Shown here: piece by piece, positions 1 to 64,000 of the stretch
How the letters are laid out: each line of letters starts with the position of its first letter
Numbering within the stretch: the stretch's first letter is position 1
DNA from: Hymenobacter monticola
GTDB lineage: Bacteria; Bacteroidota; Bacteroidia; Cytophagales; Hymenobacteraceae
Length of the DNA stretch: 64,000 nt
Reading direction: 5' to 3'
NCBI RefSeq assembly: GCF_022811645.1
Contig: NZ_CP094534.1
Span: 4,650,001 to 4,714,000, forward strand
Made by a program: the position numbers and the translations under genes
Notes under the pieces: model-generated
What the model saw: only the letters and a program-made list of their open reading frames with translations
The model's database searches: none
What the model was told of the DNA's origin: nothing

Positions 1-34
1 GCGTAATTGCAGTGAAAACTGTCTCTAAACTGTC

Positions 35-856
35 ATGCGAGGCCCCTACCCGGTTTGTGATGTATTGGTGGTGCTGGCAAAAGAGCCAAGTGACTTCTAT
101 ATCGCGCAGACGCAGCAGTGGTACCGGATTCCGACCAGCAGCCGGATACCGGCCGCGCTGCGTCAGGGAACGGTGCGGTTTCTGGCGTTTTACTTTCCGC
201 AGGTCTTCAAAGAGCAGCGGTATAGCGTGCGGTACTATGCGGCCATAACGAAAGTGGAAGTAGTGACACGGGCGGAGCTATTTCCGGAAGAAACCAACAG
301 CAGCCGCTCCGGCCAGACGTATCACAAAATATCGTTTGGGCCGTTGCGAGAGCTGGCTCAGCCGATAGTGAGCTATCGGGGCCGGCGGCTGTTATTTGTG
401 CCGACGACCTGGGCAAAGTTTTCGCAGGCAACGGAGGTTAACGACCTGTTCCACGAAAGCCCGCTGGAGGACGTGTTCTGGCAGGAGCTGCGACGGCAGA
501 ACCTGCCAGCAGAACGGCAAGTGCTGCTGCGCACCAATGGAAAGAGTTGGGTCTGCGACTTTGTGTTTTACTGCGCCAAGGGCAACGTGGACGTGGAATG
601 CGACGGAGACACGTACCACATGAGTCCCGAGGCAGTGATTTATGATAAAGCGCGCAATAACGAAATTGCGGCCGCGGCCGATTGGGATGTACTGCGCTTC
701 ACCACCAAGCATATTGAGCAGGAAATGCCATGGGCCATTGGGCTGGTGAAGCAGAAGATTGACCGGCTAGGGGGGCTACACTATGCAAAGGAAAACGTGG
801 TGCGGTACGTAAGTAACCGAAATAATCAACTAGACTTATTTGGGGCAGGGAGTTAA
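35..856 (+). CDS. DUF559/Vsr-like PD-(D/E)XK nuclease family protein
   Basis: A 273-residue protein. The C-terminal half resembles the DUF559/very-short-patch-repair nuclease fold: a Trp-x-Cys-Asp-Phe strand, then Val-Glu-Cys-Asp-Gly followed by a His, then a Lys-Ala-Arg-Asn-Asn-Glu helix and a Trp-Asp-Val-Leu-Arg-Phe strand. That is the usual D...ExxDG...R-N-x-x-L order of these PD-(D/E)XK enzymes. The N-terminal half (about 130 residues) is not recognised and could bind DNA or a partner. An in-frame stop at 26 shows the ATG at 35 is the first possible start. It converges on hxsC with only 6 bp between the stops. Likely role is DNA cleavage in a defence setting; that is inference, since DUF559 proteins are mostly uncharacterised. 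Confidence 0.6.
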   Translation: MRGPYPVCDVLVVLAKEPSDFYIAQTQQWYRIPTSSRIPAALRQGTVRFLAFYFPQVFKEQRYSVRYYAAITKVEVVTRAELFPEETNSSRSGQTYHKISFGPLRELAQPIVSYRGRRLLFVPTTWAKFSQATEVNDLFHESPLEDVFWQELRRQNLPAERQVLLRTNGKSWVCDFVFYCAKGNVDVECDGDTYHMSPEAVIYDKARNNEIAAAADWDVLRFTTKHIEQEMPWAIGLVKQKIDRLGGLHYAKENVVRYVSNRNNQLDLFGAGS

Positions 857-862
857 ATCGAA

Positions 863-2029
863 TTACCCATTGGTTTCATAAATGGGTTCTTCGGCCATAA
901 TAGGCCTGATGTGCTGGCTATGCAAGGTGGTGCATGAAGCGAAAAAACCACCGCACATATCCTTAACTGAACATTGTTCGCAGGTTGGCAGGTAGACGTT
1001 TTTCCAGTCTGAGATGGAACGGCGAGCGAAGGACCACAACGTTTCAGGCAGTAGGCACAGCTGATGATTGTAAATGGACACATTCATGCGGTTCATAGCT
1101 AGAAACTCGACTGCTTCCGTTAGGTGCGGAATATAATCGGCAGGGTCAATCCAGAGCTTGTTAATGTTGTGCGGAGTGTAGCCGGTGTTTTCCAAGCCCA
1201 TGAGCACCACGTGCTCGACAAAAGGGAAATTGCGGTAAATAAATTTAACCAGTTTAACCAATCGTGGAATAGACAGTTGATGTAGCACTATTCTGATTTC
1301 AATCCGCTGATTGAACAGAGCCAAGTTGTGCAAGCCCTGCACCGTTTGGTTGAAAGCGCCCGGGGCCTGCACGATGTAATCGTGTAGGGAATAGTGGTCG
1401 GCGTACAGCGGAATTCCCAACATAAGCTGCGGTAGCTCCAGTTGGCCTAAGCGCTCAGCAAAGCTGCGCCAGGCAAATGTGCGGCCGTTGGTGAGGCAAT
1501 GGAGCTCTGTAGTTGGCAAGTGGGTTTTGCACAGCTGCAATAGCTCGAAGAAAGCATCGCCCAAGAGCGTCGGCTCGCCGCCAGTGATACCAAGCTCGGG
1601 ACATGACACTGGGATGAGCGGAATCACCTGACGATACAACTCCATGAGGTAGGGCACGTCATCCCGGTCTTTGGGCGGCTGGGAACACATCAGGCAATTG
1701 CTGTTGCAACGCTCGGTAGCTAACAGGAAGTTCTGATATGAGTCGGCTCGGTACTGACGATTAATGAGTCCGTTGGGGTCAATAGATAGCACGTCGCCAT
1801 CAGCCAACTGTTCAAGGGCCAACACATTAGTTACCCAAGGGCCACCGTCGCTGGACATTTCAAGTACTGCATCGGTCACGACGGCCGCGAAGCCCTGGGG
1901 CACACTACCTTCCAACTGTGCGGCCGGTATCACTAATATCCGCTGCGCACTTGCTGCGGTGGGGTCATACGTAACCGTACCGACTAGCGGTGCTAGCAGG
2001 TGGTGCGCGGTTCCTCTAATTCTAAGCAT
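863..2029 (-). CDS. hxsC: His-Xaa-Ser system radical SAM maturase HxsC
   Basis: A 388-residue radical SAM protein. The 4Fe-4S/SAM motif CNSNCLMC (C108, C112, C115) is followed by a GGEPTLL motif. A second Cys group near the C-terminus (CEQCSVKDMCGG) would fit an auxiliary cluster. It starts 2 bp after the hxsB stop, so the two are surely co-transcribed. Paired maturases HxsB and HxsC with HxsD and a His-Xaa-Ser-rich protein define the Hxs families known from comparative genomics; the chemistry on the substrate is not known. The presence of all four genes in order makes the HxsC assignment strong even though rSAM proteins are hard to tell apart alone. Confidence 0.85.
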   Translation of the reverse strand: MLRIRGTAHHLLAPLVGTVTYDPTAASAQRILVIPAAQLEGSVPQGFAAVVTDAVLEMSSDGGPWVTNVLALEQLADGDVLSIDPNGLINRQYRADSYQNFLLATERCNSNCLMCSQPPKDRDDVPYLMELYRQVIPLIPVSCPELGITGGEPTLLGDAFFELLQLCKTHLPTTELHCLTNGRTFAWRSFAERLGQLELPQLMLGIPLYADHYSLHDYIVQAPGAFNQTVQGLHNLALFNQRIEIRIVLHQLSIPRLVKLVKFIYRNFPFVEHVVLMGLENTGYTPHNINKLWIDPADYIPHLTEAVEFLAMNRMNVSIYNHQLCLLPETLWSFARRSISDWKNVYLPTCEQCSVKDMCGGFFASCTTLHSQHIRPIMAEEPIYETNG

Positions 2030-2031
2030 AG

Positions 2032-3525
2032 CTAACTAAAATTGGATACCCAGCCTCGAAAGATGCGCTCGATGCGTGCGTCGCGGTCCATCAGTTCGAA
2101 CAAATAGCGAATGATTTCCATGTTTTTCTGACAGAACACGCTGGTGGGGCGGTGGCCATACATATCACCCTGCGTGGCGTGGTGTAGCACCGGGTCGGCT
2201 CCACAGTAGGACTGAAAGGCACATTCGGAACAACCCGCCAAGGCCTCATTGGCCCATACAGCCGCTATTTGCTGTGCCTTAGCGCCATAAAACAGTTCTT
2301 GATAGGTGTGCGTATCGAGGTGGCCCAGGCGGAATTCTAGGTCATTCATTTCGGCCAACATGCGGGCTTCATCTGAGGCATACACGGCTCCATCATAGTT
2401 GAATACTACAACGCTATTGATGAGGCCAGCGGGCGACTGCAAATCGACGTACCCGATAGGAAAAGGCGTCAGCATCTTGCGCAGGATGATAGTGGTATAA
2501 TCCTCGCGGAATTGAATGCCGCTAAAATTTAAGTCCAGAATGTGTGCGAGGGCCGTTTTGTAAAAAGCCAAAAAGGCATCGGTGGCGTACTTGTTCTTTT
2601 TATCGCTGCGCAGGGCAAAGCCATAAGGCGAGATGGGGCGCAGGAAAATGCTATTAAAACCCTGTGCCACGTATTCGTCGACAATGGCCAGCGGGTGCTC
2701 TAGCGACAAGTTGGAGGTGGTCATTAGGGCAGATACCCGGTCCGGGCCGACGGCGGCCCTTGCCAGCCCGATGCCGTTAATTGTCAGCTCGTAGCTGTTG
2801 CGCTTGGGGCGATGCCGGTTGGCATTGTGAATGAACTCGGGGCCATCGAGAGAAGTCGAAATCAGGATGGAATGCTCATGGCAGTAGGCCAGCATTTCGG
2901 GCGTAACGATGGCCAGATTGGTGCAGGCCACGAATGTGATGTGCTTGCCGTGTTGCGCCGCTAGCCGCTCGGCACGTTCAACTGCATACTGCAGGGTATC
3001 GAAAGCCAGAAAAGCTTCGCCGCCCTGAAACTCCATGGTGACGTGTGGATTGGGTGACTGCATCATTAGGTCGATACCCTTGTCGAGGTGGGCATACGAC
3101 ATGTTGAAAGCATTCTTGTCGGCCGTGACGCGGGAAACTTGGCAGTAGTGACAAGTATGCTCGCAGCGTAGCGTAAGCACGAAGATGTGCAGCGCAGTGA
3201 AGTTGTCGAGAAAGGCCTTTTTGGTGCGGTAGCGGGTGGCCAGCACATCGAGTAAGGGTAAGGTAGGCTCGTCCGAAATGAAAAAGCCTGCCAGCAGGTC
3301 GGCGTATAACTCGGACTCGGCTTCCCGGTCGATTTCGCGGTGCACCAGTCGGTCGACGGTACCGCGGTCAACCAGCAGGAAGTCGCCCACTTCATTTACC
3401 AGCACTTCCCGCTCGTCGTTGATGACGTGAAATCGGAATGGCAACAGCTGGTATTCTGAGGTGAGGGAGTACTCGGAAGGGTCGCGAAACTTACGGGTTT
3501 TGCGGTCGGGGGCAGCAGCTATCAC
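2032..3525 (-). CDS. hxsB: His-Xaa-Ser system radical SAM maturase HxsB
   Basis: A 497-residue radical SAM/SPASM-like protein. The cluster motif is CEHTCHYC (C121, C125, C128), followed by a FQGGEAFL motif. The C-terminus has a SPASM-like Cys set (CSECAFQSYCGADP, then a later FCQKN). The N-terminal ~100 residues hold a winged-helix-like or precursor-recognition segment. The start is GTG at 3525, overlapping the TGA of hxsD by 4 bp (GTGA), which points to translational coupling. HxsB is one of the two maturases thought to modify the His-Xaa-Ser repeat protein HxsA; the product is unknown. Confidence 0.87.
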   Translation of the reverse strand: MIAAAPDRKTRKFRDPSEYSLTSEYQLLPFRFHVINDEREVLVNEVGDFLLVDRGTVDRLVHREIDREAESELYADLLAGFFISDEPTLPLLDVLATRYRTKKAFLDNFTALHIFVLTLRCEHTCHYCQVSRVTADKNAFNMSYAHLDKGIDLMMQSPNPHVTMEFQGGEAFLAFDTLQYAVERAERLAAQHGKHITFVACTNLAIVTPEMLAYCHEHSILISTSLDGPEFIHNANRHRPKRNSYELTINGIGLARAAVGPDRVSALMTTSNLSLEHPLAIVDEYVAQGFNSIFLRPISPYGFALRSDKKNKYATDAFLAFYKTALAHILDLNFSGIQFREDYTTIILRKMLTPFPIGYVDLQSPAGLINSVVVFNYDGAVYASDEARMLAEMNDLEFRLGHLDTHTYQELFYGAKAQQIAAVWANEALAGCSECAFQSYCGADPVLHHATQGDMYGHRPTSVFCQKNMEIIRYLFELMDRDARIERIFRGWVSNFS

Positions 3526-3899
3526 GGCAGAATACGGTGCTCGGGGTGGAAGCCAACCGGGTCGGATATGTCTGATTCTAATACGTCCTGCGTGTCGTAG
3601 TTGGCAAAGGCTTTGGCCACAAGCAATTCGCGGATGGTCCGGGTTTCTTCGGCTACTATCTCGCGGAGAGAAAAGTCAAGCAGGTCGTTGTTGATACGGG
3701 CTGGCAGTTGTTCCCATGGCTGCTTGGCCTCCAGCTCTTTGGCCGTGAGCATGATGCGCCATTGTGCTGATGCAGTATAAGTGATTTCGACATTGAAATC
3801 GCGGGTGTACCAGTAAAAGCACTTATGAATAACAGTACGACTGTACTGTGCTGCATCAATTAGGACTTCTGCTGCTGGCGGGGTAATGGTTATGTACAT
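3522..3899 (-). CDS. hxsD: His-Xaa-Ser system protein HxsD
   Basis: A 125-residue protein with the family hallmark near its middle, here NNDLLDFSLRE, matching the LLNDYxLRE-type motif after which HxsD was first described, then an IRELLVAKAFA helix. No catalytic residues are apparent. It is probably an accessory protein that presents the substrate to HxsB/HxsC, by analogy with small partner proteins in other rSAM peptide systems; this is inference. It overlaps hxsB by 4 bp and lies 104 bp downstream of hxsA. Confidence 0.8.
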   Translation of the reverse strand: MYITITPPAAEVLIDAAQYSRTVIHKCFYWYTRDFNVEITYTASAQWRIMLTAKELEAKQPWEQLPARINNDLLDFSLREIVAEETRTIRELLVAKAFANYDTQDVLESDISDPVGFHPEHRILP

Positions 3900-4003
3900 A
3901 AATGGTAGAAGCCGCTGGGAAGCAGTAAGAAAAGTTTTATGTTGATGGGGGCCATTGGCTATTCAAAGCCAAGTTGCAACATGCGACACCCAGTAGCTGG
4001 GAT

Positions 4004-4759
4004 TTAATAGCCGCGCAATGCGGCTATCGTTTGGGCGCCCACTATCCCATCGGCGGTAAGGCCCTGTCCCCTTTGAAAGGCCTTTACAGCCGCATTAGTA
4101 CCCAAGCCGAAGGTACCATCAGCGTCAATGTTGTACCCTTTGCCTAGTAGCAACATTTGCAATTCCTGCACATCACTGCCCCGGTCACCAAGCTGAAGCA
4201 CCCGGTCGCCCAGCGTGAGCACGGAATAATAGGAATTGCTGTAGGTCGGGGTACTCGAGTAGGAACGAGAACGAGAGCTACGCCGACGAGTAGACGAGCG
4301 TGGGGTGTAGCTGGGTGAATAACTAGGCGTATAGCTCGGAGATATGCTAGGTGTGTAGCTTGGAGATATACTGGGTGTGTAGGAGTTGGAAGAGGAACTT
4401 CCACTCCCACCGCTGTAGCTGGATGACGAGTAGTGAGAGCTATGTGACATGTGCGAGCTGTGTCCGCCACTGCTGGACGAATAGTGCGAGCTGTGCGAAC
4501 TATGCGACCGGTGGGAAGTATGCATCATGGCTTTGCTTGCGGCCAAGTTGGCCAAGTTCAGCTTTAAAACAAGTTGCGGACGACGCTTCAGATTGGCGAA
4601 GCGAGCGGCAAAATCTTCATCTGGCATGTTGCTTACCGCTACCGCATGAGCTTCGGCACGTGTGCTGGTGAGGGCCAGCAGACTGGCATAAAGCACTAGG
4701 AGCGTCTTCGTGAATAGGGAAGCTGTCCCGTCTTCCGGAGTGTTGAGTTCTTCTTTCAT
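4004..4759 (-). CDS. hxsA: His-Xaa-Ser repeat protein HxsA with peptidoglycan-binding domain
   Basis: A 251-residue protein, the likely substrate of HxsB/HxsC. A hydrophobic segment at about residues 16-37 could be a signal peptide or anchor. Residues 80-111 contain nine His-Xaa-Ser triplets (HTS, HRS, HSS, HSS, HYS, a Ser/Gly spacer, HSS, HMS, HSS, HYS). A low-complexity Ser/Gly stretch and four copies of an SYTP-based repeat follow, then an Arg/Ser-rich segment. Residues ~190-251 form a PG_binding_1 domain (GSDVQELQMLLLGKGY, then TFGLGTNAAVKAFQ). Domain order suggests an exported protein displayed at the peptidoglycan with a modified His/Ser tract. The gene leads the hxsADBC operon. Confidence 0.85.
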   Translation of the reverse strand: MKEELNTPEDGTASLFTKTLLVLYASLLALTSTRAEAHAVAVSNMPDEDFAARFANLKRRPQLVLKLNLANLAASKAMMHTSHRSHSSHSSHYSSSSGGHSSHMSHSSHYSSSSYSGGSGSSSSNSYTPSISPSYTPSISPSYTPSYSPSYTPRSSTRRRSSRSRSYSSTPTYSNSYYSVLTLGDRVLQLGDRGSDVQELQMLLLGKGYNIDADGTFGLGTNAAVKAFQRGQGLTADGIVGAQTIAALRGY

Positions 4760-5111
4760 AACCAGGGTAGTGGTGAACTGATGACCGATTTACAACATTA
4801 TTTTTGATAAAGCCAAACTTTTTATCTGGCAATGCTTGCTTTCGACGCATACAAGGAATGCAGTTGTCAATAATGCTATTCGGAAACCTACCTAGCTGTT
4901 TAGATAGCTCAACGAATCCATAGATGTTTTGGCAAGCTTGCTCATCGGATTGGGTAAATCATTAAGGAGCACAAGCATCATAAAAACCTGAATTATAGCA
5001 CAAAAAGCGTATAGAAATCAGCCAGTGTGGTGGCTGCGAAGCATCCAATTGACCAATTTGCCGTGTTCCACTACTTTTGAAGGGTTACTCGCCTGGCCTT
5101 GCTACCAATTC
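4760..5111. other. divergent intergenic region hxsA / HNH nuclease
   Basis: About 350 AT-rich bases with no gene. The right part holds the promoter of the HNH gene (5049-5079). For hxsA I find only a one-mismatch -7 element on the minus strand (TAATGTTG, 4793-4800) without a well-placed -33 TTG, so the hxs promoter remains unassigned. Confidence 0.5.
5049..5079 (+). promoter_or_regulatory. Bacteroidota-type promoter of the HNH nuclease gene
   Basis: TTG at 5049-5051, a 20-bp spacer, then TACTTTTG at 5072-5079. This matches the Bacteroidota primary sigma consensus TTG-N19-21-TAnnTTTG exactly. Transcription would begin near 5086, so the ATG at 5112 is the usable start and the upstream in-frame ATG at 5025 is not. 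Confidence 0.65.
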
Positions 5112-6068
5112 ATGAACAACCTTGATTATTACTTGGCCCGACTCAACAAGCTACGAGTAGACGGTGAGAGGGTAGACGGAGTAAGAATTGAGTCGCCGTA
5201 CAAGCCGGCGCTGCTGCTTGCCGTGATTGAAGGCATTGAAGAGCAATTAATTCAGGATAACCGCATCGAGATTACACCAGAGTTGATTGCAGGCTTCAAG
5301 GCCTACTGTCAGTTGCTTAGTCCAGGGCCGGAATACAGAGCGTGTCCTTTTCAATTACCGTTCTTCCATTTGCGCAGCAGTGGCTTCTGGCACCTGCACG
5401 CACGCCCCGGGCTGGAATTGCTCGTGACTGCATCAAAGTCGGTTCGCAGCTTCGGACACTTGCGCGACGTTATTGCCTACGTTTCGTTGGATGTGCCGCT
5501 GTGGGAATTGCTGTTGCAACCGCTGGCGCGTGAAGAAATAAGGCAGGCGCTGCTGGTACGCTACTTCCCGTTGACGCGGCACTATTTCCGGCCGCGGGCT
5601 GGGGAGGAAAAATTGGATGAGTTGGGCCGGCAGATGCTAGAAGAGCCCGCCGCGGTATATAACCGTGTAGTAGATGTGGCCGACGAAACAGAGTTACTGG
5701 TGCGAAGCGCTGTATTTAGTCGGGAAGTTCTGCGGGCCTACGAGTCGACCTGTGCGGTTTCGGGCCTGCAGCTAGTTAGCACCACTGGGGCAGCTCCCCT
5801 CCTCGATGCCTGCCATATTGTGCCTTGGTCGGTGACGCATGACAATAGCATTGGCAATGGGCTAGCGCTATGTCCCAACCTACACCGGGCTTTTGACCGT
5901 CATTTATTCTGGGTGGATGAAGATTATCGGGTGCGCGTGGCCGAAGGGTTTGGTGAGTTGAGCGGGCACGACTACGGTGTGCAGCGTTTCAATGGGCAGC
6001 AGCTGCGGCTGCCCAAGGTGCAGGCCTGGTGGCCTAAAGTGGAGAACTTGGCGGCGCAGAGGAGGTGA
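5112..6068 (+). CDS. HNH endonuclease, probable phosphorothioate-DNA-dependent (SBD-HNH) restriction enzyme
   Basis: A 318-residue protein from the ATG at 5112. The N-terminal part has KPALLLAVIEGI (31-42), a helix beginning IEITPELIAGFKAY, and PFFHLRSSGFWHL (83-95). This layout is typical of the sulfur-binding domain of ScoMcrA/SprMcrA-type enzymes, which read phosphorothioate-modified DNA. The C-terminal part is an HNH_2-type nuclease (about 235-285): DACHIVPWS, then N-S-I-G-N-G-L-A-L-C-P-N-L-H-R-A-F-D. A type IV-like role, cutting modified invading DNA, follows from the family. The SBD call rests on remembered motif similarity, so a generic HNH restriction protein is the fallback. No dnd/ssp modification genes are in the window. 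Confidence 0.65.
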   Translation: MNNLDYYLARLNKLRVDGERVDGVRIESPYKPALLLAVIEGIEEQLIQDNRIEITPELIAGFKAYCQLLSPGPEYRACPFQLPFFHLRSSGFWHLHARPGLELLVTASKSVRSFGHLRDVIAYVSLDVPLWELLLQPLAREEIRQALLVRYFPLTRHYFRPRAGEEKLDELGRQMLEEPAAVYNRVVDVADETELLVRSAVFSREVLRAYESTCAVSGLQLVSTTGAAPLLDACHIVPWSVTHDNSIGNGLALCPNLHRAFDRHLFWVDEDYRVRVAEGFGELSGHDYGVQRFNGQQLRLPKVQAWWPKVENLAAQRR

Positions 6069-6379
6069 CTAAGCAGTCAGCGCTGTCAGAAATTGTAGAG
6101 GGTAGCACTAGCAGCTAAGCTTATCAAGCTGACGACTTAGATACTAACCTCAATCTGGAACCACTCAGAAACGCACTCATTAGAACTCCTGCTGTTTTGC
6201 AAATCAAAAGCCTGTCAAATAGCCAATAGACTGATAACAAGGCTTCGAACAGTGTGACAGTGGAATCAACTCATCCATCTGTCAAATGCGTGTCAAGACC
6301 CTATCCATAGATGAAATAAGCTCTGCTAGCTAGAATAGGTCTTTTAGAACGGCTGAGAAGACAGTCAATCAAATGCCCG
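6069..6379. other. AT-rich convergent intergenic region
   Basis: 311 bases between two converging stops. No ORF, clean terminator hairpin or known RNA is seen. The sequence CTGTCAAAT occurs twice (6212-6220 and 6279-6287) and GTCAAG twice more (6292 and 6369), without regular spacing. This is probably only drift in AT-rich DNA. Confidence 0.4.
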
Positions 6380-7870
6380 TCAAGAGGGTCTTGGCAAAGG
6401 AGGAGCGGCCCACCAGGGCACGTACTTCATGAGTGAGAAGGGCGCAGTAGAATCGAAGGGAGCAATGGCACCGGCATCAAGGGCAGTGCGGATGAGGCGG
6501 GAGGCCGTAGCACTATTGCGAGGCTCAATACCGAATCGTTCGCGCAGAGAGGTATTGGTCATGAACTCCCGGTTGACATACTTCAGGCAGGCATGCAGGT
6601 AGCAGGCACGGATGCGGTCAGCCTGGTCCATGTCGCGCAGTGAGCGGTGAGCAAAGAGGGCGACACGGGTTGCTTCTGGCGGGGCTTCAAACAGAGGAGC
6701 GGGAAGCTGGTAGATTTCCGTCTGGGCCACAACTTTGTCAACGCCGCTACCGCGCTCCTCGCAAATGCCGAGGCGACGCATGAGCGAAGCCAACCCTTCG
6801 TTGCGGGACTTGGGTGGGGTATCGAGGAATCGTTGGGTGTCGACGAGCGGTGGGCCAGGATTGGTAATTTCAATGCGGTCGATAAAAATCTCAACCATGG
6901 GGCCGGCACCGGAGACAAAAAGGTCTTGATGAATGAGGGCATTGGCCACCAACTCACGCACTGCCAACTCGGGATACATGGGCACGGTTTCGCGCAATGC
7001 CTGTCGAATCACCTCATTAGTAGGCAGCAGGTTATTTATGAACTCAATCAGGCCCTCGAAGCCATTGGCGTAGCCGCGGCCTCCCTCCTGCTCACGGATG
7101 GTATATAAGCGGCTGTTGTCGCGGTACTGGATAACGCGAATAGCTTTGCGGCGCAGCTTAGCGAAGTCCTTGAGGCGTTTAGCAAAAAGAATAGCGCCAA
7201 GATTAGTGATGTGCCACGAGCCCGTAGCAGAAAGCATTATCAGGTCATCCTCCTGCAAGCTGCTTAGGATGCCATTCTTATCAGAGGGCAGCGGCAGCTT
7301 TAGTAAATCGAAGTAGGCCGGATAATCGAGCAAACGCAGCACCTCATCCGGTGAAAGGTCTTCGGCAGCTAGACCCTCCTCGAAAGGTGTCTGGTCGAAA
7401 ATGCGCCACAGTTCCCGCTCCTTCTGAGGAAAGTCTTTAAGCTTTTTCTTGTAAGAGCCCACCCGAATGAATTCTTCGCTCTGGAAGCGCACCGGATGAC
7501 GAAAGGCCCGTTCGATTTCGAGGACAACCACCGCATGCCCCTCCAACTGCACCTCGTAAAAGGTGAAATGAATTTTGGGCGTGAGCATACGCAGAAGCCA
7601 GCTCTCCAACTCCTCGCCACCGATTTTACGCTGGTGGGGTTGGAATGAGGTACCTACTATACCGTGGGTTACATCGTCAATGCCCCAAATCAAATAGCCG
7701 GTGGCTTTACCAGCCAAAGCAGCTGAATTTGAGAGTGCTGATAGGTACTCGCCAATTTCCGCCGGCTCGGAATTGTTCGTCTTAAACTCCAACCACTCCG
7801 TTTCACGGGGCTGCTTGCATAACTCGGTGACGAGACTAGCCAGATATTCAGGGGAGCGGTCGGCGGGCAT
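6380..7870 (-). CDS. Schlafen-type AlbA_2 / HATPase_c_4 domain protein (RecG-like annotated family)
   Basis: A 496-residue protein. The N-terminal ETEWLEFKTN (19-28) and the following YLIWGIDD strand mark an AlbA_2 (divergent AAA_4, Schlafen-like) nucleic-acid-binding domain. The centre carries an HATPase_c_4-like region (ELAVRELVANALIHQD, then IEITNPGPP and a RRLGICEERGSGVDK motif). The C-terminus looks like a winged helix. These proteins are often labelled ATP-dependent helicase or transcriptional regulator without proof. It begins 20 bp after the TIR-STING stop on the same strand, so it is probably the third gene of the CBASS operon, as regulator or accessory effector. Some Schlafen-domain proteins cut tRNA or take part in defence; whether this one does is unknown. 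Confidence 0.75.
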   Translation of the reverse strand: MPADRSPEYLASLVTELCKQPRETEWLEFKTNNSEPAEIGEYLSALSNSAALAGKATGYLIWGIDDVTHGIVGTSFQPHQRKIGGEELESWLLRMLTPKIHFTFYEVQLEGHAVVVLEIERAFRHPVRFQSEEFIRVGSYKKKLKDFPQKERELWRIFDQTPFEEGLAAEDLSPDEVLRLLDYPAYFDLLKLPLPSDKNGILSSLQEDDLIMLSATGSWHITNLGAILFAKRLKDFAKLRRKAIRVIQYRDNSRLYTIREQEGGRGYANGFEGLIEFINNLLPTNEVIRQALRETVPMYPELAVRELVANALIHQDLFVSGAGPMVEIFIDRIEITNPGPPLVDTQRFLDTPPKSRNEGLASLMRRLGICEERGSGVDKVVAQTEIYQLPAPLFEAPPEATRVALFAHRSLRDMDQADRIRACYLHACLKYVNREFMTNTSLRERFGIEPRNSATASRLIRTALDAGAIAPFDSTAPFSLMKYVPWWAAPPLPRPS

Positions 7871-7889
7871 TAAGAGAGTTTAGTGTACT

Positions 7890-8876
7890 TCACAACCTGA
7901 TATTCAACGCTATTTCCACATAGCTCTTTGCGTTGTCATCATCGTCAACGAGCGTTTGTAGAACATTAGCAAAGTTCGCCAACTCTCGCGACTTCAGGTA
8001 CTGCTTATTGTCGTCTTTACCGATAAACGATGAATCAAGGCAGAGGTCGATGGATTTGACGATGGTGGTGAGGGTAGTTGGCACATCGAAAAGCTGCACT
8101 TCGACCTTAGCAGAAAGGTCCTGTTCAGGCGGGTCGATGCGAAAGTGGAAGGGGTACCCGCGCTTTTGAGAGTTGGCCATTTCGGTGGCAGCAGCCTGAA
8201 GGTTGTGGTGGCGATTGTAGCGGGCCACAAAGTCATTCACGCCATTGCTGCTCAGGTCCGCAGGCAGGAGTACATTCAGTTTAAAGCTGCGGACGTGTAT
8301 GGGCTGGCTTTGATTTTGGAGGTATACTCGCCCATCTTGATGGAGGTATTTGCAAAGGGGCCGCACGAAGTTATGATAGTACCCCACTGCCAAGGCGGTA
8401 GAAGGCAAAAAGCCTAACTCGCTCTGACTCGACAGCTTTTTGATAAGCTGGCTAATTTGTTTGCAGACAGTGGGCAGTGAGTTGTGCTTGCCCAACTCCA
8501 ATGTGTAAAAGCTCACATTGATGCCATTAAGGTCAGAGGGCAAGGCCGTGCCGGTTTCGGCCAGTAGAAAGACGCGGTTAGGGCTAACTGCTCCGAGAAA
8601 CAGGCCAAACTCAAAAATAACGTTGTCGCGTGGGGTACGCTGAGTGGTACCCCGGCTTTCGCGCAGGTCATCTTGGGTAGCAATGAGAATACCAAAATCG
8701 CACACCCTGGCCTCCTTCAACAAGGACGCCAGGCCGCTCTTATTCTGTTCGAAAATGCCGGGCCAAGCCCGGCAACTGGCCACATCAGCCAATTCCCCCG
8801 CAACCAAATCAAGTGTGGTGAGTGCCTCAGACGACGAGCCTATGAACAACCGGGGCTTCGTGGGTTGGCTATCCAT
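7890..8876 (-). CDS. CBASS effector, TIR-STING fusion protein
   Basis: A 328-residue protein. Residues ~8-135 are a TIR-like domain of the CAP12/Pycsar-effector type (RLFIGSSSE start, NVIFEFGLFLG with the presumed catalytic Glu89). Residues ~160-328 begin ALAVGYYHNFVRPLC and match the prokaryotic STING pattern. In characterised Bacteroidota TIR-STING proteins, binding of 3',3'-c-di-GMP drives filament formation and NAD+ cleavage, killing the infected cell. The start is taken as ATG at 8876, overlapping the end of cdnE by 8 bases; a GTG at 8885 is also in frame. The tight coupling to a CD-NTase supports the CBASS role. The STING half was assigned by eye and is the less certain part. Confidence 0.8.
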   Translation of the reverse strand: MDSQPTKPRLFIGSSSEALTTLDLVAGELADVASCRAWPGIFEQNKSGLASLLKEARVCDFGILIATQDDLRESRGTTQRTPRDNVIFEFGLFLGAVSPNRVFLLAETGTALPSDLNGINVSFYTLELGKHNSLPTVCKQISQLIKKLSSQSELGFLPSTALAVGYYHNFVRPLCKYLHQDGRVYLQNQSQPIHVRSFKLNVLLPADLSSNGVNDFVARYNRHHNLQAAATEMANSQKRGYPFHFRIDPPEQDLSAKVEVQLFDVPTTLTTIVKSIDLCLDSSFIGKDDNKQYLKSRELANFANVLQTLVDDDDNAKSYVEIALNIRL

Positions 8877-9945
8877 AGATGACACTGGCTTTACTGAGGG
8901 CTAAAAATGCTTCGCTGGGGTTACTGAAGGTCTTTTGATAGTAGGAAGTGCTTTCTACTTCTTCCGCCAAGTCCATTAGAATATCGTCCAGTTCTTGGCG
9001 CAGCTTACGAAGCTCCGTTACCAATGTCGCGTCGTTTTCATCAAACAGCTTCTCTGAGTTGTCAGGGCTGCTCAGGCCCCGGCGGTAGGCCTGATTGGTT
9101 ACAACCTTATCTAAGTGGTTGCGGGTGTTAACCAGCATGCTCATGCGGCGGGCAGCTGCAACTGAGTAGTTGGTTTGGGAATATTCTGCATCAGCCATAT
9201 GGTACATCACGCTGGTGATGAGAAAGCTGGACAGCTTAATCTGAGGGGCCGCATCCGAACGCAGGGTTTTGAGCAGACGGATAATGCGCTTGTAGCCGCC
9301 CCCTACCCGTGTATCCTTCAGGTTAACCTGGTGCATATGGCTGAAAGGGTTGTCGAATTCACCGAATTTGCACTTGTTATGGAGCCAGATTTCCCGGTGC
9401 TGCTTTAGACCTGACTGCTGATAGGCATAGTTATCGTACCAACTGCACATGATGATGTCGAAGCTACGACTGAGGGAGCCGCCGCTAATGTTGAGGCATT
9501 TGCAGCCTGAAGCGTCAACGGTTGCGGTTGGGTATGCGCTTCGCAACTTAGCTTCAATATTGGTCCGGGCGTCCTTGAGTAGGTTGATAGTGGATGTTAA
9601 CTGGTCGGCAGTGAACCCGCTCTTTAGATTAGCAATTGTGCGGACTACCAGAATATCAAGGTCGCTGTGCAGCTTGATATGGGTGTTGAGGGGAACTGAA
9701 CCCTGATAGTCAAACTGGAACGCTATCGGCAATGTGTCAATCTGCGCCTGTACGCGCTTGGCCTCATCGTATGACTTGTTGGTATAGCTCGCGCCAATAG
9801 GCTCCATGGCCTCGTAGACGTACTTAACGCTGGCGCGAGCCTCCTTACTGAACGACTCAGTGACAACTGCCCGGCTAAGCGCTACATCGTATCGTCGGCT
9901 GCGAAGGTTCTGGAGACGGACTTGGTAATCTTTGCGCTTAGCCAT
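8869..9945 (-). CDS. cdnE: CBASS cyclic dinucleotide synthase (CD-NTase, CdnE-like)
   Basis: A 358-residue nucleotidyltransferase. The active site has Gly-Ser at 82-83 (QGSVPLN) and Asp95-x-Asp97 (SDLDILV); the third acidic residue is probably in the SFDIIMC strand. This is the Pol-beta-like pattern of CD-NTases. Enzymes paired with bacterial STING belong to clade E and make c-di-GMP, so that product is inferred. An in-frame ATG at 10026 would add a hydrophobic 27-residue leader, but the promoter at 9970-10000 lies inside that stretch, so the start at 9945 (MAKRKDYQ) is chosen. First gene of the operon, 4- to 16-base overlap with the effector depending on the effector start. Confidence 0.85.
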   Translation of the reverse strand: MAKRKDYQVRLQNLRSRRYDVALSRAVVTESFSKEARASVKYVYEAMEPIGASYTNKSYDEAKRVQAQIDTLPIAFQFDYQGSVPLNTHIKLHSDLDILVVRTIANLKSGFTADQLTSTINLLKDARTNIEAKLRSAYPTATVDASGCKCLNISGGSLSRSFDIIMCSWYDNYAYQQSGLKQHREIWLHNKCKFGEFDNPFSHMHQVNLKDTRVGGGYKRIIRLLKTLRSDAAPQIKLSSFLITSVMYHMADAEYSQTNYSVAAARRMSMLVNTRNHLDKVVTNQAYRRGLSSPDNSEKLFDENDATLVTELRKLRQELDDILMDLAEEVESTSYYQKTFSNPSEAFLALSKASVIYG

Positions 9946-9969
9946 ACTAACAGTGGGTTTAAGTGTCCT

Positions 9970-10000
9970 CAAACTTACCATTAATATTAGCAAATAGCAA
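9970..10000 (-). promoter_or_regulatory. promoter of the CBASS operon
   Basis: On the minus strand: TTG (9998-10000), 20-bp spacer, TAAGTTTG (9970-9977). This is an exact match to TTG-N20-TAnnTTTG. It would start transcription near 9963 and give a short leader before the cdnE ATG at 9945. A strong constitutive-looking promoter suits a sensor that must be present before infection. Confidence 0.65.
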
Positions 10001-10234
10001 AGAATTTTTGCTAAAAAAATGCACAAGGCAACTTGACACCCTTCTTAATCTGCAAGAAAGAAGGGCACCTGTACTTGCATGATAAAGACCAGTAGCAAGC
10101 TTCTAGCGTGAGCACCAAAATCACAAAACAGCGGCTCACCTACTCGTTTCCTTGTATGTCAATAACAACAGCTTTCTTAATGACTAGGATGGCGTGCTGT
10201 AAGTCTGAAATAGCCCATTGCTGACTTTCACAGA

Positions 10235-10274
10235 GCCCTTCTAAAATAGATGGACTAATCTATTTTAGAAGGGC
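10235..10274 (-). terminator. perfect 16-bp inverted repeat after the Abi_C gene
   Basis: Arms GCCCTTCTAAAATAGA (10235-10250) and its exact complement (10259-10274) around an 8-base loop, 11 bp downstream of the Abi_C stop. It probably ends the long array that reads leftward into this point. No T-tract follows on the minus strand, so it is not a textbook intrinsic terminator and may instead protect the mRNA end. The surrounding 10,001-10,284 contains no gene. Confidence 0.5.
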
Positions 10275-10284
10275 CCTACCTTGT

Positions 10285-11058
10285 CTAAATGCCTTCTATA
10301 GACTCTACAAACTTCATTAGAGCAGAAATATTTCTAAAAATCAAAAAGCTTTCCTCCCGATTAAGAGTTTTATTGTCATGAGCTAAGCTTTGATTATTTC
10401 TCACATAATTGAATTTTGACAAAAGGCTAATTGAAGATTTCAAAATAAGTTCGGACATATCTGATTTGATTAAGGAAGCTGCCTGCAAAGCTTTGACATA
10501 CTTACCAAATACGCTATTCAATGGCTCATCCCTGTCAGCAGCAATGCCACGCTTTTCGCACAGGTGGCGAAAGTATTTCATCAGATAGGTATGCAGTCGG
10601 TCAAGTCCCGCTTCTGGCTGGCCATTTTCAATGTTGTCCTTGATTTGGCTGGCTAGCAACTGGAAGTTCTCGTCTTTGGCAATTACTTGAGCAGTTTCAA
10701 TGTGTTCTACATCCGTCCTGCCTTTTAGACGCTCACTTATTTGACAAGCCTCTTCGTAAGCTTTTTGCTCGACTTCTGATATTTCAGCCCCAGCATCATC
10801 CTTACGATACTTCCAATAGCCGAGCATGTCGTGAGTAAGCTTGCCTACTACCTGGTCAGATTCCTTGGCCCAGAACGAACGAAGTCTATTTGCTTTGGAA
10901 CCGGAGTTTAGATTATATTTTTCGTCTTGAATATCAAGCTTAACGCTATCCAATGCGAAGGCTTGAAAGGATTTATCCGAGAAGTCTAATACAAAGCCAT
11001 TAGCCATGTTAAAGGCTTTTTCCAGCTTGTGTTTATCCAGAGGAGTTAATGACGACAT
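10285..11058 (-). CDS. abortive infection C-terminal (Abi_C) family protein
   Basis: A 257-residue protein. The C-terminal ~90 residues fit the Abi_C domain: YFRHLCEKRG, then LNSVFGKYVKAL, and the conserved block FNYVRNNQSLAHDN followed by an aromatic-rich helix. The RNN...HDN pattern is reminiscent of HEPN-like R-x4-6-H active sites, so RNase activity is possible but unproven. The N-terminal part is a charged helical region of unknown role. Codon use is clearly more AT-rich than its neighbours, suggesting separate acquisition. It follows the SNF2 gene by 57 bp on the same strand and is the last gene of the array. Confidence 0.7.
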   Translation of the reverse strand: MSSLTPLDKHKLEKAFNMANGFVLDFSDKSFQAFALDSVKLDIQDEKYNLNSGSKANRLRSFWAKESDQVVGKLTHDMLGYWKYRKDDAGAEISEVEQKAYEEACQISERLKGRTDVEHIETAQVIAKDENFQLLASQIKDNIENGQPEAGLDRLHTYLMKYFRHLCEKRGIAADRDEPLNSVFGKYVKALQAASLIKSDMSELILKSSISLLSKFNYVRNNQSLAHDNKTLNREESFLIFRNISALMKFVESIEGI

Positions 11059-11115
11059 TGTTAAAGGCCTTGTGTTTAATGCATAAGACTAAGCATCGCG
11101 AATCACTAAATCGGT

Positions 11116-14100
11116 CTAAGCCAATGCAGCATCGAGAGTGACATTGCTTAGGCTGAAGTCTTTCCGGCGCAGGGCTTTGATTTTTTCCTGTTGGTGCAAG
11201 AGCAGCTGCTGGAAGTTGGGGTTGCCGTCGCTTAAGGAGATGGAGCGGGCGGCACCGGCTTTCCAGTCGGCTCGGAACAGGTCTTCGGGAAGTACTTGCT
11301 CGCCGCTGGGCAGGGCGACAAATGCGCAGACGGGGTACTGCTCCGTGCGCTCTTGGGAGCCAGTGGCCAGAATAGTGGATACTTGGGCGGTGACGAGGGC
11401 AAGGACCTGCGCATTCTTTCCAGCGAGAGTCATGGGCAGCGGAGCGGCAAAACCCGTTTGGCCGCCGAACTGAGCCTTGCGGCAGAGCTCCACCAACTCA
11501 TTGAAGAATGTATTGCCGAAGCCGAAGTATTCGAACTTCTCACCGAGTTTAGCATCGGCGACCCTGCCCTGTTCGAACGTAAAGGCGCGGTCTTGGTAGA
11601 GGCTGGCGCTTATTCCGAAGTCACGGCTAACGGATTCAGGCAGTGTGAAGGTGTGAACGTTCTGGTTATGGTCGTGGTGCATGCTGCCTCCTAATGCTTC
11701 GGCCATGGTGATAGCAAAAAGCTGCAGATACTGCACCTCGGGTGAGGCGTAGAACCCGGCCATGTCTTTTACCAGGTCGCGCACTTCGGTGCCCACGCTG
11801 CGTGCCAAGTAGTCGTTTTCGGCGGTGACCATCTTGATGGCCTCGTTGATGCGGCCCAGGGCCTGCTCTACCCGCTTTTCTCTCAGGCTGTCGTTCAGCT
11901 CGCTGATGATGTTTTCGAACTCCCCACCCTTTTCTTCTTGAACGGCGCCGAGGACGCGCATTTTTAAGTCGTACACCAGGGCGTCGCGGAGCTGCTCGGG
12001 GACGTGCTGGAAGGTGACGGTGAGCAAATAATTGCGGACCATCTCATCCACACGCTCGTCGAGGCGCTGCATCACGCGCTGGTCGGAAATGGCGTTCATG
12101 ACGTAAAAATTGATAACCGTCACGTCTTTCTCTTGCCCGTAGCGCCATACCCGACCAATGCGCTGCTGCAGGCGCGAGGGGTTCCAGGGCATGTCGAAGT
12201 TGATGATTTTGTGGGCGAACTGTAAGTTGATGCCTTCACCACCGGCTTCGGTGGAAATCATGAAACGCACCTTGTTTTTGAACTTGCTGACCTCGCGCTG
12301 CCGGTCTTCGATGGAGATGGCGCCTTGAATTTCGGCAGTGTGCTCCCGACCGCCTAAGGCCTCACGCAGCACCTCCAGCGTTTTGACGAACTGGGTGAAG
12401 ATGATGAATTTGCTGTCTTGGTGCTCGGGTTCGTTTACCAGCTCCTTGAGGCGGTCGACCTTAGTATCAATCTTCTGCTTCTCCAGACCAGCGCCTACAG
12501 CGACAATCGCGCGCAGGCTTTCGGCTTCTCCTTTGAAATACTCATCGGAGCTCATTTGCTTGATGAGCTTCTGGATGTCGCGTTCTTCGCGCTCGTCCTT
12601 GAGCGTTTCATCGTCTTTGTCGTCGTAGAAGGCGTCGATGGGGGGAATTTCTCCGGAGTCTTCGGCAGCTTGCATCATGCGGTACTGCAGGCGTGCGCGC
12701 ATGGAACGCAGTACGTTTTTCCAGCTTGAAGCAAGCATTTTCCGGTAGATACCGGATACGAAGCCAATTTGCACGGCTAGCTTGCCTTGGGCCCGTTGCT
12801 GGGCCTGGTGCAGGCGCTCGATGTAGGCCACTACCAGCTCGCAGAATTCTAGTTCGGGGGCAGACAGCTCGACTTTTTCGGCTTTGGCCATTACGTCGCG
12901 GAACAAGGGAGTGCCTTTGAAGTCGGTGACGCTAAGCTTGTCGTTGCGGTAAACGAACTCCTGCAATATTTCGGGCTGGCTGATGCGCTCGTGCGCCAGG
13001 GGGCGGTCATTGGTAGGGAAGCGGGCTTGGTCGAGCAGGTGCAGCAAGTTGATGAACTTGTTGCGGTCGCCGCTGTGGGGCGTGGCGGAGAGCAGAAGCA
13101 GTTTGTTGATTTTTTCAGCTTTGCGCATGTCGCGCAACAGCTTCCACAACTGAACAGCATCGTTGGAGGCACGGTGGCACTCGTCGACAATAACCAAATC
13201 GTAGGGCGCCATGTGGCGCATGATGGCATCTTCCATGTCGCCTACCACGGCGGCGAAGTAAGAGGCAATAAGGAGGTTGCAGCCCTGGGAACCATTGCTG
13301 AAAGCCTCGGCGCCGGGGATGGTATCATGCTTCCAAACGCGGAAGTTGAGGCCAAACTTCTCTCGCAATTCCAGCAGCCACTGTGCTTTCAAGCTGGCGG
13401 GTACGAGGATGAGAACCCGGGCCTTGTCGCCCAAGCGGCGCACCACGTCTTTGATGATGAGGCCGGCTTCGATGGTTTTGCCTAGTCCCACGTCATCGGC
13501 TAGGAGCAGGTTGCCGTCGCTCTCCGCGCTGATGAATTTTTTGAGTGCCAGCAGCTGGTGGGGCACCGGACGAATACGGTAATCTTCGAACTCCCCGGTG
13601 AGGCAGTTCTGGGCGTAGAGGTAGTTGCCAAGAAAGCGGGCTTTCACTTTAGCCAGCGCGGCACCTTGGCCCGAAGCCAAAAGAGTGAGCGGGTCGACAA
13701 CTCGGGTCAGGTCGGCGAGCTTAACCACGACGATGGCGTCGTTGAAGATGACGCGGGCATTTTCACCGTCAATCTTAAAGATTTCGCCGCGGCCTTGGTC
13801 GGGGTGGTTTACGGCATCACCGGGTTGTAGATTTTCCATATTCTGAAAGGTTTGGGCTTTCTGCCAGCTGTTTTCAGCAGCGTTGACCATGAGGGCAAGG
13901 TGGGGGTCGTCGGTGGTGCCGGTTTGAATGACTAGGGGTGACTCGGTGTTGCGATGCAGCCAGGCGTTGGCGGTGAAGTTGGCGCTGCCGGAGAAGACAA
14001 CGGTGTTGCCGTTGGTGAGGTAGAACACATATAGCTTGGTATGCATGATGCCCTCGCCTTCGGGGCCCGAGCTGGTACGGAACTGCCCCACGGCCTCAAT

Positions 14101-14598
14101 CTTGCCCCGGATGCGGCCGCGGGTGTAGACGTTGCTGTTAAAGCTGTAGTCGGAAACGACACGAACCCCGAAGCCATAGGTACGACTGAGCTGATTCAGC
14201 TCTTCGCTCATGTACTCGTCGACGTAGGCCACACTGAGCAAGACCTCCCGGCTTTGGCTGGCGTATTTTTTAAATAGCGCCAAGCTGGGGGCCGGCTCGT
14301 TGACGGTTTGCATTTTGTAACTGCGGTTGGTGGCGGCGGTAGGAGAATTGTCTAGCTCAAAGATGAGCATATCGGTCTTGGCCAGGGTGCTCCACTCCCA
14401 CCCGTCGGTGTGCTGGCGGGTGCGCACTTGGATGCCCCGGGCAAACAGCAGCTCGTCGAATTGGGACATAAAAGCCGTGGTGCGATTGCTGCGTCCGAAG
14501 CGAGACAGCAGGGTATTTAGCTGCATGCGGACCCCTTGGGTGGGTGCGGCAAGAAGTTGACTGTGCAGCTCGTCAACAAATGTTTCGGGGGCGGCCAT
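11116..14598 (-). CDS. PLD-nuclease/SNF2 helicase fusion protein
   Basis: An 1160-residue protein. Residues ~110-230 form a phospholipase-D-like nuclease domain with HTKLYVF and GSANFT (one HKD half-site; a dimer would complete it). A SNF2/superfamily-II helicase follows: Walker A DDVGLGKT (~365), DEAH-box variant DECH (~475), LLLSATPHSGD, and a helicase C lobe with FTQF, STEAGGEGINLQ and QRIGRVWRYGQ. The C-terminal ~300 residues are unassigned. Such helicase-nuclease proteins are common in defence islands (compare DrmD/DrmC of DISARM, ZorD of Zorya), where they process foreign DNA. It sits 32 bp downstream of the YidD-like gene and 57 bp before Abi_C, on the same strand as the type I RM genes. 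Confidence 0.88.
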   Translation of the reverse strand: MAAPETFVDELHSQLLAAPTQGVRMQLNTLLSRFGRSNRTTAFMSQFDELLFARGIQVRTRQHTDGWEWSTLAKTDMLIFELDNSPTAATNRSYKMQTVNEPAPSLALFKKYASQSREVLLSVAYVDEYMSEELNQLSRTYGFGVRVVSDYSFNSNVYTRGRIRGKIEAVGQFRTSSGPEGEGIMHTKLYVFYLTNGNTVVFSGSANFTANAWLHRNTESPLVIQTGTTDDPHLALMVNAAENSWQKAQTFQNMENLQPGDAVNHPDQGRGEIFKIDGENARVIFNDAIVVVKLADLTRVVDPLTLLASGQGAALAKVKARFLGNYLYAQNCLTGEFEDYRIRPVPHQLLALKKFISAESDGNLLLADDVGLGKTIEAGLIIKDVVRRLGDKARVLILVPASLKAQWLLELREKFGLNFRVWKHDTIPGAEAFSNGSQGCNLLIASYFAAVVGDMEDAIMRHMAPYDLVIVDECHRASNDAVQLWKLLRDMRKAEKINKLLLLSATPHSGDRNKFINLLHLLDQARFPTNDRPLAHERISQPEILQEFVYRNDKLSVTDFKGTPLFRDVMAKAEKVELSAPELEFCELVVAYIERLHQAQQRAQGKLAVQIGFVSGIYRKMLASSWKNVLRSMRARLQYRMMQAAEDSGEIPPIDAFYDDKDDETLKDEREERDIQKLIKQMSSDEYFKGEAESLRAIVAVGAGLEKQKIDTKVDRLKELVNEPEHQDSKFIIFTQFVKTLEVLREALGGREHTAEIQGAISIEDRQREVSKFKNKVRFMISTEAGGEGINLQFAHKIINFDMPWNPSRLQQRIGRVWRYGQEKDVTVINFYVMNAISDQRVMQRLDERVDEMVRNYLLTVTFQHVPEQLRDALVYDLKMRVLGAVQEEKGGEFENIISELNDSLREKRVEQALGRINEAIKMVTAENDYLARSVGTEVRDLVKDMAGFYASPEVQYLQLFAITMAEALGGSMHHDHNQNVHTFTLPESVSRDFGISASLYQDRAFTFEQGRVADAKLGEKFEYFGFGNTFFNELVELCRKAQFGGQTGFAAPLPMTLAGKNAQVLALVTAQVSTILATGSQERTEQYPVCAFVALPSGEQVLPEDLFRADWKAGAARSISLSDGNPNFQQLLLHQQEKIKALRRKDFSLSNVTLDAALA

Positions 14599-14630
14599 GG
14601 AGCATAAAAGTGTTAAAGTGGAGCGTAGAA

Positions 14631-14903
14631 TTAGCAGACCTTACGGGCGGCTTCGGCAGCAGGAATTTGGGTGCCGTCGGGAAGCTGCAGAAGCCACTGG
14701 CCGGTGATGGGATGGTGGAAGGCGTAGGCTCCTGGGCGGCATTTTTGGGTGCGGTGCTGCAGGGCTTGGATTCCGGCCATCAGACCATGCCGGCGGGTGC
14801 GGAGGTAGACGTGCCGGGAACAGCTGACGCGAAACAGACACTGGCGCCGATGAGCAGACGGCCACACCCACCAGTAGAGCTTGATTAACCAGAGGAGCGG
14901 CAA
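14631..14903 (-). CDS. YidD-like membrane protein insertion efficiency factor
   Basis: A 90-residue protein starting with TTG (14903). The core CLFRVSCSRHVY, RRHGLMAGIQAL and a later KCRPGAYAFH match the YidD (DUF37) family, in which the two Cys blocks and the xxHGxxxG helix are conserved. YidD normally helps YidC insert membrane proteins and sits beside rpmH/rnpA/yidC. Here it is embedded between a DUF4177-like gene (11 bp upstream) and the SNF2 gene (32 bp downstream), away from that context. It could serve insertion of the multi-pass and anchored proteins encoded upstream; that is inference. Confidence 0.7.
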   Translation of the reverse strand: MPLLWLIKLYWWVWPSAHRRQCLFRVSCSRHVYLRTRRHGLMAGIQALQHRTQKCRPGAYAFHHPITGQWLLQLPDGTQIPAAEAARKVC

Positions 14904-14914
14904 ACCAGGTAGAA

Positions 14915-15151
14915 TTAAGCAGGCTGGCTTTGGAAGACGACCATGGAGACGGACGTGTTGGTGGCGGGAGTCGCGCCGAGGCCAAAGCAGCCGTTGGTGC
15001 CGGCTCGGGTGGTGTAGACGCGCTCGATGCGAACGTAGTACCAGCCACTGGCGGCGTATTGGGTGACGAGTTGCTCTAGCTGGGCAGCGGCGTGCTCGGC
15101 CGTTTCGCTATTGCCGATAGAAGCGGTGAAGGGGACGACTTTGTATTGCAT
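14915..15151 (-). CDS. small DUF4177-like protein
   Basis: A 78-residue protein: YKVVPF at the start, an AAAQLEQLVTQYAASGW helix, a YVRIERV strand, GCFG, and a final MVVFQ strand. This beta-alpha-beta-beta layout resembles DUF4177/GW-type small proteins. Function is unknown. It lies between the PLD gene (43 bp) and the YidD-like gene (11 bp), so it is part of the same transcript. Confidence 0.55.
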   Translation of the reverse strand: MQYKVVPFTASIGNSETAEHAAAQLEQLVTQYAASGWYYVRIERVYTTRAGTNGCFGLGATPATNTSVSMVVFQSQPA

Positions 15152-15194
15152 GTAGCTTTTAAATCAAATAGGCGGAGAGATGGCGAAGAATTGA

Positions 15195-16253
15195 TTAGCG
15201 GGAAGCCAGAATGGGGTTGCGCTTGCTGGTGCGGCCGTTGGTGGGGTTGCCGGTGAGGTGGCAGTAGCGCTCGGGGTAGTCTTCGTTGCCGAACTCAGCC
15301 CACTTTTTGTATGCGGAATAACTGAATGGACGGTCGGGGTTGAAAGCAATGGTGGCTCCGGTGCGGATGCAATACCCTTGTTCCGGCTTGGAAGAGGCCG
15401 GTTCGCGGTGGAAATTGGATGGCGCGGTGGGGCGAGCTACCGGAGCCTGATAGGTTTCGCGCCGCTGGTAGGGCTGGCTTACAGAGGGCGCTGGCGCCGT
15501 GGGGGGTGCGAATGGCGCCGGCGCCGGCTCGGCAACGAATGCAGGCTGGGGCGCTAGGCGGGCTTCGACTTCTTGGCGGCTGGGGCGCACCTGGGCCAAC
15601 GTTTGGCTAAACTCAACCTCTTTGGGTAGGCTGGAGAGGCGGCAGCTTTTGTATGGGCGGTTGTGGAGCACCTCCTCGATGGCGTCGAAGACGATGGTGG
15701 GCTCCAGGTGGTCTTTGCCGCCCACTATCTTGGACATGAAGCCGGTGCGCATTTTGAAGACGGGGCGCTTGGCGAAGATGACATCGTGGGAATTGGCCAC
15801 AAGCATGGCCTGCTCAAAAGCTTGGTCTTCGAGGCTTTTGCGGTTGATGGTTTCGAGCAGCTTCTCCATGATAGGGGCATTCTCGCTGTAGACCCCGAAC
15901 TCAATGTTGTTGCGGAAAGAGTAGTCGTAGAGGTTGATGGAGGTGACCACGCCTTTTACCTCGTTGCCGTAGTACTTGGCGTGAAGGTTGGGAGCATAGA
16001 TGACCGTGACGTTGGGGAATTTGGTGAAGTAATCTAGGTCGGTGCGGCTGACGCTGCGGGTGATGTTGCCCTCGTTTTTGCCGAATACCACGATGAGCTC
16101 CAGCTCGGGATTGTGGGCGTGGCGGTCGAGTATTTCGCGGAAGTAATTATCCAGCTTGATGTAGGGGGAGACCAGTAATAGCTGGCGCTTGGCTTCGAAC
16201 AGGATGTCGTAAACGACTTCTTCGAGTTCTTTGCCGGTAACGAACTTGGACAT
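15195..16253 (-). CDS. phospholipase D-like nuclease family protein with Cys-containing C-terminal domain
   Basis: A 352-residue protein from the ATG at 16253 (MSKFVTGKEL). Residues ~1-160 are PLD-like: LLVSPYIKLDNYFREIL, then NLHAKYYG with the HxK motif and TSINLYDYS. A proline/alanine-rich linker (~225-285) leads to a C-terminal region of about 60 residues with GYCIRTG and ERYCHLTG, a likely paired-Cys or zinc-binding unit. The single HxK site implies a homodimeric active centre as in Nuc-type enzymes. It is the second PLD protein of this array, besides the PLD-SNF2 fusion. Confidence 0.75.
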   Translation of the reverse strand: MSKFVTGKELEEVVYDILFEAKRQLLLVSPYIKLDNYFREILDRHAHNPELELIVVFGKNEGNITRSVSRTDLDYFTKFPNVTVIYAPNLHAKYYGNEVKGVVTSINLYDYSFRNNIEFGVYSENAPIMEKLLETINRKSLEDQAFEQAMLVANSHDVIFAKRPVFKMRTGFMSKIVGGKDHLEPTIVFDAIEEVLHNRPYKSCRLSSLPKEVEFSQTLAQVRPSRQEVEARLAPQPAFVAEPAPAPFAPPTAPAPSVSQPYQRRETYQAPVARPTAPSNFHREPASSKPEQGYCIRTGATIAFNPDRPFSYSAYKKWAEFGNEDYPERYCHLTGNPTNGRTSKRNPILASR

Positions 16254-16350
16254 TGGGATTTGGTGAAAAAATGGGTAGATAGCACTACTTGGCAGCAAGC
16301 TGCCGGTATTTGACTCGGGGTAGCCAATGAGTAGTAGGCAAAAAGGGAAG

Positions 16351-16947
16351 CTACTCCTCAGTTTCGGTGACAGCTTCGTCGCGGCGGCGCTGCTCTTCTT
16401 CGCGTTGCTGGGCTTGACGCTGTTCCTCCTCTTCTTCCTCCTGGCGTACTTGCCGGCGGTGGTCCTCGTCCTCCTGCTGCACGCGGGCTTCTTCGGTGGC
16501 ATTGGCTTGGAGTTGGTCTTCGTGCTCCTGCACCACATCGGCTTCGCCGGTGGCGTCGGAATCGGTGGAGCAGGAACCTTCCTCGCCTTGGATGCGCACA
16601 GTGTAGTCGGCGCCTACGTCGCTAGTGAAACTGGCGTCGCCGTCCTCGATGTCGGGGCCGTTGTAGTGGGTTTCATCGAGCCAGCCGCCGTTGGGCCAGT
16701 GGATTTTGACCAGGTGGTTGTCTTCGACGTCGACGAGGAGGGTGTAGGTGGAATTGGTGCCGGTGGGCGAATAGTAGTAGGTGACCTCGGCACAGTAGGT
16801 ACCATCGGCGTAGCCGCTTGATGGGGAGGAGTCTTCCGCTTCAGCGCTTTCGTCGGAATCGGCGGAGGCGTTGGAGCAACTGCTAAAAGATAGAGAAGCA
16901 GCTAAGGCAAACCCTAGCGCGGGCAGGTAGAGGTGGCGCATGAGCAT
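16351..16947 (-). CDS. predicted lipoprotein with charged coiled-coil tail
   Basis: A 198-residue protein from the ATG at 16947; a longer in-frame start at 17022 would overlap the upstream gene. The N-terminus is a lipoprotein signal ending FSSC (Cys about residue 22-24). A compact domain of ~75 residues follows (YCAEVTYYYSPTG, then VEDNHLVKIHWPNGGWLD), a beta-rich fold not recognised. The C-terminal ~75 residues are Glu/Gln/Arg-rich and would form a long helix. The family is unknown. Its place in the array, after two membrane-protein genes, suggests an envelope component. Confidence 0.65.
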   Translation of the reverse strand: MLMRHLYLPALGFALAASLSFSSCSNASADSDESAEAEDSSPSSGYADGTYCAEVTYYYSPTGTNSTYTLLVDVEDNHLVKIHWPNGGWLDETHYNGPDIEDGDASFTSDVGADYTVRIQGEEGSCSTDSDATGEADVVQEHEDQLQANATEEARVQQEDEDHRRQVRQEEEEEEQRQAQQREEEQRRRDEAVTETEE

Positions 16948-17005
16948 GGTAATGAAAGCATGAGGTGGCTTCCTCCGCGTATTTACAGAGTCAGGACAAC
17001 TAAGG

Positions 17006-17968
17006 CTATTTGAGGGCTGCAACAGCTTTAGGCCCGGAAGCAGGCGCGTTCATCATGTCCAGCACTGCTTTCTCAATGATACCAGGAGGCACGTTGTTGA
17101 GCAGCAACTTATAGTGTTCGGCGGGGATGCCCATCTCCTGAAACCACTTGTTCCAATACCGAAGAATTAACTGCTCGTGCGTGGCGTCGTTGCCGTGAGG
17201 GGCTAATTCTAACACAACTACCCGCAAATCGGGGTATTTCTGGCTGGCCATCATCCCGTAGTTTTCCCTGTCGAACGTACCGATGGGGTCGGGCTTGTGA
17301 GAGAGCGTATTGACCTGGCCGTAGGAGGTGCGGTTGCCACTAAAAGGCCGTTTTTTGAGAATATCGACGGAGAAGTCGTTGTACCCGTCGGTAACAATAA
17401 CCAGCGTTTGCACCACACTGTCCAGCGGGGCTTTCTTGCCCGTGAGCAGGTACATTGGCAGCTCGGTTTCGAAGAAGCTCCAGATGTCAGCACCAGTATA
17501 GCCTTGCTGGGCCGCCTGGGCCTGGGTTTGAGAATAGAGCTGTACCGTTTGTTGCAAGAGCGAATCGGTGAGGCTTTCTACGCGCTTTTGCTGCTTGTTA
17601 TTGAGGGGCAAGGCGGCCATATCCACCATGAAATCGGCCTGGTGGTTGGATTGCGCATCGGACGTACTGCCTCGTTGGCGGGACACCAGTACCGAAAGCT
17701 GGTCGCGAGAGTTAACGTAGAAGTTGTGCTTGACCTGCTGCTTGAATACTTCTGTCACTGCTTTAATATCCTGCAGGTCGCGCACGGCCTGAGGGCCGCG
17801 GCCCAACTTTGGGTCGATACGGTTGGACAAGTCGAGCAGGACCGTGATGTGATGCTGGGCTACGGCCTTGGGAGGGGGCGGCGGCGGGGTAGTGTAAACA
17901 AGGGCCATGACCGCACCAATGAATACCACTACCGCCAGCGTCATGAGTAAAATAAACTTCTTATTCAT
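17006..17968 (-). CDS. membrane-anchored von Willebrand factor A-like protein
   Basis: A 320-residue protein. One N-terminal transmembrane helix (about residues 5-27), a run of seven prolines, then a vWA-like Rossmann domain starting ITVLLDLSNRID with Asp46 and later LVIVTDGYND. The MIDAS site is only partial (Asp-Leu-Ser-Asn instead of Asp-x-Ser-x-Ser), so metal-dependent ligand binding is uncertain. The domain faces the periplasm by topology rules. It lies 12 bp after the coiled-coil membrane gene. No specific family was recognised; a sensing or scaffolding role is inference. Confidence 0.65.
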   Translation of the reverse strand: MNKKFILLMTLAVVVFIGAVMALVYTTPPPPPPKAVAQHHITVLLDLSNRIDPKLGRGPQAVRDLQDIKAVTEVFKQQVKHNFYVNSRDQLSVLVSRQRGSTSDAQSNHQADFMVDMAALPLNNKQQKRVESLTDSLLQQTVQLYSQTQAQAAQQGYTGADIWSFFETELPMYLLTGKKAPLDSVVQTLVIVTDGYNDFSVDILKKRPFSGNRTSYGQVNTLSHKPDPIGTFDRENYGMMASQKYPDLRVVVLELAPHGNDATHEQLILRYWNKWFQEMGIPAEHYKLLLNNVPPGIIEKAVLDMMNAPASGPKAVAALK

Positions 17969-17980
17969 ACAGCTATGCTC

Positions 17981-19240
17981 TTAGAGGGCACTCGGCTTGA
18001 GTTGCTTTTGGACTTGTTGTAAATATTCTTTGACAAGGTCCGTAGCCTCGTCCTGCCGTTCCTTAACACGCATTTGCGTGCCGCTAATGAACTCCAGCCA
18101 GCCTTTGGTGAATTGGGCTATTTCGCCTTCAAACTCGGACCACATGATGGTTTTTTGGCTGAGACTGGATTCCAGCTTTTTGATAAGGGCAAGGTTGGCG
18201 TCAAGCTTGGTGCGCAACTCTTCGAGCTTTTCGCGCCACTGCTGAATCTCGGCGGTGAGTTGGTCAATCTTGCGCTTGCGGCGGCGGATGGCTGCTTGAA
18301 TGGGCTGGGAGTTCTTGGCCTGCTCGGCTACAGAATTAACCATGAGGCCCCAGAGGATGTACACCAGAAAGCCCGCTGCCAATACTATCCAAAAGTCGAT
18401 GTCGCTGAGGAGCTGGGAGGTGTGCCAAGGCTCGGTGGCAACGCCCGTTTTGAGTTTTAGGTCGTAGAGGTTGTAAGTGATTTTGCCGGCGAGGAGGGCA
18501 TCGAAGCCGAAGGCGCCTAAGGTGAGGGCCGTCGCCATCAGCATGTTTTTGCGCTGAAATGCCTTGTGAATCATGTAGCCAAGGCTTAGAAACACAAAGG
18601 GAATGAGCAGCACCAAGGGCAGCGTTAGGCCGCCTTGCTCGCGGGCATGCAAAAAGGCTTTGGGGTCGAAAACGTTACTGAACAGCACCGACATATCGCC
18701 GTTTTGCTGCAGGGCTTGCAAGTCCTGCGCAGCATTGCGGAAGAAGGCGGAATAGCTGGTTGAAACGTAAAAAACAATCAGGTAAAGAGTGAGGAAAATC
18801 AGAAACAGTGAGCTGATGGCAAACTCAAACTGGCTAAATTCGTCGTTCTCTAGCTCGTACTTTTTTGGGTTGCCAGGAATTTCATCAATCTCGTCTTTGA
18901 GTTGCTGAATCTGCTCTTGGCGAGACTGTATTTCTTCGTTTTCGATAAGGGCGACCTGGCGTATTAGGGGCTCGTTGGCTTCGGTGAGCTCCGCAATTTT
19001 GCCGCGGTACTCCGCTGCCCGGGTGCCGAGGCGGCTGACGTGCTCTTGGTGGAGCATGGTCAGGTTAACGGTAAGGGCTTGGGGCGCGGCATCAGACTTG
19101 CCGGCGGCTTGGAAGCCACGGTTGCGCAATGCGGCTTCGTCGGTGCCAAGCTTGGAATCGGTGGCGGCGAGCAATTCGTCCAGATTGTCGGGGGAGTCGA
19201 CGCCGGGTGCTTTGCCTTTGGAGGAAGTAAAAATATCCAT
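17981..19240 (-). CDS. four-helix membrane protein with two coiled coils
   Basis: A 419-residue protein from the ATG at 19240 (MDIFTSSKGK); an earlier in-frame start at 19318 would add 26 residues. The first ~140 residues are soluble, with a coiled coil (HVSRLGTRAAEYRGKIAEL through QQLKDEIDEI). Four predicted membrane helices follow: SSLFLIFLTLYLIVFYV, PLVLLIPFVFLSLGYMI, MATALTLGAFGFDALLA and FWIVLAAGFLVYILWGLMV. The C-terminal ~120 residues are another long coiled coil. The design recalls membrane sensors with cytoplasmic coiled-coil tails (ZorA-like logic), but I see no sequence kinship. The family is not recognised. Confidence 0.7.
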   Translation of the reverse strand: MDIFTSSKGKAPGVDSPDNLDELLAATDSKLGTDEAALRNRGFQAAGKSDAAPQALTVNLTMLHQEHVSRLGTRAAEYRGKIAELTEANEPLIRQVALIENEEIQSRQEQIQQLKDEIDEIPGNPKKYELENDEFSQFEFAISSLFLIFLTLYLIVFYVSTSYSAFFRNAAQDLQALQQNGDMSVLFSNVFDPKAFLHAREQGGLTLPLVLLIPFVFLSLGYMIHKAFQRKNMLMATALTLGAFGFDALLAGKITYNLYDLKLKTGVATEPWHTSQLLSDIDFWIVLAAGFLVYILWGLMVNSVAEQAKNSQPIQAAIRRRKRKIDQLTAEIQQWREKLEELRTKLDANLALIKKLESSLSQKTIMWSEFEGEIAQFTKGWLEFISGTQMRVKERQDEATDLVKEYLQQVQKQLKPSAL

Positions 19241-19338
19241 GCAGTAACAGGTAATGAGTGAGAGAAAATCTGATTGAAGAGCAATGAAGTGCTTGCCGGA
19301 AGTAATTCCGACCGGCACATCGTTGCCGGAGCTAGGCG

Positions 19339-19977
19339 CTAGAGGCCAAGCCCGTTTTTGTAGTTTTCCATCTCCTTTTTCAGGGCGTTGAGCTTCCTGG
19401 TGAAGGTTTTTTGGATGGAGTTTTTCTCCTTCTCCAATTTGGAGGCGGGGTCGAGGCTTTCCTTCCGGTAAAACACGGTGACGGCGTTGCGGGAGGCGTT
19501 GCCTTTGTGCTGGAGGAAGTGGACGTAGGTTTTGTTGTAGAGGTCGTTGAGGGAGGCACCGAACACGGGCTCGAACACGCTGAGTGAGCGGTTGGTATTT
19601 TCCGTCAACTCACAGGCGCAGTCGTAGAGGTAGAGGTCGGTTTCGTCCTTCCAGTGACTGCAGTTGTAGAGGTACAGGTCTTCGAGCAGCTGGGCGGCAA
19701 AGACGTGCTTCTTGTTTTGGAGACCGAAGTAGAGGATGGTGCCGGCTTTGGCTAGCAGCCACTCTTTGCGGAAGTGGTGTTGATGCTTCACTTCAGCCAG
19801 CATTTCCTCGCTGCTGCGGTAGTGCTCGGGCTTGAGGCCGATGGGGCGCAGCTGGCGAAAGCCCCCTTCCTGGGCAACCAGGCACACCTGCGTGCCCTCG
19901 TGCAGCTCGATGCGTTGGTTGTCGCGGGTGTCGTAGAAATGGCCTTGCCGGAATACAGCATTACGGGTTTCGAACAT
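19339..19977 (-). CDS. uncharacterised protein between hsdS and the membrane module
   Basis: A 212-residue soluble protein of no family I recognise. It is rich in aromatic and His residues, with YLYNCSHW and LYLYDCACEL suggesting paired Cys in a beta-rich core, and a Lys-rich helical C-terminus. It lies 46 bp after the hsdS stop and 98 bp before the coiled-coil membrane gene. It is therefore the junction between the restriction operon and the membrane module and could couple them. Confidence 0.55.
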   Translation of the reverse strand: MFETRNAVFRQGHFYDTRDNQRIELHEGTQVCLVAQEGGFRQLRPIGLKPEHYRSSEEMLAEVKHQHHFRKEWLLAKAGTILYFGLQNKKHVFAAQLLEDLYLYNCSHWKDETDLYLYDCACELTENTNRSLSVFEPVFGASLNDLYNKTYVHFLQHKGNASRNAVTVFYRKESLDPASKLEKEKNSIQKTFTRKLNALKKEMENYKNGLGL

Positions 19978-20023
19978 GGTTGCAGAAGAAAGGAGGATGG
20001 GAGGACGAAGCAGCTAGGGGATA

Positions 20024-21694
20024 CTACTCGTCAAATTGGATAGCATCGAACAGGTCGGGCGGCGCGTTTTCTAGGGTGAATGCAGGTCGGCGCGGGCGGC
20101 CCCGCTTGGCCTTGGGCGGGGCTGAAGTTTCAGCTTCGGCCAGCTCCAGTTCGGCTTCTTCGGCGGGCTCGGTGCCGACAGGCGGGGCCAGGGCCTCGCG
20201 CAGGGCGGTTTGGAGCAGTTGCTCGGCCAGCCGGCGGCTCTCGCGGATGCGCTGCTCCAATGCGTCGCAGTGCTGCATAAGCTGCTCTAGTTTTGATACG
20301 ATGCGGCGCTGCTCAGCTAGTGGAGGCAGGGGTATCAGAAGCTTATTTAGAATTCGGTGGTTCAGGTTGTTCATTGTTGAACCGACCGAAGCGCTTAGTA
20401 AGTAATTTTTAGAATATTCAGACCTAAACACTCTTACAAAATACTCGTTGTCAATGAGTTTATTGAGTTTCATGAAAAAGGAGCCGGTTCCACATAACCA
20501 GCCATCTTCTTTATCAGTAACGATAGCGCAGCGGCCCATTTCGCCTCTTCTTGCTGCTACAATATCTCCTGCATCCAGTATATAGCTAGTCAATCTTTTC
20601 TTGGTATCTGGAGTAACCGTCATCTTCTCTGAAGGGACAATTTTGCCCTCCACGATATTCATTGGATTAACCAATGGTATCCCGCCAAAAACGTAATCAT
20701 GCTTATGTAGCATGGAGCCAAATGGGCCTGTTGAAGCAGAAACCATAAGTTCCTTAAGCTCACACCATGCCCAATTCGCGGGGATTTCAAACGGTCCTTC
20801 CACCGCTTCTACCTCTTCCTCAAACAAGGCACCAGCCTTGCCCTTTTTCCCCGTTGCTGCCTTAGCCGCTTGCAGCTTCTTCAGCAGCAGGGCGGCGGGT
20901 TCGTCGGTGGGGTCTTGGGGGAGTAGTTGGCCTTGCATGGCCTCGCGTAGCAGGGCTTGGCGGAGCTGGGTGAGGTGGACGATTTGCTGGTCGTGTTCTT
21001 CATCAATGCCTTTTAGATTTTGGCACAGTTGATAGGCATTGAAAAGCACTTGACTTTCAAGCAGGTTTTCTCCTTTTACTAAGGCTTCGAAATCTTCTAC
21101 CAGTTGTTGCTGCTCAAGCAGAGTGGATGGCAATGGAACCTCGATGCTCAAAAAGCCTTTGGTGTCAAGGTTACGTAGTCCGGTTGTTGTTTTCTGCGTG
21201 TCAAACTTCCAAGCAAGAGCTTGTGGCGACTTTAAAAACAAGTCCAAATACGCCGGCCAAATACGCTTCTGGTCCGGACGCAACACCAATAAGAAATTGG
21301 AGGCAATGACGTAAGGAAAGGAGGAATCTGATTTGAAAACTTGGCTTTTACCAACCAAATCAAGACTGCCATTTGATTTTATGACAACAACGTCGTTGTC
21401 CATCAAATTGAAGTTGTCAATCTCCTTTTGCGTGAAGCAACGCTCCTCCGCTTTCTCAAAATCGATAAACCCAAATCTGATATCAGGGCTTCTCAACACT
21501 TTTGCATTAATGCCTCCGTCAAAATAGTCGCTCCCCCAAGAACCACCTTTCGATTCGGTAAGGAGATTTCGAAGCGGTTTAGCTGGGTATTTCCGACGTA
21601 ATTCGTCGAAAAACATCGTCTTCAAGAATGGAATGGTATTGCCTTCACGCTTGCGTAAAGCGTCAAACGCTCTTGTAACAGCTATACGATTCAT
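20024..21694 (-). CDS. hsdS: type I restriction-modification specificity subunit HsdS
   Basis: A 556-residue protein with the two-TRD layout: TRD1 (~1-190), a central conserved helix (LRQALLREAMQGQLLPQD), TRD2 beginning IPANWAWCELKEL, and a C-terminal conserved region (PPLAEQRRIVSKLEQLM, then SRRLAEQLLQTALREAL). It sets the target sequence of the HsdR2M2S complex. Both TRDs are more AT-rich than the conserved helices, which is normal for exchangeable specificity modules. The ATG overlaps the hsdM stop as ATGA. A charged C-terminal tail (~40 residues, Glu/Ala and Arg-rich) is an extra feature. Confidence 0.93.
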   Translation of the reverse strand: MNRIAVTRAFDALRKREGNTIPFLKTMFFDELRRKYPAKPLRNLLTESKGGSWGSDYFDGGINAKVLRSPDIRFGFIDFEKAEERCFTQKEIDNFNLMDNDVVVIKSNGSLDLVGKSQVFKSDSSFPYVIASNFLLVLRPDQKRIWPAYLDLFLKSPQALAWKFDTQKTTTGLRNLDTKGFLSIEVPLPSTLLEQQQLVEDFEALVKGENLLESQVLFNAYQLCQNLKGIDEEHDQQIVHLTQLRQALLREAMQGQLLPQDPTDEPAALLLKKLQAAKAATGKKGKAGALFEEEVEAVEGPFEIPANWAWCELKELMVSASTGPFGSMLHKHDYVFGGIPLVNPMNIVEGKIVPSEKMTVTPDTKKRLTSYILDAGDIVAARRGEMGRCAIVTDKEDGWLCGTGSFFMKLNKLIDNEYFVRVFRSEYSKNYLLSASVGSTMNNLNHRILNKLLIPLPPLAEQRRIVSKLEQLMQHCDALEQRIRESRRLAEQLLQTALREALAPPVGTEPAEEAELELAEAETSAPPKAKRGRPRRPAFTLENAPPDLFDAIQFDE

Positions 21695-23112
21695 ACCAAC
21701 TCCCCTTTCAACGCATTCAACAACGCCTCACTCTTCGAAAAGCTCTGGCCCAACAACTCAATCAGCTCGGCGCTGGTGTATTCGTGCGCTTCCTCGACCT
21801 GGTGCGGATTCTTAATATCTAGGTCGTAGTTGCGGTCAATAATTGTTTGAATAGGTACGCGCCAGGCCACTTCGCTCTCCTCGCGGTTTTTCCACCACGC
21901 CTCAAGGGGCTGAAACTCGTCTCGGCGAATGGTTTTGGTTTTGGAGTAGGACTTCTGGCCCTCGGGCAGGCGGTGCTGGTAGTACCAGATTTCCTTGGTG
22001 GGCGTGCCCTTGGTGAAGAACAGCAGGTTGGTGGCCACCGTGGCGTATGGCTGGAACACGGAGTTGGGCAGGCGCACGATGGTGTGCAGGTTGCAGTCTT
22101 CGAGCAGCTTTTGGCGCACCCGCTGCTTCACGCCCTCGCCGGTGAGGGAGCCATCGGGCAGCACTACGCCGGCGCGGCCGCCGTCCTTGAGCAGGTGCAT
22201 GATGAGGACAAGGAAGAGGTCGGCCGATTCCTTGGTGCGGAAGTTGGCGGGGAAGTTGGCTTCGTTGCCGTTGGCCACCACGCCGCCGAAGGGCGGGTTG
22301 GCGAGCACCACGTCGACCCGGTCTTTCTGGGAGTAGGCGCTCAGGGACTGGTCGAGCACGTCGCGGAAGGTAATGTTGGGCACCTCCACGTCGTGCAGAA
22401 TGAGGTTGGTGGTGGCCAGTAGGAACGGCAGGGGCTTGTACTCCCACCCTTTCACCTTCTGGAGCTCCTGCTGGTCGGCCACGGAGGTAGCCTGGCTTTT
22501 GAGGGTTTCGACAGCGGAGGTGAGGAAGCCACCGGTGCCGCAGGCGGGGTCGAGGATGGTTTCGCCGAGCTTGGGAGCCAGGATGTCGCAGATGAAGTTC
22601 GTGACAGCACGGGGCGTGTAGAACTCGCCGCTTTTGCCGGCGCTTTGCAGGCCCTTGAGGATGCTCTCGTAGATGTCGCCAAAGGCGTGGCGGTCTTTAG
22701 CGCGGTTGAAGTCAATTTCGTTGAGCTTGTTGAGCACCTTGCGCAGGTTGCCGCCCGACTTCATGTAGTTGTTGTTGCCCGAGAATACTTCGCGCACGAT
22801 GAGGGCACGGCGGTTGCCGGTGCTTACGTCGAGACCGCGCAGGGCGGGAAACAGGTCGCGGTCGATGAATTCGAGTAGGGCGTCGCCGGTCATGCCTTCG
22901 TCGTCGGCAGCCCAGGCGTCCCAACGGTACTCGGCGGGAATGGGCGACTGGTATGCGTCGTCCATGAGCTCGAGCTCCTGGTCTTTGTCGGAGAAAATCT
23001 TGAAAAACAGCATCCAGGCGAACTGCTCGATGCGCTGGGCGTCACCGTTGAGGCCGGTGTCCTGCCACATGATTTTCTCGATGGATTTATAGAGCGATGA
23101 AAGGTTAGACAT
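21691..23112 (-). CDS. hsdM: type I restriction-modification methyltransferase HsdM
   Basis: A 473-residue N6-adenine methyltransferase. The N-terminal HsdM_N helical domain (IEKIMWQDTGLNGDAQRIEQ) is followed by a SAM-binding motif I DPACGTGGFL and catalytic NPPFGG. FYTPRAVTNFICDIL precedes motif I as usual. Length and motifs fit the type IB (EcoAI/EcoEI-like) branch. It methylates the host sites and is the core of both the modification and restriction complexes. It is translationally coupled to hsdS, with hsdR 119 bp upstream. Confidence 0.95.
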   Translation of the reverse strand: MSNLSSLYKSIEKIMWQDTGLNGDAQRIEQFAWMLFFKIFSDKDQELELMDDAYQSPIPAEYRWDAWAADDEGMTGDALLEFIDRDLFPALRGLDVSTGNRRALIVREVFSGNNNYMKSGGNLRKVLNKLNEIDFNRAKDRHAFGDIYESILKGLQSAGKSGEFYTPRAVTNFICDILAPKLGETILDPACGTGGFLTSAVETLKSQATSVADQQELQKVKGWEYKPLPFLLATTNLILHDVEVPNITFRDVLDQSLSAYSQKDRVDVVLANPPFGGVVANGNEANFPANFRTKESADLFLVLIMHLLKDGGRAGVVLPDGSLTGEGVKQRVRQKLLEDCNLHTIVRLPNSVFQPYATVATNLLFFTKGTPTKEIWYYQHRLPEGQKSYSKTKTIRRDEFQPLEAWWKNREESEVAWRVPIQTIIDRNYDLDIKNPHQVEEAHEYTSAELIELLGQSFSKSEALLNALKGELV

Positions 23113-23231
23113 TCAGGGGAAAGTGTAAATAATTCTTAAAATGGTGCGAATAAGCAGAACAGGCTGCCAATGTATGCAGCTCGCGCTTTACATGCACTAT
23201 GGTGCAAAAAAATCAGACGGGTGTGAGGATT

Positions 23232-25679
23232 TTAGGCGGAGCGGTATAGCTCTTGCTCCAGCTCTTGGATGGCTTGCTGGTACTTGGTTTTGCCGCCGAA
23301 GCCTTTCACAATCTCAACGGGCGAACCAAGCTGGGTGAGCGGGTACACTTTCAGTACCTCCATGCTTTCAAGCTCCTCCAGGCCCTTGTCGGCGTACTTC
23401 TCGGACAGGGCTTCGAGAACCTTGCGGGCCTGGTCGCCATACTTGGTGAAGTAGTTGCGCTTCTTCACGTTGTTGAGCCGCTCTTTACGGGTGAGCGGGG
23501 GCTGGTCGTAGGCGACGTGGCAAATGAGGTCGAACAGGTCGACGTCGTGACTGACCGAGGCCTGCAGCTTTTCGACGGGGACGCCCTGCTCCTCCAGCTC
23601 CTGCAGGATGGCAGCTTTGCGGTCGGTGGCCTGCCAAGTGGTGAGGAACTCCTCGAGCGTAGGGAACTGCTCTTTTATCTGCTGGCGGGCGTAGTCGGTG
23701 AGCTTTACTGTAATGGGCTTGCCGTGTTGGTCGAAGTGCATCTCGCGCTCCATGAGCACGGACACGTCCACGTTGTTGACGTAGATTTTGTAGGCGGGCG
23801 GCGGAGGCGGATTGGGGCCGCCTCCACCGGGCTGGCGGATTCTGGGGCCATCGGGGCCAAGCTGGTCGTCCTCTTCTTCCTCGTCCTCCACTTCCGGGAA
23901 ATCAACTACCTCACCGGTTTCGATATCAATTACGGGCTGGTCATCATCTTCCTCCCCTCCTTCTCCAGCACCTTCGGGTTCGAGGTCGTCATCTTCGTCA
24001 ACTTCCTTGATGCGGATGGGGTCGCCGTCGAAATCAGGGTCGGCGAAGAGGTTGGTGGCCTGGCGGAAATCGAGGATGGTGAAGAACATCTTACCGTACT
24101 CCTCGTTGATGCGGGTGCCCCGGCCGATGATTTGCTTGAACTTGGTCATCGAGTTGATGTTGCTGTCGAGCACAATCAACTGGCAGGTTTGCGCGTCGAC
24201 GCCGGTGGTCATCAGCTCGGAAGTGGTGACGATGACGGGGTATTTCTGCTCGGGGTCGATGAAGTTGTCGAGCTCCTTTTTGCCGATTTCGTTGTCGCCC
24301 GTGATGCGCATGACGTAGCGGTGGTCGGCTTTTACCAGGTCGGGGTTCTCGTTGACGAGGGCCTTGCGCATGCGCTCGGCGTGGTCGATGTCGACGCAGA
24401 ACACAATGGTTTTGGCTAGACGATTAAAGCCCTTGAGAAACTCGGACACCTTGCGGGCCACCAGCTGGGTGCGTTCCTCGATAACAAGCTTACGGTCGAA
24501 GTCCTTGAGGTTGTAGATTTGGTCTACCACCTCCTGGCCGTGGACGTCGGTTTTGCCGGCTTCGGGACGCCAGCCGTCGAAGTCGACGTTCATGCCGATG
24601 CGCACCACTTTATAGGGAGCTAGGAAGCCGTCGTCGATGCCCTGCTTAAGGGAGTAAGTGTAGAGCGGGTCGCCGAAGTACTCGATGTTGCTGACTTCGG
24701 TGGTTTCGCGTGGGGTGGCGGTGAGGCCGATTTGGGATGCCTTCTTGAAGTAGCGCAGAATCTCGCGCCAGTTGCTGTCTTCGCGGGCGCTACCGCGGTG
24801 GCACTCGTCGACGATGATGAGGTCGAAGAAGTCCTCGCTGAACTGCTTGTAGATGTTGCTGGCTTCTTCGGAGCCGGACAGGCCCTGGTAGAGGGCCAGG
24901 TAGATTTCGTAGCTTTTGTCGACCTGGTGGTTCTGGACCACGGTCATCTTGTCTTTGAAGTGCTTGAAGTCGCCGCGCCGGGTTTGGTCGATGAGGGCGT
25001 TGCGGTCAGCCAGGAACAGGATGCGCTTTTTGGCACCCGATTTCCAGAGGCGGTGCACGATTTGAAAGGCTGTGTAGGTCTTGCCAGTGCCGGTGGCCAT
25101 TACCAGCAGAATGCGGTCCTGGCCTTTGGCAATGGCCTCAATGGTGCGGTTGATGGCAATTTGCTGGTAGTAGCGCGGGCGTCGGCCGCTGCCGTCGGAG
25201 TAGTACGCCTGTTCGGCCATTTTGGCGGCCAGTGGGGACTCCAGGCCCTTGTACTTCTTGTATTTAGCCCACAGCACTTCGGGCGAGGGAAATTCATCGA
25301 GAGCCAAAGAGGTTTCGAGGGGGCCTTCGGTGACAGTTTTATCGTGGAATGCAAAGCCGTCGCCATTGGAGCTGAACACGAAGGGCAAGTCGAGGATGGC
25401 CGCGTAGTCCATGGCCTGCTGCATGCCCGAGCTGACGGAGTGCTTGTTGTCCTTGGCCTCCACCACCGCCATGGGGATGTTGGGCTTGTAGTAGAGGATG
25501 TAGTCGGCGCGCTTGGCTTTGCCACGGGCAGTGAGCTTGCCTTTGACGTAGATTTTGCCGTCAGTGAAAGAGACTTCCTCCAGGAACTGGCTGAGCTTAT
25601 TCCAGCCAGCCTGTTCGAGCGCGGGGGTAATGAACTTGGTGCAGATGTCGCGCTCGGACATCTCTTTCTTGGCTAGCAT
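23232..25679 (-). CDS. hsdR: type I restriction endonuclease subunit HsdR
   Basis: A 815-residue protein from the ATG at 25679. The N-terminal nuclease site is PD-(D/E)XK-like (KRADYILYY, then AVVEAKDNK). A superfamily-II motor follows: GTGKTYTAF (Walker A), DECHRGS (motif II), GLTATPRET (motif III), and IIGRGTRINEEYGKMFFTIL (motif VI region). The length agrees with the EcoEI-type HsdR. Near residue 590-650 there is an unusual acidic stretch, many Glu/Asp followed by Gly/Pro repeats, that links the motor to the C-terminal HsdM-contacting domain. First gene of the twelve-gene array. Confidence 0.95.
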   Translation of the reverse strand: MLAKKEMSERDICTKFITPALEQAGWNKLSQFLEEVSFTDGKIYVKGKLTARGKAKRADYILYYKPNIPMAVVEAKDNKHSVSSGMQQAMDYAAILDLPFVFSSNGDGFAFHDKTVTEGPLETSLALDEFPSPEVLWAKYKKYKGLESPLAAKMAEQAYYSDGSGRRPRYYQQIAINRTIEAIAKGQDRILLVMATGTGKTYTAFQIVHRLWKSGAKKRILFLADRNALIDQTRRGDFKHFKDKMTVVQNHQVDKSYEIYLALYQGLSGSEEASNIYKQFSEDFFDLIIVDECHRGSAREDSNWREILRYFKKASQIGLTATPRETTEVSNIEYFGDPLYTYSLKQGIDDGFLAPYKVVRIGMNVDFDGWRPEAGKTDVHGQEVVDQIYNLKDFDRKLVIEERTQLVARKVSEFLKGFNRLAKTIVFCVDIDHAERMRKALVNENPDLVKADHRYVMRITGDNEIGKKELDNFIDPEQKYPVIVTTSELMTTGVDAQTCQLIVLDSNINSMTKFKQIIGRGTRINEEYGKMFFTILDFRQATNLFADPDFDGDPIRIKEVDEDDDLEPEGAGEGGEEDDDQPVIDIETGEVVDFPEVEDEEEEDDQLGPDGPRIRQPGGGGPNPPPPPAYKIYVNNVDVSVLMEREMHFDQHGKPITVKLTDYARQQIKEQFPTLEEFLTTWQATDRKAAILQELEEQGVPVEKLQASVSHDVDLFDLICHVAYDQPPLTRKERLNNVKKRNYFTKYGDQARKVLEALSEKYADKGLEELESMEVLKVYPLTQLGSPVEIVKGFGGKTKYQQAIQELEQELYRSA

Positions 25680-26054
25680 AAAACTTATCGGGTAGAAAAA
25701 GTCTGCTAATGTAGCTGGGATTATTAACACTACAATAGACCCTTCTAGAGGTCAATTTTTTCTAATCCGTTGGTAATCGGTTTCAACTTCATGGCTAAGG
25801 TGAAGCATAATGTTTTTCAATAGACTGACTGCTATGTAATCAGTTATTGCAGAACCCACATATCAGCTTCATTTTATGGCCGTGAAAGTGCCACCATTGA
25901 CCAAAACCGTAGGCTGCTCTTTGCGACATTGCCACTGCTAATTGCCAGAAATGGTACGGCTGCAAAAGCCAATCACTCAAGGGAGCTACTTGGGAGCTTA
26001 GGATTATAAATACCTGAGGGCTAGATTTGGAACCTACCTAATCCGAGTCATCCA
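25680..26054. other. divergent regulatory region, hsdR / 26055 gene
   Basis: About 375 AT-rich bases without a gene. The + strand promoter element is at 26022-26029. For hsdR on the minus strand I find no good TAnnTTTG element, so its promoter is undefined. Confidence 0.5.
25998..26029 (+). promoter_or_regulatory. candidate promoter of the 26055 gene
   Basis: TAGATTTG at 26022-26029 matches the -7 consensus TAnnTTTG. The -33 position has TTA (25998-26000) instead of TTG at a 21-bp spacing, so the element is imperfect. The predicted start is about 19 bases upstream of the ATG at 26055. Confidence 0.4.
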
Positions 26055-26885
26055 ATGCCAGTTGAGCGAATACTGATTTGGGGCAAAACCTACCCTGAGC
26101 TAAGCAAGAAACACGGCGAGGTCGTTTGCACTGCTGGCTGCCGAGAGGATGGCACCCCCATACGACTCTACCCGGTGCCGCTACGCTACTTGCCAGCGTT
26201 CGGCAAATACAGCTTGTACAACTGGATAGAAGTCAACGTGGAGCGCAACTACACGGATGCGCGCCCGGAAAGCCATAAAGTGGTGGGCATGCCTCGGGTG
26301 GTTGGGGAGCTCAAAACCGAAAACAACTGGGCCGAGAGGCGGGAATTACTATTTAAGAACCCGGCCTGGCATTACGGCTGCATCAATGACTTAAAAACAG
26401 CTCAGCGGGCGGCGAAGGCCTCGCTTGGCGTGGTCAAGGTTGGCCAGGTTGAACGCGTTTGGATTGTAGAACGGCCGGCCGACGAGTTGCGGGAGCATCG
26501 GAACCTGATGCGGGCATTGAAGAGCCGGCTCAAGCTATTTGACGAGCCACAAATGCGTGACTTGGACCCACAGGAATTTAAAGTGCACATGCAGTGGCGG
26601 TGTGCCCATCCGGACTGCCCAGGTGGGCACACCGCCGGCATCATGGATTGGGGCCTGGCTCAGCTGGGGCGAAAGAAGGGCAAGGACGCGGCGCTTAAGC
26701 GGATGCAGGAACTGGCCGACCTTACGAAACACGATTTGCACCTGCTATTGGGAAATTTTGCCAAGCACCAAGGCAACTTTGGTATCATCGGTATATGGTA
26801 TCCGCAAACAGCAGAGCACCTGGCTAGTAAAGCCAAGCCTACGCGCAAACCAGGGCCTGCACTGCAGCTAAGTCTTGGGTTGTGA
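26055..26885 (+). CDS. uncharacterised protein with Cys/His site, partner of a DUF488 gene
   Basis: A 276-residue protein of unknown function. It starts ILIWGKTYPELS, then has TAGCREDG and IRLYPVPLRYL in the N-terminal domain. A Cys/His cluster WRCAHPDCPGGHTAG near residue 178-192 looks like a metal site. The C-terminus is helical and ends in a basic tail. It converges on and overlaps the DUF488 gene by 47 bp at their 3' ends. My recollection is that similar proteins occur near DUF488 genes and in defence islands, but this is unverified and no activity is assigned. Confidence 0.6.
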   Translation: MPVERILIWGKTYPELSKKHGEVVCTAGCREDGTPIRLYPVPLRYLPAFGKYSLYNWIEVNVERNYTDARPESHKVVGMPRVVGELKTENNWAERRELLFKNPAWHYGCINDLKTAQRAAKASLGVVKVGQVERVWIVERPADELREHRNLMRALKSRLKLFDEPQMRDLDPQEFKVHMQWRCAHPDCPGGHTAGIMDWGLAQLGRKKGKDAALKRMQELADLTKHDLHLLLGNFAKHQGNFGIIGIWYPQTAEHLASKAKPTRKPGPALQLSLGL

Positions 26886-27363
26886 ACCTGGGTGCGCCGT
26901 CGGGGTCCAGGTGTACTATTAGCGCATCGTGACCGGTCTGAGCCTGCCAGCGGTACAGCAAAATGGCGCGGTGACAGTCGGCCGGATGACGTTCGTAGCA
27001 GAGCAAGCAGACGCTTTGGCCCCGGGCCAGCCGAGGTTGTAACCAGGCATCAAATTGGGCTACGATGTCGGGTTGCTGCTCTAAGTGGTCAGCATATAAC
27101 TCCAGGCAGTGCTGATGCGAATCTGCTATCCGACGGAGCGGCTTGGGGTTGCCGGCATATCGGGCGTGCTCATAGTCGATACCAGCAGCTTGTAAGGCTT
27201 CACGTAGTGGCTTTGCAGAAAAGCCAGGCCGGTAACTCCAAGGGGTTTCCCTGACATCCAGCACTACGGTCACATTGGCCTTTAGCAGCTGGGCCAGAAA
27301 GTCGGGCAACGTGCGCAGCTGATAACCGCAGGAATAAATAACACCGGGAGCAATAGTTTCCAT
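26839..27363 (-). CDS. DUF488 domain protein
   Basis: A 174-residue protein with the DUF488 pattern: YSCGYQLRTLPDFLAQL at the N-terminus, VVLDVRETPWSYRPGF, YEHARYAGNPKP, and CLLCYERHPADCHRAIL near the C-terminus (the CxxCxE...CHR signature). The Cys and His residues suggest metal binding or a thiol-based activity; function in the family is unknown. It lies 36 bp after the dnaB-like gene on the same strand, so it may be read from the phage-type operon. Its last 47 bases overlap the convergent neighbour. Confidence 0.8.
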   Translation of the reverse strand: METIAPGVIYSCGYQLRTLPDFLAQLLKANVTVVLDVRETPWSYRPGFSAKPLREALQAAGIDYEHARYAGNPKPLRRIADSHQHCLELYADHLEQQPDIVAQFDAWLQPRLARGQSVCLLCYERHPADCHRAILLYRWQAQTGHDALIVHLDPDGAPRFTTQDLAAVQALVCA

Positions 27364-27399
27364 TTAGGTCAAAGTAAGCGAGTAAAATGCAGGCAGCCG

Positions 27400-28821
27400 T
27401 TAAATGTGCGCTGGGGCCATATTGGGCGTGAGGTCGGAGAAAGTGCCGCGGCGCATTGAGCAAGCCGCCACCACCTCATCAGTGGCGCCATTGCGGTGCT
27501 TGGCGATGTCGAACAGAACCGTGTCTGCGGTGGCGGTACCATCCTCGTACTCGGCGATGTCGTAATACTCGCCGCGCCAGAGGAAGACGATGCAGTCGGC
27601 ATCTTGCTCCAAGCTGCCGGACTCGCGCAGGTCGCTGAGCAGGGGGCGCTTCTCTCCTCCCCTTTTCTCCACGTCGCGGGAAAGCTGGCTGAGGGCGATG
27701 ACCGGGGCATTAAGCTCTTTTGCCAACTCTTTGAGGCCGCGGCTGATGCTACCTACTTCCTGCTCGCGGTTGCCCTTCTGGTCGCCGCGCATGAGTTGGA
27801 TGTAGTCGACCAAGACCAGGCCCAAGAGGTGTTGAGCATGCAGACGGGCGCACTTGGCGCGCAGCTGCTGGATGCTCAGGCCGGGTGTATCGTCAACGTG
27901 CAGGGTATGGCCGTTCGTGTGCAGGCGCTGGGCCTGTTGGCGGATATGGGCCACTTGCTCGAGGCCACCGGGCAGGTTGCCGCGGCGTAGGTCGGAATTG
28001 CTGTAGCCGGGGACTTCGCTGGCCACCATGCGCTGCATGAGTTGCAGGGTGGGCATTTCGAGGCTGAAAATGGCGGTGTGGTAGCCGTGGTCGAGGGCGG
28101 CGGTGCGGGCGAAATGCAGCAGAGCAGCGGTTTTGCCCATTGCGGGGCGGGCGGCGAGTAGTACTAGGTCGCCGGGCTGCCAGCCGCCGGTGAGGCCGTC
28201 GAGGGCGGTGAGACCGGTGGGGATGCCGGTGAGTCCGCGCTGTTGGACGGCCTGGGCCAGGCGGTCGAAGGTGGCGTCGAAAGCGTCGGCGGCGGTTTGG
28301 CCGGGGCGAGTTTCGAGGGTGCGGTGAAGCGCGGTTAGATGGGTCTGGGCGTCTGCCAGCAGCTCCAGGGGGTCGCGGGTCTGGTCGTAGCCGTGGGCGG
28401 TTAGCTCGGTGCCCGCGGTGATGACGACGCGGCGGGCGTGCTGCTCCTGCAAGATGCGGCAGTGGGTTTCGAAGTGGGCGGCCGAGTTGATTTTCATGGT
28501 CAGCTGGGCCACGAAGTGCGGTCCACCGGTGCGCTCCAGCGTGCCGCGGTGGCGCAGCTGCTGCACGACGGTCAGTTGGTCGGCGTGCTCGCCGCGCTGC
28601 ACCAGGTCGCGGATGGCCAAGTAAATCTGCTGGTGGGCGGTAGAGTAGAATACCTGCTCGTCGGGCAGTGTGGCCAGCAGGGTGCGCTGGGCTTCGGCTT
28701 CGAGCAGGGCCGCGCCGAGCACGGCGGCTTCGAGGTCGAGGGCTTGGGGTGGCAGTTGGCCGCTGGTGGGCGCGGAAACGGCGCGGCGGGCGGAATAAAC
28801 TTGGGGACGGTCTTCGGACAT
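27400..28821 (-). CDS. DnaB-like replicative helicase of a mobile element
   Basis: A 473-residue protein from the ATG at 28821; a TTG at 28842 is also in frame but overlaps the upstream gene. The N-terminal DnaB domain (DLEAAVLGAALLE) and C-terminal RecA-like domain (ARPAMGKTAALLHFA Walker A, LVLVDYIQLM, ALSQLSRDVEKR) are complete. The context, directly after a DnaD-like gene and behind a phage-type repressor switch, marks it as an element-encoded copy rather than the housekeeping dnaB. It would load as the element's own helicase. Confidence 0.88.
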   Translation of the reverse strand: MSEDRPQVYSARRAVSAPTSGQLPPQALDLEAAVLGAALLEAEAQRTLLATLPDEQVFYSTAHQQIYLAIRDLVQRGEHADQLTVVQQLRHRGTLERTGGPHFVAQLTMKINSAAHFETHCRILQEQHARRVVITAGTELTAHGYDQTRDPLELLADAQTHLTALHRTLETRPGQTAADAFDATFDRLAQAVQQRGLTGIPTGLTALDGLTGGWQPGDLVLLAARPAMGKTAALLHFARTAALDHGYHTAIFSLEMPTLQLMQRMVASEVPGYSNSDLRRGNLPGGLEQVAHIRQQAQRLHTNGHTLHVDDTPGLSIQQLRAKCARLHAQHLLGLVLVDYIQLMRGDQKGNREQEVGSISRGLKELAKELNAPVIALSQLSRDVEKRGGEKRPLLSDLRESGSLEQDADCIVFLWRGEYYDIAEYEDGTATADTVLFDIAKHRNGATDEVVAACSMRRGTFSDLTPNMAPAHI

Positions 28822-28832
28822 GAGGCAATGAG

Positions 28833-29657
28833 TTAGCTCCAACGGGTGGGGTCGAGCGGTTTGGGTGAGGTGCGGGCCCGGACGGGGGCCGGCGGGCCGC
28901 TGCCGTGGGAGCCAGCGGCCTGGAATTGGGGGCGGCGACGCATCCAGTTGCGGAAAGCAGCGCGCCAGTTGACCATGGGGGTTTTGCCGCTCACGCGCCA
29001 GCCGTTGCTTTCGTAGTGGTCGCAGAAGGCGGCGGCCTCGGCCTGCGCCTCGGCGCTGGTGGCGTACTGCTCGCCGGCAAAGGCCTGGACCTCGGCCAGC
29101 GTGGGCGGCGCGGCACTCTGCTTCCGGGCGTCAGCTGTTTTTTTGGCTGACTTCTCCTTCACAACTTTTTCAACGGGGAGAGCGGGCGCGGTGGCGTCAG
29201 CCACCTCTCTCTCTTTTATTGAAGTTGTAATTGAAGATGAAAATGAAGGGGTTGGAATTTGCTTATCCCCGGTGGTTGGCGTTTGGTTGGCGGTTTGGTT
29301 AAGCAAACGTGGATTTCCGCCCTTTTTGCCGGCGGCCGTGCGTACTTGACGCAGGTTTTCATCTTTGACCATGCGGCGGCAGAACAGCGCGCCGTCGGTG
29401 TCGCGGCGGCTGGCTACGCCATAGGTTAGCAGGGTGGTTAGAATTTGGTTGGCAGTTTGGTTATCCAAACCGAGGCGGCGGGCAATGACGGCATCGGGCA
29501 TAGGCTGGCCGTTGACGAGCAGCACGCCGCGCTCGTCGCTGTCGTGCATCATCAACAGCAGCTCGAACCAGGCCCCGCGCTGCAGCAGGTCGAGGGCCTG
29601 GACGCCCTGGTCCTTGTGCCAGTCGCCGGGGTAGAATTGGATAGCCGGGAGCTTCAT
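28833..29657 (-). CDS. DnaD/DUF1376-like replication protein of a mobile element
   Basis: A 274-residue protein. The N-terminal ~95 residues match the winged-helix region of phage replisome organisers (FYPGDWHKDQGVQALDLLQRG, then IARRLGLDNQTANQI). The middle is low-complexity (Thr/Asn/Ser-rich) and the C-terminus has a NGWRVSGKTPMVNWRAAFRNW motif typical of primosome helicase-loading proteins. It probably brings the DnaB-like helicase to the element's origin. Its ATG overlaps the previous stop by 4 bp. Confidence 0.7.
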   Translation of the reverse strand: MKLPAIQFYPGDWHKDQGVQALDLLQRGAWFELLLMMHDSDERGVLLVNGQPMPDAVIARRLGLDNQTANQILTTLLTYGVASRRDTDGALFCRRMVKDENLRQVRTAAGKKGGNPRLLNQTANQTPTTGDKQIPTPSFSSSITTSIKEREVADATAPALPVEKVVKEKSAKKTADARKQSAAPPTLAEVQAFAGEQYATSAEAQAEAAAFCDHYESNGWRVSGKTPMVNWRAAFRNWMRRRPQFQAAGSHGSGPPAPVRARTSPKPLDPTRWS

Positions 29658-30259
29658 GCCTCGGGGCGTGTGGAAACCAGAAGTGTGCTGGCGCTGCCGG
29701 GCTGCTCAAAAAGGTCGAGCTGGCGGTACTCGGTGCATTTGCCGCGCAAGGCGGCTTCAACCTCGGTAAGGGCCTCGGCTAACTCGGTTTCGAGCAGGGG
29801 CGCATACGGGTAGGCCGCATCGGTTTCGTCGGTAAAGCTGACGTAGGGGCTGGTCAGATTCAGCACCTTGTTGCCGGTGAGGGCGCGTTGGCCGATGAGC
29901 GTAACGCCGCCCTGACCTTTGCCCATCGAGAAGCCAGTGACGGTGAAGGCTTCGAAACGGGCGGGTAGCTCCTCGGCCACGTCGGGCCAGAAGTCGGGCG
30001 TTTCGGTCAGCTGCTCGGTGAGCAGGCAGAGGTGCGGCACCAGGCGGCTCAGGGCGTGGGGCAGGTCAGGATGCACTTGCTCGGCGCAAGTGAGGGCAAA
30101 GGCGCGTGGCGGGGCATCCTGGGTGCGTTGCTCGGTGAATTCGCATGTCAGGTGCTGGTCTTTGAGCTTGACCTTTTGGATGGTGATGATGGAGGCCGTG
30201 GCCGGCGGGCTGCCGGCGTCGGTCCCGGCGGGGCCGACAAGGGGAAGTAGCTGGGACAT
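29654..30259 (-). CDS. uncharacterised protein of the phage-type early operon
   Basis: A 201-residue protein with no recognised family. It appears beta-rich, with LKDQHLTCEFTEQR, a GFSMGKGQGGVTLIGQRAL motif and an acidic helical C-terminus. It is placed between the excisionase-like gene (12 bp) and the DnaD-like gene (4-bp overlap). A role in recombination or replication of the element is likely from position only. Confidence 0.5.
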   Translation of the reverse strand: MSQLLPLVGPAGTDAGSPPATASIITIQKVKLKDQHLTCEFTEQRTQDAPPRAFALTCAEQVHPDLPHALSRLVPHLCLLTEQLTETPDFWPDVAEELPARFEAFTVTGFSMGKGQGGVTLIGQRALTGNKVLNLTSPYVSFTDETDAAYPYAPLLETELAEALTEVEAALRGKCTEYRQLDLFEQPGSASTLLVSTRPEA

Positions 30260-30271
30260 GATGACAAGGGA

Positions 30272-30610
30272 TTAGGCAGCCTTAGCCATGAGTGGGCGGC
30301 TTTGCGGCACCGCAGGCATGGGCGGCAGCTGGCGGCGGTTGTAGCGGTTGAGGTAGCGGATGAGCTCCGATTCGTAGAAGCCCCACTCCTTCTCGTTGAG
30401 TTTGAGTCCTGCCAGGCGCCCGGCGCGGCGGGCGCGGCGCAGGCCGGCGGGCGTAATGTTGAGATAGTCGGCGGCCTGGCGGACATTGAGCAGCCGGTCG
30501 GGCGGAGCTGGCCGGGTCTTAGGAGCGGCGGCTTCAAATTCCTTTAGGCGCTGCACGTCGGCCAGCAGCTGCTGCCACTCCTGTTCGGGCACTAAGAGAG
30601 CAACTTGCAT
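30272..30610 (-). CDS. helix-turn-helix (excisionase/HTH_17-like) protein
   Basis: A 112-residue protein. Residues ~38-90 hold a MerR/excisionase-type winged HTH: LNVRQAADYLNITPAGLRRA followed by a short wing and YESELIRYLN. Such proteins act as directionality factors or regulators in Bacteroidota elements. It lies 2 bp downstream of the Cro-like gene. Confidence 0.65.
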   Translation of the reverse strand: MQVALLVPEQEWQQLLADVQRLKEFEAAAPKTRPAPPDRLLNVRQAADYLNITPAGLRRARRAGRLAGLKLNEKEWGFYESELIRYLNRYNRRQLPPMPAVPQSRPLMAKAA

Positions 30611-30612
30611 GA

Positions 30613-30861
30613 CTAGGCGGCGGTGGCTTTAGTGGCCCGGGCCTGCAGGGCGTTCACCCGCTCCTTTTCGGTTTCGACCACACTGATGAAAGCTTCGGCC
30701 ACGTCGGTATTGTGGTAGCGGCCATTGAGAATGTTGTAGACCTGCTGCTTGGAGTAGGTCTTGCCTTTTGAGGCCAGTAAGTCGACTGTGCGCTTGGCAA
30801 AGTCGTTGCGCTTGGGCAGCGTGGCCCGCAGCTCAGAAATAATCTTTGCGAACTGTTCCAT
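30613..30861 (-). CDS. small Cro-like DNA-binding protein
   Basis: An 82-residue protein: an N-terminal helix, then YSKQQVYNILNGRYHNTDVAEAF, which reads like an HTH recognition region, and a basic/Ala-rich tail. It is the first gene of the leftward operon and is divergent from the S24 repressor, the standard position of a Cro-type regulator. Family assignment is from position and a weak HTH look. Confidence 0.55.
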   Translation of the reverse strand: MEQFAKIISELRATLPKRNDFAKRTVDLLASKGKTYSKQQVYNILNGRYHNTDVAEAFISVVETEKERVNALQARATKATAA

Positions 30862-30877
30862 TTTGTTTGCTATTACG

Positions 30878-30885
30878 TATCTTTG
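30878..30885 (+). promoter_or_regulatory. candidate -7 element of the repressor promoter
   Basis: TATCTTTG matches TAnnTTTG on the plus strand. No TTG sits at the right distance upstream, as expected for a weak, regulated promoter. Transcription would begin near 30892. Confidence 0.35.
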
Positions 30886-30901
30886 TTTAGACTTCTAAGC
30901 C

Positions 30902-30963
30902 CAAATGTGGCTACTAAAGTTGGTAACAGCAAAAAAAGTTTACCCACTAACAGCAATAAAAGT
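30902..30963 (-). promoter_or_regulatory. operator repeats and leftward promoter of the phage-type switch
   Basis: Two direct repeats, TAACAGCAAAAAAAGT (30924-30939) and TAACAGCAATAAAAGT (30948-30963), 15 of 16 identical and 24 bp apart. On the minus strand a -33 TTG (30930-30932) lies inside the first repeat, with a 20-bp spacer to CACATTTG (30902-30909), one mismatch from TAnnTTTG. A repressor bound to the repeats would block this promoter, as in lambdoid switches. Confidence 0.5.
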
Positions 30964-31846
30964 GGACTCAAGAGCAACCGTTGGCACCCGCATAAACGAC
31001 GTAATGAGCCATTTTGGCTTGTCCGCCTATCAGTTAGCTAAGAATCTAGGCTACGAAGGTCCCCAAAAGTTGTATAAGCTGGTTCAGAATAAATCGAAGC
31101 CAGGTTATGAAACTCTAATGGACATTCTCGACCATTACCCGCAATTGAGTTCGGAATGGTTGATGCGCGGCGAGGGGCCTATGTTGCACTCGGATGCGCC
31201 CGTGACACGCGCTTCGGCTCCAGTAGCAGAAGTGCCAGTTGAGAAGACTAACCCTGCCCCCTCGTACACCGGTTTTCCGAAAGCAGTGACGGTAAACGAA
31301 AACGGCGAGGAACAAACCAGCGTCGTGACGGGGAAAGTGGAAGCAGGTTACCTGCTCGCCCGCAACCCGGAAGAGATGATGGCAGAGCTGGAAACCATCA
31401 GCGTGCCGGGGCTACGGGGTAAGTCATACCGGGCGTTCGAGGTATCGGGCAACAGCATGCAGCCGACGCTGAGCCCGGGTGACCTGGTCATTGCCTCATA
31501 CACCGAGCGGCTAGACCTGATTCAACCCAAGCATGTGTACGTGGTGGTGGCTAACGACCGGCTCATGGTAAAGCGCCTGCGCGGGCCGGTGAAGCGCAAC
31601 GAGCCACTGGAATTGCTATCGGACAACCGGTTTTACGACCCGTTCATCCTGCCGCAGGAAGACCTGCGCGAGTTGTGGCAGGTGCGGGGCGTGTTCACGC
31701 GTAGCGTGCCGGCCAATGCCAATGAGGCCTTTGACCGCATGCTGGTGCTGCTGGAAATGCTGGCCCACGACTCGCAGCAGCTGCGCAGTATGCTGCTCGA
31801 TGTAGCCGCCCGATTTGATGTAAAACTGTTGCCAGAAATCCACTAG
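30962..31846 (+). CDS. phage-type repressor, HTH plus S24 (LexA/CI-like) peptidase
   Basis: A 294-residue protein from the GTG at 30962. The N-terminal HTH is TRINDVMSHFGLSAYQLAKNLG. The C-terminal half is an S24 self-cleaving domain with SGNSMQPTLSPGDLVIAS (catalytic Ser) and RLMVKRLRG (Lys), and a possible Ala-Gly cleavage bond in VEAGYLL. Family members are inactivated by RecA filaments during DNA damage, releasing the element. An ATG at 30905 is in frame, but its extra 19 codons run through the two operator repeats, so the shorter form is preferred. Divergent from the Cro-like gene. Confidence 0.82.
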   Translation: MDSRATVGTRINDVMSHFGLSAYQLAKNLGYEGPQKLYKLVQNKSKPGYETLMDILDHYPQLSSEWLMRGEGPMLHSDAPVTRASAPVAEVPVEKTNPAPSYTGFPKAVTVNENGEEQTSVVTGKVEAGYLLARNPEEMMAELETISVPGLRGKSYRAFEVSGNSMQPTLSPGDLVIASYTERLDLIQPKHVYVVVANDRLMVKRLRGPVKRNEPLELLSDNRFYDPFILPQEDLRELWQVRGVFTRSVPANANEAFDRMLVLLEMLAHDSQQLRSMLLDVAARFDVKLLPEIH

Positions 31847-31982
31847 GGAGCCCTAGCTCCCATTTACGCTCCACAAGGAATTTCATCTAACCCATTTTTT
31901 CACGCAAGCGGCTGTAAAAAAGAGAGTTAATTTAGTCATTTAGGGGTTCGTTTGGGTTCCGTCCAGACCGCTACCGTTTGCT

Positions 31983-32018
31983 AAAAAGGCCCTTCACTTG
32001 TCGTGAAGGGCCTTTTTT
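31983..32018 (+). terminator. intrinsic terminator after the repressor gene
   Basis: Hairpin arms AAAAAGGCCCTTCAC and GTGAAGGGCCTTTTT around TTGTC, with T-runs on both strands, so it could act in both directions. Confidence 0.8.
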
Positions 32019-32135
32019 ATTTGCTTATGTTTAGCCACAGTAGCCAAGTTGACACATCAGCTTATTATTACTATTGAAAAACGAACTGCTGAGCATTGAG
32101 AAAAACGGCGACATCCCGTTTGTCTTATAACTAAA

Positions 32136-32165
32136 CTGCCCCAATAAGGCGAATCTTTAGGTTTG
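32136..32165 (+). promoter_or_regulatory. candidate promoter of the lipoprotein gene
   Basis: TAGGTTTG at 32158-32165 fits TAnnTTTG. CTG at 32136-32138, 19 bp upstream, is a one-mismatch -33 element. The leader to the ATG at 32227 would be about 55 bases. Confidence 0.4.
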
Positions 32166-32226
32166 CTATTGACAGTTATTAAGTAGTTCCCGTATATAGG
32201 AGCTTCACATTCATTACTCCTATCCC

Positions 32227-32712
32227 ATGCGCTACTCCCCTATCCTGCCGCTGGCTTTTTTGCTGGGCTGCGCCACCGCCGACCAGCCCGCCACCGAAGC
32301 GCCGGCCACTACGCCGGCTGCCCCCACCATCAGCCGGGCCTTTGATGTGCCCGCGCTACTGGGCCTGAGCGCCAGCGAAATCGCTCGGCCGCTAGCCGGC
32401 CAGGGCATCCGGCCCGACCCCAATGCCATGTCTCAGAACGGTGCTTCGGGCACCACCGAAACCGTAACCACCTACTGGCACGACTCCACCGGCCTCGACG
32501 TGAGCTACGACCCGGCCACGCTGCGGGTGAACAGCTTTTTCGTAAAGCCCCGGTCTGGCCATACCGCTAACTATGAGACGCTATTGAAGCTGGCCAACGT
32601 GAGCCGCTACGACAAACGCCTGACTATTGAGCCCATGGCGTCGGTCGACAACCCACAGTTGTACACGGGAGTGAAAATAACCCCGCAAGCGCCCACCGCG
32701 GCAGCGCAGTGA
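32227..32712 (+). CDS. predicted lipoprotein of unknown function
   Basis: A 161-residue protein with a lipoprotein signal (LAFLLGC, Cys at residue 15), a Pro/Ala/Thr linker and a ~115-residue domain. The domain starts FDVPALLGLSASEIARPL and has a VTTYWHDSTGLDVSYDP strand pair, resembling small beta-rich envelope proteins with no assigned role. First gene of the GC-rich, conserved-looking half of the window. Ends in a strong terminator. Confidence 0.7.
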   Translation: MRYSPILPLAFLLGCATADQPATEAPATTPAAPTISRAFDVPALLGLSASEIARPLAGQGIRPDPNAMSQNGASGTTETVTTYWHDSTGLDVSYDPATLRVNSFFVKPRSGHTANYETLLKLANVSRYDKRLTIEPMASVDNPQLYTGVKITPQAPTAAAQ

Positions 32713-32762
32713 ATTCCACAAAAAAGCCCGCTTCGGTTGAAGCGGGCTTTTTTGTGGAATTC
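32711..32762. terminator. bidirectional terminator, 24-bp perfect inverted repeat
   Basis: Arms of 24 bases (32711-32734 and 32739-32762) around GGTT. A GC-rich stem AGCCCGCTTC is flanked by A6/T6 runs, which serve the converging lipoprotein and ferredoxin genes. The arms extend outward to GAATTC at both ends, longer than termination needs. Confidence 0.85.
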
Positions 32763-32771
32763 AGCCAATGC

Positions 32772-33122
32772 CTAGGCGGCAACGTGCAGCCAGTCTTTCT
32801 TTTCGAGCAGGCGCTCGCGGGTTTCGCGCATGTCGGGGTCGTCCACGCAGCAGTCTACGGGGCACACGGCGGCGCACTGGGGCTCTTCGTGGAAGCCCAC
32901 GCACTCGGTGCACTTGTCCGACACGATGTAGTAGTACTCATCCGACACCGGCGTTTGGGGGGCCGTGCCCGACACCGTGGCGCCGTCGCCGGTGGTTACT
33001 TCTTTCAGGGTGGTGCCATCGGCCCAGCGCCACTGGGCGCCGCCTTCGTAAATCGCGTTGTTGGGGCATTCCGGCTCGCAGGCACCACAGTTGATGCACT
33101 CGTCGGTTATCATGATGGCCAT
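32772..33122 (-). CDS. 4Fe-4S dicluster ferredoxin
   Basis: A 116-residue ferredoxin. The first cluster motif is [12 protein letters not shown]; the second is formed by [21 protein letters not shown] with an insertion between its first Cys residues. This fits the 7Fe/8Fe ferredoxin type common in Bacteroidota. Cytoplasmic electron carrier; its partners cannot be told from here. Confidence 0.9.
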
Positions 33123-33213
33123 GGGGCGTCAGGAAATCAGGGGTGAAGGGAAACCAAAGCGTTACGGGCAGGCTTTACGTAAAACGGACGGCCCGCGCCG
33201 GTCTTTGGCCGAA

Positions 33214-33221
33214 CAAAATTA
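33214..33221 (-). promoter_or_regulatory. candidate -7 element of the ferredoxin promoter
   Basis: TAATTTTG on the minus strand matches TAnnTTTG. The -33 region is poor. The predicted leader before the ATG at 33122 is about 85 bases. Confidence 0.35.
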
Positions 33222-33317
33222 ACCAACGACGGCGGGGTTTGCACGGTTTCGCCCAATTTTGCGGCCCATTCCCGCCATTCGACTTCTGAGCCGCCGGCAG
33301 GCCGCTATTTCCTTTGC

Positions 33318-34331
33318 ATGAATCATTCTGAACGTCTGGCCGCTTTCGTGGCCCTGGGCCACCGCCTCGCCTCCCTCTCTCCCGACGAGCTTACCCCGCT
33401 GGCGGCCCGCGCCCGCAACCAAAACGCCTGGTTCGACCGGCCCAGCGTGGCGGCGGCCGTGGCCGGCATCGCGCACCTGCTGGCCGAGGAGCCCCTGCGC
33501 CACTGGGCCGCCCGCTACCCGGCCGAGCCCACCACCGTGCACAAAATCGGGGTGGTGATGGCCGGCAATATTCCCATGGTCGGCTTTCACGACGTGCTGT
33601 GCGTGCTGCTCAGCGGCCACGTGCTGCTAGCTAAGCTCAGCGCCGACGATACCGTGCTGATGCTGTGGCTGCTGGAAGAACTGACGCAGCTGGAGCCGCG
33701 CTTCCGGGCGTCTATCCAGGTGCTGCCGCGCCTGAACGCGGCCGATGCCTTCATTGCCACCGGCTCTGATAACACGGCCCGCTACTTCGAGTATTATTTC
33801 GGCAAAAAGCCCCACCTCATCCGGCGCAACCGCACCAGCGTGGCCGTGCTCACGGGCCAGGAAACCGCTGAGGAACTGGCCAAGCTGGGGCCCGATATTT
33901 TCCAGTATTACGGCTTGGGCTGCCGCAACGTGAGCAAGCTATTTGTGCCCGTGGGCTACGACTTCGTGCCGCTGATGGACGCCCTGCAGCCGTTCGAAAA
34001 CGTGCTGCATCATCACAAATACAATAACAACTACGACTACAACAAGAGCATTCTATTGGTGAACCGGGAACCGCACTTCGACAACGGCTTCTTCCTCATT
34101 CGGCCTAGCCAGGGCCTGGTGTCGCCCATTTCGATGGTGTTTTACGCTGAGTACAGCAGCGAAATCGACCTAGTGGACCAACTCACAGACATTGCGGCCC
34201 AAATGCAGTGCGTGGTGTCGGCCGGGGCCCGGTTTGCGGGCAGCCTGCCGTTCGGGCAAGCCCAGCAACCCGCCGTGAGCGAATACGCCGACCGAATCGA
34301 CACCATGGAGTTTCTGGCGGAATTGCCGTAG
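33318..34331 (+). CDS. acyl-CoA reductase (LuxC-like)
   Basis: A 337-residue protein with an aldehyde-dehydrogenase-like fold: GVVMAGNIPMVGFHDVLCVLLSGH in the N-terminal half (position about 75-98), a FIATGSDNTARYFEYYFG block and YYGLGCRNVSKLFVP with the likely catalytic Cys. This layout fits the acyl-CoA reductase family of Bacteroidota, which reduces fatty acyl-CoA to aldehyde using NAD(P)H. No lux or wax genes are adjacent, so the physiological product is unknown. Confidence 0.82.
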   Translation: MNHSERLAAFVALGHRLASLSPDELTPLAARARNQNAWFDRPSVAAAVAGIAHLLAEEPLRHWAARYPAEPTTVHKIGVVMAGNIPMVGFHDVLCVLLSGHVLLAKLSADDTVLMLWLLEELTQLEPRFRASIQVLPRLNAADAFIATGSDNTARYFEYYFGKKPHLIRRNRTSVAVLTGQETAEELAKLGPDIFQYYGLGCRNVSKLFVPVGYDFVPLMDALQPFENVLHHHKYNNNYDYNKSILLVNREPHFDNGFFLIRPSQGLVSPISMVFYAEYSSEIDLVDQLTDIAAQMQCVVSAGARFAGSLPFGQAQQPAVSEYADRIDTMEFLAELP

Positions 34332-34357
34332 TACGCGCAGGAAATACCGGCCACAAA

Positions 34358-34394
34358 AAAACGTCCTGCTGAGCAATTCCCAGCAGGACGTTTT
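34358..34394. terminator. bidirectional terminator between converging genes
   Basis: Arms AAAACGTCCTGCTG and CAGCAGGACGTTTT around a 9-base loop, with A and T runs on the outside, between the acyl-CoA reductase and nucleoside phosphorylase stops. Confidence 0.85.
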
Positions 34395-34413
34395 ACATAT
34401 TGCATTCTCTTGC

Positions 34414-35283
34414 CTACAGCCGCTGCAAGGTCTGCTCAATCATGGCATCGACCACGGCGGCGGCGTTTTCGGCGAATTCTCCGGTGGCGCGATTGGCCAC
34501 GATGGCGTTCAGCGACAGCACCTCGTGGCCCAGCAGGCGGCCCAGCGAGTAGTAGCCGGCGGTTTCCATCTCGAAGTTGCTGAGGCGAAACTCGCCCTCG
34601 GCGCTTTGGTGACGGAAGTTTTGCAGGCGCGAGATGTAGTCGGGCGTGCGCAGGTCGAGGCGCAGGCTGCGGCCCTGCGGGCCGTAGAAGCCAGGGCAGG
34701 TGAGCGTGTTGCCCATCACCATGTTGGTGCCCAACTGCTCGCGCAGCAGGTCGGACCCGCGCACCACGTAGGGCGCAAAGGGCAGGCCCAGCGTGCGCTG
34801 CAGCTCGGTGGCCACTTCGGTTTCGAGGCCGGTTTCCATCAGCGGGTAAAACTGCATCAGGCTGTCGAGGCCCACGGCGTGCTCGGTGGCCAGCATGGCG
34901 CCAATGGGCACGTCGGCCTGCAGGCTGCCGCTGGTGCCCAGCCGGATGATGCGCAGGCTCATGCGCTCCTCGGCGGGCCGCACGGTGCGGGCCATGAAGT
35001 CGATGTTCACCAGCGCATCAAGCTCGTTCATCACGATGTCGATGTTGTCGGTGCCCATGCCGGTGCTCAGCACCGTGAGGCGCTTGCCGCGGTAGTAGCC
35101 CACGTGCGTCACAAACTCACGGTGCGTGGTTTCAAACTCCACCGAGTCGAAATGCCGGCTCACCTGGGCCACCCGGCCGGGGTCGCCCACGGTGAGGATG
35201 GTGTCGGAAATGTGGTCGGGCAGCAGGTTGAGGTGATAAATGCTGCCGTCGGGGTTCAAGATGAGCTCGGAGTTGGGAATCAT
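34414..35283 (-). CDS. nucleoside phosphorylase (uridine phosphorylase-like)
   Basis: A 289-residue protein from the ATG at 35283 (MIPNSELILNPDGS); the longer frame reads back into a palindromic repeat and is rejected. The phosphate-binding TVGDPGRVAQVSRHFD, the GMGTDNIDIVMNELDAL block and an FEMETAGYYSLG motif near residue 245 fit the NP-I family, uridine phosphorylase branch. It splits nucleosides with phosphate to ribose-1-phosphate and base in salvage. Substrate choice is not decided by the sequence alone. Confidence 0.87.
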   Translation of the reverse strand: MIPNSELILNPDGSIYHLNLLPDHISDTILTVGDPGRVAQVSRHFDSVEFETTHREFVTHVGYYRGKRLTVLSTGMGTDNIDIVMNELDALVNIDFMARTVRPAEERMSLRIIRLGTSGSLQADVPIGAMLATEHAVGLDSLMQFYPLMETGLETEVATELQRTLGLPFAPYVVRGSDLLREQLGTNMVMGNTLTCPGFYGPQGRSLRLDLRTPDYISRLQNFRHQSAEGEFRLSNFEMETAGYYSLGRLLGHEVLSLNAIVANRATGEFAENAAAVVDAMIEQTLQRL

Positions 35284-35300
35284 TTTGCGAATAGTTTTGA

Positions 35301-35363
35301 GTTTTGAGGGTTGAATGTTGAGTAAAAAAATTATTTCACTCAACATTCAACCCTCAACATTTA
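35301..35363. repeat. palindromic intergenic repeat, TTGAG family copy A
   Basis: Perfect 18-bp arms GAGGGTTGAATGTTGAGT (35306-35323) and complement (35338-35355), flanked by GTTTTGAG and CAACATTTAA. The outer right part contains the last codons and stop of trhO. It shares CTCAACATTCAA and CAACATTTAA with copy B. Confidence 0.75.
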
Positions 35364-36304
35364 ACGCTCCCGTAGGACGCCAGGCCCTGCGCGGGGTTGT
35401 AGTGGTTGCTGAGCTTGGGGTAGGCGCCGGTGCCGTCGTAGACGCGCTTGTCGGGGTGGGCGGCGCAGGCTTCGGAGCAGGCGCCCTGCAGCTGCTCGCC
35501 GCAGGCCTCGCACAGCGGCAGGTGGGCGTTGCAGTGCGGGTTGGCGCAGTTGATGAGGCGGTTGCTGGGCTGCTGGCAGTGCTGGCAGCGCGAAATCACG
35601 GTGGGGTTCACGCGGTTCACGTCCACGGCCACACGGTTGTCGAACACGTAGCACTGGCCGTCGAAGTCCTCGCCGCCGGTTTCGATGCCGTACTTGATGA
35701 TGCCGCCGTGCAGCTGGTACACATTTTCAAAGCCCTGCTCCAGCAGGAAGGCGCTGGCTTTCTCGCACTTCACGCCGCCGGTGCAGTAAGTCAGGATTTT
35801 CTTGTCCTTGAATTCCTTGAGCCGCTCCACGCGGTCGGGGAAGTCACGGAAGTTCTCAATGTCGAGCGTCACAGCGTTCTTGAAGCGGCCGAGGTTGTAC
35901 TCGTAGTCCGAGCGCACGTCTACAACCACCACGTCGTCGCGGTCCTTTAATTCCTTGAATTCCTGAGGCGAGAGGTGCTGGCCGGTTTTCTCGTGGGGCC
36001 GCACGTGGTGCAGGCTGCTGTGCACAATTTCGGGCTTCACGCGCACGTGCAGCTTCTGAAAAGTGTGCGCCGCCACGTCGTCTACCTTAAACTCCAGCGC
36101 TTCGAACCGCGGGTCGGCCTTCACGGCAGCCATGTAGGCGACGCAATTCTCCACGGTGCCCGACACCGTACCGTTCAGCCCCTCGGCAGCTACAATAATG
36201 CGGCCGCGCAAGTCCAGCTCCAGGCACAGGCGGTGGTGCTCGTCGCGGAATTGCTCGGGGTTTTCGAGCGGGGTATAGCAATAATAAAGAAGAACCTGAT
36301 ACAT
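35354..36304 (-). CDS. trhO: tRNA uridine(34) hydroxylase TrhO (rhodanese family)
   Basis: A 316-residue protein. The N-terminal acylphosphatase-like domain (RIIVAAEGLNGTVSGT) is followed by a rhodanese domain with the catalytic loop YCTGGVKCEK. The C-terminal ~70 residues are Cys-rich (CQHCQQPSN, CANPHCNAHLPLCEACGEQ), a likely zinc-binding extension seen in Bacteroidota and related members. TrhO installs 5-hydroxyuridine at the tRNA wobble position using O2. Its final codons lie in a palindromic repeat. Confidence 0.9.
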   Translation of the reverse strand: MYQVLLYYCYTPLENPEQFRDEHHRLCLELDLRGRIIVAAEGLNGTVSGTVENCVAYMAAVKADPRFEALEFKVDDVAAHTFQKLHVRVKPEIVHSSLHHVRPHEKTGQHLSPQEFKELKDRDDVVVVDVRSDYEYNLGRFKNAVTLDIENFRDFPDRVERLKEFKDKKILTYCTGGVKCEKASAFLLEQGFENVYQLHGGIIKYGIETGGEDFDGQCYVFDNRVAVDVNRVNPTVISRCQHCQQPSNRLINCANPHCNAHLPLCEACGEQLQGACSEACAAHPDKRVYDGTGAYPKLSNHYNPAQGLASYGSVKC

Positions 36305-36308
36305 TCTA

Positions 36309-36392
36309 AAGTTTTGAGTTTTGAGTTTTGAGTACTATCCCGGCATATCAGGCTCGGGATGGTGCACCAACTCAACATTCAACATTTAACCC
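36309..36392. repeat. palindromic intergenic repeat, TTGAG family copy B
   Basis: Triple GTTTTGA on the left (from 36309) and ACTCAACATTCAACATTTAA on the right, imperfectly complementary, with a GC-rich hairpin between (CCCGGCATATCAGGCTCGGG-like core). Related to copy A 1 kb away, and likewise placed between two minus-strand genes. Confidence 0.6.
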
Positions 36393-36395
36393 TTC

Positions 36396-37028
36396 TTAAA
36401 CTTTCACCGCTGGGTTGCCGAACACCGTTTGGCCGTTGGGCACATCGGCCACCACCACCGAGCCCGCGCCCACGCGGGCCTTATCGCCGATTTTGACACC
36501 GGCCACTACCACGGCACCAGCTCCTACGAAGGCCTGCTCCCCTACTTGCACATCGGCCCCGATGAGAGCGCCACTGCCCAATTGGGCGAAACTGCCCACG
36601 TGGGCGCGGGCTTCCACCACGGCGTTGGCGCCCACCAGGCAGCCGTCGCCCACGGTGGCCGTGGCGGCCACCACGGCGTTGGGGCCGATGTAGTTGCCGT
36701 GGCCCAGCGTGGCGTGGTTCGAAACGCTGGCGCGCTGGTGAATGGCGTTCACGGGCACGGCTTCGTACTCGTTGCGCAGCATGGTAGTGAGGCTGCGGCG
36801 GCTGGCGGTGTCCTCGGTAGCCACAAATACTTCGCACTTTTTACCCAGCAGCTTCAGCAGTTCGCCGTCGTCGGTGTTGCCCATCACGGGCACATCGAGC
36901 AGTTCGGTGCCTTGCAGCTTTTTATCGTCGTCGAGCAGGCAGTACACCACCACGTCGTTGGAGAGGAAGGCATCGAGGGCGGCGGTGCCCACAGCCTGGG
37001 CACCAAGAATGATAACGGGGTTTTCCAT
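36396..37028 (-). CDS. NeuD/PglD-like O- or N-acetyltransferase
   Basis: A 210-residue protein from the ATG at 37028. The N-terminal Rossmann-like part (VIILGAQAVGTAALDAF, then LLDDDKKLQG) binds the sugar, and the C-terminal half is a left-handed beta helix of hexapeptide repeats (for example VSNHATLGHGNYIGPNAVVA) with the expected catalytic His. This is the sialic-acid O-acetyltransferase/PglD family, which uses acetyl-CoA to modify nucleotide or surface sugars. No other sugar-modification genes are adjacent except the membrane protein upstream. Confidence 0.8.
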   Translation of the reverse strand: MENPVIILGAQAVGTAALDAFLSNDVVVYCLLDDDKKLQGTELLDVPVMGNTDDGELLKLLGKKCEVFVATEDTASRRSLTTMLRNEYEAVPVNAIHQRASVSNHATLGHGNYIGPNAVVAATATVGDGCLVGANAVVEARAHVGSFAQLGSGALIGADVQVGEQAFVGAGAVVVAGVKIGDKARVGAGSVVVADVPNGQTVFGNPAVKV

Positions 37029-37165
37029 GAAGGAGAGGCAAGTAAAGAGAACGGCCGGCCTGCAGCGGGCAGAAAGCCCGCGCGGCCGGGAGCACAAAGG
37101 TACGCACCTTGTTGCATGAGGCGTTTTGGGCGCCTGGCGCGGCCTGGGTGCCCAAACAAAGGTTT

Positions 37166-38479
37166 CTAGCCGTTTCTTTTTAACCAGCGCAGGCCCCGCG
37201 CCGCGTAGTCGTTTTGCAGCAGCAGCAGCAGCAGAAACGGCAATAGCTCGCACCGGTAGCGGTTGAGTGAGCCCAGGTTGGGGGTAGTAAGTCCCATGAG
37301 AATGGCCAGGATAAGGCAGAAAACGGCCAGCCCCAGCCCCAATCCGAAAGGCAGATGCCCCCCTTTTTTCCGCCACGCGGCCCAGGCCGCCACGGCCAGC
37401 AGGGCCAGCACCGCGGTGTTTTCGAGGGCCGCAGCCACGTACAGGGGCCGCCACGACTCGCCCAGCCACGGCCGCGTGATGACGTTGACGGCGGCCAGCG
37501 GAGCATGGGCGGCAAAACTTTCGAGGGTGGGCCGCAGGTCGGCGTACTCGAAGTGGGGCCGCCCGATGGCATGCGCCAACTCGAAAGTGTAAACCGTGAT
37601 GACCTGGTTGGTAAACTTATTGATGCTAAAGGCCACGCTCAGCTGCGGGGCCAGCCACGCGCCCGTGCCCAGCACCAGGGCCATGGCCAGGGCCTGCCCC
37701 CAGCGGCCGCGAACCGGTGTGTACAGCTCCAGCCACCGCCCCAGGGCCACGCCGGCCAGCACCCCAAGCAGCGGCACGGCGAAGAAATACCGCATGCTGA
37801 AGTGCATGAGTGCCAGCCCGAGCGCACCCAGCCACCACCGCACGTGGGGGCCCCACGGCTGGGCGTTGGCCGCCGGGGGAGCGTAGCAGTAGGCCACCAC
37901 TTTGGCCGTAAGCCAAGCGCCACTTCCCAGGAGCACCGACTCTTTGCTAATGCCCGTGGCCCAGAAGCACGTGGTGGGCCAAAATAGAAATCCAACCGCA
38001 GCAGCGCCCGCCGGTGCATCCGGAAACGCTTCGGCAAACACCCGGACCAGCTGCCAGCATCCCACGAAGACGAATAAGCTCAAGTACAGCGCATTTATCC
38101 AGTCCGACTGCAAGGAGGCCAAGTTCAGCACACCCAGGATTTTCATCAGAATCCACGTGTTCGAGGTGTTCTGGAAGACAAAGTCATAAGCGGCTTTGTC
38201 TTTGGGGAACACCGTGACGGCCCGGGTCAGAATGTCCCACGTTCTGTCCGGATGGCGCCATATCCGGCGGGCCACCGTGTGCCCCACGAAGCTCATGAAC
38301 CGGGCATCGCCCTGCAGGTGCCAGCAGCGTATGAGCCCCAGGCCGACGCGCAACGCCAGGCCCGCGCCAAACACCAACTGCCACCTTCCACTGCCTGCCC
38401 AGCGCCATTGGCGGCGCAGCCACGGCAGCAAAACCGCCAGCAAAGCGGCGTTCAGTAAAACAGCAAACAGTATTTTCAT
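37166..38479 (-). CDS. multi-pass membrane protein of unknown function
   Basis: A 437-residue protein with about 9-11 predicted membrane helices, for example FAVLLNAALLAVLLPWL at the start, LYLSLFVFVGCWQLV and FGLGLGLAVFCLILAILMGL. A loop after helix 2 (about 60-110) carries conserved-looking charged residues. This resembles membrane glycosyltransferase or polysaccharide-polymerase proteins in outline only. It overlaps the DUF2851 gene by 4 bp (ATGA) and is probably translated with it. Confidence 0.65.
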   Translation of the reverse strand: MKILFAVLLNAALLAVLLPWLRRQWRWAGSGRWQLVFGAGLALRVGLGLIRCWHLQGDARFMSFVGHTVARRIWRHPDRTWDILTRAVTVFPKDKAAYDFVFQNTSNTWILMKILGVLNLASLQSDWINALYLSLFVFVGCWQLVRVFAEAFPDAPAGAAAVGFLFWPTTCFWATGISKESVLLGSGAWLTAKVVAYCYAPPAANAQPWGPHVRWWLGALGLALMHFSMRYFFAVPLLGVLAGVALGRWLELYTPVRGRWGQALAMALVLGTGAWLAPQLSVAFSINKFTNQVITVYTFELAHAIGRPHFEYADLRPTLESFAAHAPLAAVNVITRPWLGESWRPLYVAAALENTAVLALLAVAAWAAWRKKGGHLPFGLGLGLAVFCLILAILMGLTTPNLGSLNRYRCELLPFLLLLLLQNDYAARGLRWLKRNG

Positions 38480-39777
38480 CGGGGAAGGCGGGGTTGTTGC
38501 ACCAGACGGCTGCCGATGGCGCAGTGCAGGCAGCGGCGGGGGGCGCAGTAAGTTTTGTGCAGCGCCAACAGGCCTTGCGAATCGGCGGCGGTGCGGTGCG
38601 TAAAGCCCAGGGCATCGTACACGTCGGTGAACTGGTTGTGCTCGGCGGGCAGCTCGCTTAGCAGGGCCACGCTGCTTTCCACCACTTCGGGCTTGCCGAC
38701 GTAGCGGGCGTAAGCCACCCGCAGCGGCACCACCACGTTGGTGATGAGCAGGTCGATGCTGGCTTTGCCGAGGCCCGGCACTTTGCCCGGCCGGCCGGGC
38801 CGAAAGTGCGTGCGCCAGTACGCGGGCGCCGGCGCCTGGAAAAACTCAGCCAGCGCTGCCACGCTTTGCGCCGTGAGCAGGGCATCGAACAACGCCGGCC
38901 GCACGTGCAACAAGCCCACCAGCTGCCCCAGCCGCACCGGCGGAAAATTGGCGGGCCGCAGCCGCAGGTAATTCCACTCGTGTACGGCCAGCGCGGCTGC
39001 CCCCATGTTGTACTTGTGGCGCAGAAACTCGTGTTCTTGCCTCAAGTCCTGGATGTATTCATCGGCCTTGGTTTCCTCATTTTCAACCAGAAACCCGGCC
39101 TGCCCAAACAACAAGGCTTCGAGCTGGCGCCGGTCGTGCCGGTGCCGGCGGAGCACAGCCAGCGGCAGGGCTTTGGCCAGGCGGGCCAGCGGCTCGTTGT
39201 TCTTCTGGAAGCCAAAGGCGGCCATCAGGGCGTGGTAGGCGGTGGCCTCCCAGTCCTGCCCCAGGGTTTGGTGCAGCTCCATGATGGCATCGGCCTTGCG
39301 CTCCACGCGCTCCAGCAGGGCGCGCTCGGTCATCATGGTTTTCGTGATTTCGGGCACCAAGTGCAGGAGCGGCGCGCAGGGCAATGGGGCCGCCGCCGGG
39401 GCCTCCACCAAGGAGGTGTAGCGGGCCAGCAGTTCAGGCGCCAGCCGCGTTTGCAGGGCCAAAGCGGGAATCAGGCTGCCGTTCGTTCGGGCCACATCGG
39501 CATCGTGCGCGCCCACCACGTGCAAAATCACCTGGTCGTACTTGGGGTCGATTTGATGATGGTGGCGGTTCCAGTCGGAGGCGCGGAGGTGGATTTCCAC
39601 CGCGCCGTTCCATTCTACTTCGCCAATGCGCAGGCGGGCGTTCAGAAAATCCGGGCCGGCGTCGGCGTTACGCTGGCCGGGGCGCAGCACCTGAATTTCC
39701 TCGCCTCCGGCCGTGCGCAGGTCAGCTTTGTCAAAATACTGGTGCTGCCACACGTAATGGAGGAAATCTTCTTTCAT
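38476..39777 (-). CDS. DUF2851 family protein
   Basis: A 433-residue protein from the ATG at 39777. The N-terminus FLHYVWQHQYFDKADL, GQRNADAGPDFLNARLRIG and WNGAVEIHLRASDW match the DUF2851 family, widespread in Bacteroidota. The DxGPDFxxA...E-I-H pattern recalls PD-(D/E)XK nuclease cores, but no activity is established. It ends with a Cys-containing tail (LHKTYCAPRRCLHCAIG). Confidence 0.85.
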   Translation of the reverse strand: MKEDFLHYVWQHQYFDKADLRTAGGEEIQVLRPGQRNADAGPDFLNARLRIGEVEWNGAVEIHLRASDWNRHHHQIDPKYDQVILHVVGAHDADVARTNGSLIPALALQTRLAPELLARYTSLVEAPAAAPLPCAPLLHLVPEITKTMMTERALLERVERKADAIMELHQTLGQDWEATAYHALMAAFGFQKNNEPLARLAKALPLAVLRRHRHDRRQLEALLFGQAGFLVENEETKADEYIQDLRQEHEFLRHKYNMGAAALAVHEWNYLRLRPANFPPVRLGQLVGLLHVRPALFDALLTAQSVAALAEFFQAPAPAYWRTHFRPGRPGKVPGLGKASIDLLITNVVVPLRVAYARYVGKPEVVESSVALLSELPAEHNQFTDVYDALGFTHRTAADSQGLLALHKTYCAPRRCLHCAIGSRLVQQPRLPR

Positions 39778-39798
39778 GGCCGGCAAAATACTACCCCG

Positions 39799-39889
39799 CT
39801 TGTCATCCTGCGCAAAGCGAAAGACCTTACCCTGCTCGAACGATACGTTCTAACCGGATAAGGTCCTTCGCTTTGCGCAGGATGACAAG
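39799..39889. repeat. palindromic repeat, GGTCCTTCGC family copy 1
   Basis: 31-base arms (39799-39829 and 39859-39889), nearly perfect complements, ending CTTGTCATCCTGCGC on the left. It sits between the DUF2851 start and the lolA stop. The same family occurs at 49619-49715. Confidence 0.8.
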
Positions 39890-39895
39890 GGTTTA

Positions 39896-40540
39896 CTACC
39901 GCAGGTCCACCACTTTCACGCCTTTGTACTTGGCCTTGTCGAAGGCAAAGGTGCCGGCATCGACGGGTGGGTTGGGCTTGAAGTTTTTGATGAGGAAGGT
40001 GTACTGGTTGCCGTTCTTTTTAAACATCTGCCAGCTTTTCACCGAAGCGTCCTTTTTGCGCACCTTCAGGCGCACTTTAAACACGTCATTCTGGCGGTTT
40101 TCCGGCGCCAGCTCAATCACATCGAGGGGCTCGCCGCCTTCAGTCACCTGCTGCACGTAGGTGTACTTGTAGCCCTTTTTGTACATCGTATAAATCTGGG
40201 AAGGCGACATATCCTGCGAATCCGGGTCCGAATCGGAAATGTTTACCTCGTTTTCGTTCTTTAGGTAAGTCCAGGTGGTTTTGCCGTCGTTGATGACTTC
40301 CTGGCCGCTGATTTTGAGGCGGAACTTCTGGCCGCTCACCACAATGTCGCCGTTGAGGTTCTGCTTCACTTTGGCGCTGGGGTTTTCCAGCGTCTGGCTG
40401 AAAGTGGCCTGAAATGCTTTTAAGGCCTGGTATTTGGCGCTCATCTGGTCGAGGATTTTACCAGCTTTGGGGTCTTGCTGCGCGGCGGCAGGCAGAGCCA
40501 GCGAAACGGCGAGCAGCAAGAAGGAAATTGATTTTTTCAT
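39896..40540 (-). CDS. lolA: LolA-like outer membrane lipoprotein carrier protein
   Basis: A 214-residue protein from the ATG at 40540. Signal peptide MKKSISFLLLAVSLALPAAA, then a LolA beta-barrel fold: YQALKAFQATFSQTLENP, GDIVVSGQKFRLKI, DGKTTWTYLKNENEV and FEFDKAKY-like end (FAFDKAKYKGV). It ferries lipoproteins through the periplasm. It lies just upstream (in genome order, downstream in reading) of ftsK, a common pairing in bacteria. Confidence 0.87.
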   Translation of the reverse strand: MKKSISFLLLAVSLALPAAAQQDPKAGKILDQMSAKYQALKAFQATFSQTLENPSAKVKQNLNGDIVVSGQKFRLKISGQEVINDGKTTWTYLKNENEVNISDSDPDSQDMSPSQIYTMYKKGYKYTYVQQVTEGGEPLDVIELAPENRQNDVFKVRLKVRKKDASVKSWQMFKKNGNQYTFLIKNFKPNPPVDAGTFAFDKAKYKGVKVVDLR

Positions 40541-40657
40541 TAGAAAAGAGAGGTTCAAAAGCGCTAGTGCGGGACTTGGACAGCCTATACGGATTTGGTA
40601 TTACAAACGTCCGGCCAAAATGCCACGCAAGTAAGAATGAAGCCAAAAAAGCTGTCA

Positions 40658-40740
40658 GAACGTGTACCCCGAAGCTCCGGCTTCGGCCCGTTGAACGGAT
40701 GTTCGGGCGGGCCGAAGCCGGAGCTTCGGGGTACACGTTC
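40658..40740. repeat. perfect 33-bp inverted repeat at the ftsK stop
   Basis: Arms at 40658-40690 and 40708-40740 around a 17-base loop; the core is AAGCTCCGGCTTCGGCCCG. The right arm ends on the first base of the ftsK stop codon. It may serve as terminator of ftsK. The remaining 40,541-40,657 has no gene. Confidence 0.8.
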
Positions 40741-43730
40741 TACTTCATTGAATTGAGCAGCTGCTCCAGTTGGTACTCGTCGGGAATGAGCACGTCGCGG
40801 GCCTTGCTGCCCTCGAACGGCCCCACAATGCCGGCGTGCTGAAGCTGGTCGATGAGGCGGCCGGCGCGGTTGTAGCCCAGTTTCAGCTTGCGCTGCAGCA
40901 GCGAGGTGCTGCCCTGCTGGTGCAATACGATGCAGCGGGCGGCTTCCTCGAACATGGTGTCGCGCTCGGAGGGGTCCATTTCCTCGTTGCCACCGCCGTC
41001 GCCGTCGGCGCCGGCCACTTCGGGCAGCAGGTAGGCGTCATTATAGCCCTGCTGCTCACCGATGTAGTCGCAGACGCGGTCCACCTCGGGCGTGTCGATG
41101 AAAGCGCATTGCACCCGGATGAGGTCGGAACCGGCCGAGAACAGCATATCGCCCTGGCCAATGAGCTGGTCGGCCCCGCCGGTGTCGAGGATGGTGCGCG
41201 AGTCGATTTTGCTGGTCACCTTGAAAGAGATGCGGCAGGGGAAGTTGGCCTTGATGATGCCGGTAATCACGTTCACCGAGGGGCGCTGGGTGGCCACGAT
41301 GAGGTGAATGCCGATGGCGCGGGCCAGCTGGGCGAGGCGCGCAATGGGCGTTTCCACTTCCTTGCCGGCCGTCATCATCAGGTCGGCCAGCTCGTCGATT
41401 ACCAGCACGATGAAGGGCAGGAAGCGGTGGCCCTTCTTGGGGTTGAGGCGGCGCTCGATGAACTTGGCGTTGTACTCCTTCAGGTTGCGGCAGCCGGCTT
41501 CCTTCAGGAGGTCGTAGCGCCGGTCCATCTCCATGCACAGCGAGTTGAGCGTGTTCACCACCTTCTTCGTATCGGTGATGATGGCCTCTTCCGTGTCGGG
41601 CAGCTTGGCCAGGAAGTGGCGCTCAATCTTGTTGAAGATGCTCAATTCCACCTTCTTGGGGTCGACGAGCACAAACTTGAGCTGGGCGGGGTGGCGCTTG
41701 TAAAGTAGCGAGGCCAGAATCACGTTCAAACCCACCGACTTGCCCTGGCCCGTGGCGCCGGCCATGAGCAAGTGGGGCATCTTGGCCAAGTCGGCCACGA
41801 ACACCTCGTTGGTGATGGTGCGCCCAAAGGCCACCGGCAGGTCCATTTCCGAGCGCGCAAACTTCTCCGAGCCCAGCACCGAACGGATGCTCACCATCTC
41901 CTTCTTGGTGTTCGGCACTTCGATGCCGATGGTGCCCTTGCCCGGGATAGGCGCGATGATGCGGATACCCAACGCCGCCAGGCTCAGCGCGATATCGTCT
42001 TCGAGGCTCTTGATTTTGCTGATGCGCACACCTACCTCGGGCACAATCTCATAGAGCGTGACCGTGGGCCCGATGGTGGCCTTGATGCTGGCGATGCCGA
42101 TGCCGTAGTGGCCCAGCGTTTCCACGATGCGGTCCTTATTGGCTTCCAACTCTTCCTTGGTTACCTGGGCCTTGGCCACGCCGTAGTCGTTGAGCAGTTC
42201 CAGCGTGGGGTATTGGTAGCGCGAGAGGTCCAGCGTGGGGTCGTAGTTGACGTGGGGCATGGCGTCGGCGTCTTCGTCCTCATCAGCCACGGCCGCAATG
42301 TCGGCACCGGCGTTGGGGTCGAGGTCGTCGCGACCCGGCACGGTGATTTCCAGGGGCCGGGGGGCCGGGGGGCTCGGGGCCTTGGCTTCGGGCAGGGGCG
42401 TGTTGGCATCGGCCAAATCAGCCAGCGAGAGCGGCGTAGGCACGGTGGCTACCGGCGCGGCGGGGGCCACGACGGGCTCCGGCTCAGCCAAGGGCATTTC
42501 GATGGAGAAGGCCGGGCCACTCACAGCCAGCGGCAGGGCGGCGCTGGCGGCGGTTGCGGCCGTGGTGGCAGCGGCAGTTGCTGCCGAAACGGCTGGCGCC
42601 ACCACGGCACTGGCCACGCTTAGCGGTACGCCCGCGCCTATCCGCGGCGCGGGTTCGAACTCCTGCGCGGCGGGGGCTTCTTCCGGCTCCTCGTTATTGA
42701 GCTGCAGGGCCGGGCCCGCGGCCTGAGCGCCACCAGCCGACACCGTGGCGGCCGTGGCAGCTACGGCTTCCGCTGGGGCAGGGCGGGTTTTCAGGGTCAT
42801 TTGCGGCACGGGCGGCGCGGCCACGGGGGCGGCTGCGGCGGCTTGCTCGGCGGCTATTTCGGCTTCCAGCTCGGCGTCTTCCTCGGGGTCGTCTTCGGTG
42901 CTGAGGCTGCGGAAGCGGCCCAGGTTGAGGCTGGTGACGTTGAAGAAGAACACCACGAACGAAATCAGCGCAAAAGCCAGCAGCAGCACCGTGCCCCAGC
43001 CAATGAGGCTGTCGAGCCAGGAGGCGGCTTCAAAGCCCACGCCGCCGCACAGGAAATCGAGGCGGTGGGCCAGCACTGGGTCGGCCCCGGGCGTGGCCAG
43101 CGTGACCACCACGTAGCCCAGCAGCACGCTCAGCCAGGCCATGGTGAAGAAGCCCAGCGCCATCACGTAGCTCACCGACACCCGGGCGGTGCGGAACACA
43201 ATCTTCGCTCCCAGGAAAAACACGATGGGAATGAGGGCATACGCCGCCACGCCAAACAGCTTGTAAATGAACAGCTGTGCGGCCCAGGCCCCGAGCAAGC
43301 CCAGCCAGTTGCCCGATTCCTGCCCGGCCTCCTTCGTGGGGATGGTGCCCATGGCGGCCACCACGCTTTGGTCGGCGTGGCCGGTGAACAGGAAGGAGGT
43401 GAAGGCAATGGTCAGGTACAGGCTGGCCAGCAGCAAGCCGAACCCGATGAACAGGTGGAAGCGGCGGTCGCGCAGGATTTCCAGCAGGCCGCCTACGCCG
43501 GGCAGCGGGCCGCGCGGCTCGCGGGGCGGCCGGGCGGGCTTGGGCGCCGGCGCTTGGCGGGCGGCTTTGGGCACATTGGCTGCGGCGGGCCGGGGCTCGG
43601 CGGGGCGGGCTGGCGCGGGCTCGGGAGCCGGGCCGTTGGTGCGCGGCTCGTTGCGCCGGTTGGGCCGGGGCTCAGCGGCGCGGTTGGCGGACGGGCCGGC
43701 GGGAAGATTTTTATAGCGGTTATCGGCCAT
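40740..43730 (-). CDS. ftsK: DNA translocase FtsK
   Basis: A 996-residue protein. Four to five N-terminal membrane helices (about 80-290) anchor it at the septum, followed by a long Ala/Pro-rich linker (~300-520). The motor has Walker A GATGQGKSVG and Walker B VLVIDELADLM. The C-terminal gamma domain (SLLQRKLKLGYNRAGRLIDQL) reads KOPS-like guide sites. It segregates chromosome ends at division and activates XerCD at dif; xerD is the next gene upstream on the same strand (132 bp away). Confidence 0.95.
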   Translation of the reverse strand: MADNRYKNLPAGPSANRAAEPRPNRRNEPRTNGPAPEPAPARPAEPRPAAANVPKAARQAPAPKPARPPREPRGPLPGVGGLLEILRDRRFHLFIGFGLLLASLYLTIAFTSFLFTGHADQSVVAAMGTIPTKEAGQESGNWLGLLGAWAAQLFIYKLFGVAAYALIPIVFFLGAKIVFRTARVSVSYVMALGFFTMAWLSVLLGYVVVTLATPGADPVLAHRLDFLCGGVGFEAASWLDSLIGWGTVLLLAFALISFVVFFFNVTSLNLGRFRSLSTEDDPEEDAELEAEIAAEQAAAAAPVAAPPVPQMTLKTRPAPAEAVAATAATVSAGGAQAAGPALQLNNEEPEEAPAAQEFEPAPRIGAGVPLSVASAVVAPAVSAATAAATTAATAASAALPLAVSGPAFSIEMPLAEPEPVVAPAAPVATVPTPLSLADLADANTPLPEAKAPSPPAPRPLEITVPGRDDLDPNAGADIAAVADEDEDADAMPHVNYDPTLDLSRYQYPTLELLNDYGVAKAQVTKEELEANKDRIVETLGHYGIGIASIKATIGPTVTLYEIVPEVGVRISKIKSLEDDIALSLAALGIRIIAPIPGKGTIGIEVPNTKKEMVSIRSVLGSEKFARSEMDLPVAFGRTITNEVFVADLAKMPHLLMAGATGQGKSVGLNVILASLLYKRHPAQLKFVLVDPKKVELSIFNKIERHFLAKLPDTEEAIITDTKKVVNTLNSLCMEMDRRYDLLKEAGCRNLKEYNAKFIERRLNPKKGHRFLPFIVLVIDELADLMMTAGKEVETPIARLAQLARAIGIHLIVATQRPSVNVITGIIKANFPCRISFKVTSKIDSRTILDTGGADQLIGQGDMLFSAGSDLIRVQCAFIDTPEVDRVCDYIGEQQGYNDAYLLPEVAGADGDGGGNEEMDPSERDTMFEEAARCIVLHQQGSTSLLQRKLKLGYNRAGRLIDQLQHAGIVGPFEGSKARDVLIPDEYQLEQLLNSMK

Positions 43731-43769
43731 TCTCAGGAGGCATAAAGGCCAAATTTACGCACGGCGGGC

Positions 43770-43862
43770 GGGAGTTAGGGTATGAGGGCAGGAGGGTATG
43801 AGGGTCAGAAGTATGGGAGGCGCCTCCCCATACCTTCTTCATGCCCTACCTCCTCCCCTGCC
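43770..43862. repeat. imperfect GGAGG/CCTCC palindrome between ftsK and xerD
   Basis: Purine-rich left arm with two GGGTATGAGGG units and a complementary right arm, meeting at GGGAGGCGCCTCCC (43815-43828). It fills the gap between the two genes and touches the xerD stop. Confidence 0.6.
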
Positions 43863-44761
43863 TAGCTGCGCGGATGAAACTCGGTAATCACCTGCCGCAG
43901 GAAGTCACGGTCCAAATGCGTATAAATCTCCGTGGTGGTGATGCTGGCGTGACCCAGCATTTCCTGCACGGCGCGCAGGTCGGCGCCGCCTTCTATCAGG
44001 TGGGTGGCGAAGGAATGGCGCAACGTGTGCGGGCTGATGGTTTTGCGCAGGCCCGCCTGCTCGGCCAGCTTCTTGAGGGTGGTGAAGACGGTGATGCGCG
44101 AGAGCGGCCGGCCGCGCTGGCTCAGAAATACGAAGTCTTCGGCCCCGGGCTTGAGGTCGAGGTGGCCGCGCACGCCGCTGAGGTAGAAGTTGAGGTGCTT
44201 GAGGGCTTCGCGGCCGACGGGCACGAGGCGCTCCTTGTTGCCCTTGCCCACCACTTTCATAAAGCCCTCGTCAGCATACACGTTGCTCAGGCGCAGGTCG
44301 CACAGTTCGCTCACGCGCAGGCCCGAGGAGTACAGCACCTCCAGCAGGGCGCGGGCACGCAGGCCCTCGTCGGTGCTTAAGTCGATAGCGGCGAGCAACT
44401 GCTCCACTTCGGGGTAGCTGAGGGTGTCGGGCAGGTGGCGGCCGGTTTTGGGGGCTTCCAGGGTATCGGTGGGGTCGAGCTTCAGCAGGTCTTCCATGAT
44501 GAGGAAGCTGAAGAAGGCCTTGAGGCCCGATAGCGTGCGGGCCTGCGAGGTGGCGCCCAGGCCCAGCCCTTGCAGCGTGGCCAGAAACTCGCGCAGCACC
44601 TCGGTGCTGACTTGCAGTGGGCCGATGGGCAGCTTCTGCATTGCGAGAAACTGCTGCAGCTTGGCGGCATCGCGCACGTAGGCCTCCACGGAGTTGGGCG
44701 AGAGGGATTTTTCGAGGCGCAGGTAGCCGTCGAACTGTTTCAGGGCTTGAGGCCAGGTCAT
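43862..44761 (-). CDS. xerD: tyrosine recombinase XerD
   Basis: A 299-residue recombinase. The N-terminal SAM-like core-binding domain begins FDGYLRLEKSLSPNSVEAY. The catalytic domain holds all key residues: R in SGLRVSELCDL, HTLRHSFATHL, a later LGHASITTTEIYTHLD with the nucleophilic Tyr. Length and motifs fit the chromosomal Xer enzymes that resolve dimers at dif. Being beside ftsK supports the housekeeping role rather than a phage integrase. Confidence 0.92.
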   Translation of the reverse strand: MTWPQALKQFDGYLRLEKSLSPNSVEAYVRDAAKLQQFLAMQKLPIGPLQVSTEVLREFLATLQGLGLGATSQARTLSGLKAFFSFLIMEDLLKLDPTDTLEAPKTGRHLPDTLSYPEVEQLLAAIDLSTDEGLRARALLEVLYSSGLRVSELCDLRLSNVYADEGFMKVVGKGNKERLVPVGREALKHLNFYLSGVRGHLDLKPGAEDFVFLSQRGRPLSRITVFTTLKKLAEQAGLRKTISPHTLRHSFATHLIEGGADLRAVQEMLGHASITTTEIYTHLDRDFLRQVITEFHPRS

Positions 44762-44905
44762 GGGGCAAAAGTAGGCGGTGCCGCTGCGGCAGCCGGGAGC
44801 GAACCAAAAAGTTGGGGCAAATTTGCAGGTTGCCCGGCCAACCTTCTGGCGAGGTTAGACATCATCTGCCCGTCGTTTCCTCATCTTTTTTCTGCATCAG
44901 TGCTT

Positions 44906-47545
44906 ATGCTACCAATTTTCCGCGCTGCCTTCCCCCACCGCTTCCTGCTTTGCGCGGCCCTAGTGGCCGGCGGCGCCCCCTTAGCGGCTCAACCTACTTT
45001 CCCTGTTCCGGCCACCGCAACTTCGCCCGAGGCCGCCCGGGCCGTGGAATATGTGCGTGCCCACGCCCACGACCTGGGTCTGAGTGCCGCCGACCTCGCC
45101 GACCTGGCCGTGACCGGCGCCTACGCCGACGCGCACAACGGCCTCAGCCACGCGTTTCTGGTCCAGCGCATTGGCGGGCACGACGTGCTGGGCACCGAAG
45201 TTGGCCTGCACTTTCGTCCTAACCAAGTCTTGCTGAGCCGCACGGGCTTTTTTGTGAAAGACCTGCGGGCGGCCATTGCCAAGTTGCCCCAGCCGGCGGT
45301 GGTCGCCGAAGCAGCCCGTAACGCGGCCCTGCAGCACCTGCGCCAGCCGGCGGCAGGCGCCCCTCTACCCGCCGAGCTGGTGTACCGCCGCCTGCCTAAT
45401 GGCACGCTGGCGCAGTCCTGGCAGGTGCGGGTGCGCCCCGCCCAGGGCCCCGACGCCTGGACGGTATTGGTGGATGCCGCCACTGGCCGGGTGCTTAAGG
45501 CCCGCAACCAAGTCATTCGGGAGCCGAAAGGACGTGCGGCCTCTTTCCGGCCGGCTACTACCGCCCCCGTGGCGCCGCAGTGGCAGCCTGCCGTAGCCAA
45601 CGGCTACCGGGTATACGCCTCGCCGCTGGAAAGCCCGCTGCATGGGGTCTCCACGCTGGCCGTGAGCCCGGCCGATGCGGTGGCCTCGCCTTTTGGCTGG
45701 CACGACACCAACGGCGCGGCCGGCGCGGAATACACCACGGCCCGCGGCAACAACACCCACGTGTACACACCAGTTGGGACGCACGTGGTCACGCCGGGCT
45801 TCTCACCCGATGGCGGCGCTAACCTGGAGTTCGACTTCCCGCATAATGCGGCGCTGTCGGCCCAGGCCAATCAGCCGGCGGCCCTCACCAACCTGTTTTA
45901 CTGGACCAACCTGATGCACGACCTGAGCCAGCGCTATGGCTTCACGGAGGCCAGCGGGAATTTTCAGGCCACCAACTACTCCGGCTTGGGCGTGGGCGGC
46001 GACTACATCCACGCCGAGCTTGGGGAAGTTTACAGCGAAGGTTATTTCAATACCACGCCCGACGGGGCCGTGACGTCTAACTCCTACCCCGCCATCGTGC
46101 TGGGCATCTGGCAGCAGGCGCTGCCCAACGCCCTCACGGTGGCAGGCACGGGCCCGGCGGCGGGCAGCTACGCGGCCATGCCGCTCACCAACGGGCGGGC
46201 CCTGCCGCGCACCACCCCCATAACGGGCGCGCTGGTGCTGGCCGATGACGGCTCCCTCAACCCCACCGGCGGCTGTGAGCCGGCGTGGGTGAATGCGGCG
46301 CAGGTGCGCGGCAACATCGCCGTGGCCGATTTTGACTACGACTGCGACTTCATCGAGAAGCTGCGCGGCGCCCAGCTGGCCGGCGCCCGGGCCTTGGTGC
46401 TCGTGCACAGCCTCGATTTTCTCTCGCACATCGAAATCGACCCTGCCGACACGGTGGGCCTGCGCGTGCCGCTGGTGATGGTGACCCGCACCGACGGGCA
46501 GCGCCTGAAAGCAGCCATGAGCGCGGGCACGCCCGTGACCGCCTCGCTGCTAGGCACCACCGCGCCGCCCGACCGCAACGGCGGCTTCGACAACGGCATA
46601 ATTGCCCACGAGTACGCCCACGGCATCACCACGCGCCTGACCGGCGGACCGGCCGGCGCCACCGCCTGCCTCGACAACGAGGAACAGATGGGCGAGGGCT
46701 GGAGTGACTTTTTTGAGCTGTGGATGACAACCCGCCCCGGCGACGTAGGCACCACGGCCCGCGGCATCGGCACCTACGTGCTGGGCCAGCCCACCACCGG
46801 CCCCGGCATCCGCCCGGTCCCCTACTCTACCGACATGGCGGTGAACGCCACGACTTATGCTTACATCGGCCACACCGTGAACGACGTGAACTACGGTTAT
46901 GACGACTTTAACTACCCCTACGATTCGCACTACATTGGCCTGGTGTGGTGCTCGGTGCTGTGGGACCTGAACTGGGCCATGATTCAGCGCTACGGCTACG
47001 ACGCCAACCTGAGCACGGGCTCCGGCGGCAACAACAAAACCATGCAGCTGGTGATGGATGGCTTGAAGCTGCAGCCCTGCAGCCCCGGCTTCCTGGACGC
47101 CCGCGATGCCATTTTGGCCGCCGACCGCGCCACCTTCGGCGGGGCCAACCAAGCGCTGATTTGGCAGGTGTTTGCCCGCCGCGGCATGGGCTCGAACGCC
47201 GTGCAGGGCAGCAGCGACAACCTGCTCGACAACACGGCCGGCTTTCTGGCGCCTTCCGGTCTGGCCACCGCCGAGGCCCAGGCCGACGGTGCGGGCCTGA
47301 CCCTCTACCCCAACCCCACCCGCGCACAGCTCACCCTGCGCCTGGCGGCAGGGGCCGGCACTGCGCCGGTGCAGATAGCTGTGCAGTCGGTACTGGGCCA
47401 AGTGATGCAGACGCGCACCTTGACGGCCGCAGCTGCCACCGCCGGCGCCACGCTCGACCTCCACGGCCTCACGCCCGGCCTCTACCTGGTGCGCGTGACT
47501 TCCGGGGCCAGCAGCTACACGCGCCGGGTGGTGGTGCAGCCCTGA
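44906..47545 (+). CDS. secreted M36 (fungalysin) metallopeptidase with PA insertion and T9SS sorting domain
   Basis: An 879-residue protein from the ATG at 44906. Signal peptide (FLLCAALVAGGAPLAAQ), an FTP-type propeptide (~30-200), then the M36 catalytic domain with HEYAHG (zinc His pair and Glu) and a downstream GEGWSDFF glutamate. A protease-associated (PA) domain is inserted before the active site (GNIAVADFDYDCDFIEKL). The last ~75 residues form a type A T9SS C-terminal domain (LTLYPNPTRAQLTL, then LTPGLYLVRV). It is secreted through the type IX system and degrades proteins outside the cell. Confidence 0.9.
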   Translation: MLPIFRAAFPHRFLLCAALVAGGAPLAAQPTFPVPATATSPEAARAVEYVRAHAHDLGLSAADLADLAVTGAYADAHNGLSHAFLVQRIGGHDVLGTEVGLHFRPNQVLLSRTGFFVKDLRAAIAKLPQPAVVAEAARNAALQHLRQPAAGAPLPAELVYRRLPNGTLAQSWQVRVRPAQGPDAWTVLVDAATGRVLKARNQVIREPKGRAASFRPATTAPVAPQWQPAVANGYRVYASPLESPLHGVSTLAVSPADAVASPFGWHDTNGAAGAEYTTARGNNTHVYTPVGTHVVTPGFSPDGGANLEFDFPHNAALSAQANQPAALTNLFYWTNLMHDLSQRYGFTEASGNFQATNYSGLGVGGDYIHAELGEVYSEGYFNTTPDGAVTSNSYPAIVLGIWQQALPNALTVAGTGPAAGSYAAMPLTNGRALPRTTPITGALVLADDGSLNPTGGCEPAWVNAAQVRGNIAVADFDYDCDFIEKLRGAQLAGARALVLVHSLDFLSHIEIDPADTVGLRVPLVMVTRTDGQRLKAAMSAGTPVTASLLGTTAPPDRNGGFDNGIIAHEYAHGITTRLTGGPAGATACLDNEEQMGEGWSDFFELWMTTRPGDVGTTARGIGTYVLGQPTTGPGIRPVPYSTDMAVNATTYAYIGHTVNDVNYGYDDFNYPYDSHYIGLVWCSVLWDLNWAMIQRYGYDANLSTGSGGNNKTMQLVMDGLKLQPCSPGFLDARDAILAADRATFGGANQALIWQVFARRGMGSNAVQGSSDNLLDNTAGFLAPSGLATAEAQADGAGLTLYPNPTRAQLTLRLAAGAGTAPVQIAVQSVLGQVMQTRTLTAAAATAGATLDLHGLTPGLYLVRVTSGASSYTRRVVVQP

Positions 47546-47589
47546 TTTTTCTCATTGTAAAACTTCGCTCCTGCCCGCAGCGGCTCCAC

Positions 47590-48036
47590 ATGGACATTCT
47601 AATAATAAACGGCCCCAACCTCAACCTGCTCGGCCGCCGGGAGCCCGGCATTTACGGCACCCGCTCGTTCGAAGACTTTTTTCCGGAGCTGGAAGAAGCC
47701 TTCCCCGACCATACGCTCACGCAGTTTCAGAGCAACCACGAGGGCGCGCTCATCGACAAGCTGCACGAAGTGGGGTTCACGCACCACGGCATCGTGCTCA
47801 ACGCCGGCGGCTACACCCACACCAGCGTGGCGCTGGCCGATGCCGTGGCCGCCATTGCCACGCCCGTGGTGGAAGTGCACCTGAGCAACCTGCACGCCCG
47901 CGAGGAATTCCGCCAGAAAAGCCTGCTGGGGCGGCACTGCGCGGGCAGCATCAGCGGCTTCGGGCTCGAAAGCTACCGGCTGGCGGTGCAGTGGTTTGTG
48001 AACCAGCAGCCCAAGCGCGTGGGGTTCCGGGTGTGA
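47590..48036 (+). CDS. aroQ: 3-dehydroquinate dehydratase, type II
   Basis: A 148-residue enzyme of the shikimate pathway, converting 3-dehydroquinate to 3-dehydroshikimate. It has the type II signature NGPNLNLLGRREPGIYG with the catalytic Tyr, NAGGYTHTSVAL and EVHLSN. The length is exactly typical of the family, which acts as a dodecamer. Start at 47590, 44 bp after the protease stop. Confidence 0.96.
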   Translation: MDILIINGPNLNLLGRREPGIYGTRSFEDFFPELEEAFPDHTLTQFQSNHEGALIDKLHEVGFTHHGIVLNAGGYTHTSVALADAVAAIATPVVEVHLSNLHAREEFRQKSLLGRHCAGSISGFGLESYRLAVQWFVNQQPKRVGFRV

Positions 48037-48526
48037 GGAGGCAGTAGCAGCGCGGGTTTGTTGTTCGGCACGAAGGTTTGTGCTTCGGCAGGAAGGTTTG
48101 TGGTTCGGCAGGAAGGTTTGTGGTTCGGCGCGAAGGTTTGTTGTTCGGCAGCAAGGTTTGTGATTCGGAAGCGCCGGGCGGCGCTTCGGCGTGCAGGTTT
48201 GTGGTTCGGAAGCGGTTGGCGAACCTTCGGCGAGCAAGGTTTGTGGTTCGGAAGCCGTTGGCGGGCGTTCGGAAGCAAAGGTTTGTGGTTCGGAACCGGC
48301 GGGCGGGCGTTCGGAAGCCCCTGGCGGTGCTTCGGAAGCCCGGGCACGTGCTTCGGCACGGGCTGGCGGGGCTCCAAACGGCCGGGGCGTCGAACCGGAG
48401 CAATGAAACCGGCTGGCAGGGCGTTGAAGAAGCTGCTCAATGGGCCCGAAATCCTTCTTTCGGCGGTTCGCGTAGCCGCTACCTTTGCGGCGGCGGCGCC
48501 CCCTCACTCCTTCGACTTCCCTCCCC
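48037..48526. repeat. 490-bp intergenic region with a 20-bp tandem array grading into 41-42-bp units
   Basis: GGTTTGT recurs at 48055, 48075, 48095, 48115, 48135 and 48155, exactly 20 bp apart, in units like AAGGTTTGTGGTTCGGCAGG. It recurs at 48196, 48238 and 48280, 41-42 bp apart, where each unit gains a second half such as GAAGCGGTTGGCG. TTCGGAAGC-type halves continue to about 48370. A 20-bp period does not preserve a reading frame, so it is not coding. The last ~150 bases hold no recognised feature. Confidence 0.8.
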
Positions 48527-49594
48527 ATGTATACCTTCAACCCCGGGCCTTCGGCCGTTTATCCGGCCGTGCGCCAGTACCTCACCGATGCCTTTGACCA
48601 GGACTGGCTCTCGGCCGGGCACCGCTCCGAAAAAGTCATTGGCCTGGTGCGCCAGACCGTGAACGACCTCAAGGCCAAGCTCAACGTGCCGCAGGACTAC
48701 ACCGTCCTGTTCACTTCGTCGGCCACCGAATGCTGGGAAATCCTGGCCCAGAGCCTGACGCCGCGCCGCTCGTTTCACCTCTACAACGGCGACTTCGGCG
48801 AGAAGTGGTACAAGTACGCCAAGGCCCTGCGGCCGTCCAGCACCGGCCAGCGCTTCGGCCTCGACGAAGTGCCCGACGTGGCCTCGCTGCCGTTTGGGCC
48901 CGACGACACCGACCTAGTGTGCATCACCCAGAACGAAACCAGCACCGCCACCCAGCTACGCGAAGGCTTCATTCTGAACCTCTACAACCGCCTCGGCGGC
49001 GCCCTGCTGGCCGTGGACGCTACCAGTTCGCTGGCCGGCCTGAACCTGAAATACATCAAGGCCGACATCTGGTTTGGCTCGGTGCAGAAGTGCTTCGGGC
49101 TGCCAGCGGGCCTGGGTGTGATGCTGCTCTCGCCACGCGCCGTGGCCCAGGCCAAGCTCGTGAACGACCGGGCCCACTACAACGCCCTGCCCGCCCTGCT
49201 CAGCCAGATGCTGAACTACCAAACCAACTACACGCCCAACGTGCTCGGCATCTACCTCATGAGCCGCGTGCTGGCCGACCGCGAGCCCATCAAAACCGTG
49301 CACCAGCACCTCGTGGACCGCGCCGAGAAGCTCTACGCCTTCTTCGACCAGGCCACCCCGCTCAAGCCCTTCGTTGCGAACCCCGAAACGCGCTCCACCA
49401 CCGTCATCGGCCTGCAGGGCGACGCTGCGCTCATCGAAGAAATCAAGGCCAAAGCCAAGGAAGCCGGCCTGCAGCTCGGCAGCGGCTACGGCCCCCTGAA
49501 AAACACCACCATCCGCATCGCCAACTTCCCCGCCGTGCCCGACGCGGCCATGGAGGCGCTGGTGCAGTTTTTCGCGAAGGAATACCCGGGGTAA
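48527..49594 (+). CDS. class V aminotransferase (SerC-like)
   Basis: A 355-residue PLP enzyme. It opens MYTFNPGPSAVYPAV, as phosphoserine aminotransferases do (N-F-x-P-G-P-A). Later come FTSSATECWEIL, the VDATSSLAGLNL strand with the PLP-binding Asp, and WFGSVQKCFGLPAGLGV with the Schiff-base Lys. It is probably an alanine-glyoxylate or phosphoserine transaminase; the family in Bacteroidota is usually annotated just as aminotransferase class V. Sequence alone does not settle the substrate. Confidence 0.82.
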   Translation: MYTFNPGPSAVYPAVRQYLTDAFDQDWLSAGHRSEKVIGLVRQTVNDLKAKLNVPQDYTVLFTSSATECWEILAQSLTPRRSFHLYNGDFGEKWYKYAKALRPSSTGQRFGLDEVPDVASLPFGPDDTDLVCITQNETSTATQLREGFILNLYNRLGGALLAVDATSSLAGLNLKYIKADIWFGSVQKCFGLPAGLGVMLLSPRAVAQAKLVNDRAHYNALPALLSQMLNYQTNYTPNVLGIYLMSRVLADREPIKTVHQHLVDRAEKLYAFFDQATPLKPFVANPETRSTTVIGLQGDAALIEEIKAKAKEAGLQLGSGYGPLKNTTIRIANFPAVPDAAMEALVQFFAKEYPG

Positions 49595-49618
49595 TGAGAA
49601 TTTATGTTGCACAACATC

Positions 49619-49715
49619 TGTCATCCTGAGCGCAGCGAAGGACCTTATCACCGATGAACGTTTGCAGTAAAATCTAGCACACGTGATAAGGTCCTTCGCT
49701 GCGCTCAGGATGACA
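49619..49715. repeat. palindromic repeat, GGTCCTTCGC family copy 2
   Basis: Perfect 33-bp arms (49619-49651 and 49683-49715). The end of the right arm, GGATGACA, supplies a possible ATG (49710) for the following marC gene. Shares most of its arm with the copy at 39799. Confidence 0.85.
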
Positions 49716-49733
49716 ATAACTTCATATTTCGCC

Positions 49734-50294
49734 GTGTTCAACCTCCAGCAAATCCTGTCCGTCACGCTCACGCTGTTTGCCGTGATTGACATCGTCGGCT
49801 CCATCCCGATTATCATCCAGATTCGGCAGCGCGAGGGCGAAATCAAGGCCGAGCTGGCCACTTTTGTGGCGGGCTGCCTCATGGTCACGTTTTTGTTTGT
49901 GGGCCAGAGCCTGCTCGGGCTGCTGGGCGTCGACAACCAGAGCTTTGCCCTGGCCGGCGCGGTGGTCATCTTCCTCATTGGGCTCGAAATGATACTCGGC
50001 ATCGAGCTGTTCAAGTCCGATATGTCGGGCAGCACGGGTTCCATTGTGCCGCTGGCGTTTCCGCTCATCGTGGGCGCCGGCACCATGACCACGCTGCTGT
50101 CGCTGCGCGCCGCCTACTCGCTGCCCAACGTGCTGGTGGGCATTGTGCTCAACCTGATTTTTGTGTACGTGGTGCTCAAAACCAGCCCCTGGATAGAGCG
50201 CAAGCTCGGCAAAGGCGGCGAAGACATTTTGCGCCGCGTGTTTGGCGTGATTCTGCTGGCCATCGCCATCAAGCTGTTTAAAACCAATTTTTAG
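49734..50294 (+). CDS. MarC family integral membrane protein
   Basis: A 186-residue protein with six predicted membrane helices, typical MarC layout (LSVTLTLFAVIDIVGSIPIII at the start, LAFPLIVGAGTMTTLLSL in the middle). Function in the family is unknown; the old link to antibiotic resistance is not supported. The start is uncertain: GTG at 49734 gives VFNLQQILSV, matching usual MarC N-termini, whereas the ATG at 49710 lies in the palindromic repeat. Confidence 0.85.
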   Translation: MFNLQQILSVTLTLFAVIDIVGSIPIIIQIRQREGEIKAELATFVAGCLMVTFLFVGQSLLGLLGVDNQSFALAGAVVIFLIGLEMILGIELFKSDMSGSTGSIVPLAFPLIVGAGTMTTLLSLRAAYSLPNVLVGIVLNLIFVYVVLKTSPWIERKLGKGGEDILRRVFGVILLAIAIKLFKTNF

Positions 50295-50379
50295 TGCTTG
50301 GTGCTGAGTGCCTAGTGCCTGGCTTGTTCTAGTGAACTTGCCTGCACCAAGCACCAAGCACCAAGCACCAAGCACCAAA
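50293..50379. repeat. CACCAAG tandem and complementary TTGGTGC arm before rnhA
   Basis: A 7-bp tandem CACCAAG repeated about five times (50345-50377), with TGCTTGGTGCTGAGTGCCTAG on the left partly complementary to it. The array runs to 1 bp before the rnhA ATG, so it occupies the ribosome-binding region. Confidence 0.75.
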
Positions 50380-50380
50380 T

Positions 50381-50857
50381 ATGATTCACCTGTTCACCGA
50401 CGGCTCGGCGCGCGGCAACCCCGGGCCCGGCGGCTACGGCGCCATTCTGCGCTACGGCCCCCACGAAAAAGAGCTCACCCAGGGCTACCGCCTCACCACC
50501 AACAACCGCATGGAGCTGCTGGCCGTCATCGTGGGCCTCGAAGCCGTGACGCGGCCCGAGCTGCCCATCCGGGTGGTGTCCGATTCCAAGTACGTGGTCG
50601 ACGCCGTGGAAAAAAAGTGGGTTTTCGGCTGGGCCACCAAGGCCGACTTCGGCAAGAAGGCCAACGAGGACCTATGGCGCCGCTTCCTGCGCGTGTACAA
50701 GCAGCGCAAGGTCACCTTCCACTGGATAAAGGGCCACGCCGGCCACCCCGAAAACGAGCGCTGCGACGTGCTGGCCGTGCAAAGTGCCACCGGCAAAGGG
50801 CTGCTGGTGGACGAGGGCTACGAGGCGAAGCTGGATTCGGTCAACGGCCTGAATTAA
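50381..50857 (+). CDS. rnhA: ribonuclease HI
   Basis: A 158-residue RNase H type 1, which removes RNA from RNA-DNA hybrids. Active-site carboxylates are seen in order: FTDGSARGNPG (Asp7), NNRMELLA (Glu), VVSDSKYVV (Asp), ENERCDVLA (Asp), plus the WIKGHAGHPENE loop. Length is typical. Upstream tandem repeat replaces a normal leader. Confidence 0.95.
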   Translation: MIHLFTDGSARGNPGPGGYGAILRYGPHEKELTQGYRLTTNNRMELLAVIVGLEAVTRPELPIRVVSDSKYVVDAVEKKWVFGWATKADFGKKANEDLWRRFLRVYKQRKVTFHWIKGHAGHPENERCDVLAVQSATGKGLLVDEGYEAKLDSVNGLN

Positions 50858-50893
50858 TTCCGCCACGGCATCGGCCACCAAGCCTTCGTTTTC

Positions 50894-51622
50894 ATGACCA
50901 AGTTTTTAGGTTCTGCGGCCGAGTTTCGGCAAGCCATTGACGCCCTGGGCTTGCGGGGCGCCTGGGAGGATTTTGCGCAAGGCCTGCGCTACCGCACCAC
51001 CGACGGCGGCACGGTGCAGTGGTACGCCTCCACCAAAACCGTCCAGATTCAGGGCAACCGGGCGGCGGCCGAAAAGCTGCGGACGGCCACCGCGGCCATG
51101 CATGCCCGGCCAACACCGGCGGTACCTGCTTCTGTGCCCCCGCAGTCCCGAAACCAGATATTCGTGGTGCACGGCCACGACCATCCTGCGCGCGAACAGT
51201 TGGAGTTGATTCTGCACAAGCTGGGGCTGGAGCCGTTTGTGCTGGCCAACACCAGCGGCGGCGGGCTCACCATCATCGAGGCGTTGGAGGCCCGCATCGG
51301 CCAAGGCGGCCAACATGCCTGCGGCATCGTGCTGCTCACGCCCGACGACCTGGGCTACGCGCAGGCGGAAGGCGCCGAAGCCCTGCGGCCCCGCGCCCGG
51401 CAGAACGTGGTGCTGGAAATGGGCATGCTGATGGCCGCCGTTGGCCGGCGCCACACCATTATTCTGAAAAAAGGCAACCTGGAAGTGCCCTCCGACGCGG
51501 GCGGCCTGCTCTACCTCAGCTTTCAGCACCACGTGAAGGAAGTGGCCACCCGCCTGGCCGACCGTCTCAGGGACGCCGGCTTCGACATCGACGCCCGCCG
51601 GATTATCAGCGCCGCCTCCTGA
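50894..51622 (+). CDS. stand-alone TIR-like (CAP12/Pycsar-effector-type) nucleotide-binding protein
   Basis: A 242-residue protein. Residues ~1-85 are an unknown small domain; a Pro-rich linker leads to a TIR-like domain (~95-240): NQIFVVHGHDHPAREQLEL, IVLLTPDDLGY, and NVVLEMGMLMAAVGRRHTIIL with the presumed catalytic Glu. It belongs to the same broad family (PF10137 type) as the TIR half of the CBASS effector at 7890, but has no STING half and no synthase beside it. NAD+ cleavage in defence is possible; no partner is seen. Confidence 0.75.
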   Translation: MTKFLGSAAEFRQAIDALGLRGAWEDFAQGLRYRTTDGGTVQWYASTKTVQIQGNRAAAEKLRTATAAMHARPTPAVPASVPPQSRNQIFVVHGHDHPAREQLELILHKLGLEPFVLANTSGGGLTIIEALEARIGQGGQHACGIVLLTPDDLGYAQAEGAEALRPRARQNVVLEMGMLMAAVGRRHTIILKKGNLEVPSDAGGLLYLSFQHHVKEVATRLADRLRDAGFDIDARRIISAAS

Positions 51623-51645
51623 GGTGTGCCCGACGAATTGACCGC

Positions 51646-52371
51646 ATGCCCAACGACTACTTCCAGTTTCAGCGGTTTCGCATCGAGCAAAGCCAGTGCG
51701 CCATGAAGGTGAGCACCGATGCTTGCCTGCTGGGCGCAGCGGCCGACCTCACCGGTGCCACCCGCCTGCTCGACATTGGCACCGGCACCGGACTGCTAGC
51801 CCTGATGGCCGCCCAGCGCCACGCTGCAGCCGAGATTGAAGCGGTAGAAATTGACGCCGCGGCTGCCACCCAGGCAGCGGCCAATGCGGCAGTCAGTCCT
51901 TGGGCGAAGCGCCTTAAGATTTATGGCATGAGCCTGGCTCAATACGCCGCCACGCAGCCGCAGCCATTCAGCCACATCCTTTGCAACCCACCTTTCTTCC
52001 GGCAGTCGTTGCGCTCGCCCAATGCGGCCCGCACCACCGCCCGGCACGAAGCCGCCGATACGCTTTCCTTCGAAGCGCTGGCCGCATTTGCAGCACAGTT
52101 TCTTCAGGCAGAAGGCTTGCTGACGGTGCTGTTGCCGCCGCTTGAGATGCAGGATTTTGAGGGCGAGGCAGCGAAACTGGGCTTACACCCGACCTCACGG
52201 CTGGTGGTTCGGCACCGGCCCGGCAGCCGGCCGTTGCGACACATCACCGGCTTTCGGAAGAGGGTGCAAGCGGTGGTTGAAACGGAGCTGTTCATCCGCA
52301 CCACCGGTAGCGAGACGGATTACTCGCCGGAGTTTCAGGCTTTGCTGGCCGGGTTCTATCTGGCGCTGTAG
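51646..52371 (+). CDS. tRNA1(Val) (adenine(37)-N6)-methyltransferase-like
   Basis: A 241-residue SAM-dependent methyltransferase of the YfiC/TrmN6 family. Motif I is LLDIGTGTGLLAL and motif IV is HILCNPPFF (N6-adenine type NPPF). The N-terminus FRFKQF-like (FQFQRFRIEQSQCAMKVSTD) is typical. It methylates A37 of tRNA in E. coli; here the substrate is inferred. Starts 23 bp after the TIR-like gene. Confidence 0.85.
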   Translation: MPNDYFQFQRFRIEQSQCAMKVSTDACLLGAAADLTGATRLLDIGTGTGLLALMAAQRHAAAEIEAVEIDAAAATQAAANAAVSPWAKRLKIYGMSLAQYAATQPQPFSHILCNPPFFRQSLRSPNAARTTARHEAADTLSFEALAAFAAQFLQAEGLLTVLLPPLEMQDFEGEAAKLGLHPTSRLVVRHRPGSRPLRHITGFRKRVQAVVETELFIRTTGSETDYSPEFQALLAGFYLAL

Positions 52372-52391
52372 CGCGGACTTTTAGTCCGCGC
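52371..52391 (+). terminator. GCGCGGACT hairpin after the trmN6-like gene
   Basis: Arms GCGCGGACT and AGTCCGCGC with a 3-base T loop, starting on the last base of the stop codon. No long T-tract follows. It looks like a small genome-dispersed palindrome acting as a transcript end. The next gene lies on the other strand. Confidence 0.6.
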
Positions 52392-52447
52392 ATCGTCCGG
52401 TCGCCTTCCGCGTATGGGCAGACGCGCAGCGTCCACACTACCGGTTG

Positions 52448-53140
52448 CTACACCAGGCCGTCGAGCAATGCGAGCTTCTCGCGGTGCAGGCTGTCGAGCA
52501 GGTCGCGCTCCAGGGTAGCAAATTCGGCGGCCGCGTAGTGCCGTTGAATACGCCCGCCCACCAATACGGATATTTCATCGGCCGTCTCGGTGAGGGCGCC
52601 CAGAATGTGGGAAGTGAGCAGGATGCCTGTGCCCCGGTCGCGCAGGCGCTTGAGGATTTCCTTGAGCAACAGGTTGGCTTCCAGGTCGAGGCCGTTGAAG
52701 GGCTCGTCGAGAATGAGGTAGTCAAAATTCTGCACCAGCAGGGCCAGCAGCGCCAGTTTCTTGCGCATGCCGGCCGAGTACTCGTCGGCAAACTGGTCGA
52801 GCGGCAGTTCCAATAGCCGGTTCCAGCCCGCGAAATCGGCAATGGGCCGGCCGCGCGCCTGCAGGCAAAACTCCAGGTACTCGCGTCCGGTGAGGCGCGG
52901 ATAGAAATAGGGCTCGTAGGGCAGCAGGCCGGTGTGCTCGCGCACCGGGTAGCCGGCCGTGTTGCGGATGGTCCCCGTGAAATCCTTTTCCAGCCCGTAG
53001 AGGCAGTTGATAAGCGTCGTTTTGCCCGCACCGTTGGCTCCCACCAGGCCGTGAATGGTGCCCGGACGCAGGGCCAGGTTCACTTCGTGCAACACGACGT
53101 GGTTGCCAAAAGCTTTGCGCAGGTTCAGGATTTCGAGCAT
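52448..53140 (-). CDS. ABC transporter ATP-binding protein
   Basis: A 230-residue ABC ATPase: Walker A GANGAGKTTLINC, signature YSAGMRKKLALLALL, Walker B LILDEPFNGLD and the H-loop in LLTSHIL. It pairs with the membrane gene 10 bp upstream as a two-gene exporter-type operon. The substrate is unknown. Confidence 0.92.
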   Translation of the reverse strand: MLEILNLRKAFGNHVVLHEVNLALRPGTIHGLVGANGAGKTTLINCLYGLEKDFTGTIRNTAGYPVREHTGLLPYEPYFYPRLTGREYLEFCLQARGRPIADFAGWNRLLELPLDQFADEYSAGMRKKLALLALLVQNFDYLILDEPFNGLDLEANLLLKEILKRLRDRGTGILLTSHILGALTETADEISVLVGGRIQRHYAAAEFATLERDLLDSLHREKLALLDGLV

Positions 53141-53150
53141 GAAAGGAGGC

Positions 53151-54101
53151 TTAGCCTAGAATCTTGTGCAACCGCCGCTGGCTTTGCCAAATGAGGCCCC
53201 CCACGGCCACGAGCAGCAGCACCGGATACACCGGGTTGCCGGGCAAGAGCAGCGCCACGCCCACCACCAGCGCCTGCGTGGTGCGAATATGGGTGGCGTT
53301 GGGGTAAAACGCGTATTTGGTCAGAATCAGCAGGCCCACCATTCCCAGCCACGCCACACTCACGGCCGCTGCCCCGCCCCCACCTGCCGGACCAACCGCC
53401 AGCAGCCAGAAAAAAGGGGCCGCCGAGAGCCCCGCGTAGCCCATCCCCAGCAGCAGGCGCCGCCGCAGAAACTGCCGGGGTGTGCGGCCCGCCAGCACCA
53501 GCATGGTGATGGGCTCGGGCGCGCCATAGCAGCCCAGCAGCACCAGCAGCCACAGCACCAGCGCCACCACCGGCCCCAGCGGCGACGAATGCTGCCACAC
53601 GGCCCCGGCCAGCAGCACCGGCCAGGCCCATAGTCCACCCGCCCGCATTCCGCTCACCCATTCAAACGCCTCGCTTCGAAACAGGCTGCGGGCGCGGCGG
53701 ATGGTACTCCGCGACTCCCGGGCCGGCGGCAGAACGGCCCCGGCCGGAGCTAGGGCCAGGGTGAGCAGTGCGGCGCCCCAGTCGCCAAAAGCAGCCAGCA
53801 CCAGGGCTGCTGGCACGGCCGCCAGCCCATACTCCACCGCCAGCCAGCGGCGAAATCCCGGCGCACTCGTGGCCAGAAAGCGCAAGTCGGCCCGCTGCCG
53901 GTGAGCCGAGGCCAGCGTCAGCGCCACCAGCGGCGGCACGGCCCACTGTCCCACCGGATGGCTGGCCGCCAGCAGCAAGCCCCGCCCCAACACGATAGCC
54001 AGCACCGGCCCTAGCAGCGCCAGCCGTAGCCCGCCCACTTCGCGAAGCAGGCGGCCCAGCAGGCGTAGGCGCAAAGTCAGGTAAGCCCGAAGGGATGACA
54101 T
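53151..54101 (-). CDS. ABC transporter permease-like membrane protein
   Basis: A 316-residue protein with about 8 predicted membrane helices and many Leu/Ala/Gly residues, for example LALLGPVLAIVLGRGLLLAA and PLGPVVALVLWLLVLLGCYGA. It starts with a basic cytoplasmic segment and ends LIWQSQRRLHKIL. Directly precedes the ABC ATPase on the same strand, so it is probably its membrane partner. No substrate motif. Confidence 0.7.
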   Translation of the reverse strand: MSSLRAYLTLRLRLLGRLLREVGGLRLALLGPVLAIVLGRGLLLAASHPVGQWAVPPLVALTLASAHRQRADLRFLATSAPGFRRWLAVEYGLAAVPAALVLAAFGDWGAALLTLALAPAGAVLPPARESRSTIRRARSLFRSEAFEWVSGMRAGGLWAWPVLLAGAVWQHSSPLGPVVALVLWLLVLLGCYGAPEPITMLVLAGRTPRQFLRRRLLLGMGYAGLSAAPFFWLLAVGPAGGGGAAAVSVAWLGMVGLLILTKYAFYPNATHIRTTQALVVGVALLLPGNPVYPVLLLVAVGGLIWQSQRRLHKILG

Positions 54102-54149
54102 CGCCTTAGTAACGGTTACGGCAGGGGTGGAATTGCGCGCAATCCTAGC

Positions 54150-57100
54150 CTACACTGGTTTTTGGGCCATTTCCTTGCACACGGCGCTGGGCGGGTAGCC
54201 GAAGTGGCGCGAGAAGGCCGTGCTGAAGTGGGCCGGGTTGGCATAACCCACTTGGTAGGCTACCTCGGCCACGGTGGCCACGCGGCCCTGCAGCAAAGCC
54301 AGCGCCCGCAACAGGCGGGTTTGGCGCAGGTACTCGGCGGGGGCTTGGCCCGTCAGGGCCTTCAGCTTGCGGTAGAGTTGGGTACGGCTCAGATTCAACT
54401 CGGCCCCGAGCTGGTCCATGCTGTAGTGCTCATCGCCCAGGTGGGCCAAAATCGCCGCCTCGAACGCGCGCAAAAACGCTTGGTCGCGCGAGGGCAAGGC
54501 GGCCACGGCAGCCTGGTGCGCCACCAGCGGGTCGGCGGGGGGCGGAACCGGGGGCATCGAGTAAGGTAGTACCTCCGCCGCTTCCGCCGTGACATGGCCA
54601 GTCACAGTCCCGGCAAAACGGGCCTGGGTTTGCTCACGCAGGTGCAGCAGGCTCCGCACCTGGGCCTGCAGCTCGCGGGGCCGGAAAGGCTTGGGCAGGT
54701 AGGCCTGGGCTCCGGTTTCGAGGCCCTGCAGCCGGTCGTCGGCGGTGGTGCGGGCCGTGAGCAGCACCACCGGGATGTGGCTGGTGGCTGCATCGGCTTT
54801 GAGGGCTGCGCACACCTCGTAGCCGCTCAGGCCAGGCATCATCACGTCGCTCACGATGAGGTCGGGCACTTCGGCCCGGGCCAGGTCCAGGCCCGCCGCG
54901 CCATCGGGAGCGAGCAGCAGGCGGTAGCCGGCCAATGTTTCTGCCACGAAGGCCCGCACTTCTTCGCTGTCTTCAATGATGAGCACCTGGGCCGGCTCGG
55001 CAGGCTCTGCGTAGGCCGCCGCGTTGGTTGCCGCAGTAGCGGGAGTGGCTGCGGCAGCCCCGGCTAAGTGCATTTCGGCGGCCGGCATCTCCTCCTCCGT
55101 CCGCATTGGTTCAGCTGCTGGCGCCGTGCCGCCATATGGTGCACCAGTGCCGGTTGGCAGCAGCACGCGGGGCAGGCGCACCACGAAGCAGGCGCCTTCG
55201 CCGGGCAGGCTGCTCACCGTCACCGTGCCGCCATGCAACGCTACCAGCTCGCGCACCAACGCCAGGCCAATGCCTGTGCCTTGCCGGGTGGCTACCGGCG
55301 TTGGCTCTTGGCTGCGGGCCTGATAGAATCGGTCGAATACGTTGGGCAGGTCCTCAGCCGCAATGCCGGGGCCGGTGTCCTGCACGGCCAGTTCCACTGT
55401 GCCGGCCGGCGCGGCGGCTGTGGGCGGCTGCTCCGCTACGCGCAGCCACACCTGCCCGCCTTCGGGGGTGAAACGAAGGGCATTGGCCAGTAGGTTGGTC
55501 AGTACTTCATCGAGTTTGGCGGCGTCGAATACCAGGAGCACGGGGCTGTCCGGCGCCTCCAGGTGCAAGCCAATGCCCCGCCGCTCGGCTAGGCCAGCGA
55601 AGCCGGTCACCAACTGGCGGGCCAGCCGGGCCACATCGCCAGCTGTGGGGTGCAGGCGCAGGGCCCCGGCATCCAGCTTGCTCAGGTCCAGCAGTTGATT
55701 GATAAGCTGCAGGAGCTTGCGGGCCTGCCCCAGCACCAGTCCTGCCTGTCGGCGGCTGGCCGGGTCGGGCACGGTTTCGGCCAGCACCTCGGCCGGGCCC
55801 AGAATGAGCGTGAGCGGGGTGCGCAGCTCGTGGCTGACGTTGGTAAAAAAATCGGTTTTGACGCGGTCCAGCTCCTGCAGGTAGCGCAGGGTTTGGCGCT
55901 CCAGTGCCCGCTCGGCGCGTTCGCGCTCCTGGGCACGGGTGCGCCGCCGCACCCCGGCCAGCGCCAGCCCAAAAGCCGCCGCATACAGCCCAAAGGCCCA
56001 CCAGCGCCGCCACCAGGGCGCCGCGATGTCGAAGCTGAGCCGGGCCGGCTGCGGGCTCCAGCCGCCCTCGTCGGTGCTGGCCCGCACTTCGAACGCGTAG
56101 TGGCCGGGCGGCAGGCTGGCGTAGGTGGCCGAGGTGCTGGTCACGGGCCCCACCCATTCGTCGCGGTAGCCGCGCAGGCGGTACTGGTAGCGCACGCTTC
56201 CGGGCCGGGCCAGGCTCACCCCAATGTAGTCGAAGCTGACGCTGTTGAGGCGGTATGGCAGCTCCAGCGGCGCGGCAATGGTGGTATCGTGCAGCCCCAC
56301 CCGCAGGCCGGTCAGGTAGGCCGAGGGCCCCACGCAGGGCCGGGCCGGCCGGCGCGGGTCATACACCATCAGGCCGCCGACGGTGCCCATCCAGAGGCGG
56401 CCGTCGGGGCCGCGCAACACGGCATTCTCGTTGGTTTCGCCCCCACCGTAGCCATTGGTCCGGTCGAAGGAGCGCGCCTTGCCGGTGCGCATATTCAGCA
56501 CGTCTACCCCCAGGTGCGTGCCTACCCACACCTGCCCGGCCCCGTCGCATTGCACAAAGTAAGGATTGATGGACTGCAGGCCGCTGTGGTCGTACCGGAG
56601 TAGCCGGCGGGTGGCCGGCTCGTAACGCAGCAGCGCAATGCCCACCGGGCCCAGCCAGAAGTCGCCGTGCTCGTCCTCGCTAATGGAGCTGATGCAGAGC
56701 CGCCCCGACTGCCCGTCTACCCGTTCAAAGGTGTCGTGGTCGGTGTCTACCCGCACCAGCCCCGCATCGTCGGAGCCCAGCCAGAGCCAGCCCCGGTGGT
56801 CGCGAAATACCTGCCAGAAGTTGTCGCTGGGCAGGCCCTGCTCGCCCTTCCGGAACGTGCGGTAGGTGTCGGTGGCGGGGTCGTATACCGTGACGCCCAT
56901 GCGGTGCGTCGTTAGCCACAGCCGCCCCCGCGCATCCTCCCCGATGCTCGATACGGTGACGCCCGCCAGCGCCGGTGCCCGGTTGTTCAGATTCTCCCAG
57001 CGACCGGTGCGCATGTCGTAGCGCCGCAGGCCATCGCGAAAGGTACCTACCCACATCCGGCCCTGGCGGTCGGCCAGTAGGCTGGCCGGGTTGGCACCGG

Positions 57101-58322
57101 CGGTCCCCTTGGCCGCGGGCACCAGCAGGTGGCGGGTCGGCGTCCGAATGCCCGTAGCCGTTAGCGGCAGGGCCGTCAGGTGGCGCTCCATGGCCAGCCA
57201 AAGCTCATCGGGCCGAGGCTGGGCCAGCGCGCACACGTAGCTGCCGCGCAGCCCGTCGGCGGGGCCGTACTGTGTAAACCGGACGTTGGTCAGGTATTGG
57301 GTTACGCCTTGGCCGTCGGCCGCCCATATGTTGCCCTCCCGGTCCAGCAGCACGTCGTGGCCATGGTCGGAAGCGGAATTGGGGCGCGTGCCGAGGACCC
57401 GGAAGTGCAATTGCCCGGTGGAGGGGTCGGCCGTACCCAGGTTCAGGCCGTTGTAGGCGTTGGCCCACACCCGCCCCTGCCAATCCACGGCCACCCGCAG
57501 TACCAGGTTGCTACTCAGTCCTTCGGCGGCCGTGTAGTGGCGCAGGCGCCAGGGCCGCCCGCCAGCGGGCGCGCTCACGCGCAGCAGCCCGGCCCGGGTG
57601 CCCACCCAGGCCACCGAGTCGCTCACCCGGCAAAAGCCGTAGGTGCGCTGACGCAAAGCGGGCGGCAGCGCGGCCTGCGCGGCGGGCAGCGGCTGGCCGC
57701 TGCGCCCGTCAAACACCAGCAGCCCATGCGGCGAGCTCGCCCATAGCTGCCCGCGCAAGCCTGGCCCCAGATACTCCACCGAGTCGGCGGCATGCCCCCC
57801 TACGGCGCTCCAGTGCTGCACCAGCGTATCGGCCCGGCTGGCCCCGAAGCGCAGCCGCCACACGCCCTGTTTCTGCGTGCCCATCCACAGTTCGCCAGGG
57901 CCCGCCCATAGGCTCAGGATGTTGCCTGGGGCTTGCAGTCCCGGCACCCGCACCTGCCTGATGCGCTGGTCGTTGCCCAGCACGGCCAGGCTGGCGTATT
58001 GCATACCCACCCACATGCCGGTGCCGCCCACCACAGGAGCCACGGCGCGCACGTGGCTGTCGGGCAGTCCCTGCGAGCCTCCGTAAACCTTAAATTCCTG
58101 GCCGTTATAAACGCTTGCTCCAGCTTGGGAGCCCACCCAGAGGCGGCCCCAGGCGTCTTGCCCCAGGCAATAAACCATCGACTGCAGCAGGCCGTTGTCG
58201 GGGGTGAATGTGCGCGTGGTCAGTGTCTGGGCCTGCAATTTCGGCAGCAGACCCAATAGCAGGCCGGCTGGCCCGAGGGCTCGGAGAAGCAAGGCGGGCA
58301 GTGAGCACAGCAGGGGCCGCAT
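54150..58322 (-). CDS. hybrid two-component system sensor/response regulator (HTCS)
   Basis: A 1390-residue one-protein two-component system of the Bacteroidota type. A signal peptide leads to a large periplasmic two-component-regulator beta-propeller (repeats such as DRQGRMWVGT and EDARGRLWLTT), then a Y_Y_Y domain, one membrane helix near 780 (WWAFGLYAAAFGLALAGV), HisKA (NVSHELRTPLTLILGP, phospho-His), HATPase, a receiver domain (IIEDSEEVRAFV, SDVMMPGLSGYEV with the phospho-Asp) and a C-terminal AraC HTH (LNLSRTQLYRKLKALTG). These usually switch on glycan-use loci; no such locus is adjacent. Confidence 0.93.
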   Translation of the reverse strand: MRPLLCSLPALLLRALGPAGLLLGLLPKLQAQTLTTRTFTPDNGLLQSMVYCLGQDAWGRLWVGSQAGASVYNGQEFKVYGGSQGLPDSHVRAVAPVVGGTGMWVGMQYASLAVLGNDQRIRQVRVPGLQAPGNILSLWAGPGELWMGTQKQGVWRLRFGASRADTLVQHWSAVGGHAADSVEYLGPGLRGQLWASSPHGLLVFDGRSGQPLPAAQAALPPALRQRTYGFCRVSDSVAWVGTRAGLLRVSAPAGGRPWRLRHYTAAEGLSSNLVLRVAVDWQGRVWANAYNGLNLGTADPSTGQLHFRVLGTRPNSASDHGHDVLLDREGNIWAADGQGVTQYLTNVRFTQYGPADGLRGSYVCALAQPRPDELWLAMERHLTALPLTATGIRTPTRHLLVPAAKGTAGANPASLLADRQGRMWVGTFRDGLRRYDMRTGRWENLNNRAPALAGVTVSSIGEDARGRLWLTTHRMGVTVYDPATDTYRTFRKGEQGLPSDNFWQVFRDHRGWLWLGSDDAGLVRVDTDHDTFERVDGQSGRLCISSISEDEHGDFWLGPVGIALLRYEPATRRLLRYDHSGLQSINPYFVQCDGAGQVWVGTHLGVDVLNMRTGKARSFDRTNGYGGGETNENAVLRGPDGRLWMGTVGGLMVYDPRRPARPCVGPSAYLTGLRVGLHDTTIAAPLELPYRLNSVSFDYIGVSLARPGSVRYQYRLRGYRDEWVGPVTSTSATYASLPPGHYAFEVRASTDEGGWSPQPARLSFDIAAPWWRRWWAFGLYAAAFGLALAGVRRRTRAQERERAERALERQTLRYLQELDRVKTDFFTNVSHELRTPLTLILGPAEVLAETVPDPASRRQAGLVLGQARKLLQLINQLLDLSKLDAGALRLHPTAGDVARLARQLVTGFAGLAERRGIGLHLEAPDSPVLLVFDAAKLDEVLTNLLANALRFTPEGGQVWLRVAEQPPTAAAPAGTVELAVQDTGPGIAAEDLPNVFDRFYQARSQEPTPVATRQGTGIGLALVRELVALHGGTVTVSSLPGEGACFVVRLPRVLLPTGTGAPYGGTAPAAEPMRTEEEMPAAEMHLAGAAAATPATAATNAAAYAEPAEPAQVLIIEDSEEVRAFVAETLAGYRLLLAPDGAAGLDLARAEVPDLIVSDVMMPGLSGYEVCAALKADAATSHIPVVLLTARTTADDRLQGLETGAQAYLPKPFRPRELQAQVRSLLHLREQTQARFAGTVTGHVTAEAAEVLPYSMPPVPPPADPLVAHQAAVAALPSRDQAFLRAFEAAILAHLGDEHYSMDQLGAELNLSRTQLYRKLKALTGQAPAEYLRQTRLLRALALLQGRVATVAEVAYQVGYANPAHFSTAFSRHFGYPPSAVCKEMAQKPV

Positions 58323-58519
58323 AAATTGCTGGTTTGCTACGCGAGCATAGCAGTGGCTGCCCGAAAGGTAACGTGTTTTTTTAATTCGCCTGAGAATTGG
58401 CTATTTACTAATCCCAGCTATTATATCTGAGCCGTAAGCCTCCCTAAGTTGGACTAGCCCAATGTCCCGACCAAGCCAGGCAGCTCCGCTCCCACCAGCC
58501 AATTGGAAGGACATTCAAA

Positions 58520-59866
58520 CTAGTGCTCCTCTTCGCTGAATCGAATGCCGTACTCTGCCGCCAGCTCATCCAGAATGGGCTCATACAAGTCGGCCTGCAC
58601 CGGAATCAGGACGCCGCGCTCAGCCACCTCGCCGCGCACCAGCCGCCGCACGGCCATGCCCAGCGGCAGGCCCACGGTTTTGGCCATGCCGGTGTGCGTG
58701 GCGTCGTCGCCCTCCACGGTCAGCGAGGACGTGAGGCGGTGGGTGGTGCCGTTTAGCTCGTACTCGAAGAGGTGCTGCATCACAATCAGGTCGTGGTCGT
58801 GGGGCTGCAGTTGCCACTTTTCGGCCAGCAGGCGCTCCAGCAACTGAGCGGGCGTGGCGCGGGCGTGGCCCACCGGCCGGTCCGAAAACAAGCCCAGCCA
58901 GTGCAGCCGGCCCATTTCTTCGCCTGTGGGGTTGAGGCCCAGATACGCCGCTACCCGGGCCGATAGGTCGAGGTGCGGGATGAATGACGTGGGCAAATAC
59001 GCTTCGACCAGCTCGGCCCAGGTCATGGTTTCGGGGTTGTCGAGGTTCACGCTGTCGTCGGTGAGGCCCAGGCGCACCAGCGCGTGCCAGGCGGCGCAGT
59101 AGCCCGGGCGCCGCAGGGTGCCCCGCAAAATGGTCGGGATGTCGTCCAGGCCATACGGCGCGCGGTAGCTCAGCGAGTCGCGGTTGGCGTAGCCCTCAAA
59201 CTCGCCGTATTCAGGCAACACCAAGGTTTCGGTGCGGGCAAACAGCTGCTGGTAGGGAATGAAGCGCGGGTGGCCGTTTTCCAGGAACTTGGCCGTGCTC
59301 TGGCCGGCCAGCACCACGTTGCGCGGGTTCCAGGTGAACTTGTATTTCCAGGGGTTGTCGCCCTCGGCCGCGGGCGCTAGCAGCCCGCCGCAGTAGCTCT
59401 TGAAGCTGGTGATGCGCCCGCCCCGGGCCCGGATGTGCGCAATGGCCCGCATGGCCGACATATGGTCCAGGCCCGGGTCCAGCCCGCATTCCATCAGCAA
59501 AGTGATGCCCGCGGCCTGCGCCTCCTCGTGCAGCTCTCGGATTTCCGGGCTCACGTAGCTGGCCGTGGCCAGGTGCCGGCCGTGGCGCAGGCAAGCGCGG
59601 GCCACCACCGGGTGCAGCAGGGCCGGCAGCATCGAAATCACCACGTCGGCCTGCGTCACCAATTCTTCCAGCAACGCCTCGTTTTCCATCGAAAAAGGCA
59701 CAGCGCGCGCGTACTCGCTATGGGCTGCCAGCACCGGCACCAGGTGCGCGGGGTTGGCGTCGGCCACGGTCAGAAACCAGTTTTCGGTGGGCGCGTGGCG
59801 CAACAGGTATTGAATGAGGGACGAGGCCGAGCGGCCAGCCCCGAGGAGCAGAAGGCGAGTTCTCAT
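58520..59866 (-). CDS. saccharopine dehydrogenase-like oxidoreductase
   Basis: A 448-residue protein from the ATG at 59866 (MRTRLLLLGAGRSA). The Rossmann motif LLLGAGRSASSLIQYLL and the later MECGLDPGLDHMSAMRAI fit the saccharopine dehydrogenase C-terminal/lysine-ketoglutarate reductase family. It probably acts in lysine breakdown or carboxynorspermidine-type reductions; the choice is unclear. It is a single gene, facing the cytidine deaminase gene. Confidence 0.82.
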   Translation of the reverse strand: MRTRLLLLGAGRSASSLIQYLLRHAPTENWFLTVADANPAHLVPVLAAHSEYARAVPFSMENEALLEELVTQADVVISMLPALLHPVVARACLRHGRHLATASYVSPEIRELHEEAQAAGITLLMECGLDPGLDHMSAMRAIAHIRARGGRITSFKSYCGGLLAPAAEGDNPWKYKFTWNPRNVVLAGQSTAKFLENGHPRFIPYQQLFARTETLVLPEYGEFEGYANRDSLSYRAPYGLDDIPTILRGTLRRPGYCAAWHALVRLGLTDDSVNLDNPETMTWAELVEAYLPTSFIPHLDLSARVAAYLGLNPTGEEMGRLHWLGLFSDRPVGHARATPAQLLERLLAEKWQLQPHDHDLIVMQHLFEYELNGTTHRLTSSLTVEGDDATHTGMAKTVGLPLGMAVRRLVRGEVAERGVLIPVQADLYEPILDELAAEYGIRFSEEEH

Positions 59867-60018
59867 GCGGCAAAGATGGGGCATAAGAAAAAAGGACAAG
59901 GAAACGGGCTTTGCGTTCTAGGCTTCGATTCAACAGGCGGCCGGTTTTCTCGTCGCCTGTATCCCGGCCTCATATCCCTTCTTCCCTATTACCTTCGCCG
60001 CCCCCTAATCCCGCCCGC

Positions 60019-60516
60019 ATGGCCCGCCATTCCCGCCAGCAGCTTCTGACCTACGAAGAGCTGGACTCCGCCACCGACCTCTCCCCTGCCGAGCAAGCCA
60101 CCTGGCAAGCTGCCCGCGACGCCACCGCCCACGCCTACGCTCCCTATTCGGGCTTCCACGTTGGGGCCGCACTGCTACTGGCCGACGGCACCCTTTTTCG
60201 GGGCACCAACCAGGAAAACGCCGCTTACCCTTCAGGCCTCTGCGCCGAGCGCACCGCCTTGTTTGGCCTAGCGGCCAACCACCCCGGCCATCCGCCCATC
60301 GTAGGCATGGCCGTAGCAGCCCGGCCTGGTCACGGCGAGTTTGGACCCGCCCTGCCCTGCGGCGCCTGCCGCCAGGTGATGTTGGAATACGAAAGCCGCC
60401 AGGGCCAGGCCATCTCGCTGCTGCTGCCCAGCCGCGCGGGCACCATCCTGCGTTTCAGCACCCTGGCTGCGCTGATGCCTTTCAACTTCTCGCCCGACGA
60501 CCTTCCCCCGGCCTAG
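60019..60516 (+). CDS. cdd: cytidine deaminase
   Basis: A 165-residue enzyme that converts cytidine and deoxycytidine to uridine. Substrate-binding AYAPYSGFHVGAALL and NQENAAYPSGLCAERTALF (the HAE-type CAE zinc motif) and PCGACRQVMLEY (PCxxC zinc Cys) are all present. A basic 30-residue N-terminal extension precedes the core. The 5' neighbour is divergent, and an esterase follows 5 bp downstream. Confidence 0.95.
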   Translation: MARHSRQQLLTYEELDSATDLSPAEQATWQAARDATAHAYAPYSGFHVGAALLLADGTLFRGTNQENAAYPSGLCAERTALFGLAANHPGHPPIVGMAVAARPGHGEFGPALPCGACRQVMLEYESRQGQAISLLLPSRAGTILRFSTLAALMPFNFSPDDLPPA

Positions 60517-60521
60517 CCCGC

Positions 60522-61172
60522 ATGGAACGCCACCTCACCGTTGCCCGCACCGCGCGCTACCAGCAGCTGGGCGAATTATCCGCCGAAACCAAGCATGTCT
60601 GGTTTGTCTGCCACGGCTATGGCCAATTAGCGGCCTACTTCATCCGTCATTTCGCCTTCCTCGCCGAGGCCGACCCACACACCGTCGTCATTGCGCCCGA
60701 GGGCCTCTCCCGCTTCTACCTGAGCGGCAGCAGCGGCCGCGTGGGCGCCAGCTGGATGACGCGCGACGACCGCCTGCACGAAATCCAAGACCACATCGGG
60801 TTCCTCAATCAGCTGGCCGAAAAAGTCCTGGCCGAATGTTCGACCAGCGTCGAACTCACCGTGCTGGGGTTTTCGCAGGGTACGGCCACCGTGAGCCGCT
60901 GGCTGGTGCAGGCCGCCTTTCGGCCTGCGCATCTCATCCTGTGGGCGGGCAGCTTCCCGCCCGATATTGCTCCGGAATCAGCCCAGGCGCTGTTGCGTGG
61001 CCTTCGGCTCTCCTTAACTATTGGCACCGATGATGAATACATCACCGTCGCGCAGGCCGAAGAGCAGCAAACGGAGTTGCTGCAACTTGGCGGTGCGCCC
61101 CAATTGTTCGTCTTCGCGGGCAAGCACACGCTCGACCGCCCCGTTCTGGCGCAATTAGCTGGTCTCGGCTAA
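60522..61172 (+). CDS. alpha/beta hydrolase (phospholipase/carboxylesterase type)
   Basis: A 216-residue hydrolase. The nucleophile elbow GFSQG (Ser) and a C-terminal FVFAGKHTLDR with the likely catalytic His fit the phospholipase/carboxylesterase (YpfH) family. It starts 5 bp after the cytidine deaminase stop, probably in one operon. Substrate unknown. Confidence 0.85.
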   Translation: MERHLTVARTARYQQLGELSAETKHVWFVCHGYGQLAAYFIRHFAFLAEADPHTVVIAPEGLSRFYLSGSSGRVGASWMTRDDRLHEIQDHIGFLNQLAEKVLAECSTSVELTVLGFSQGTATVSRWLVQAAFRPAHLILWAGSFPPDIAPESAQALLRGLRLSLTIGTDDEYITVAQAEEQQTELLQLGGAPQLFVFAGKHTLDRPVLAQLAGLG

Positions 61173-61174
61173 AG

Positions 61175-61921
61175 TTACTTCCGCGCAATCGTCGTAGCTG
61201 CGCCCTGCGCCCCGGCCAGCACCAGCACCTCGGCAATGGTAACGTGCGGCGGCCGCGTCACCATGAACACGATAACATCGGCCACGTCCTCGGCCCGCAG
61301 CGGCTCAAAGCCCTCATACACCTTGGCTGCCCGCGCCTCGTCACCCTTGAAGCGCACCTGCGAAAACTCCGTTTCCACCGCGCCGGGGTTCACTTCGGCC
61401 ACGCGCACGCCGGTGGGCAGCAGGTCGAGCCGCATGGTTTTCGTCAGCATCTGCACGGCCGCTTTGCTGGCGCAATACACGTTGCCGTTGGCGTAGGCCT
61501 CCTGCCCGGCAATGGAGCCCACGTTCACGATAAAGCCGGTTTGGCGGGCCGTCATGCCGGGGAGCAGGGTGTGCGTCACGTTCAACAGGCCGCGCACGTT
61601 GGCGTCCAGCATCTGGTCCCAATCGCGGGGGTCGCCGGCCTGAATGGGGTTGAGCCCGTGAGCACCGCCGGCGTTGTTTATCAGCACATCGGGGGCCCGC
61701 AGTTCTTCGGGCAGCGTCGCCACGGCTGCTTCCACGGCGGCCCGGTCGCGCACGTCAAACGCCAGCACGTGCACCGGCACCGGCGCTAGCTGGGCCGCCA
61801 GCTCTTCGAGCCGCTCCCGCCGCCGGCCGGTCACCACCACTTGAAAGCCCGCCCCGGCCAGGGCCACCGCCGTTGCCCGGCCAATGCCCGAGGAGGCGCC
61901 GGTAATGAATGCAGTCTTCAT
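61175..61921 (-). CDS. SDR family NAD(P)-dependent oxidoreductase
   Basis: A 248-residue short-chain dehydrogenase: cofactor motif ITGASSGIGRATA, the NNAGGAHGL loop, active-site Tyr-x-x-x-Lys in YCASKAAVQ preceded by a Ser in NVGSIAG, as in the classical SDR order. Close in outline to YdfG-type serine/3-hydroxy-acid dehydrogenases. Converges with the hydrolase gene, 2 bp between stops. Confidence 0.9.
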   Translation of the reverse strand: MKTAFITGASSGIGRATAVALAGAGFQVVVTGRRRERLEELAAQLAPVPVHVLAFDVRDRAAVEAAVATLPEELRAPDVLINNAGGAHGLNPIQAGDPRDWDQMLDANVRGLLNVTHTLLPGMTARQTGFIVNVGSIAGQEAYANGNVYCASKAAVQMLTKTMRLDLLPTGVRVAEVNPGAVETEFSQVRFKGDEARAAKVYEGFEPLRAEDVADVIVFMVTRPPHVTIAEVLVLAGAQGAATTIARK

Positions 61922-61941
61922 AAATGATTTGGGAGAAAGGG

Positions 61942-62020
61942 AAATGGGGAGGTGGGAAGGTTGACGTTTTTACTGCGCCATCAGCGCAAGCAGAACATCA
62001 ACCTTCCCACCTCCCTATTT
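61942..62020. repeat. palindrome between SDR and porT genes
   Basis: Left arm AAATGGGGAGGTGGGAAGGT plus TGA and a near-complementary right arm (61998-62020) with one unpaired base, around 33 bases. It separates two minus-strand genes. Confidence 0.7.
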
Positions 62021-62031
62021 CATCACCTCAT

Positions 62032-62832
62032 TTAGTTCTGAATATTAATGTACAGCGTCACCGAATTGGTGCTCAGGCTTTGCAGGCTGTTGCTGTAAAA
62101 GTCGTTGTGCGGCGTCAGCAGGTTTTTCAGCCCGTGCGAGAAGCGCAGCTCCGGCGCCAGCTTGAACAACGGGTAGAACAAATCCAGGCCCACGCCATAT
62201 TCCAGGGTCAGGTCGCTGCTAACGGCCCGCAGTTGGTTGCGCAACGGGTCGCTGCGGCGGCTGCTGGCTGTCACGCTGGGGCTGATGCCCGCAATCATGT
62301 ACATGCGGGCGTTGCGTCGCCGGTCCGACTGGTACTTGAGCAGCAGCGGAAATTGCACCACCGTTGCCGTCACTTCCTGCGTGTAAACCGTATCGGTTTG
62401 GTAGCCGCGCGGCTTGAATTCGACCTTGCGCGTGAGAAAGCTCACCCCCGGCGCAAACCGAAAAATGAACGGGGAGTGCGGCCCCCCAATGCGCGCATCG
62501 CCAATAAAGCCCACCCCCAGGCTGGGGCTGTTGATGGCGTTGGCCGACACGTTTTGCCGGGCCACGTACTGCGCCGACTGCTCCACGTTGAAGCGCGAAT
62601 TGGTCAGCGCCACAAACATGCCCGGGTGAAACCACCGCTCGTCGTATGAGGGCAGGTTCTGCACCGTGATGGATTTAAGGGTGCCGTTTTTGCCGCGGTT
62701 GGCCCGCGATTTTGCCTTGCGCTGCGCCATTGCCAGCGAAGGCAACAGCAGCAGCAACGTACCCACCAACGCGAGACGTTTTACTTGTGCGCCGTGTAGA
62801 TGGAGCTGATGCCGAAAGTGAGAGGTTGCCAT
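62032..62832 (-). CDS. porT: PorT-family outer membrane protein (type IX secretion)
   Basis: A 266-residue protein. Signal-like hydrophobic segment LALVGTLLLLLPSLAMA near residue 20-36, then a beta-barrel pattern with PSLGVGFIGDARIG, FAPGVSFLTRKVEFK and a C-terminal YSNSLQSLSTNSVTLYINI. This matches the PorT/SprT outer-membrane family of the type IX system, and porT next to ubiE is a conserved order in Bacteroidota. It agrees with the T9SS-sorted protease at 44906. The first 52 bases overlap the ubiE gene. Confidence 0.82.
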   Translation of the reverse strand: MATSHFRHQLHLHGAQVKRLALVGTLLLLLPSLAMAQRKAKSRANRGKNGTLKSITVQNLPSYDERWFHPGMFVALTNSRFNVEQSAQYVARQNVSANAINSPSLGVGFIGDARIGGPHSPFIFRFAPGVSFLTRKVEFKPRGYQTDTVYTQEVTATVVQFPLLLKYQSDRRRNARMYMIAGISPSVTASSRRSDPLRNQLRAVSSDLTLEYGVGLDLFYPLFKLAPELRFSHGLKNLLTPHNDFYSNSLQSLSTNSVTLYINIQN

Positions 62833-63509
62833 GCAGGTTCTTTGAAGCCGACTTTGGCCAGAATGGCCAGGAAGTCGGTGCCGTCGGGGAAGGCCTGCAC
62901 CGAAGCAGGCAGGTAGGTATAAGCCGACTGGTCTTTGGAAATAAGCTTGCCAAAAACCGGCAGCACCCGACGGAAGTAAAAATTATAAGCTTGCTTGAGC
63001 GGAAACGCCGTGGGCTTGCTGAATTCGAGTATCACGAGCTTGCCGCCCGGCCGTAGCACGCGCTGCATCTCGGCCAGGCCCTTTTCAAGGTGCGCGAAGT
63101 TGCGCACGCCAAAAGAGGCCGTCACGGCATCAAACTCGCCGTCGCCAAACGGCAGGTTTTCGGAGTCGCCCAGTTCCAGCTGAATGCGATTGCCGAGGCC
63201 TTTGGCGGCCAGCTTGCGGCGGCCCACCTCCAGCATGCCTTCCGAAATATCCACGCCCGTCACCTGCGCGTCGGGCGCGGCGGTGCGCAGCGTTTCGATG
63301 GCGAAATCGGCCGTGCCGGTGGCAATGTCCAGGATGCGCGCCGGCCGCAACGCCTTGAGTTCGTCCACCGCTTTGCGCCGCCAATAGATGTCGGTGCCCA
63401 CGCTGAGAAAGTGGTTGAGGAAATCGTACTTGCCCGCGATGCTGTTAAACATCTGGGCAACCTGCGATTTCTTGTCGGCGGAATTGTCTTTGTAGGGTAC
63501 GACGGTCAT
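62781..63509 (-). CDS. ubiE: demethylmenaquinone/ubiquinone methyltransferase
   Basis: A 242-residue SAM methyltransferase from the ATG at 63509. The class I motif LDIATGTADFAIETL, the VTASFGVRNFAHLEKGLAEM region and a KLVILEFSKPTAFPLK strand are typical UbiE/MenG. It makes menaquinone, the respiratory quinone in this phylum. Conserved neighbour of porT. Confidence 0.93.
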   Translation of the reverse strand: MTVVPYKDNSADKKSQVAQMFNSIAGKYDFLNHFLSVGTDIYWRRKAVDELKALRPARILDIATGTADFAIETLRTAAPDAQVTGVDISEGMLEVGRRKLAAKGLGNRIQLELGDSENLPFGDGEFDAVTASFGVRNFAHLEKGLAEMQRVLRPGGKLVILEFSKPTAFPLKQAYNFYFRRVLPVFGKLISKDQSAYTYLPASVQAFPDGTDFLAILAKVGFKEPAWQPLTFGISSIYTAHK

Positions 63510-63621
63510 GAGCGGGCGCAAAGAACGGTATGAGAGCGGGAAAATTGCTTCTCCCCAACGCCCAATCGGACGCATTTGTTAGTAAAGACAGCCATTATTT
63601 AGCAAAACTGCTACCAGAATG

Positions 63622-63659
63622 ACAAAAAAAGCGGGCCGGACAAACTGCCCGGCCCGCTT
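63622..63659 (-). terminator. intrinsic terminator of the last gene
   Basis: Stem GCGGGCCGG/CCGGCCCGC with flanking AA/TT, loop ACAAACTG plus one base, followed on the minus strand by seven T residues. Confidence 0.85.
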
Positions 63660-63683
63660 CCCAAATTTCAATCTAAGCCCAGA

Positions 63684-64000
63684 TTAATTCTTGGCCTTGA
63701 TTTTCGTTTTTTCGCCATTGGCATCCTTGGCTTTGCCTTCCAGCTCACCGTTTTTGGTGGTGGTTTTGGTGTCGCCGGCGGGGCCTTTGGTTTTCACTTT
63801 CACTTTGTCCGAATCTTCGTCCACCTTGGTTTTCACCTTGGTGCCGTCGGCCATCTTCACCTTGCTCTTGCCCGGGGACAGTGGCGCCGTAGTGGTGGTC
63901 GTGGTGGTCGAAGAGCCCATGCCAGTGGTTGAAGTGCCGGTGCCCGTAGCGCCGCTGCCGCCATTGTTCATCGCGCCGCTGCCCATCGAGCCGCCCACTA
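63684..64000 (-). CDS. low-complexity Thr/Gly/Lys-rich protein, 5' end outside the window
   Basis: At least 104 residues remain; the frame is open to the window edge, so the gene is probably incomplete. The visible part has a Gly/Ser/Thr-rich run (several Thr in a row), then KVKMADGTKVKTKVD and repeated Lys/Thr/Asp motifs. It resembles hypothetical exported proteins of Bacteroidota. No signal peptide can be checked. Confidence 0.5.
   Translation of the reverse strand, partial: VGGSMGSGAMNNGGSGATGTGTSTTGMGSSTTTTTTTAPLSPGKSKVKMADGTKVKTKVDEDSDKVKVKTKGPAGDTKTTTKNGELEGKAKDANGEKTKIKAKN

Follow-up and report, generated by a model that had tools for sequence, protein, structure and literature searches.

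Does a compact run of genes on one strand encode a single machine, or several placed end to end? This question is raised by a 64,000-nucleotide stretch of the Hymenobacter monticola chromosome (hereafter the window), in which the preliminary description had seen a twelve-gene array leading from a type I restriction-modification (RM) operon to an envelope module and a PLD-SNF2 helicase, and had left it as a single system or a stack of two or three. An ORF check recovered all twelve ORFs on the minus strand at 10285..25679, confirming the one-strand array. From hsdR to Abi_C, the gaps are 119, -4, 46, 98, 12, 58, 97, 43, 11, 32 and 57 bp, with a maximum of 119 bp; these values depend on the chosen starts, 16253 for the PLD gene (longest ORF, 16538) and 19240 for the coiled-coil gene (longest ORF, 19318). 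The array and the features past its end are as follows.

23232..25679, minus strand: hsdR, 815-aa restriction subunit of a type I system; matched by PADLOC REase_I over residues 2-813 at 1166 bits
21691..23112, minus strand: hsdM, type I methyltransferase subunit; 86-92% identity in 5 other same-genus genomes, adjoining hsdS
20024..21694, minus strand: hsdS, specificity subunit; Methylase_S in two stretches, 77.8 bits
19339..19977, minus strand: 212-aa protein, function unassigned; recurring accessory of RM/helicase clusters, from the context of its relatives
17981..19240, minus strand: CC, membrane protein with four TM segments and a stalk of antiparallel coiled coil; model pLDDT 86.9
17006..17968, minus strand: vWA protein with an N-terminal membrane anchor; model pLDDT 85.8
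16351..16947, minus strand: putative lipoprotein; PG1828_fam_lipo, 16.7 of 50 bits
15195..16253, minus strand: 352-aa member of the PLD family, an accessory in RM-type islands; PLDc_2, 22.2 of 27 bits (under cut-off)
14915..15151, minus strand: DUF4177-like 78-aa protein; DUF4177, 18.9 of 25 bits (under cut-off)
14631..14903, minus strand: YidD-like protein; Pfam and NCBIfam TIGR00278 above cut-off
11116..14598, minus strand: PLD-SNF2 helicase (1160 aa); PLDc_2, SNF2-rel_dom and Helicase_C above cut-off
10285..11058, minus strand: Abi_C protein; Abi_C, 33.6 bits (cut-off 24)
10230..10279, minus strand: hairpin 3' of Abi_C, the last array gene; -33.3 kcal/mol, z -6.4
8869..10026, minus strand: CD-NTase of a CBASS; PADLOC Cyclase, 283.7 bits, with a promoter-like site
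7890..8885, minus strand: TIR-STING effector (Cap12); PDB 7un8, CD-NTase-associated protein 12, E 8e-90, residues 9-331

The single strong end hairpin of the preliminary description stands as regards its stability, none of 200 shuffles folding as well, but it has no T tract or U-tail and is not among the terminator-like matches listed. Bacteroidota-type promoters follow the pattern TTTG-N17-23-TAnnTTTG. A minus-strand scan with this pattern gave no match inside the array and one at 10001-9970, minus strand, ahead of the CD-NTase gene. Neither sigma-70-like matches (5 found, 7.5 expected) nor terminator-like matches (20 found, 21.3 expected) exceeded shuffled sequence, and internal promoters or terminators splitting the array, which the preliminary description had said would count against it, were not found. 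The whole array may possibly be carried on one transcript, a suggestion to which the absence of one promoter pattern lends weak support.

The distribution of the parts in other genomes gives a different picture. The hsdR, hsdM and hsdS genes are encoded together and in order, as in a type I RM system. HsdM scored 77.5 bits against TIGR00497, under the cut-off of 242.75, and it is identified by its position, flanked by HsdR and HsdS, an arrangement that the five same-genus relatives share; HsdS is 38-47% identical to its counterparts in those five, with only part of its length aligned. In all six hsdRM loci examined, five with HsdM at 86-92% identity (G048, G093, G015, G069 and G119) and one at 59% (G006), the CC and vWA genes are absent and other genes follow hsdS. 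The order in G048, for instance, is hsdRMS, four other ORFs, a PLD relative and two further genes, McrBC-like by eye. Seventeen other same-family genomes carry this hsdM (E<=1e-80, 185 genomes searched), and the vWA gene is present in two of them (G169 and G176), at distant sites. Conversely, among 84 loci bearing the membrane genes, a relative of this hsdM lies nearby in four (tblastn E<=1e-3; 24-30% identity) and a relative of this SNF2 in one, over 192 residues (tblastn). The preliminary description had held that its reading would fail if homologues of the membrane genes occurred mostly apart from RM and SNF2 genes, which is largely what these loci display.

The remaining genes keep other company as well. 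The 212-aa protein, which matches nothing in Pfam, NCBIfam or PADLOC, yielded relatives in 5 other genomes when 204 were searched; they sit in other gene clusters, and SNF2-like matches lie near three, and an HsdM-like match near one, of the four examined. Relatives of the PLD protein, at 67-78% identity, were found in G017, G197, G048 and G126, none of them among the module-bearing genomes listed, and no relative of the putative lipoprotein was found in the module loci. The PLD-SNF2 helicase has a relative in G021 (82% identity), where the neighbouring gene differs and the type I RM is not the same one. Because the hsdRM relatives lack the membrane genes and the SNF2, PLD and 212-aa relatives have other partners, the one-system reading is unsupported. 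The array is very probably a stack of defence or conflict units, each with a distribution of its own. We read these as the type I RM, the 212-aa gene as an accessory, the envelope module, the PLD gene and the PLD-SNF2/Abi_C pair, with a separate CBASS beyond them. Of the two options first left standing, the stack is retained, with four or five units, rather than the single system.

What is new here is the envelope module, built on CC and the anchored vWA protein, a little-known pair for which no description was found in the literature searched. CC adjoins vWA in 79 of the 84 loci, is fused to it in one and is cut off by a contig end in four; the two are also adjacent in 20/20 loci of a second set, and the vWA gene occurs in 23 of 395 Bacteroidota genomes. 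DUF4177 relatives (34-53% identity) were found in 13 of the 84 loci, and YidD relatives in those same 13. Across the 395 genomes, the five with credible DUF4177 relatives (own included) all fall among the 23 with vWA, at 0.1-5.2 kb from it (hypergeometric 4e-7; 7e-6 without the window's own genome). DUF4177 and YidD, both present in the window, are part of the module's repertoire.

The models display a vWA fold for the anchored protein, as the preliminary description had proposed, and a four-helix layout for CC. Top Foldseek matches of the vWA model are a TFIIH subunit, complement C2a and Ku chains (best E 4e-5). The protein carries conserved DLS(N/D)R and TDGY motifs; its putative metal site has DxSxR in place of DxSxS and retains TDG. 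The window's vWA has no lipobox and forms a long branch in the tree. In CC, the alignment delineates four hydrophobic segments and an Asp247 that is invariant in 45/45 rows, inside a hydrophobic helix; the structure search returned no specific PDB match. Searches of both proteins against Pfam, NCBIfam and PADLOC detected no recognised nucleotide-sensing domain (CARF, SAVED or other). The unrecognised envelope module of the preliminary description is upheld, and is both wider and more structured than could be seen from the letters alone.

What accompanies the pair elsewhere bears on its function. Its commonest context is a locus with TerB (61 of 84), a two-component system (response regulator in 44, TPR-kinase in 42) or nucleases; other contexts are CRISPR gene runs, mainly type III, and the vicinity of Cas9, RM or McrBC genes. 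CRISPR company was seen in 6/84 loci, clearly type III at L011, L076 and L113 and with cas1 or other CRISPR genes at L035, L037 and L051, as well as at L208 and L209 of the second set (type III at L208). The CC-vWA fusion sits in a plasmid-borne type III-B locus, and a PLD-like domain, identified by eye, is fused to CC at L033, L034, L114 and L239, with an HxK motif in three of the four. The second set (18 of its 20 loci from 22 other phylum hits, four fragmented or edge hits being omitted, and two from same-genus hits) was compared with 20 random regions: TerB was found in 14 versus 0, response regulators in 11 versus 0, TPR-kinases in 10 versus 0 and HSDR_N in 8 versus 0, profiles that came from the 84 loci, so that these counts indicate recurrence rather than independent enrichment. 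HSDR_N or EEP occurs in 9/20 of these loci, and 16/17 EEP nucleases have an N-terminal hydrophobic segment, giving them a secreted look. In the window, TerB and two-component genes are absent beside the pair, and the gene before CC encodes the 212-aa protein, which has no TerB match.

In our reading, the complete hsdRMS operon has a variable cargo slot after hsdS, here holding the 212-aa gene and the self-standing envelope module (CC and vWA, DUF4177 and YidD); the lipoprotein gene and the PLD gene, the latter found elsewhere with RM-type genes, are interleaved with the module, with the PLD-SNF2/Abi_C pair next and the CBASS past the hairpin. For the topology of the pair, its docking, the direction of signalling and a role in defence, we infer the following. 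CC would be embedded in the inner membrane, both of its termini being cytoplasmic. Its stalk would dock an exchangeable partner from the cytoplasm, the candidates being TerB (most loci), the fused PLD-like domain (four loci) and perhaps CARF-type proteins (others). The four-helix bundle, with its buried invariant Asp, would relay a signal across the membrane, and vWA, the predicted extracytoplasmic partner, would probably be a metal-dependent ligand binder. In this way the module may connect infection, or damage to the envelope, with nucleases or with altered membrane permeability. As a mechanism, this sensor/effector hub is tentative; it is likewise possible, though not probable, that the pair is an undescribed, exchangeable immune hub, a membrane stalk and its periplasmic vWA partner, recruited repeatedly by type III CRISPR, RM, McrBC and two-component/nuclease loci for action at the envelope. 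The stack and the hub mechanism, taken together, form an account that we favour with moderate confidence.

The alternative that survives best, itself a minority possibility, is that CC/vWA serves, under regulation, in envelope stress or in DNA/metal handling, has no antiphage role and simply travels in islands. Its frequent partners (response regulator, TPR-kinase and TerB) and the secreted-looking EEP nucleases are consistent with such a role; many of the 44 response-regulator loci have no known defence gene among the labels assigned, which also suits a stress response. Nor does PADLOC display a clear excess: neighbours of the module matched 128 families and controls 24 (130 of 161 and 130 of 200 proteins scanned), each family matching just one or two proteins on either side, so no excess of defence proteins near the module is demonstrated. 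The repeated location within CRISPR gene runs, the fusion in the type III-B locus, the PLD-like fusions and the HSDR_N partners argue against it. Rather unlikely is that CC is a membrane-disrupting effector, whose bundle would open on a cytoplasmic signal received by the stalk. The invariant Asp247, the type III company at four loci and the precedent of Cam1 and Csx23, depolarising in the available text of PMC11229360, point this way, but no nucleotide-sensing domain or specific PDB match was found for CC, and effectors of that type have nothing corresponding to the obligate vWA partner. An ordinary defence island, with adjacency devoid of any functional link, DUF4177-YidD included, is improbable: CBASS, the HNH-like gene and other units nearby suit it, but chance falls far short of explaining how CC pairs with vWA and how DUF4177 is linked to them, which refutes it for those pairs and leaves it standing for the rest of the array. 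An integrated twelve-gene system, with RM recognising DNA, the envelope genes sensing entry and PLD and SNF2 destroying or remodelling DNA, draws on the single strand, short gaps, end hairpin and lack of an internal promoter match, but is highly improbable given the separate distribution of its membrane, SNF2, PLD and 212-aa genes.

If, as the hub reading holds, the pair is immune, many Bacteroidota carry an envelope defence arm unnamed in the PADLOC 2023 models, CRISPR, restriction and two-component systems share a membrane output or sensor, and it becomes possible to test how recognition in the cytoplasm is linked to the envelope. If it is not antiphage, CC/vWA is still a two-gene system that recurs, has no name and keeps a clear set of partners. 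In either case, the window warns that a tight one-strand array need not be one machine.

Among known systems, Zorya likewise places membrane proteins close to an SNF2 helicase. A buried invariant acidic residue in the membrane part is a further analogy. CC has no MotA_ExbB match in Pfam (E<=0.5) or ZorA match in PADLOC (E<=0.01), vWA has no ZorB/OmpA-like match in Pfam, PADLOC or NCBIfam, and the SNF2 protein was rejected as ZorD (NF041790, 56.8 bits; cut-off 1500). As in DISARM, methylase, SNF2 and PLD genes lie close together, but the window's methylase belongs to the type I RM operon. The SNF2 protein was rejected as DrmD (NF038317, 279.3 bits; cut-off 610) and the 352-aa PLD protein as DrmC_I (25.7 bits; cut-off 133), and no DrmB was among the PADLOC matches listed for eight of the twelve array proteins (HsdR, the 212-aa protein, CC, vWA, the PLD protein, the DUF4177-like protein, PLD-SNF2 and Abi_C). 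The resemblance to both systems suggested earlier thus extends to the helicase only, below curated cut-offs.

A further comparison is with Ter-type vWA/TerB conflict systems and TerY-P triads. The available texts describe TerY-P with type IV restriction systems (PMC11090510) and Shango as a TerB-containing antiphage system (PMC10250203). Here too, vWA accompanies TerB in most loci and lies near restriction systems, but it is predicted to be extracytoplasmic, its partner is CC with its four TM segments and coiled coil, a kinase/phosphatase pair was not observed and the window has no TerB beside CC and vWA. Like Cam1, Csx23, described as depolarising type III CRISPR membrane effectors (PMC11229360, available text), and CorA, CC is a membrane protein within type III loci; it differs in having no detected nucleotide-binding domain, an obligate vWA partner and locations outside CRISPR loci. 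The type I RM has its three genes in order and a near-full-length REase_I match, but is followed by unrelated cargo that varies between relatives. Next to the array, the CD-NTase and adjoining effector match a CBASS with TIR-STING (Cap12) fully. An HNH-like gene and other units also lie near the array. The CBASS itself is separate from the array, lying past the hairpin and preceded by a promoter-like site of its own.

The twelve genes from hsdR to Abi_C run in one direction on the minus strand, at the positions where the preliminary description had placed them, with intergenic gaps of -4 to 119 bp. The HsdM, DUF4177 and PLD (352-aa protein) labels derive from scores under curated cut-offs. The hairpin that closes the array is as strong as had been described, but it lacks a T tract. 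Past this hairpin lies a complete CBASS, composed of a CD-NTase and a TIR-STING (Cap12) that matches PDB 7un8 along its length, with a promoter-like site of its own.

10285-25679, minus strand: twelve-gene array, hsdR (25679) to Abi_C (10285)
10230-10279: strong hairpin closing the array
7890-10026: CBASS, CD-NTase and TIR-STING genes overlapping by 17 bp
10001-9970: Bacteroidota-type promoter-like site of the CBASS

CCCTTCT/AGAAGGG half-sites are repeated in the strong hairpin and in a second, weaker palindrome preceding the CD-NTase gene (window 10027-10284), and are also found upstream of hsdR, at about 25735-25760.

The array had been proposed to be either a single system or a stack. Of 185 same-family genomes, 18, counting the window's own, had a relative of hsdM (E<=1e-80). 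Loci from six of the other 17 were examined, five from the same genus (86-92% identity) and one from another genus (59%), and in none of the six did either the coiled-coil membrane protein (CC) or the anchored vWA protein follow hsdS. In genome G048 this place is taken by four other ORFs, followed by a PLD relative, and G093 and G119 have ORFs there that by eye resemble the G048 ones (an AAA-type protein and one of roughly 190 aa). Among the 17 genomes, a vWA gene was found only in G169 and G176, at a distant position. A relative of the PLD-SNF2 helicase (82%, G021) has a 221-aa gene and another type I RM as neighbours. Relatives of the PLD protein, mostly weak, occur in 53/204 genomes, and four that are 67-78% identical come from genomes without the envelope module. 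Five other genomes have a relative of the 212-aa protein; four of these relatives were examined, and all lie in other clusters. These different neighbours of the hsdRM, SNF2, PLD and 212-aa relatives indicate a stack in which the slot after hsdS varies, and argue against the single-system alternative. Part of the cargo downstream of hsdS at the hsdRM-related loci L182, L253 and L256 consists, by eye, of an AAA-type protein and, next in order, a protein of roughly 190 aa. UmuC/UmuD-like genes (by eye) lie next to clusters of defence genes at L031, L182 and L191, in three genomes of the same genus, possibly marking an insertion hotspot.

CC and vWA stay together. Alignments built from one plasmid locus and 11 loci of the same family were used to scan 84,980 species genomes, yielding 109 stretches that encode a vWA relative. 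Starting from the best 80 of these 109, taking out 8 duplicates and including L031, L033, L034 and L011 gave a set of 84 loci. CC directly adjoins vWA in 79 of the 84 loci, is fused to it in one (L011) and is truncated where the contig ends in four (L037, L054, L098, L103); it is split across two ORFs in L044 and L097.

L011, 10609-12723: CC-vWA fusion, 704-aa protein, Runella plasmid pSP2_2, within an annotated type III-B CRISPR locus

In a second set, CC was next to vWA in 20/20 loci. An alignment search detected vWA in 23/395 phylum genomes, and there are relatives in records labelled Treponema, Acidobacteria, Elusimicrobiota, Ignavibacteria and Oligoflexales, where MAG binning errors are possible.

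The most frequent partners in the 84 loci were TerB (61), a response regulator (44) and a TPR-kinase (42), along with staphylococcal (21) and EEP (17) nucleases. Restriction-type partners comprised HSDR_N (8), McrB (5) and HsdM-type (5) proteins, and a Cas9 cluster was present in five loci (one checked by NCBIfam). Clear type III CRISPR was found in L011, L076 and L113, and cas1 or other CRISPR genes in L035, L037 and L051. In L076, a single strand carries Csm-type genes, TIGR02221, a Csx20-like gene (below cut-off), two more genes, CC, vWA, an 85-aa gene, cas1 and a cas2-like gene. Matches over cut-off to a Csm6-type ring nuclease and to Cas1 were obtained in L208 of the second set, and L209, of the same set, has a Csx20-like gene that scores below cut-off. 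None of the partner families was found in 20 randomly chosen 13-kb regions from ten genomes that bear the module; since the comparison profiles were derived from the 84 loci, this contrast shows recurrence only. PADLOC matches showed no clear protein-level excess near the module versus controls. Pfam HSDR_N matched 6/130 module-neighbour proteins (E<=1e-5) and was not among the 25 families listed, of 156, for control proteins, echoing the HSDR_N partner result.

An RtcR-like CARF-sigma54 activator gene was found in 3/84 loci, adjoining CC/vWA in L033, L044 and L059; PMC4012209 describes proteins related to these as associated with R-M systems. Two Cellulophaga baltica genomes bear the module (L061, L064), one beside Cas9; the species is a possible laboratory phage host.

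DUF4177 and YidD, which lie between PLD and SNF2 in the window, have relatives in the identical 13/84 module loci (DUF4177 by tblastn). DUF4177 relatives occur in six of 395 genomes. One match, in G574, is weak and falls within a frame of 1322 aa; the five remaining genomes, own included, all belong to the 23 that bear vWA, with DUF4177 0.1-5.2 kb from vWA. The chance of this linkage, ignoring genome relatedness, is 4e-7 (7e-6 without the own genome). On these grounds DUF4177 and YidD are assigned to the envelope module.

In the CC model (pLDDT 86.9), long helices (53-120 and 313-361) flank four hydrophobic helices. Stretches of positive charge adjacent to helix 2/3 and behind helix 4 suggest a cytoplasmic location for both CC ends. 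Asp247, which lies in hydrophobic helix 3, is conserved in 45/45 rows. The vWA protein model (85.8) has a vWA fold. Most vWA relatives carry either a lipobox or a Cys near the N-terminus behind a hydrophobic segment (strict lipobox pattern in 53/83, and a Cys by eye in most of the remaining 30), whereas the copy in the window carries a plain anchor instead. In L033, L034, L114 and L239, a PLD-like domain is fused N-terminally to CC (HxK motif absent in L114), linking a nuclease-type domain to the CC stalk. CC/vWA would constitute a transmembrane relay, possibly for sensing or for killing, whose cytoplasmic partners are exchangeable.

The array qualifies as neither Zorya nor DISARM at curated cut-offs. 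We found no published description of CC/vWA in the searchable literature. In its components the module is similar to Ter-type vWA/TerB systems, and in its genomic position to type III membrane effectors.
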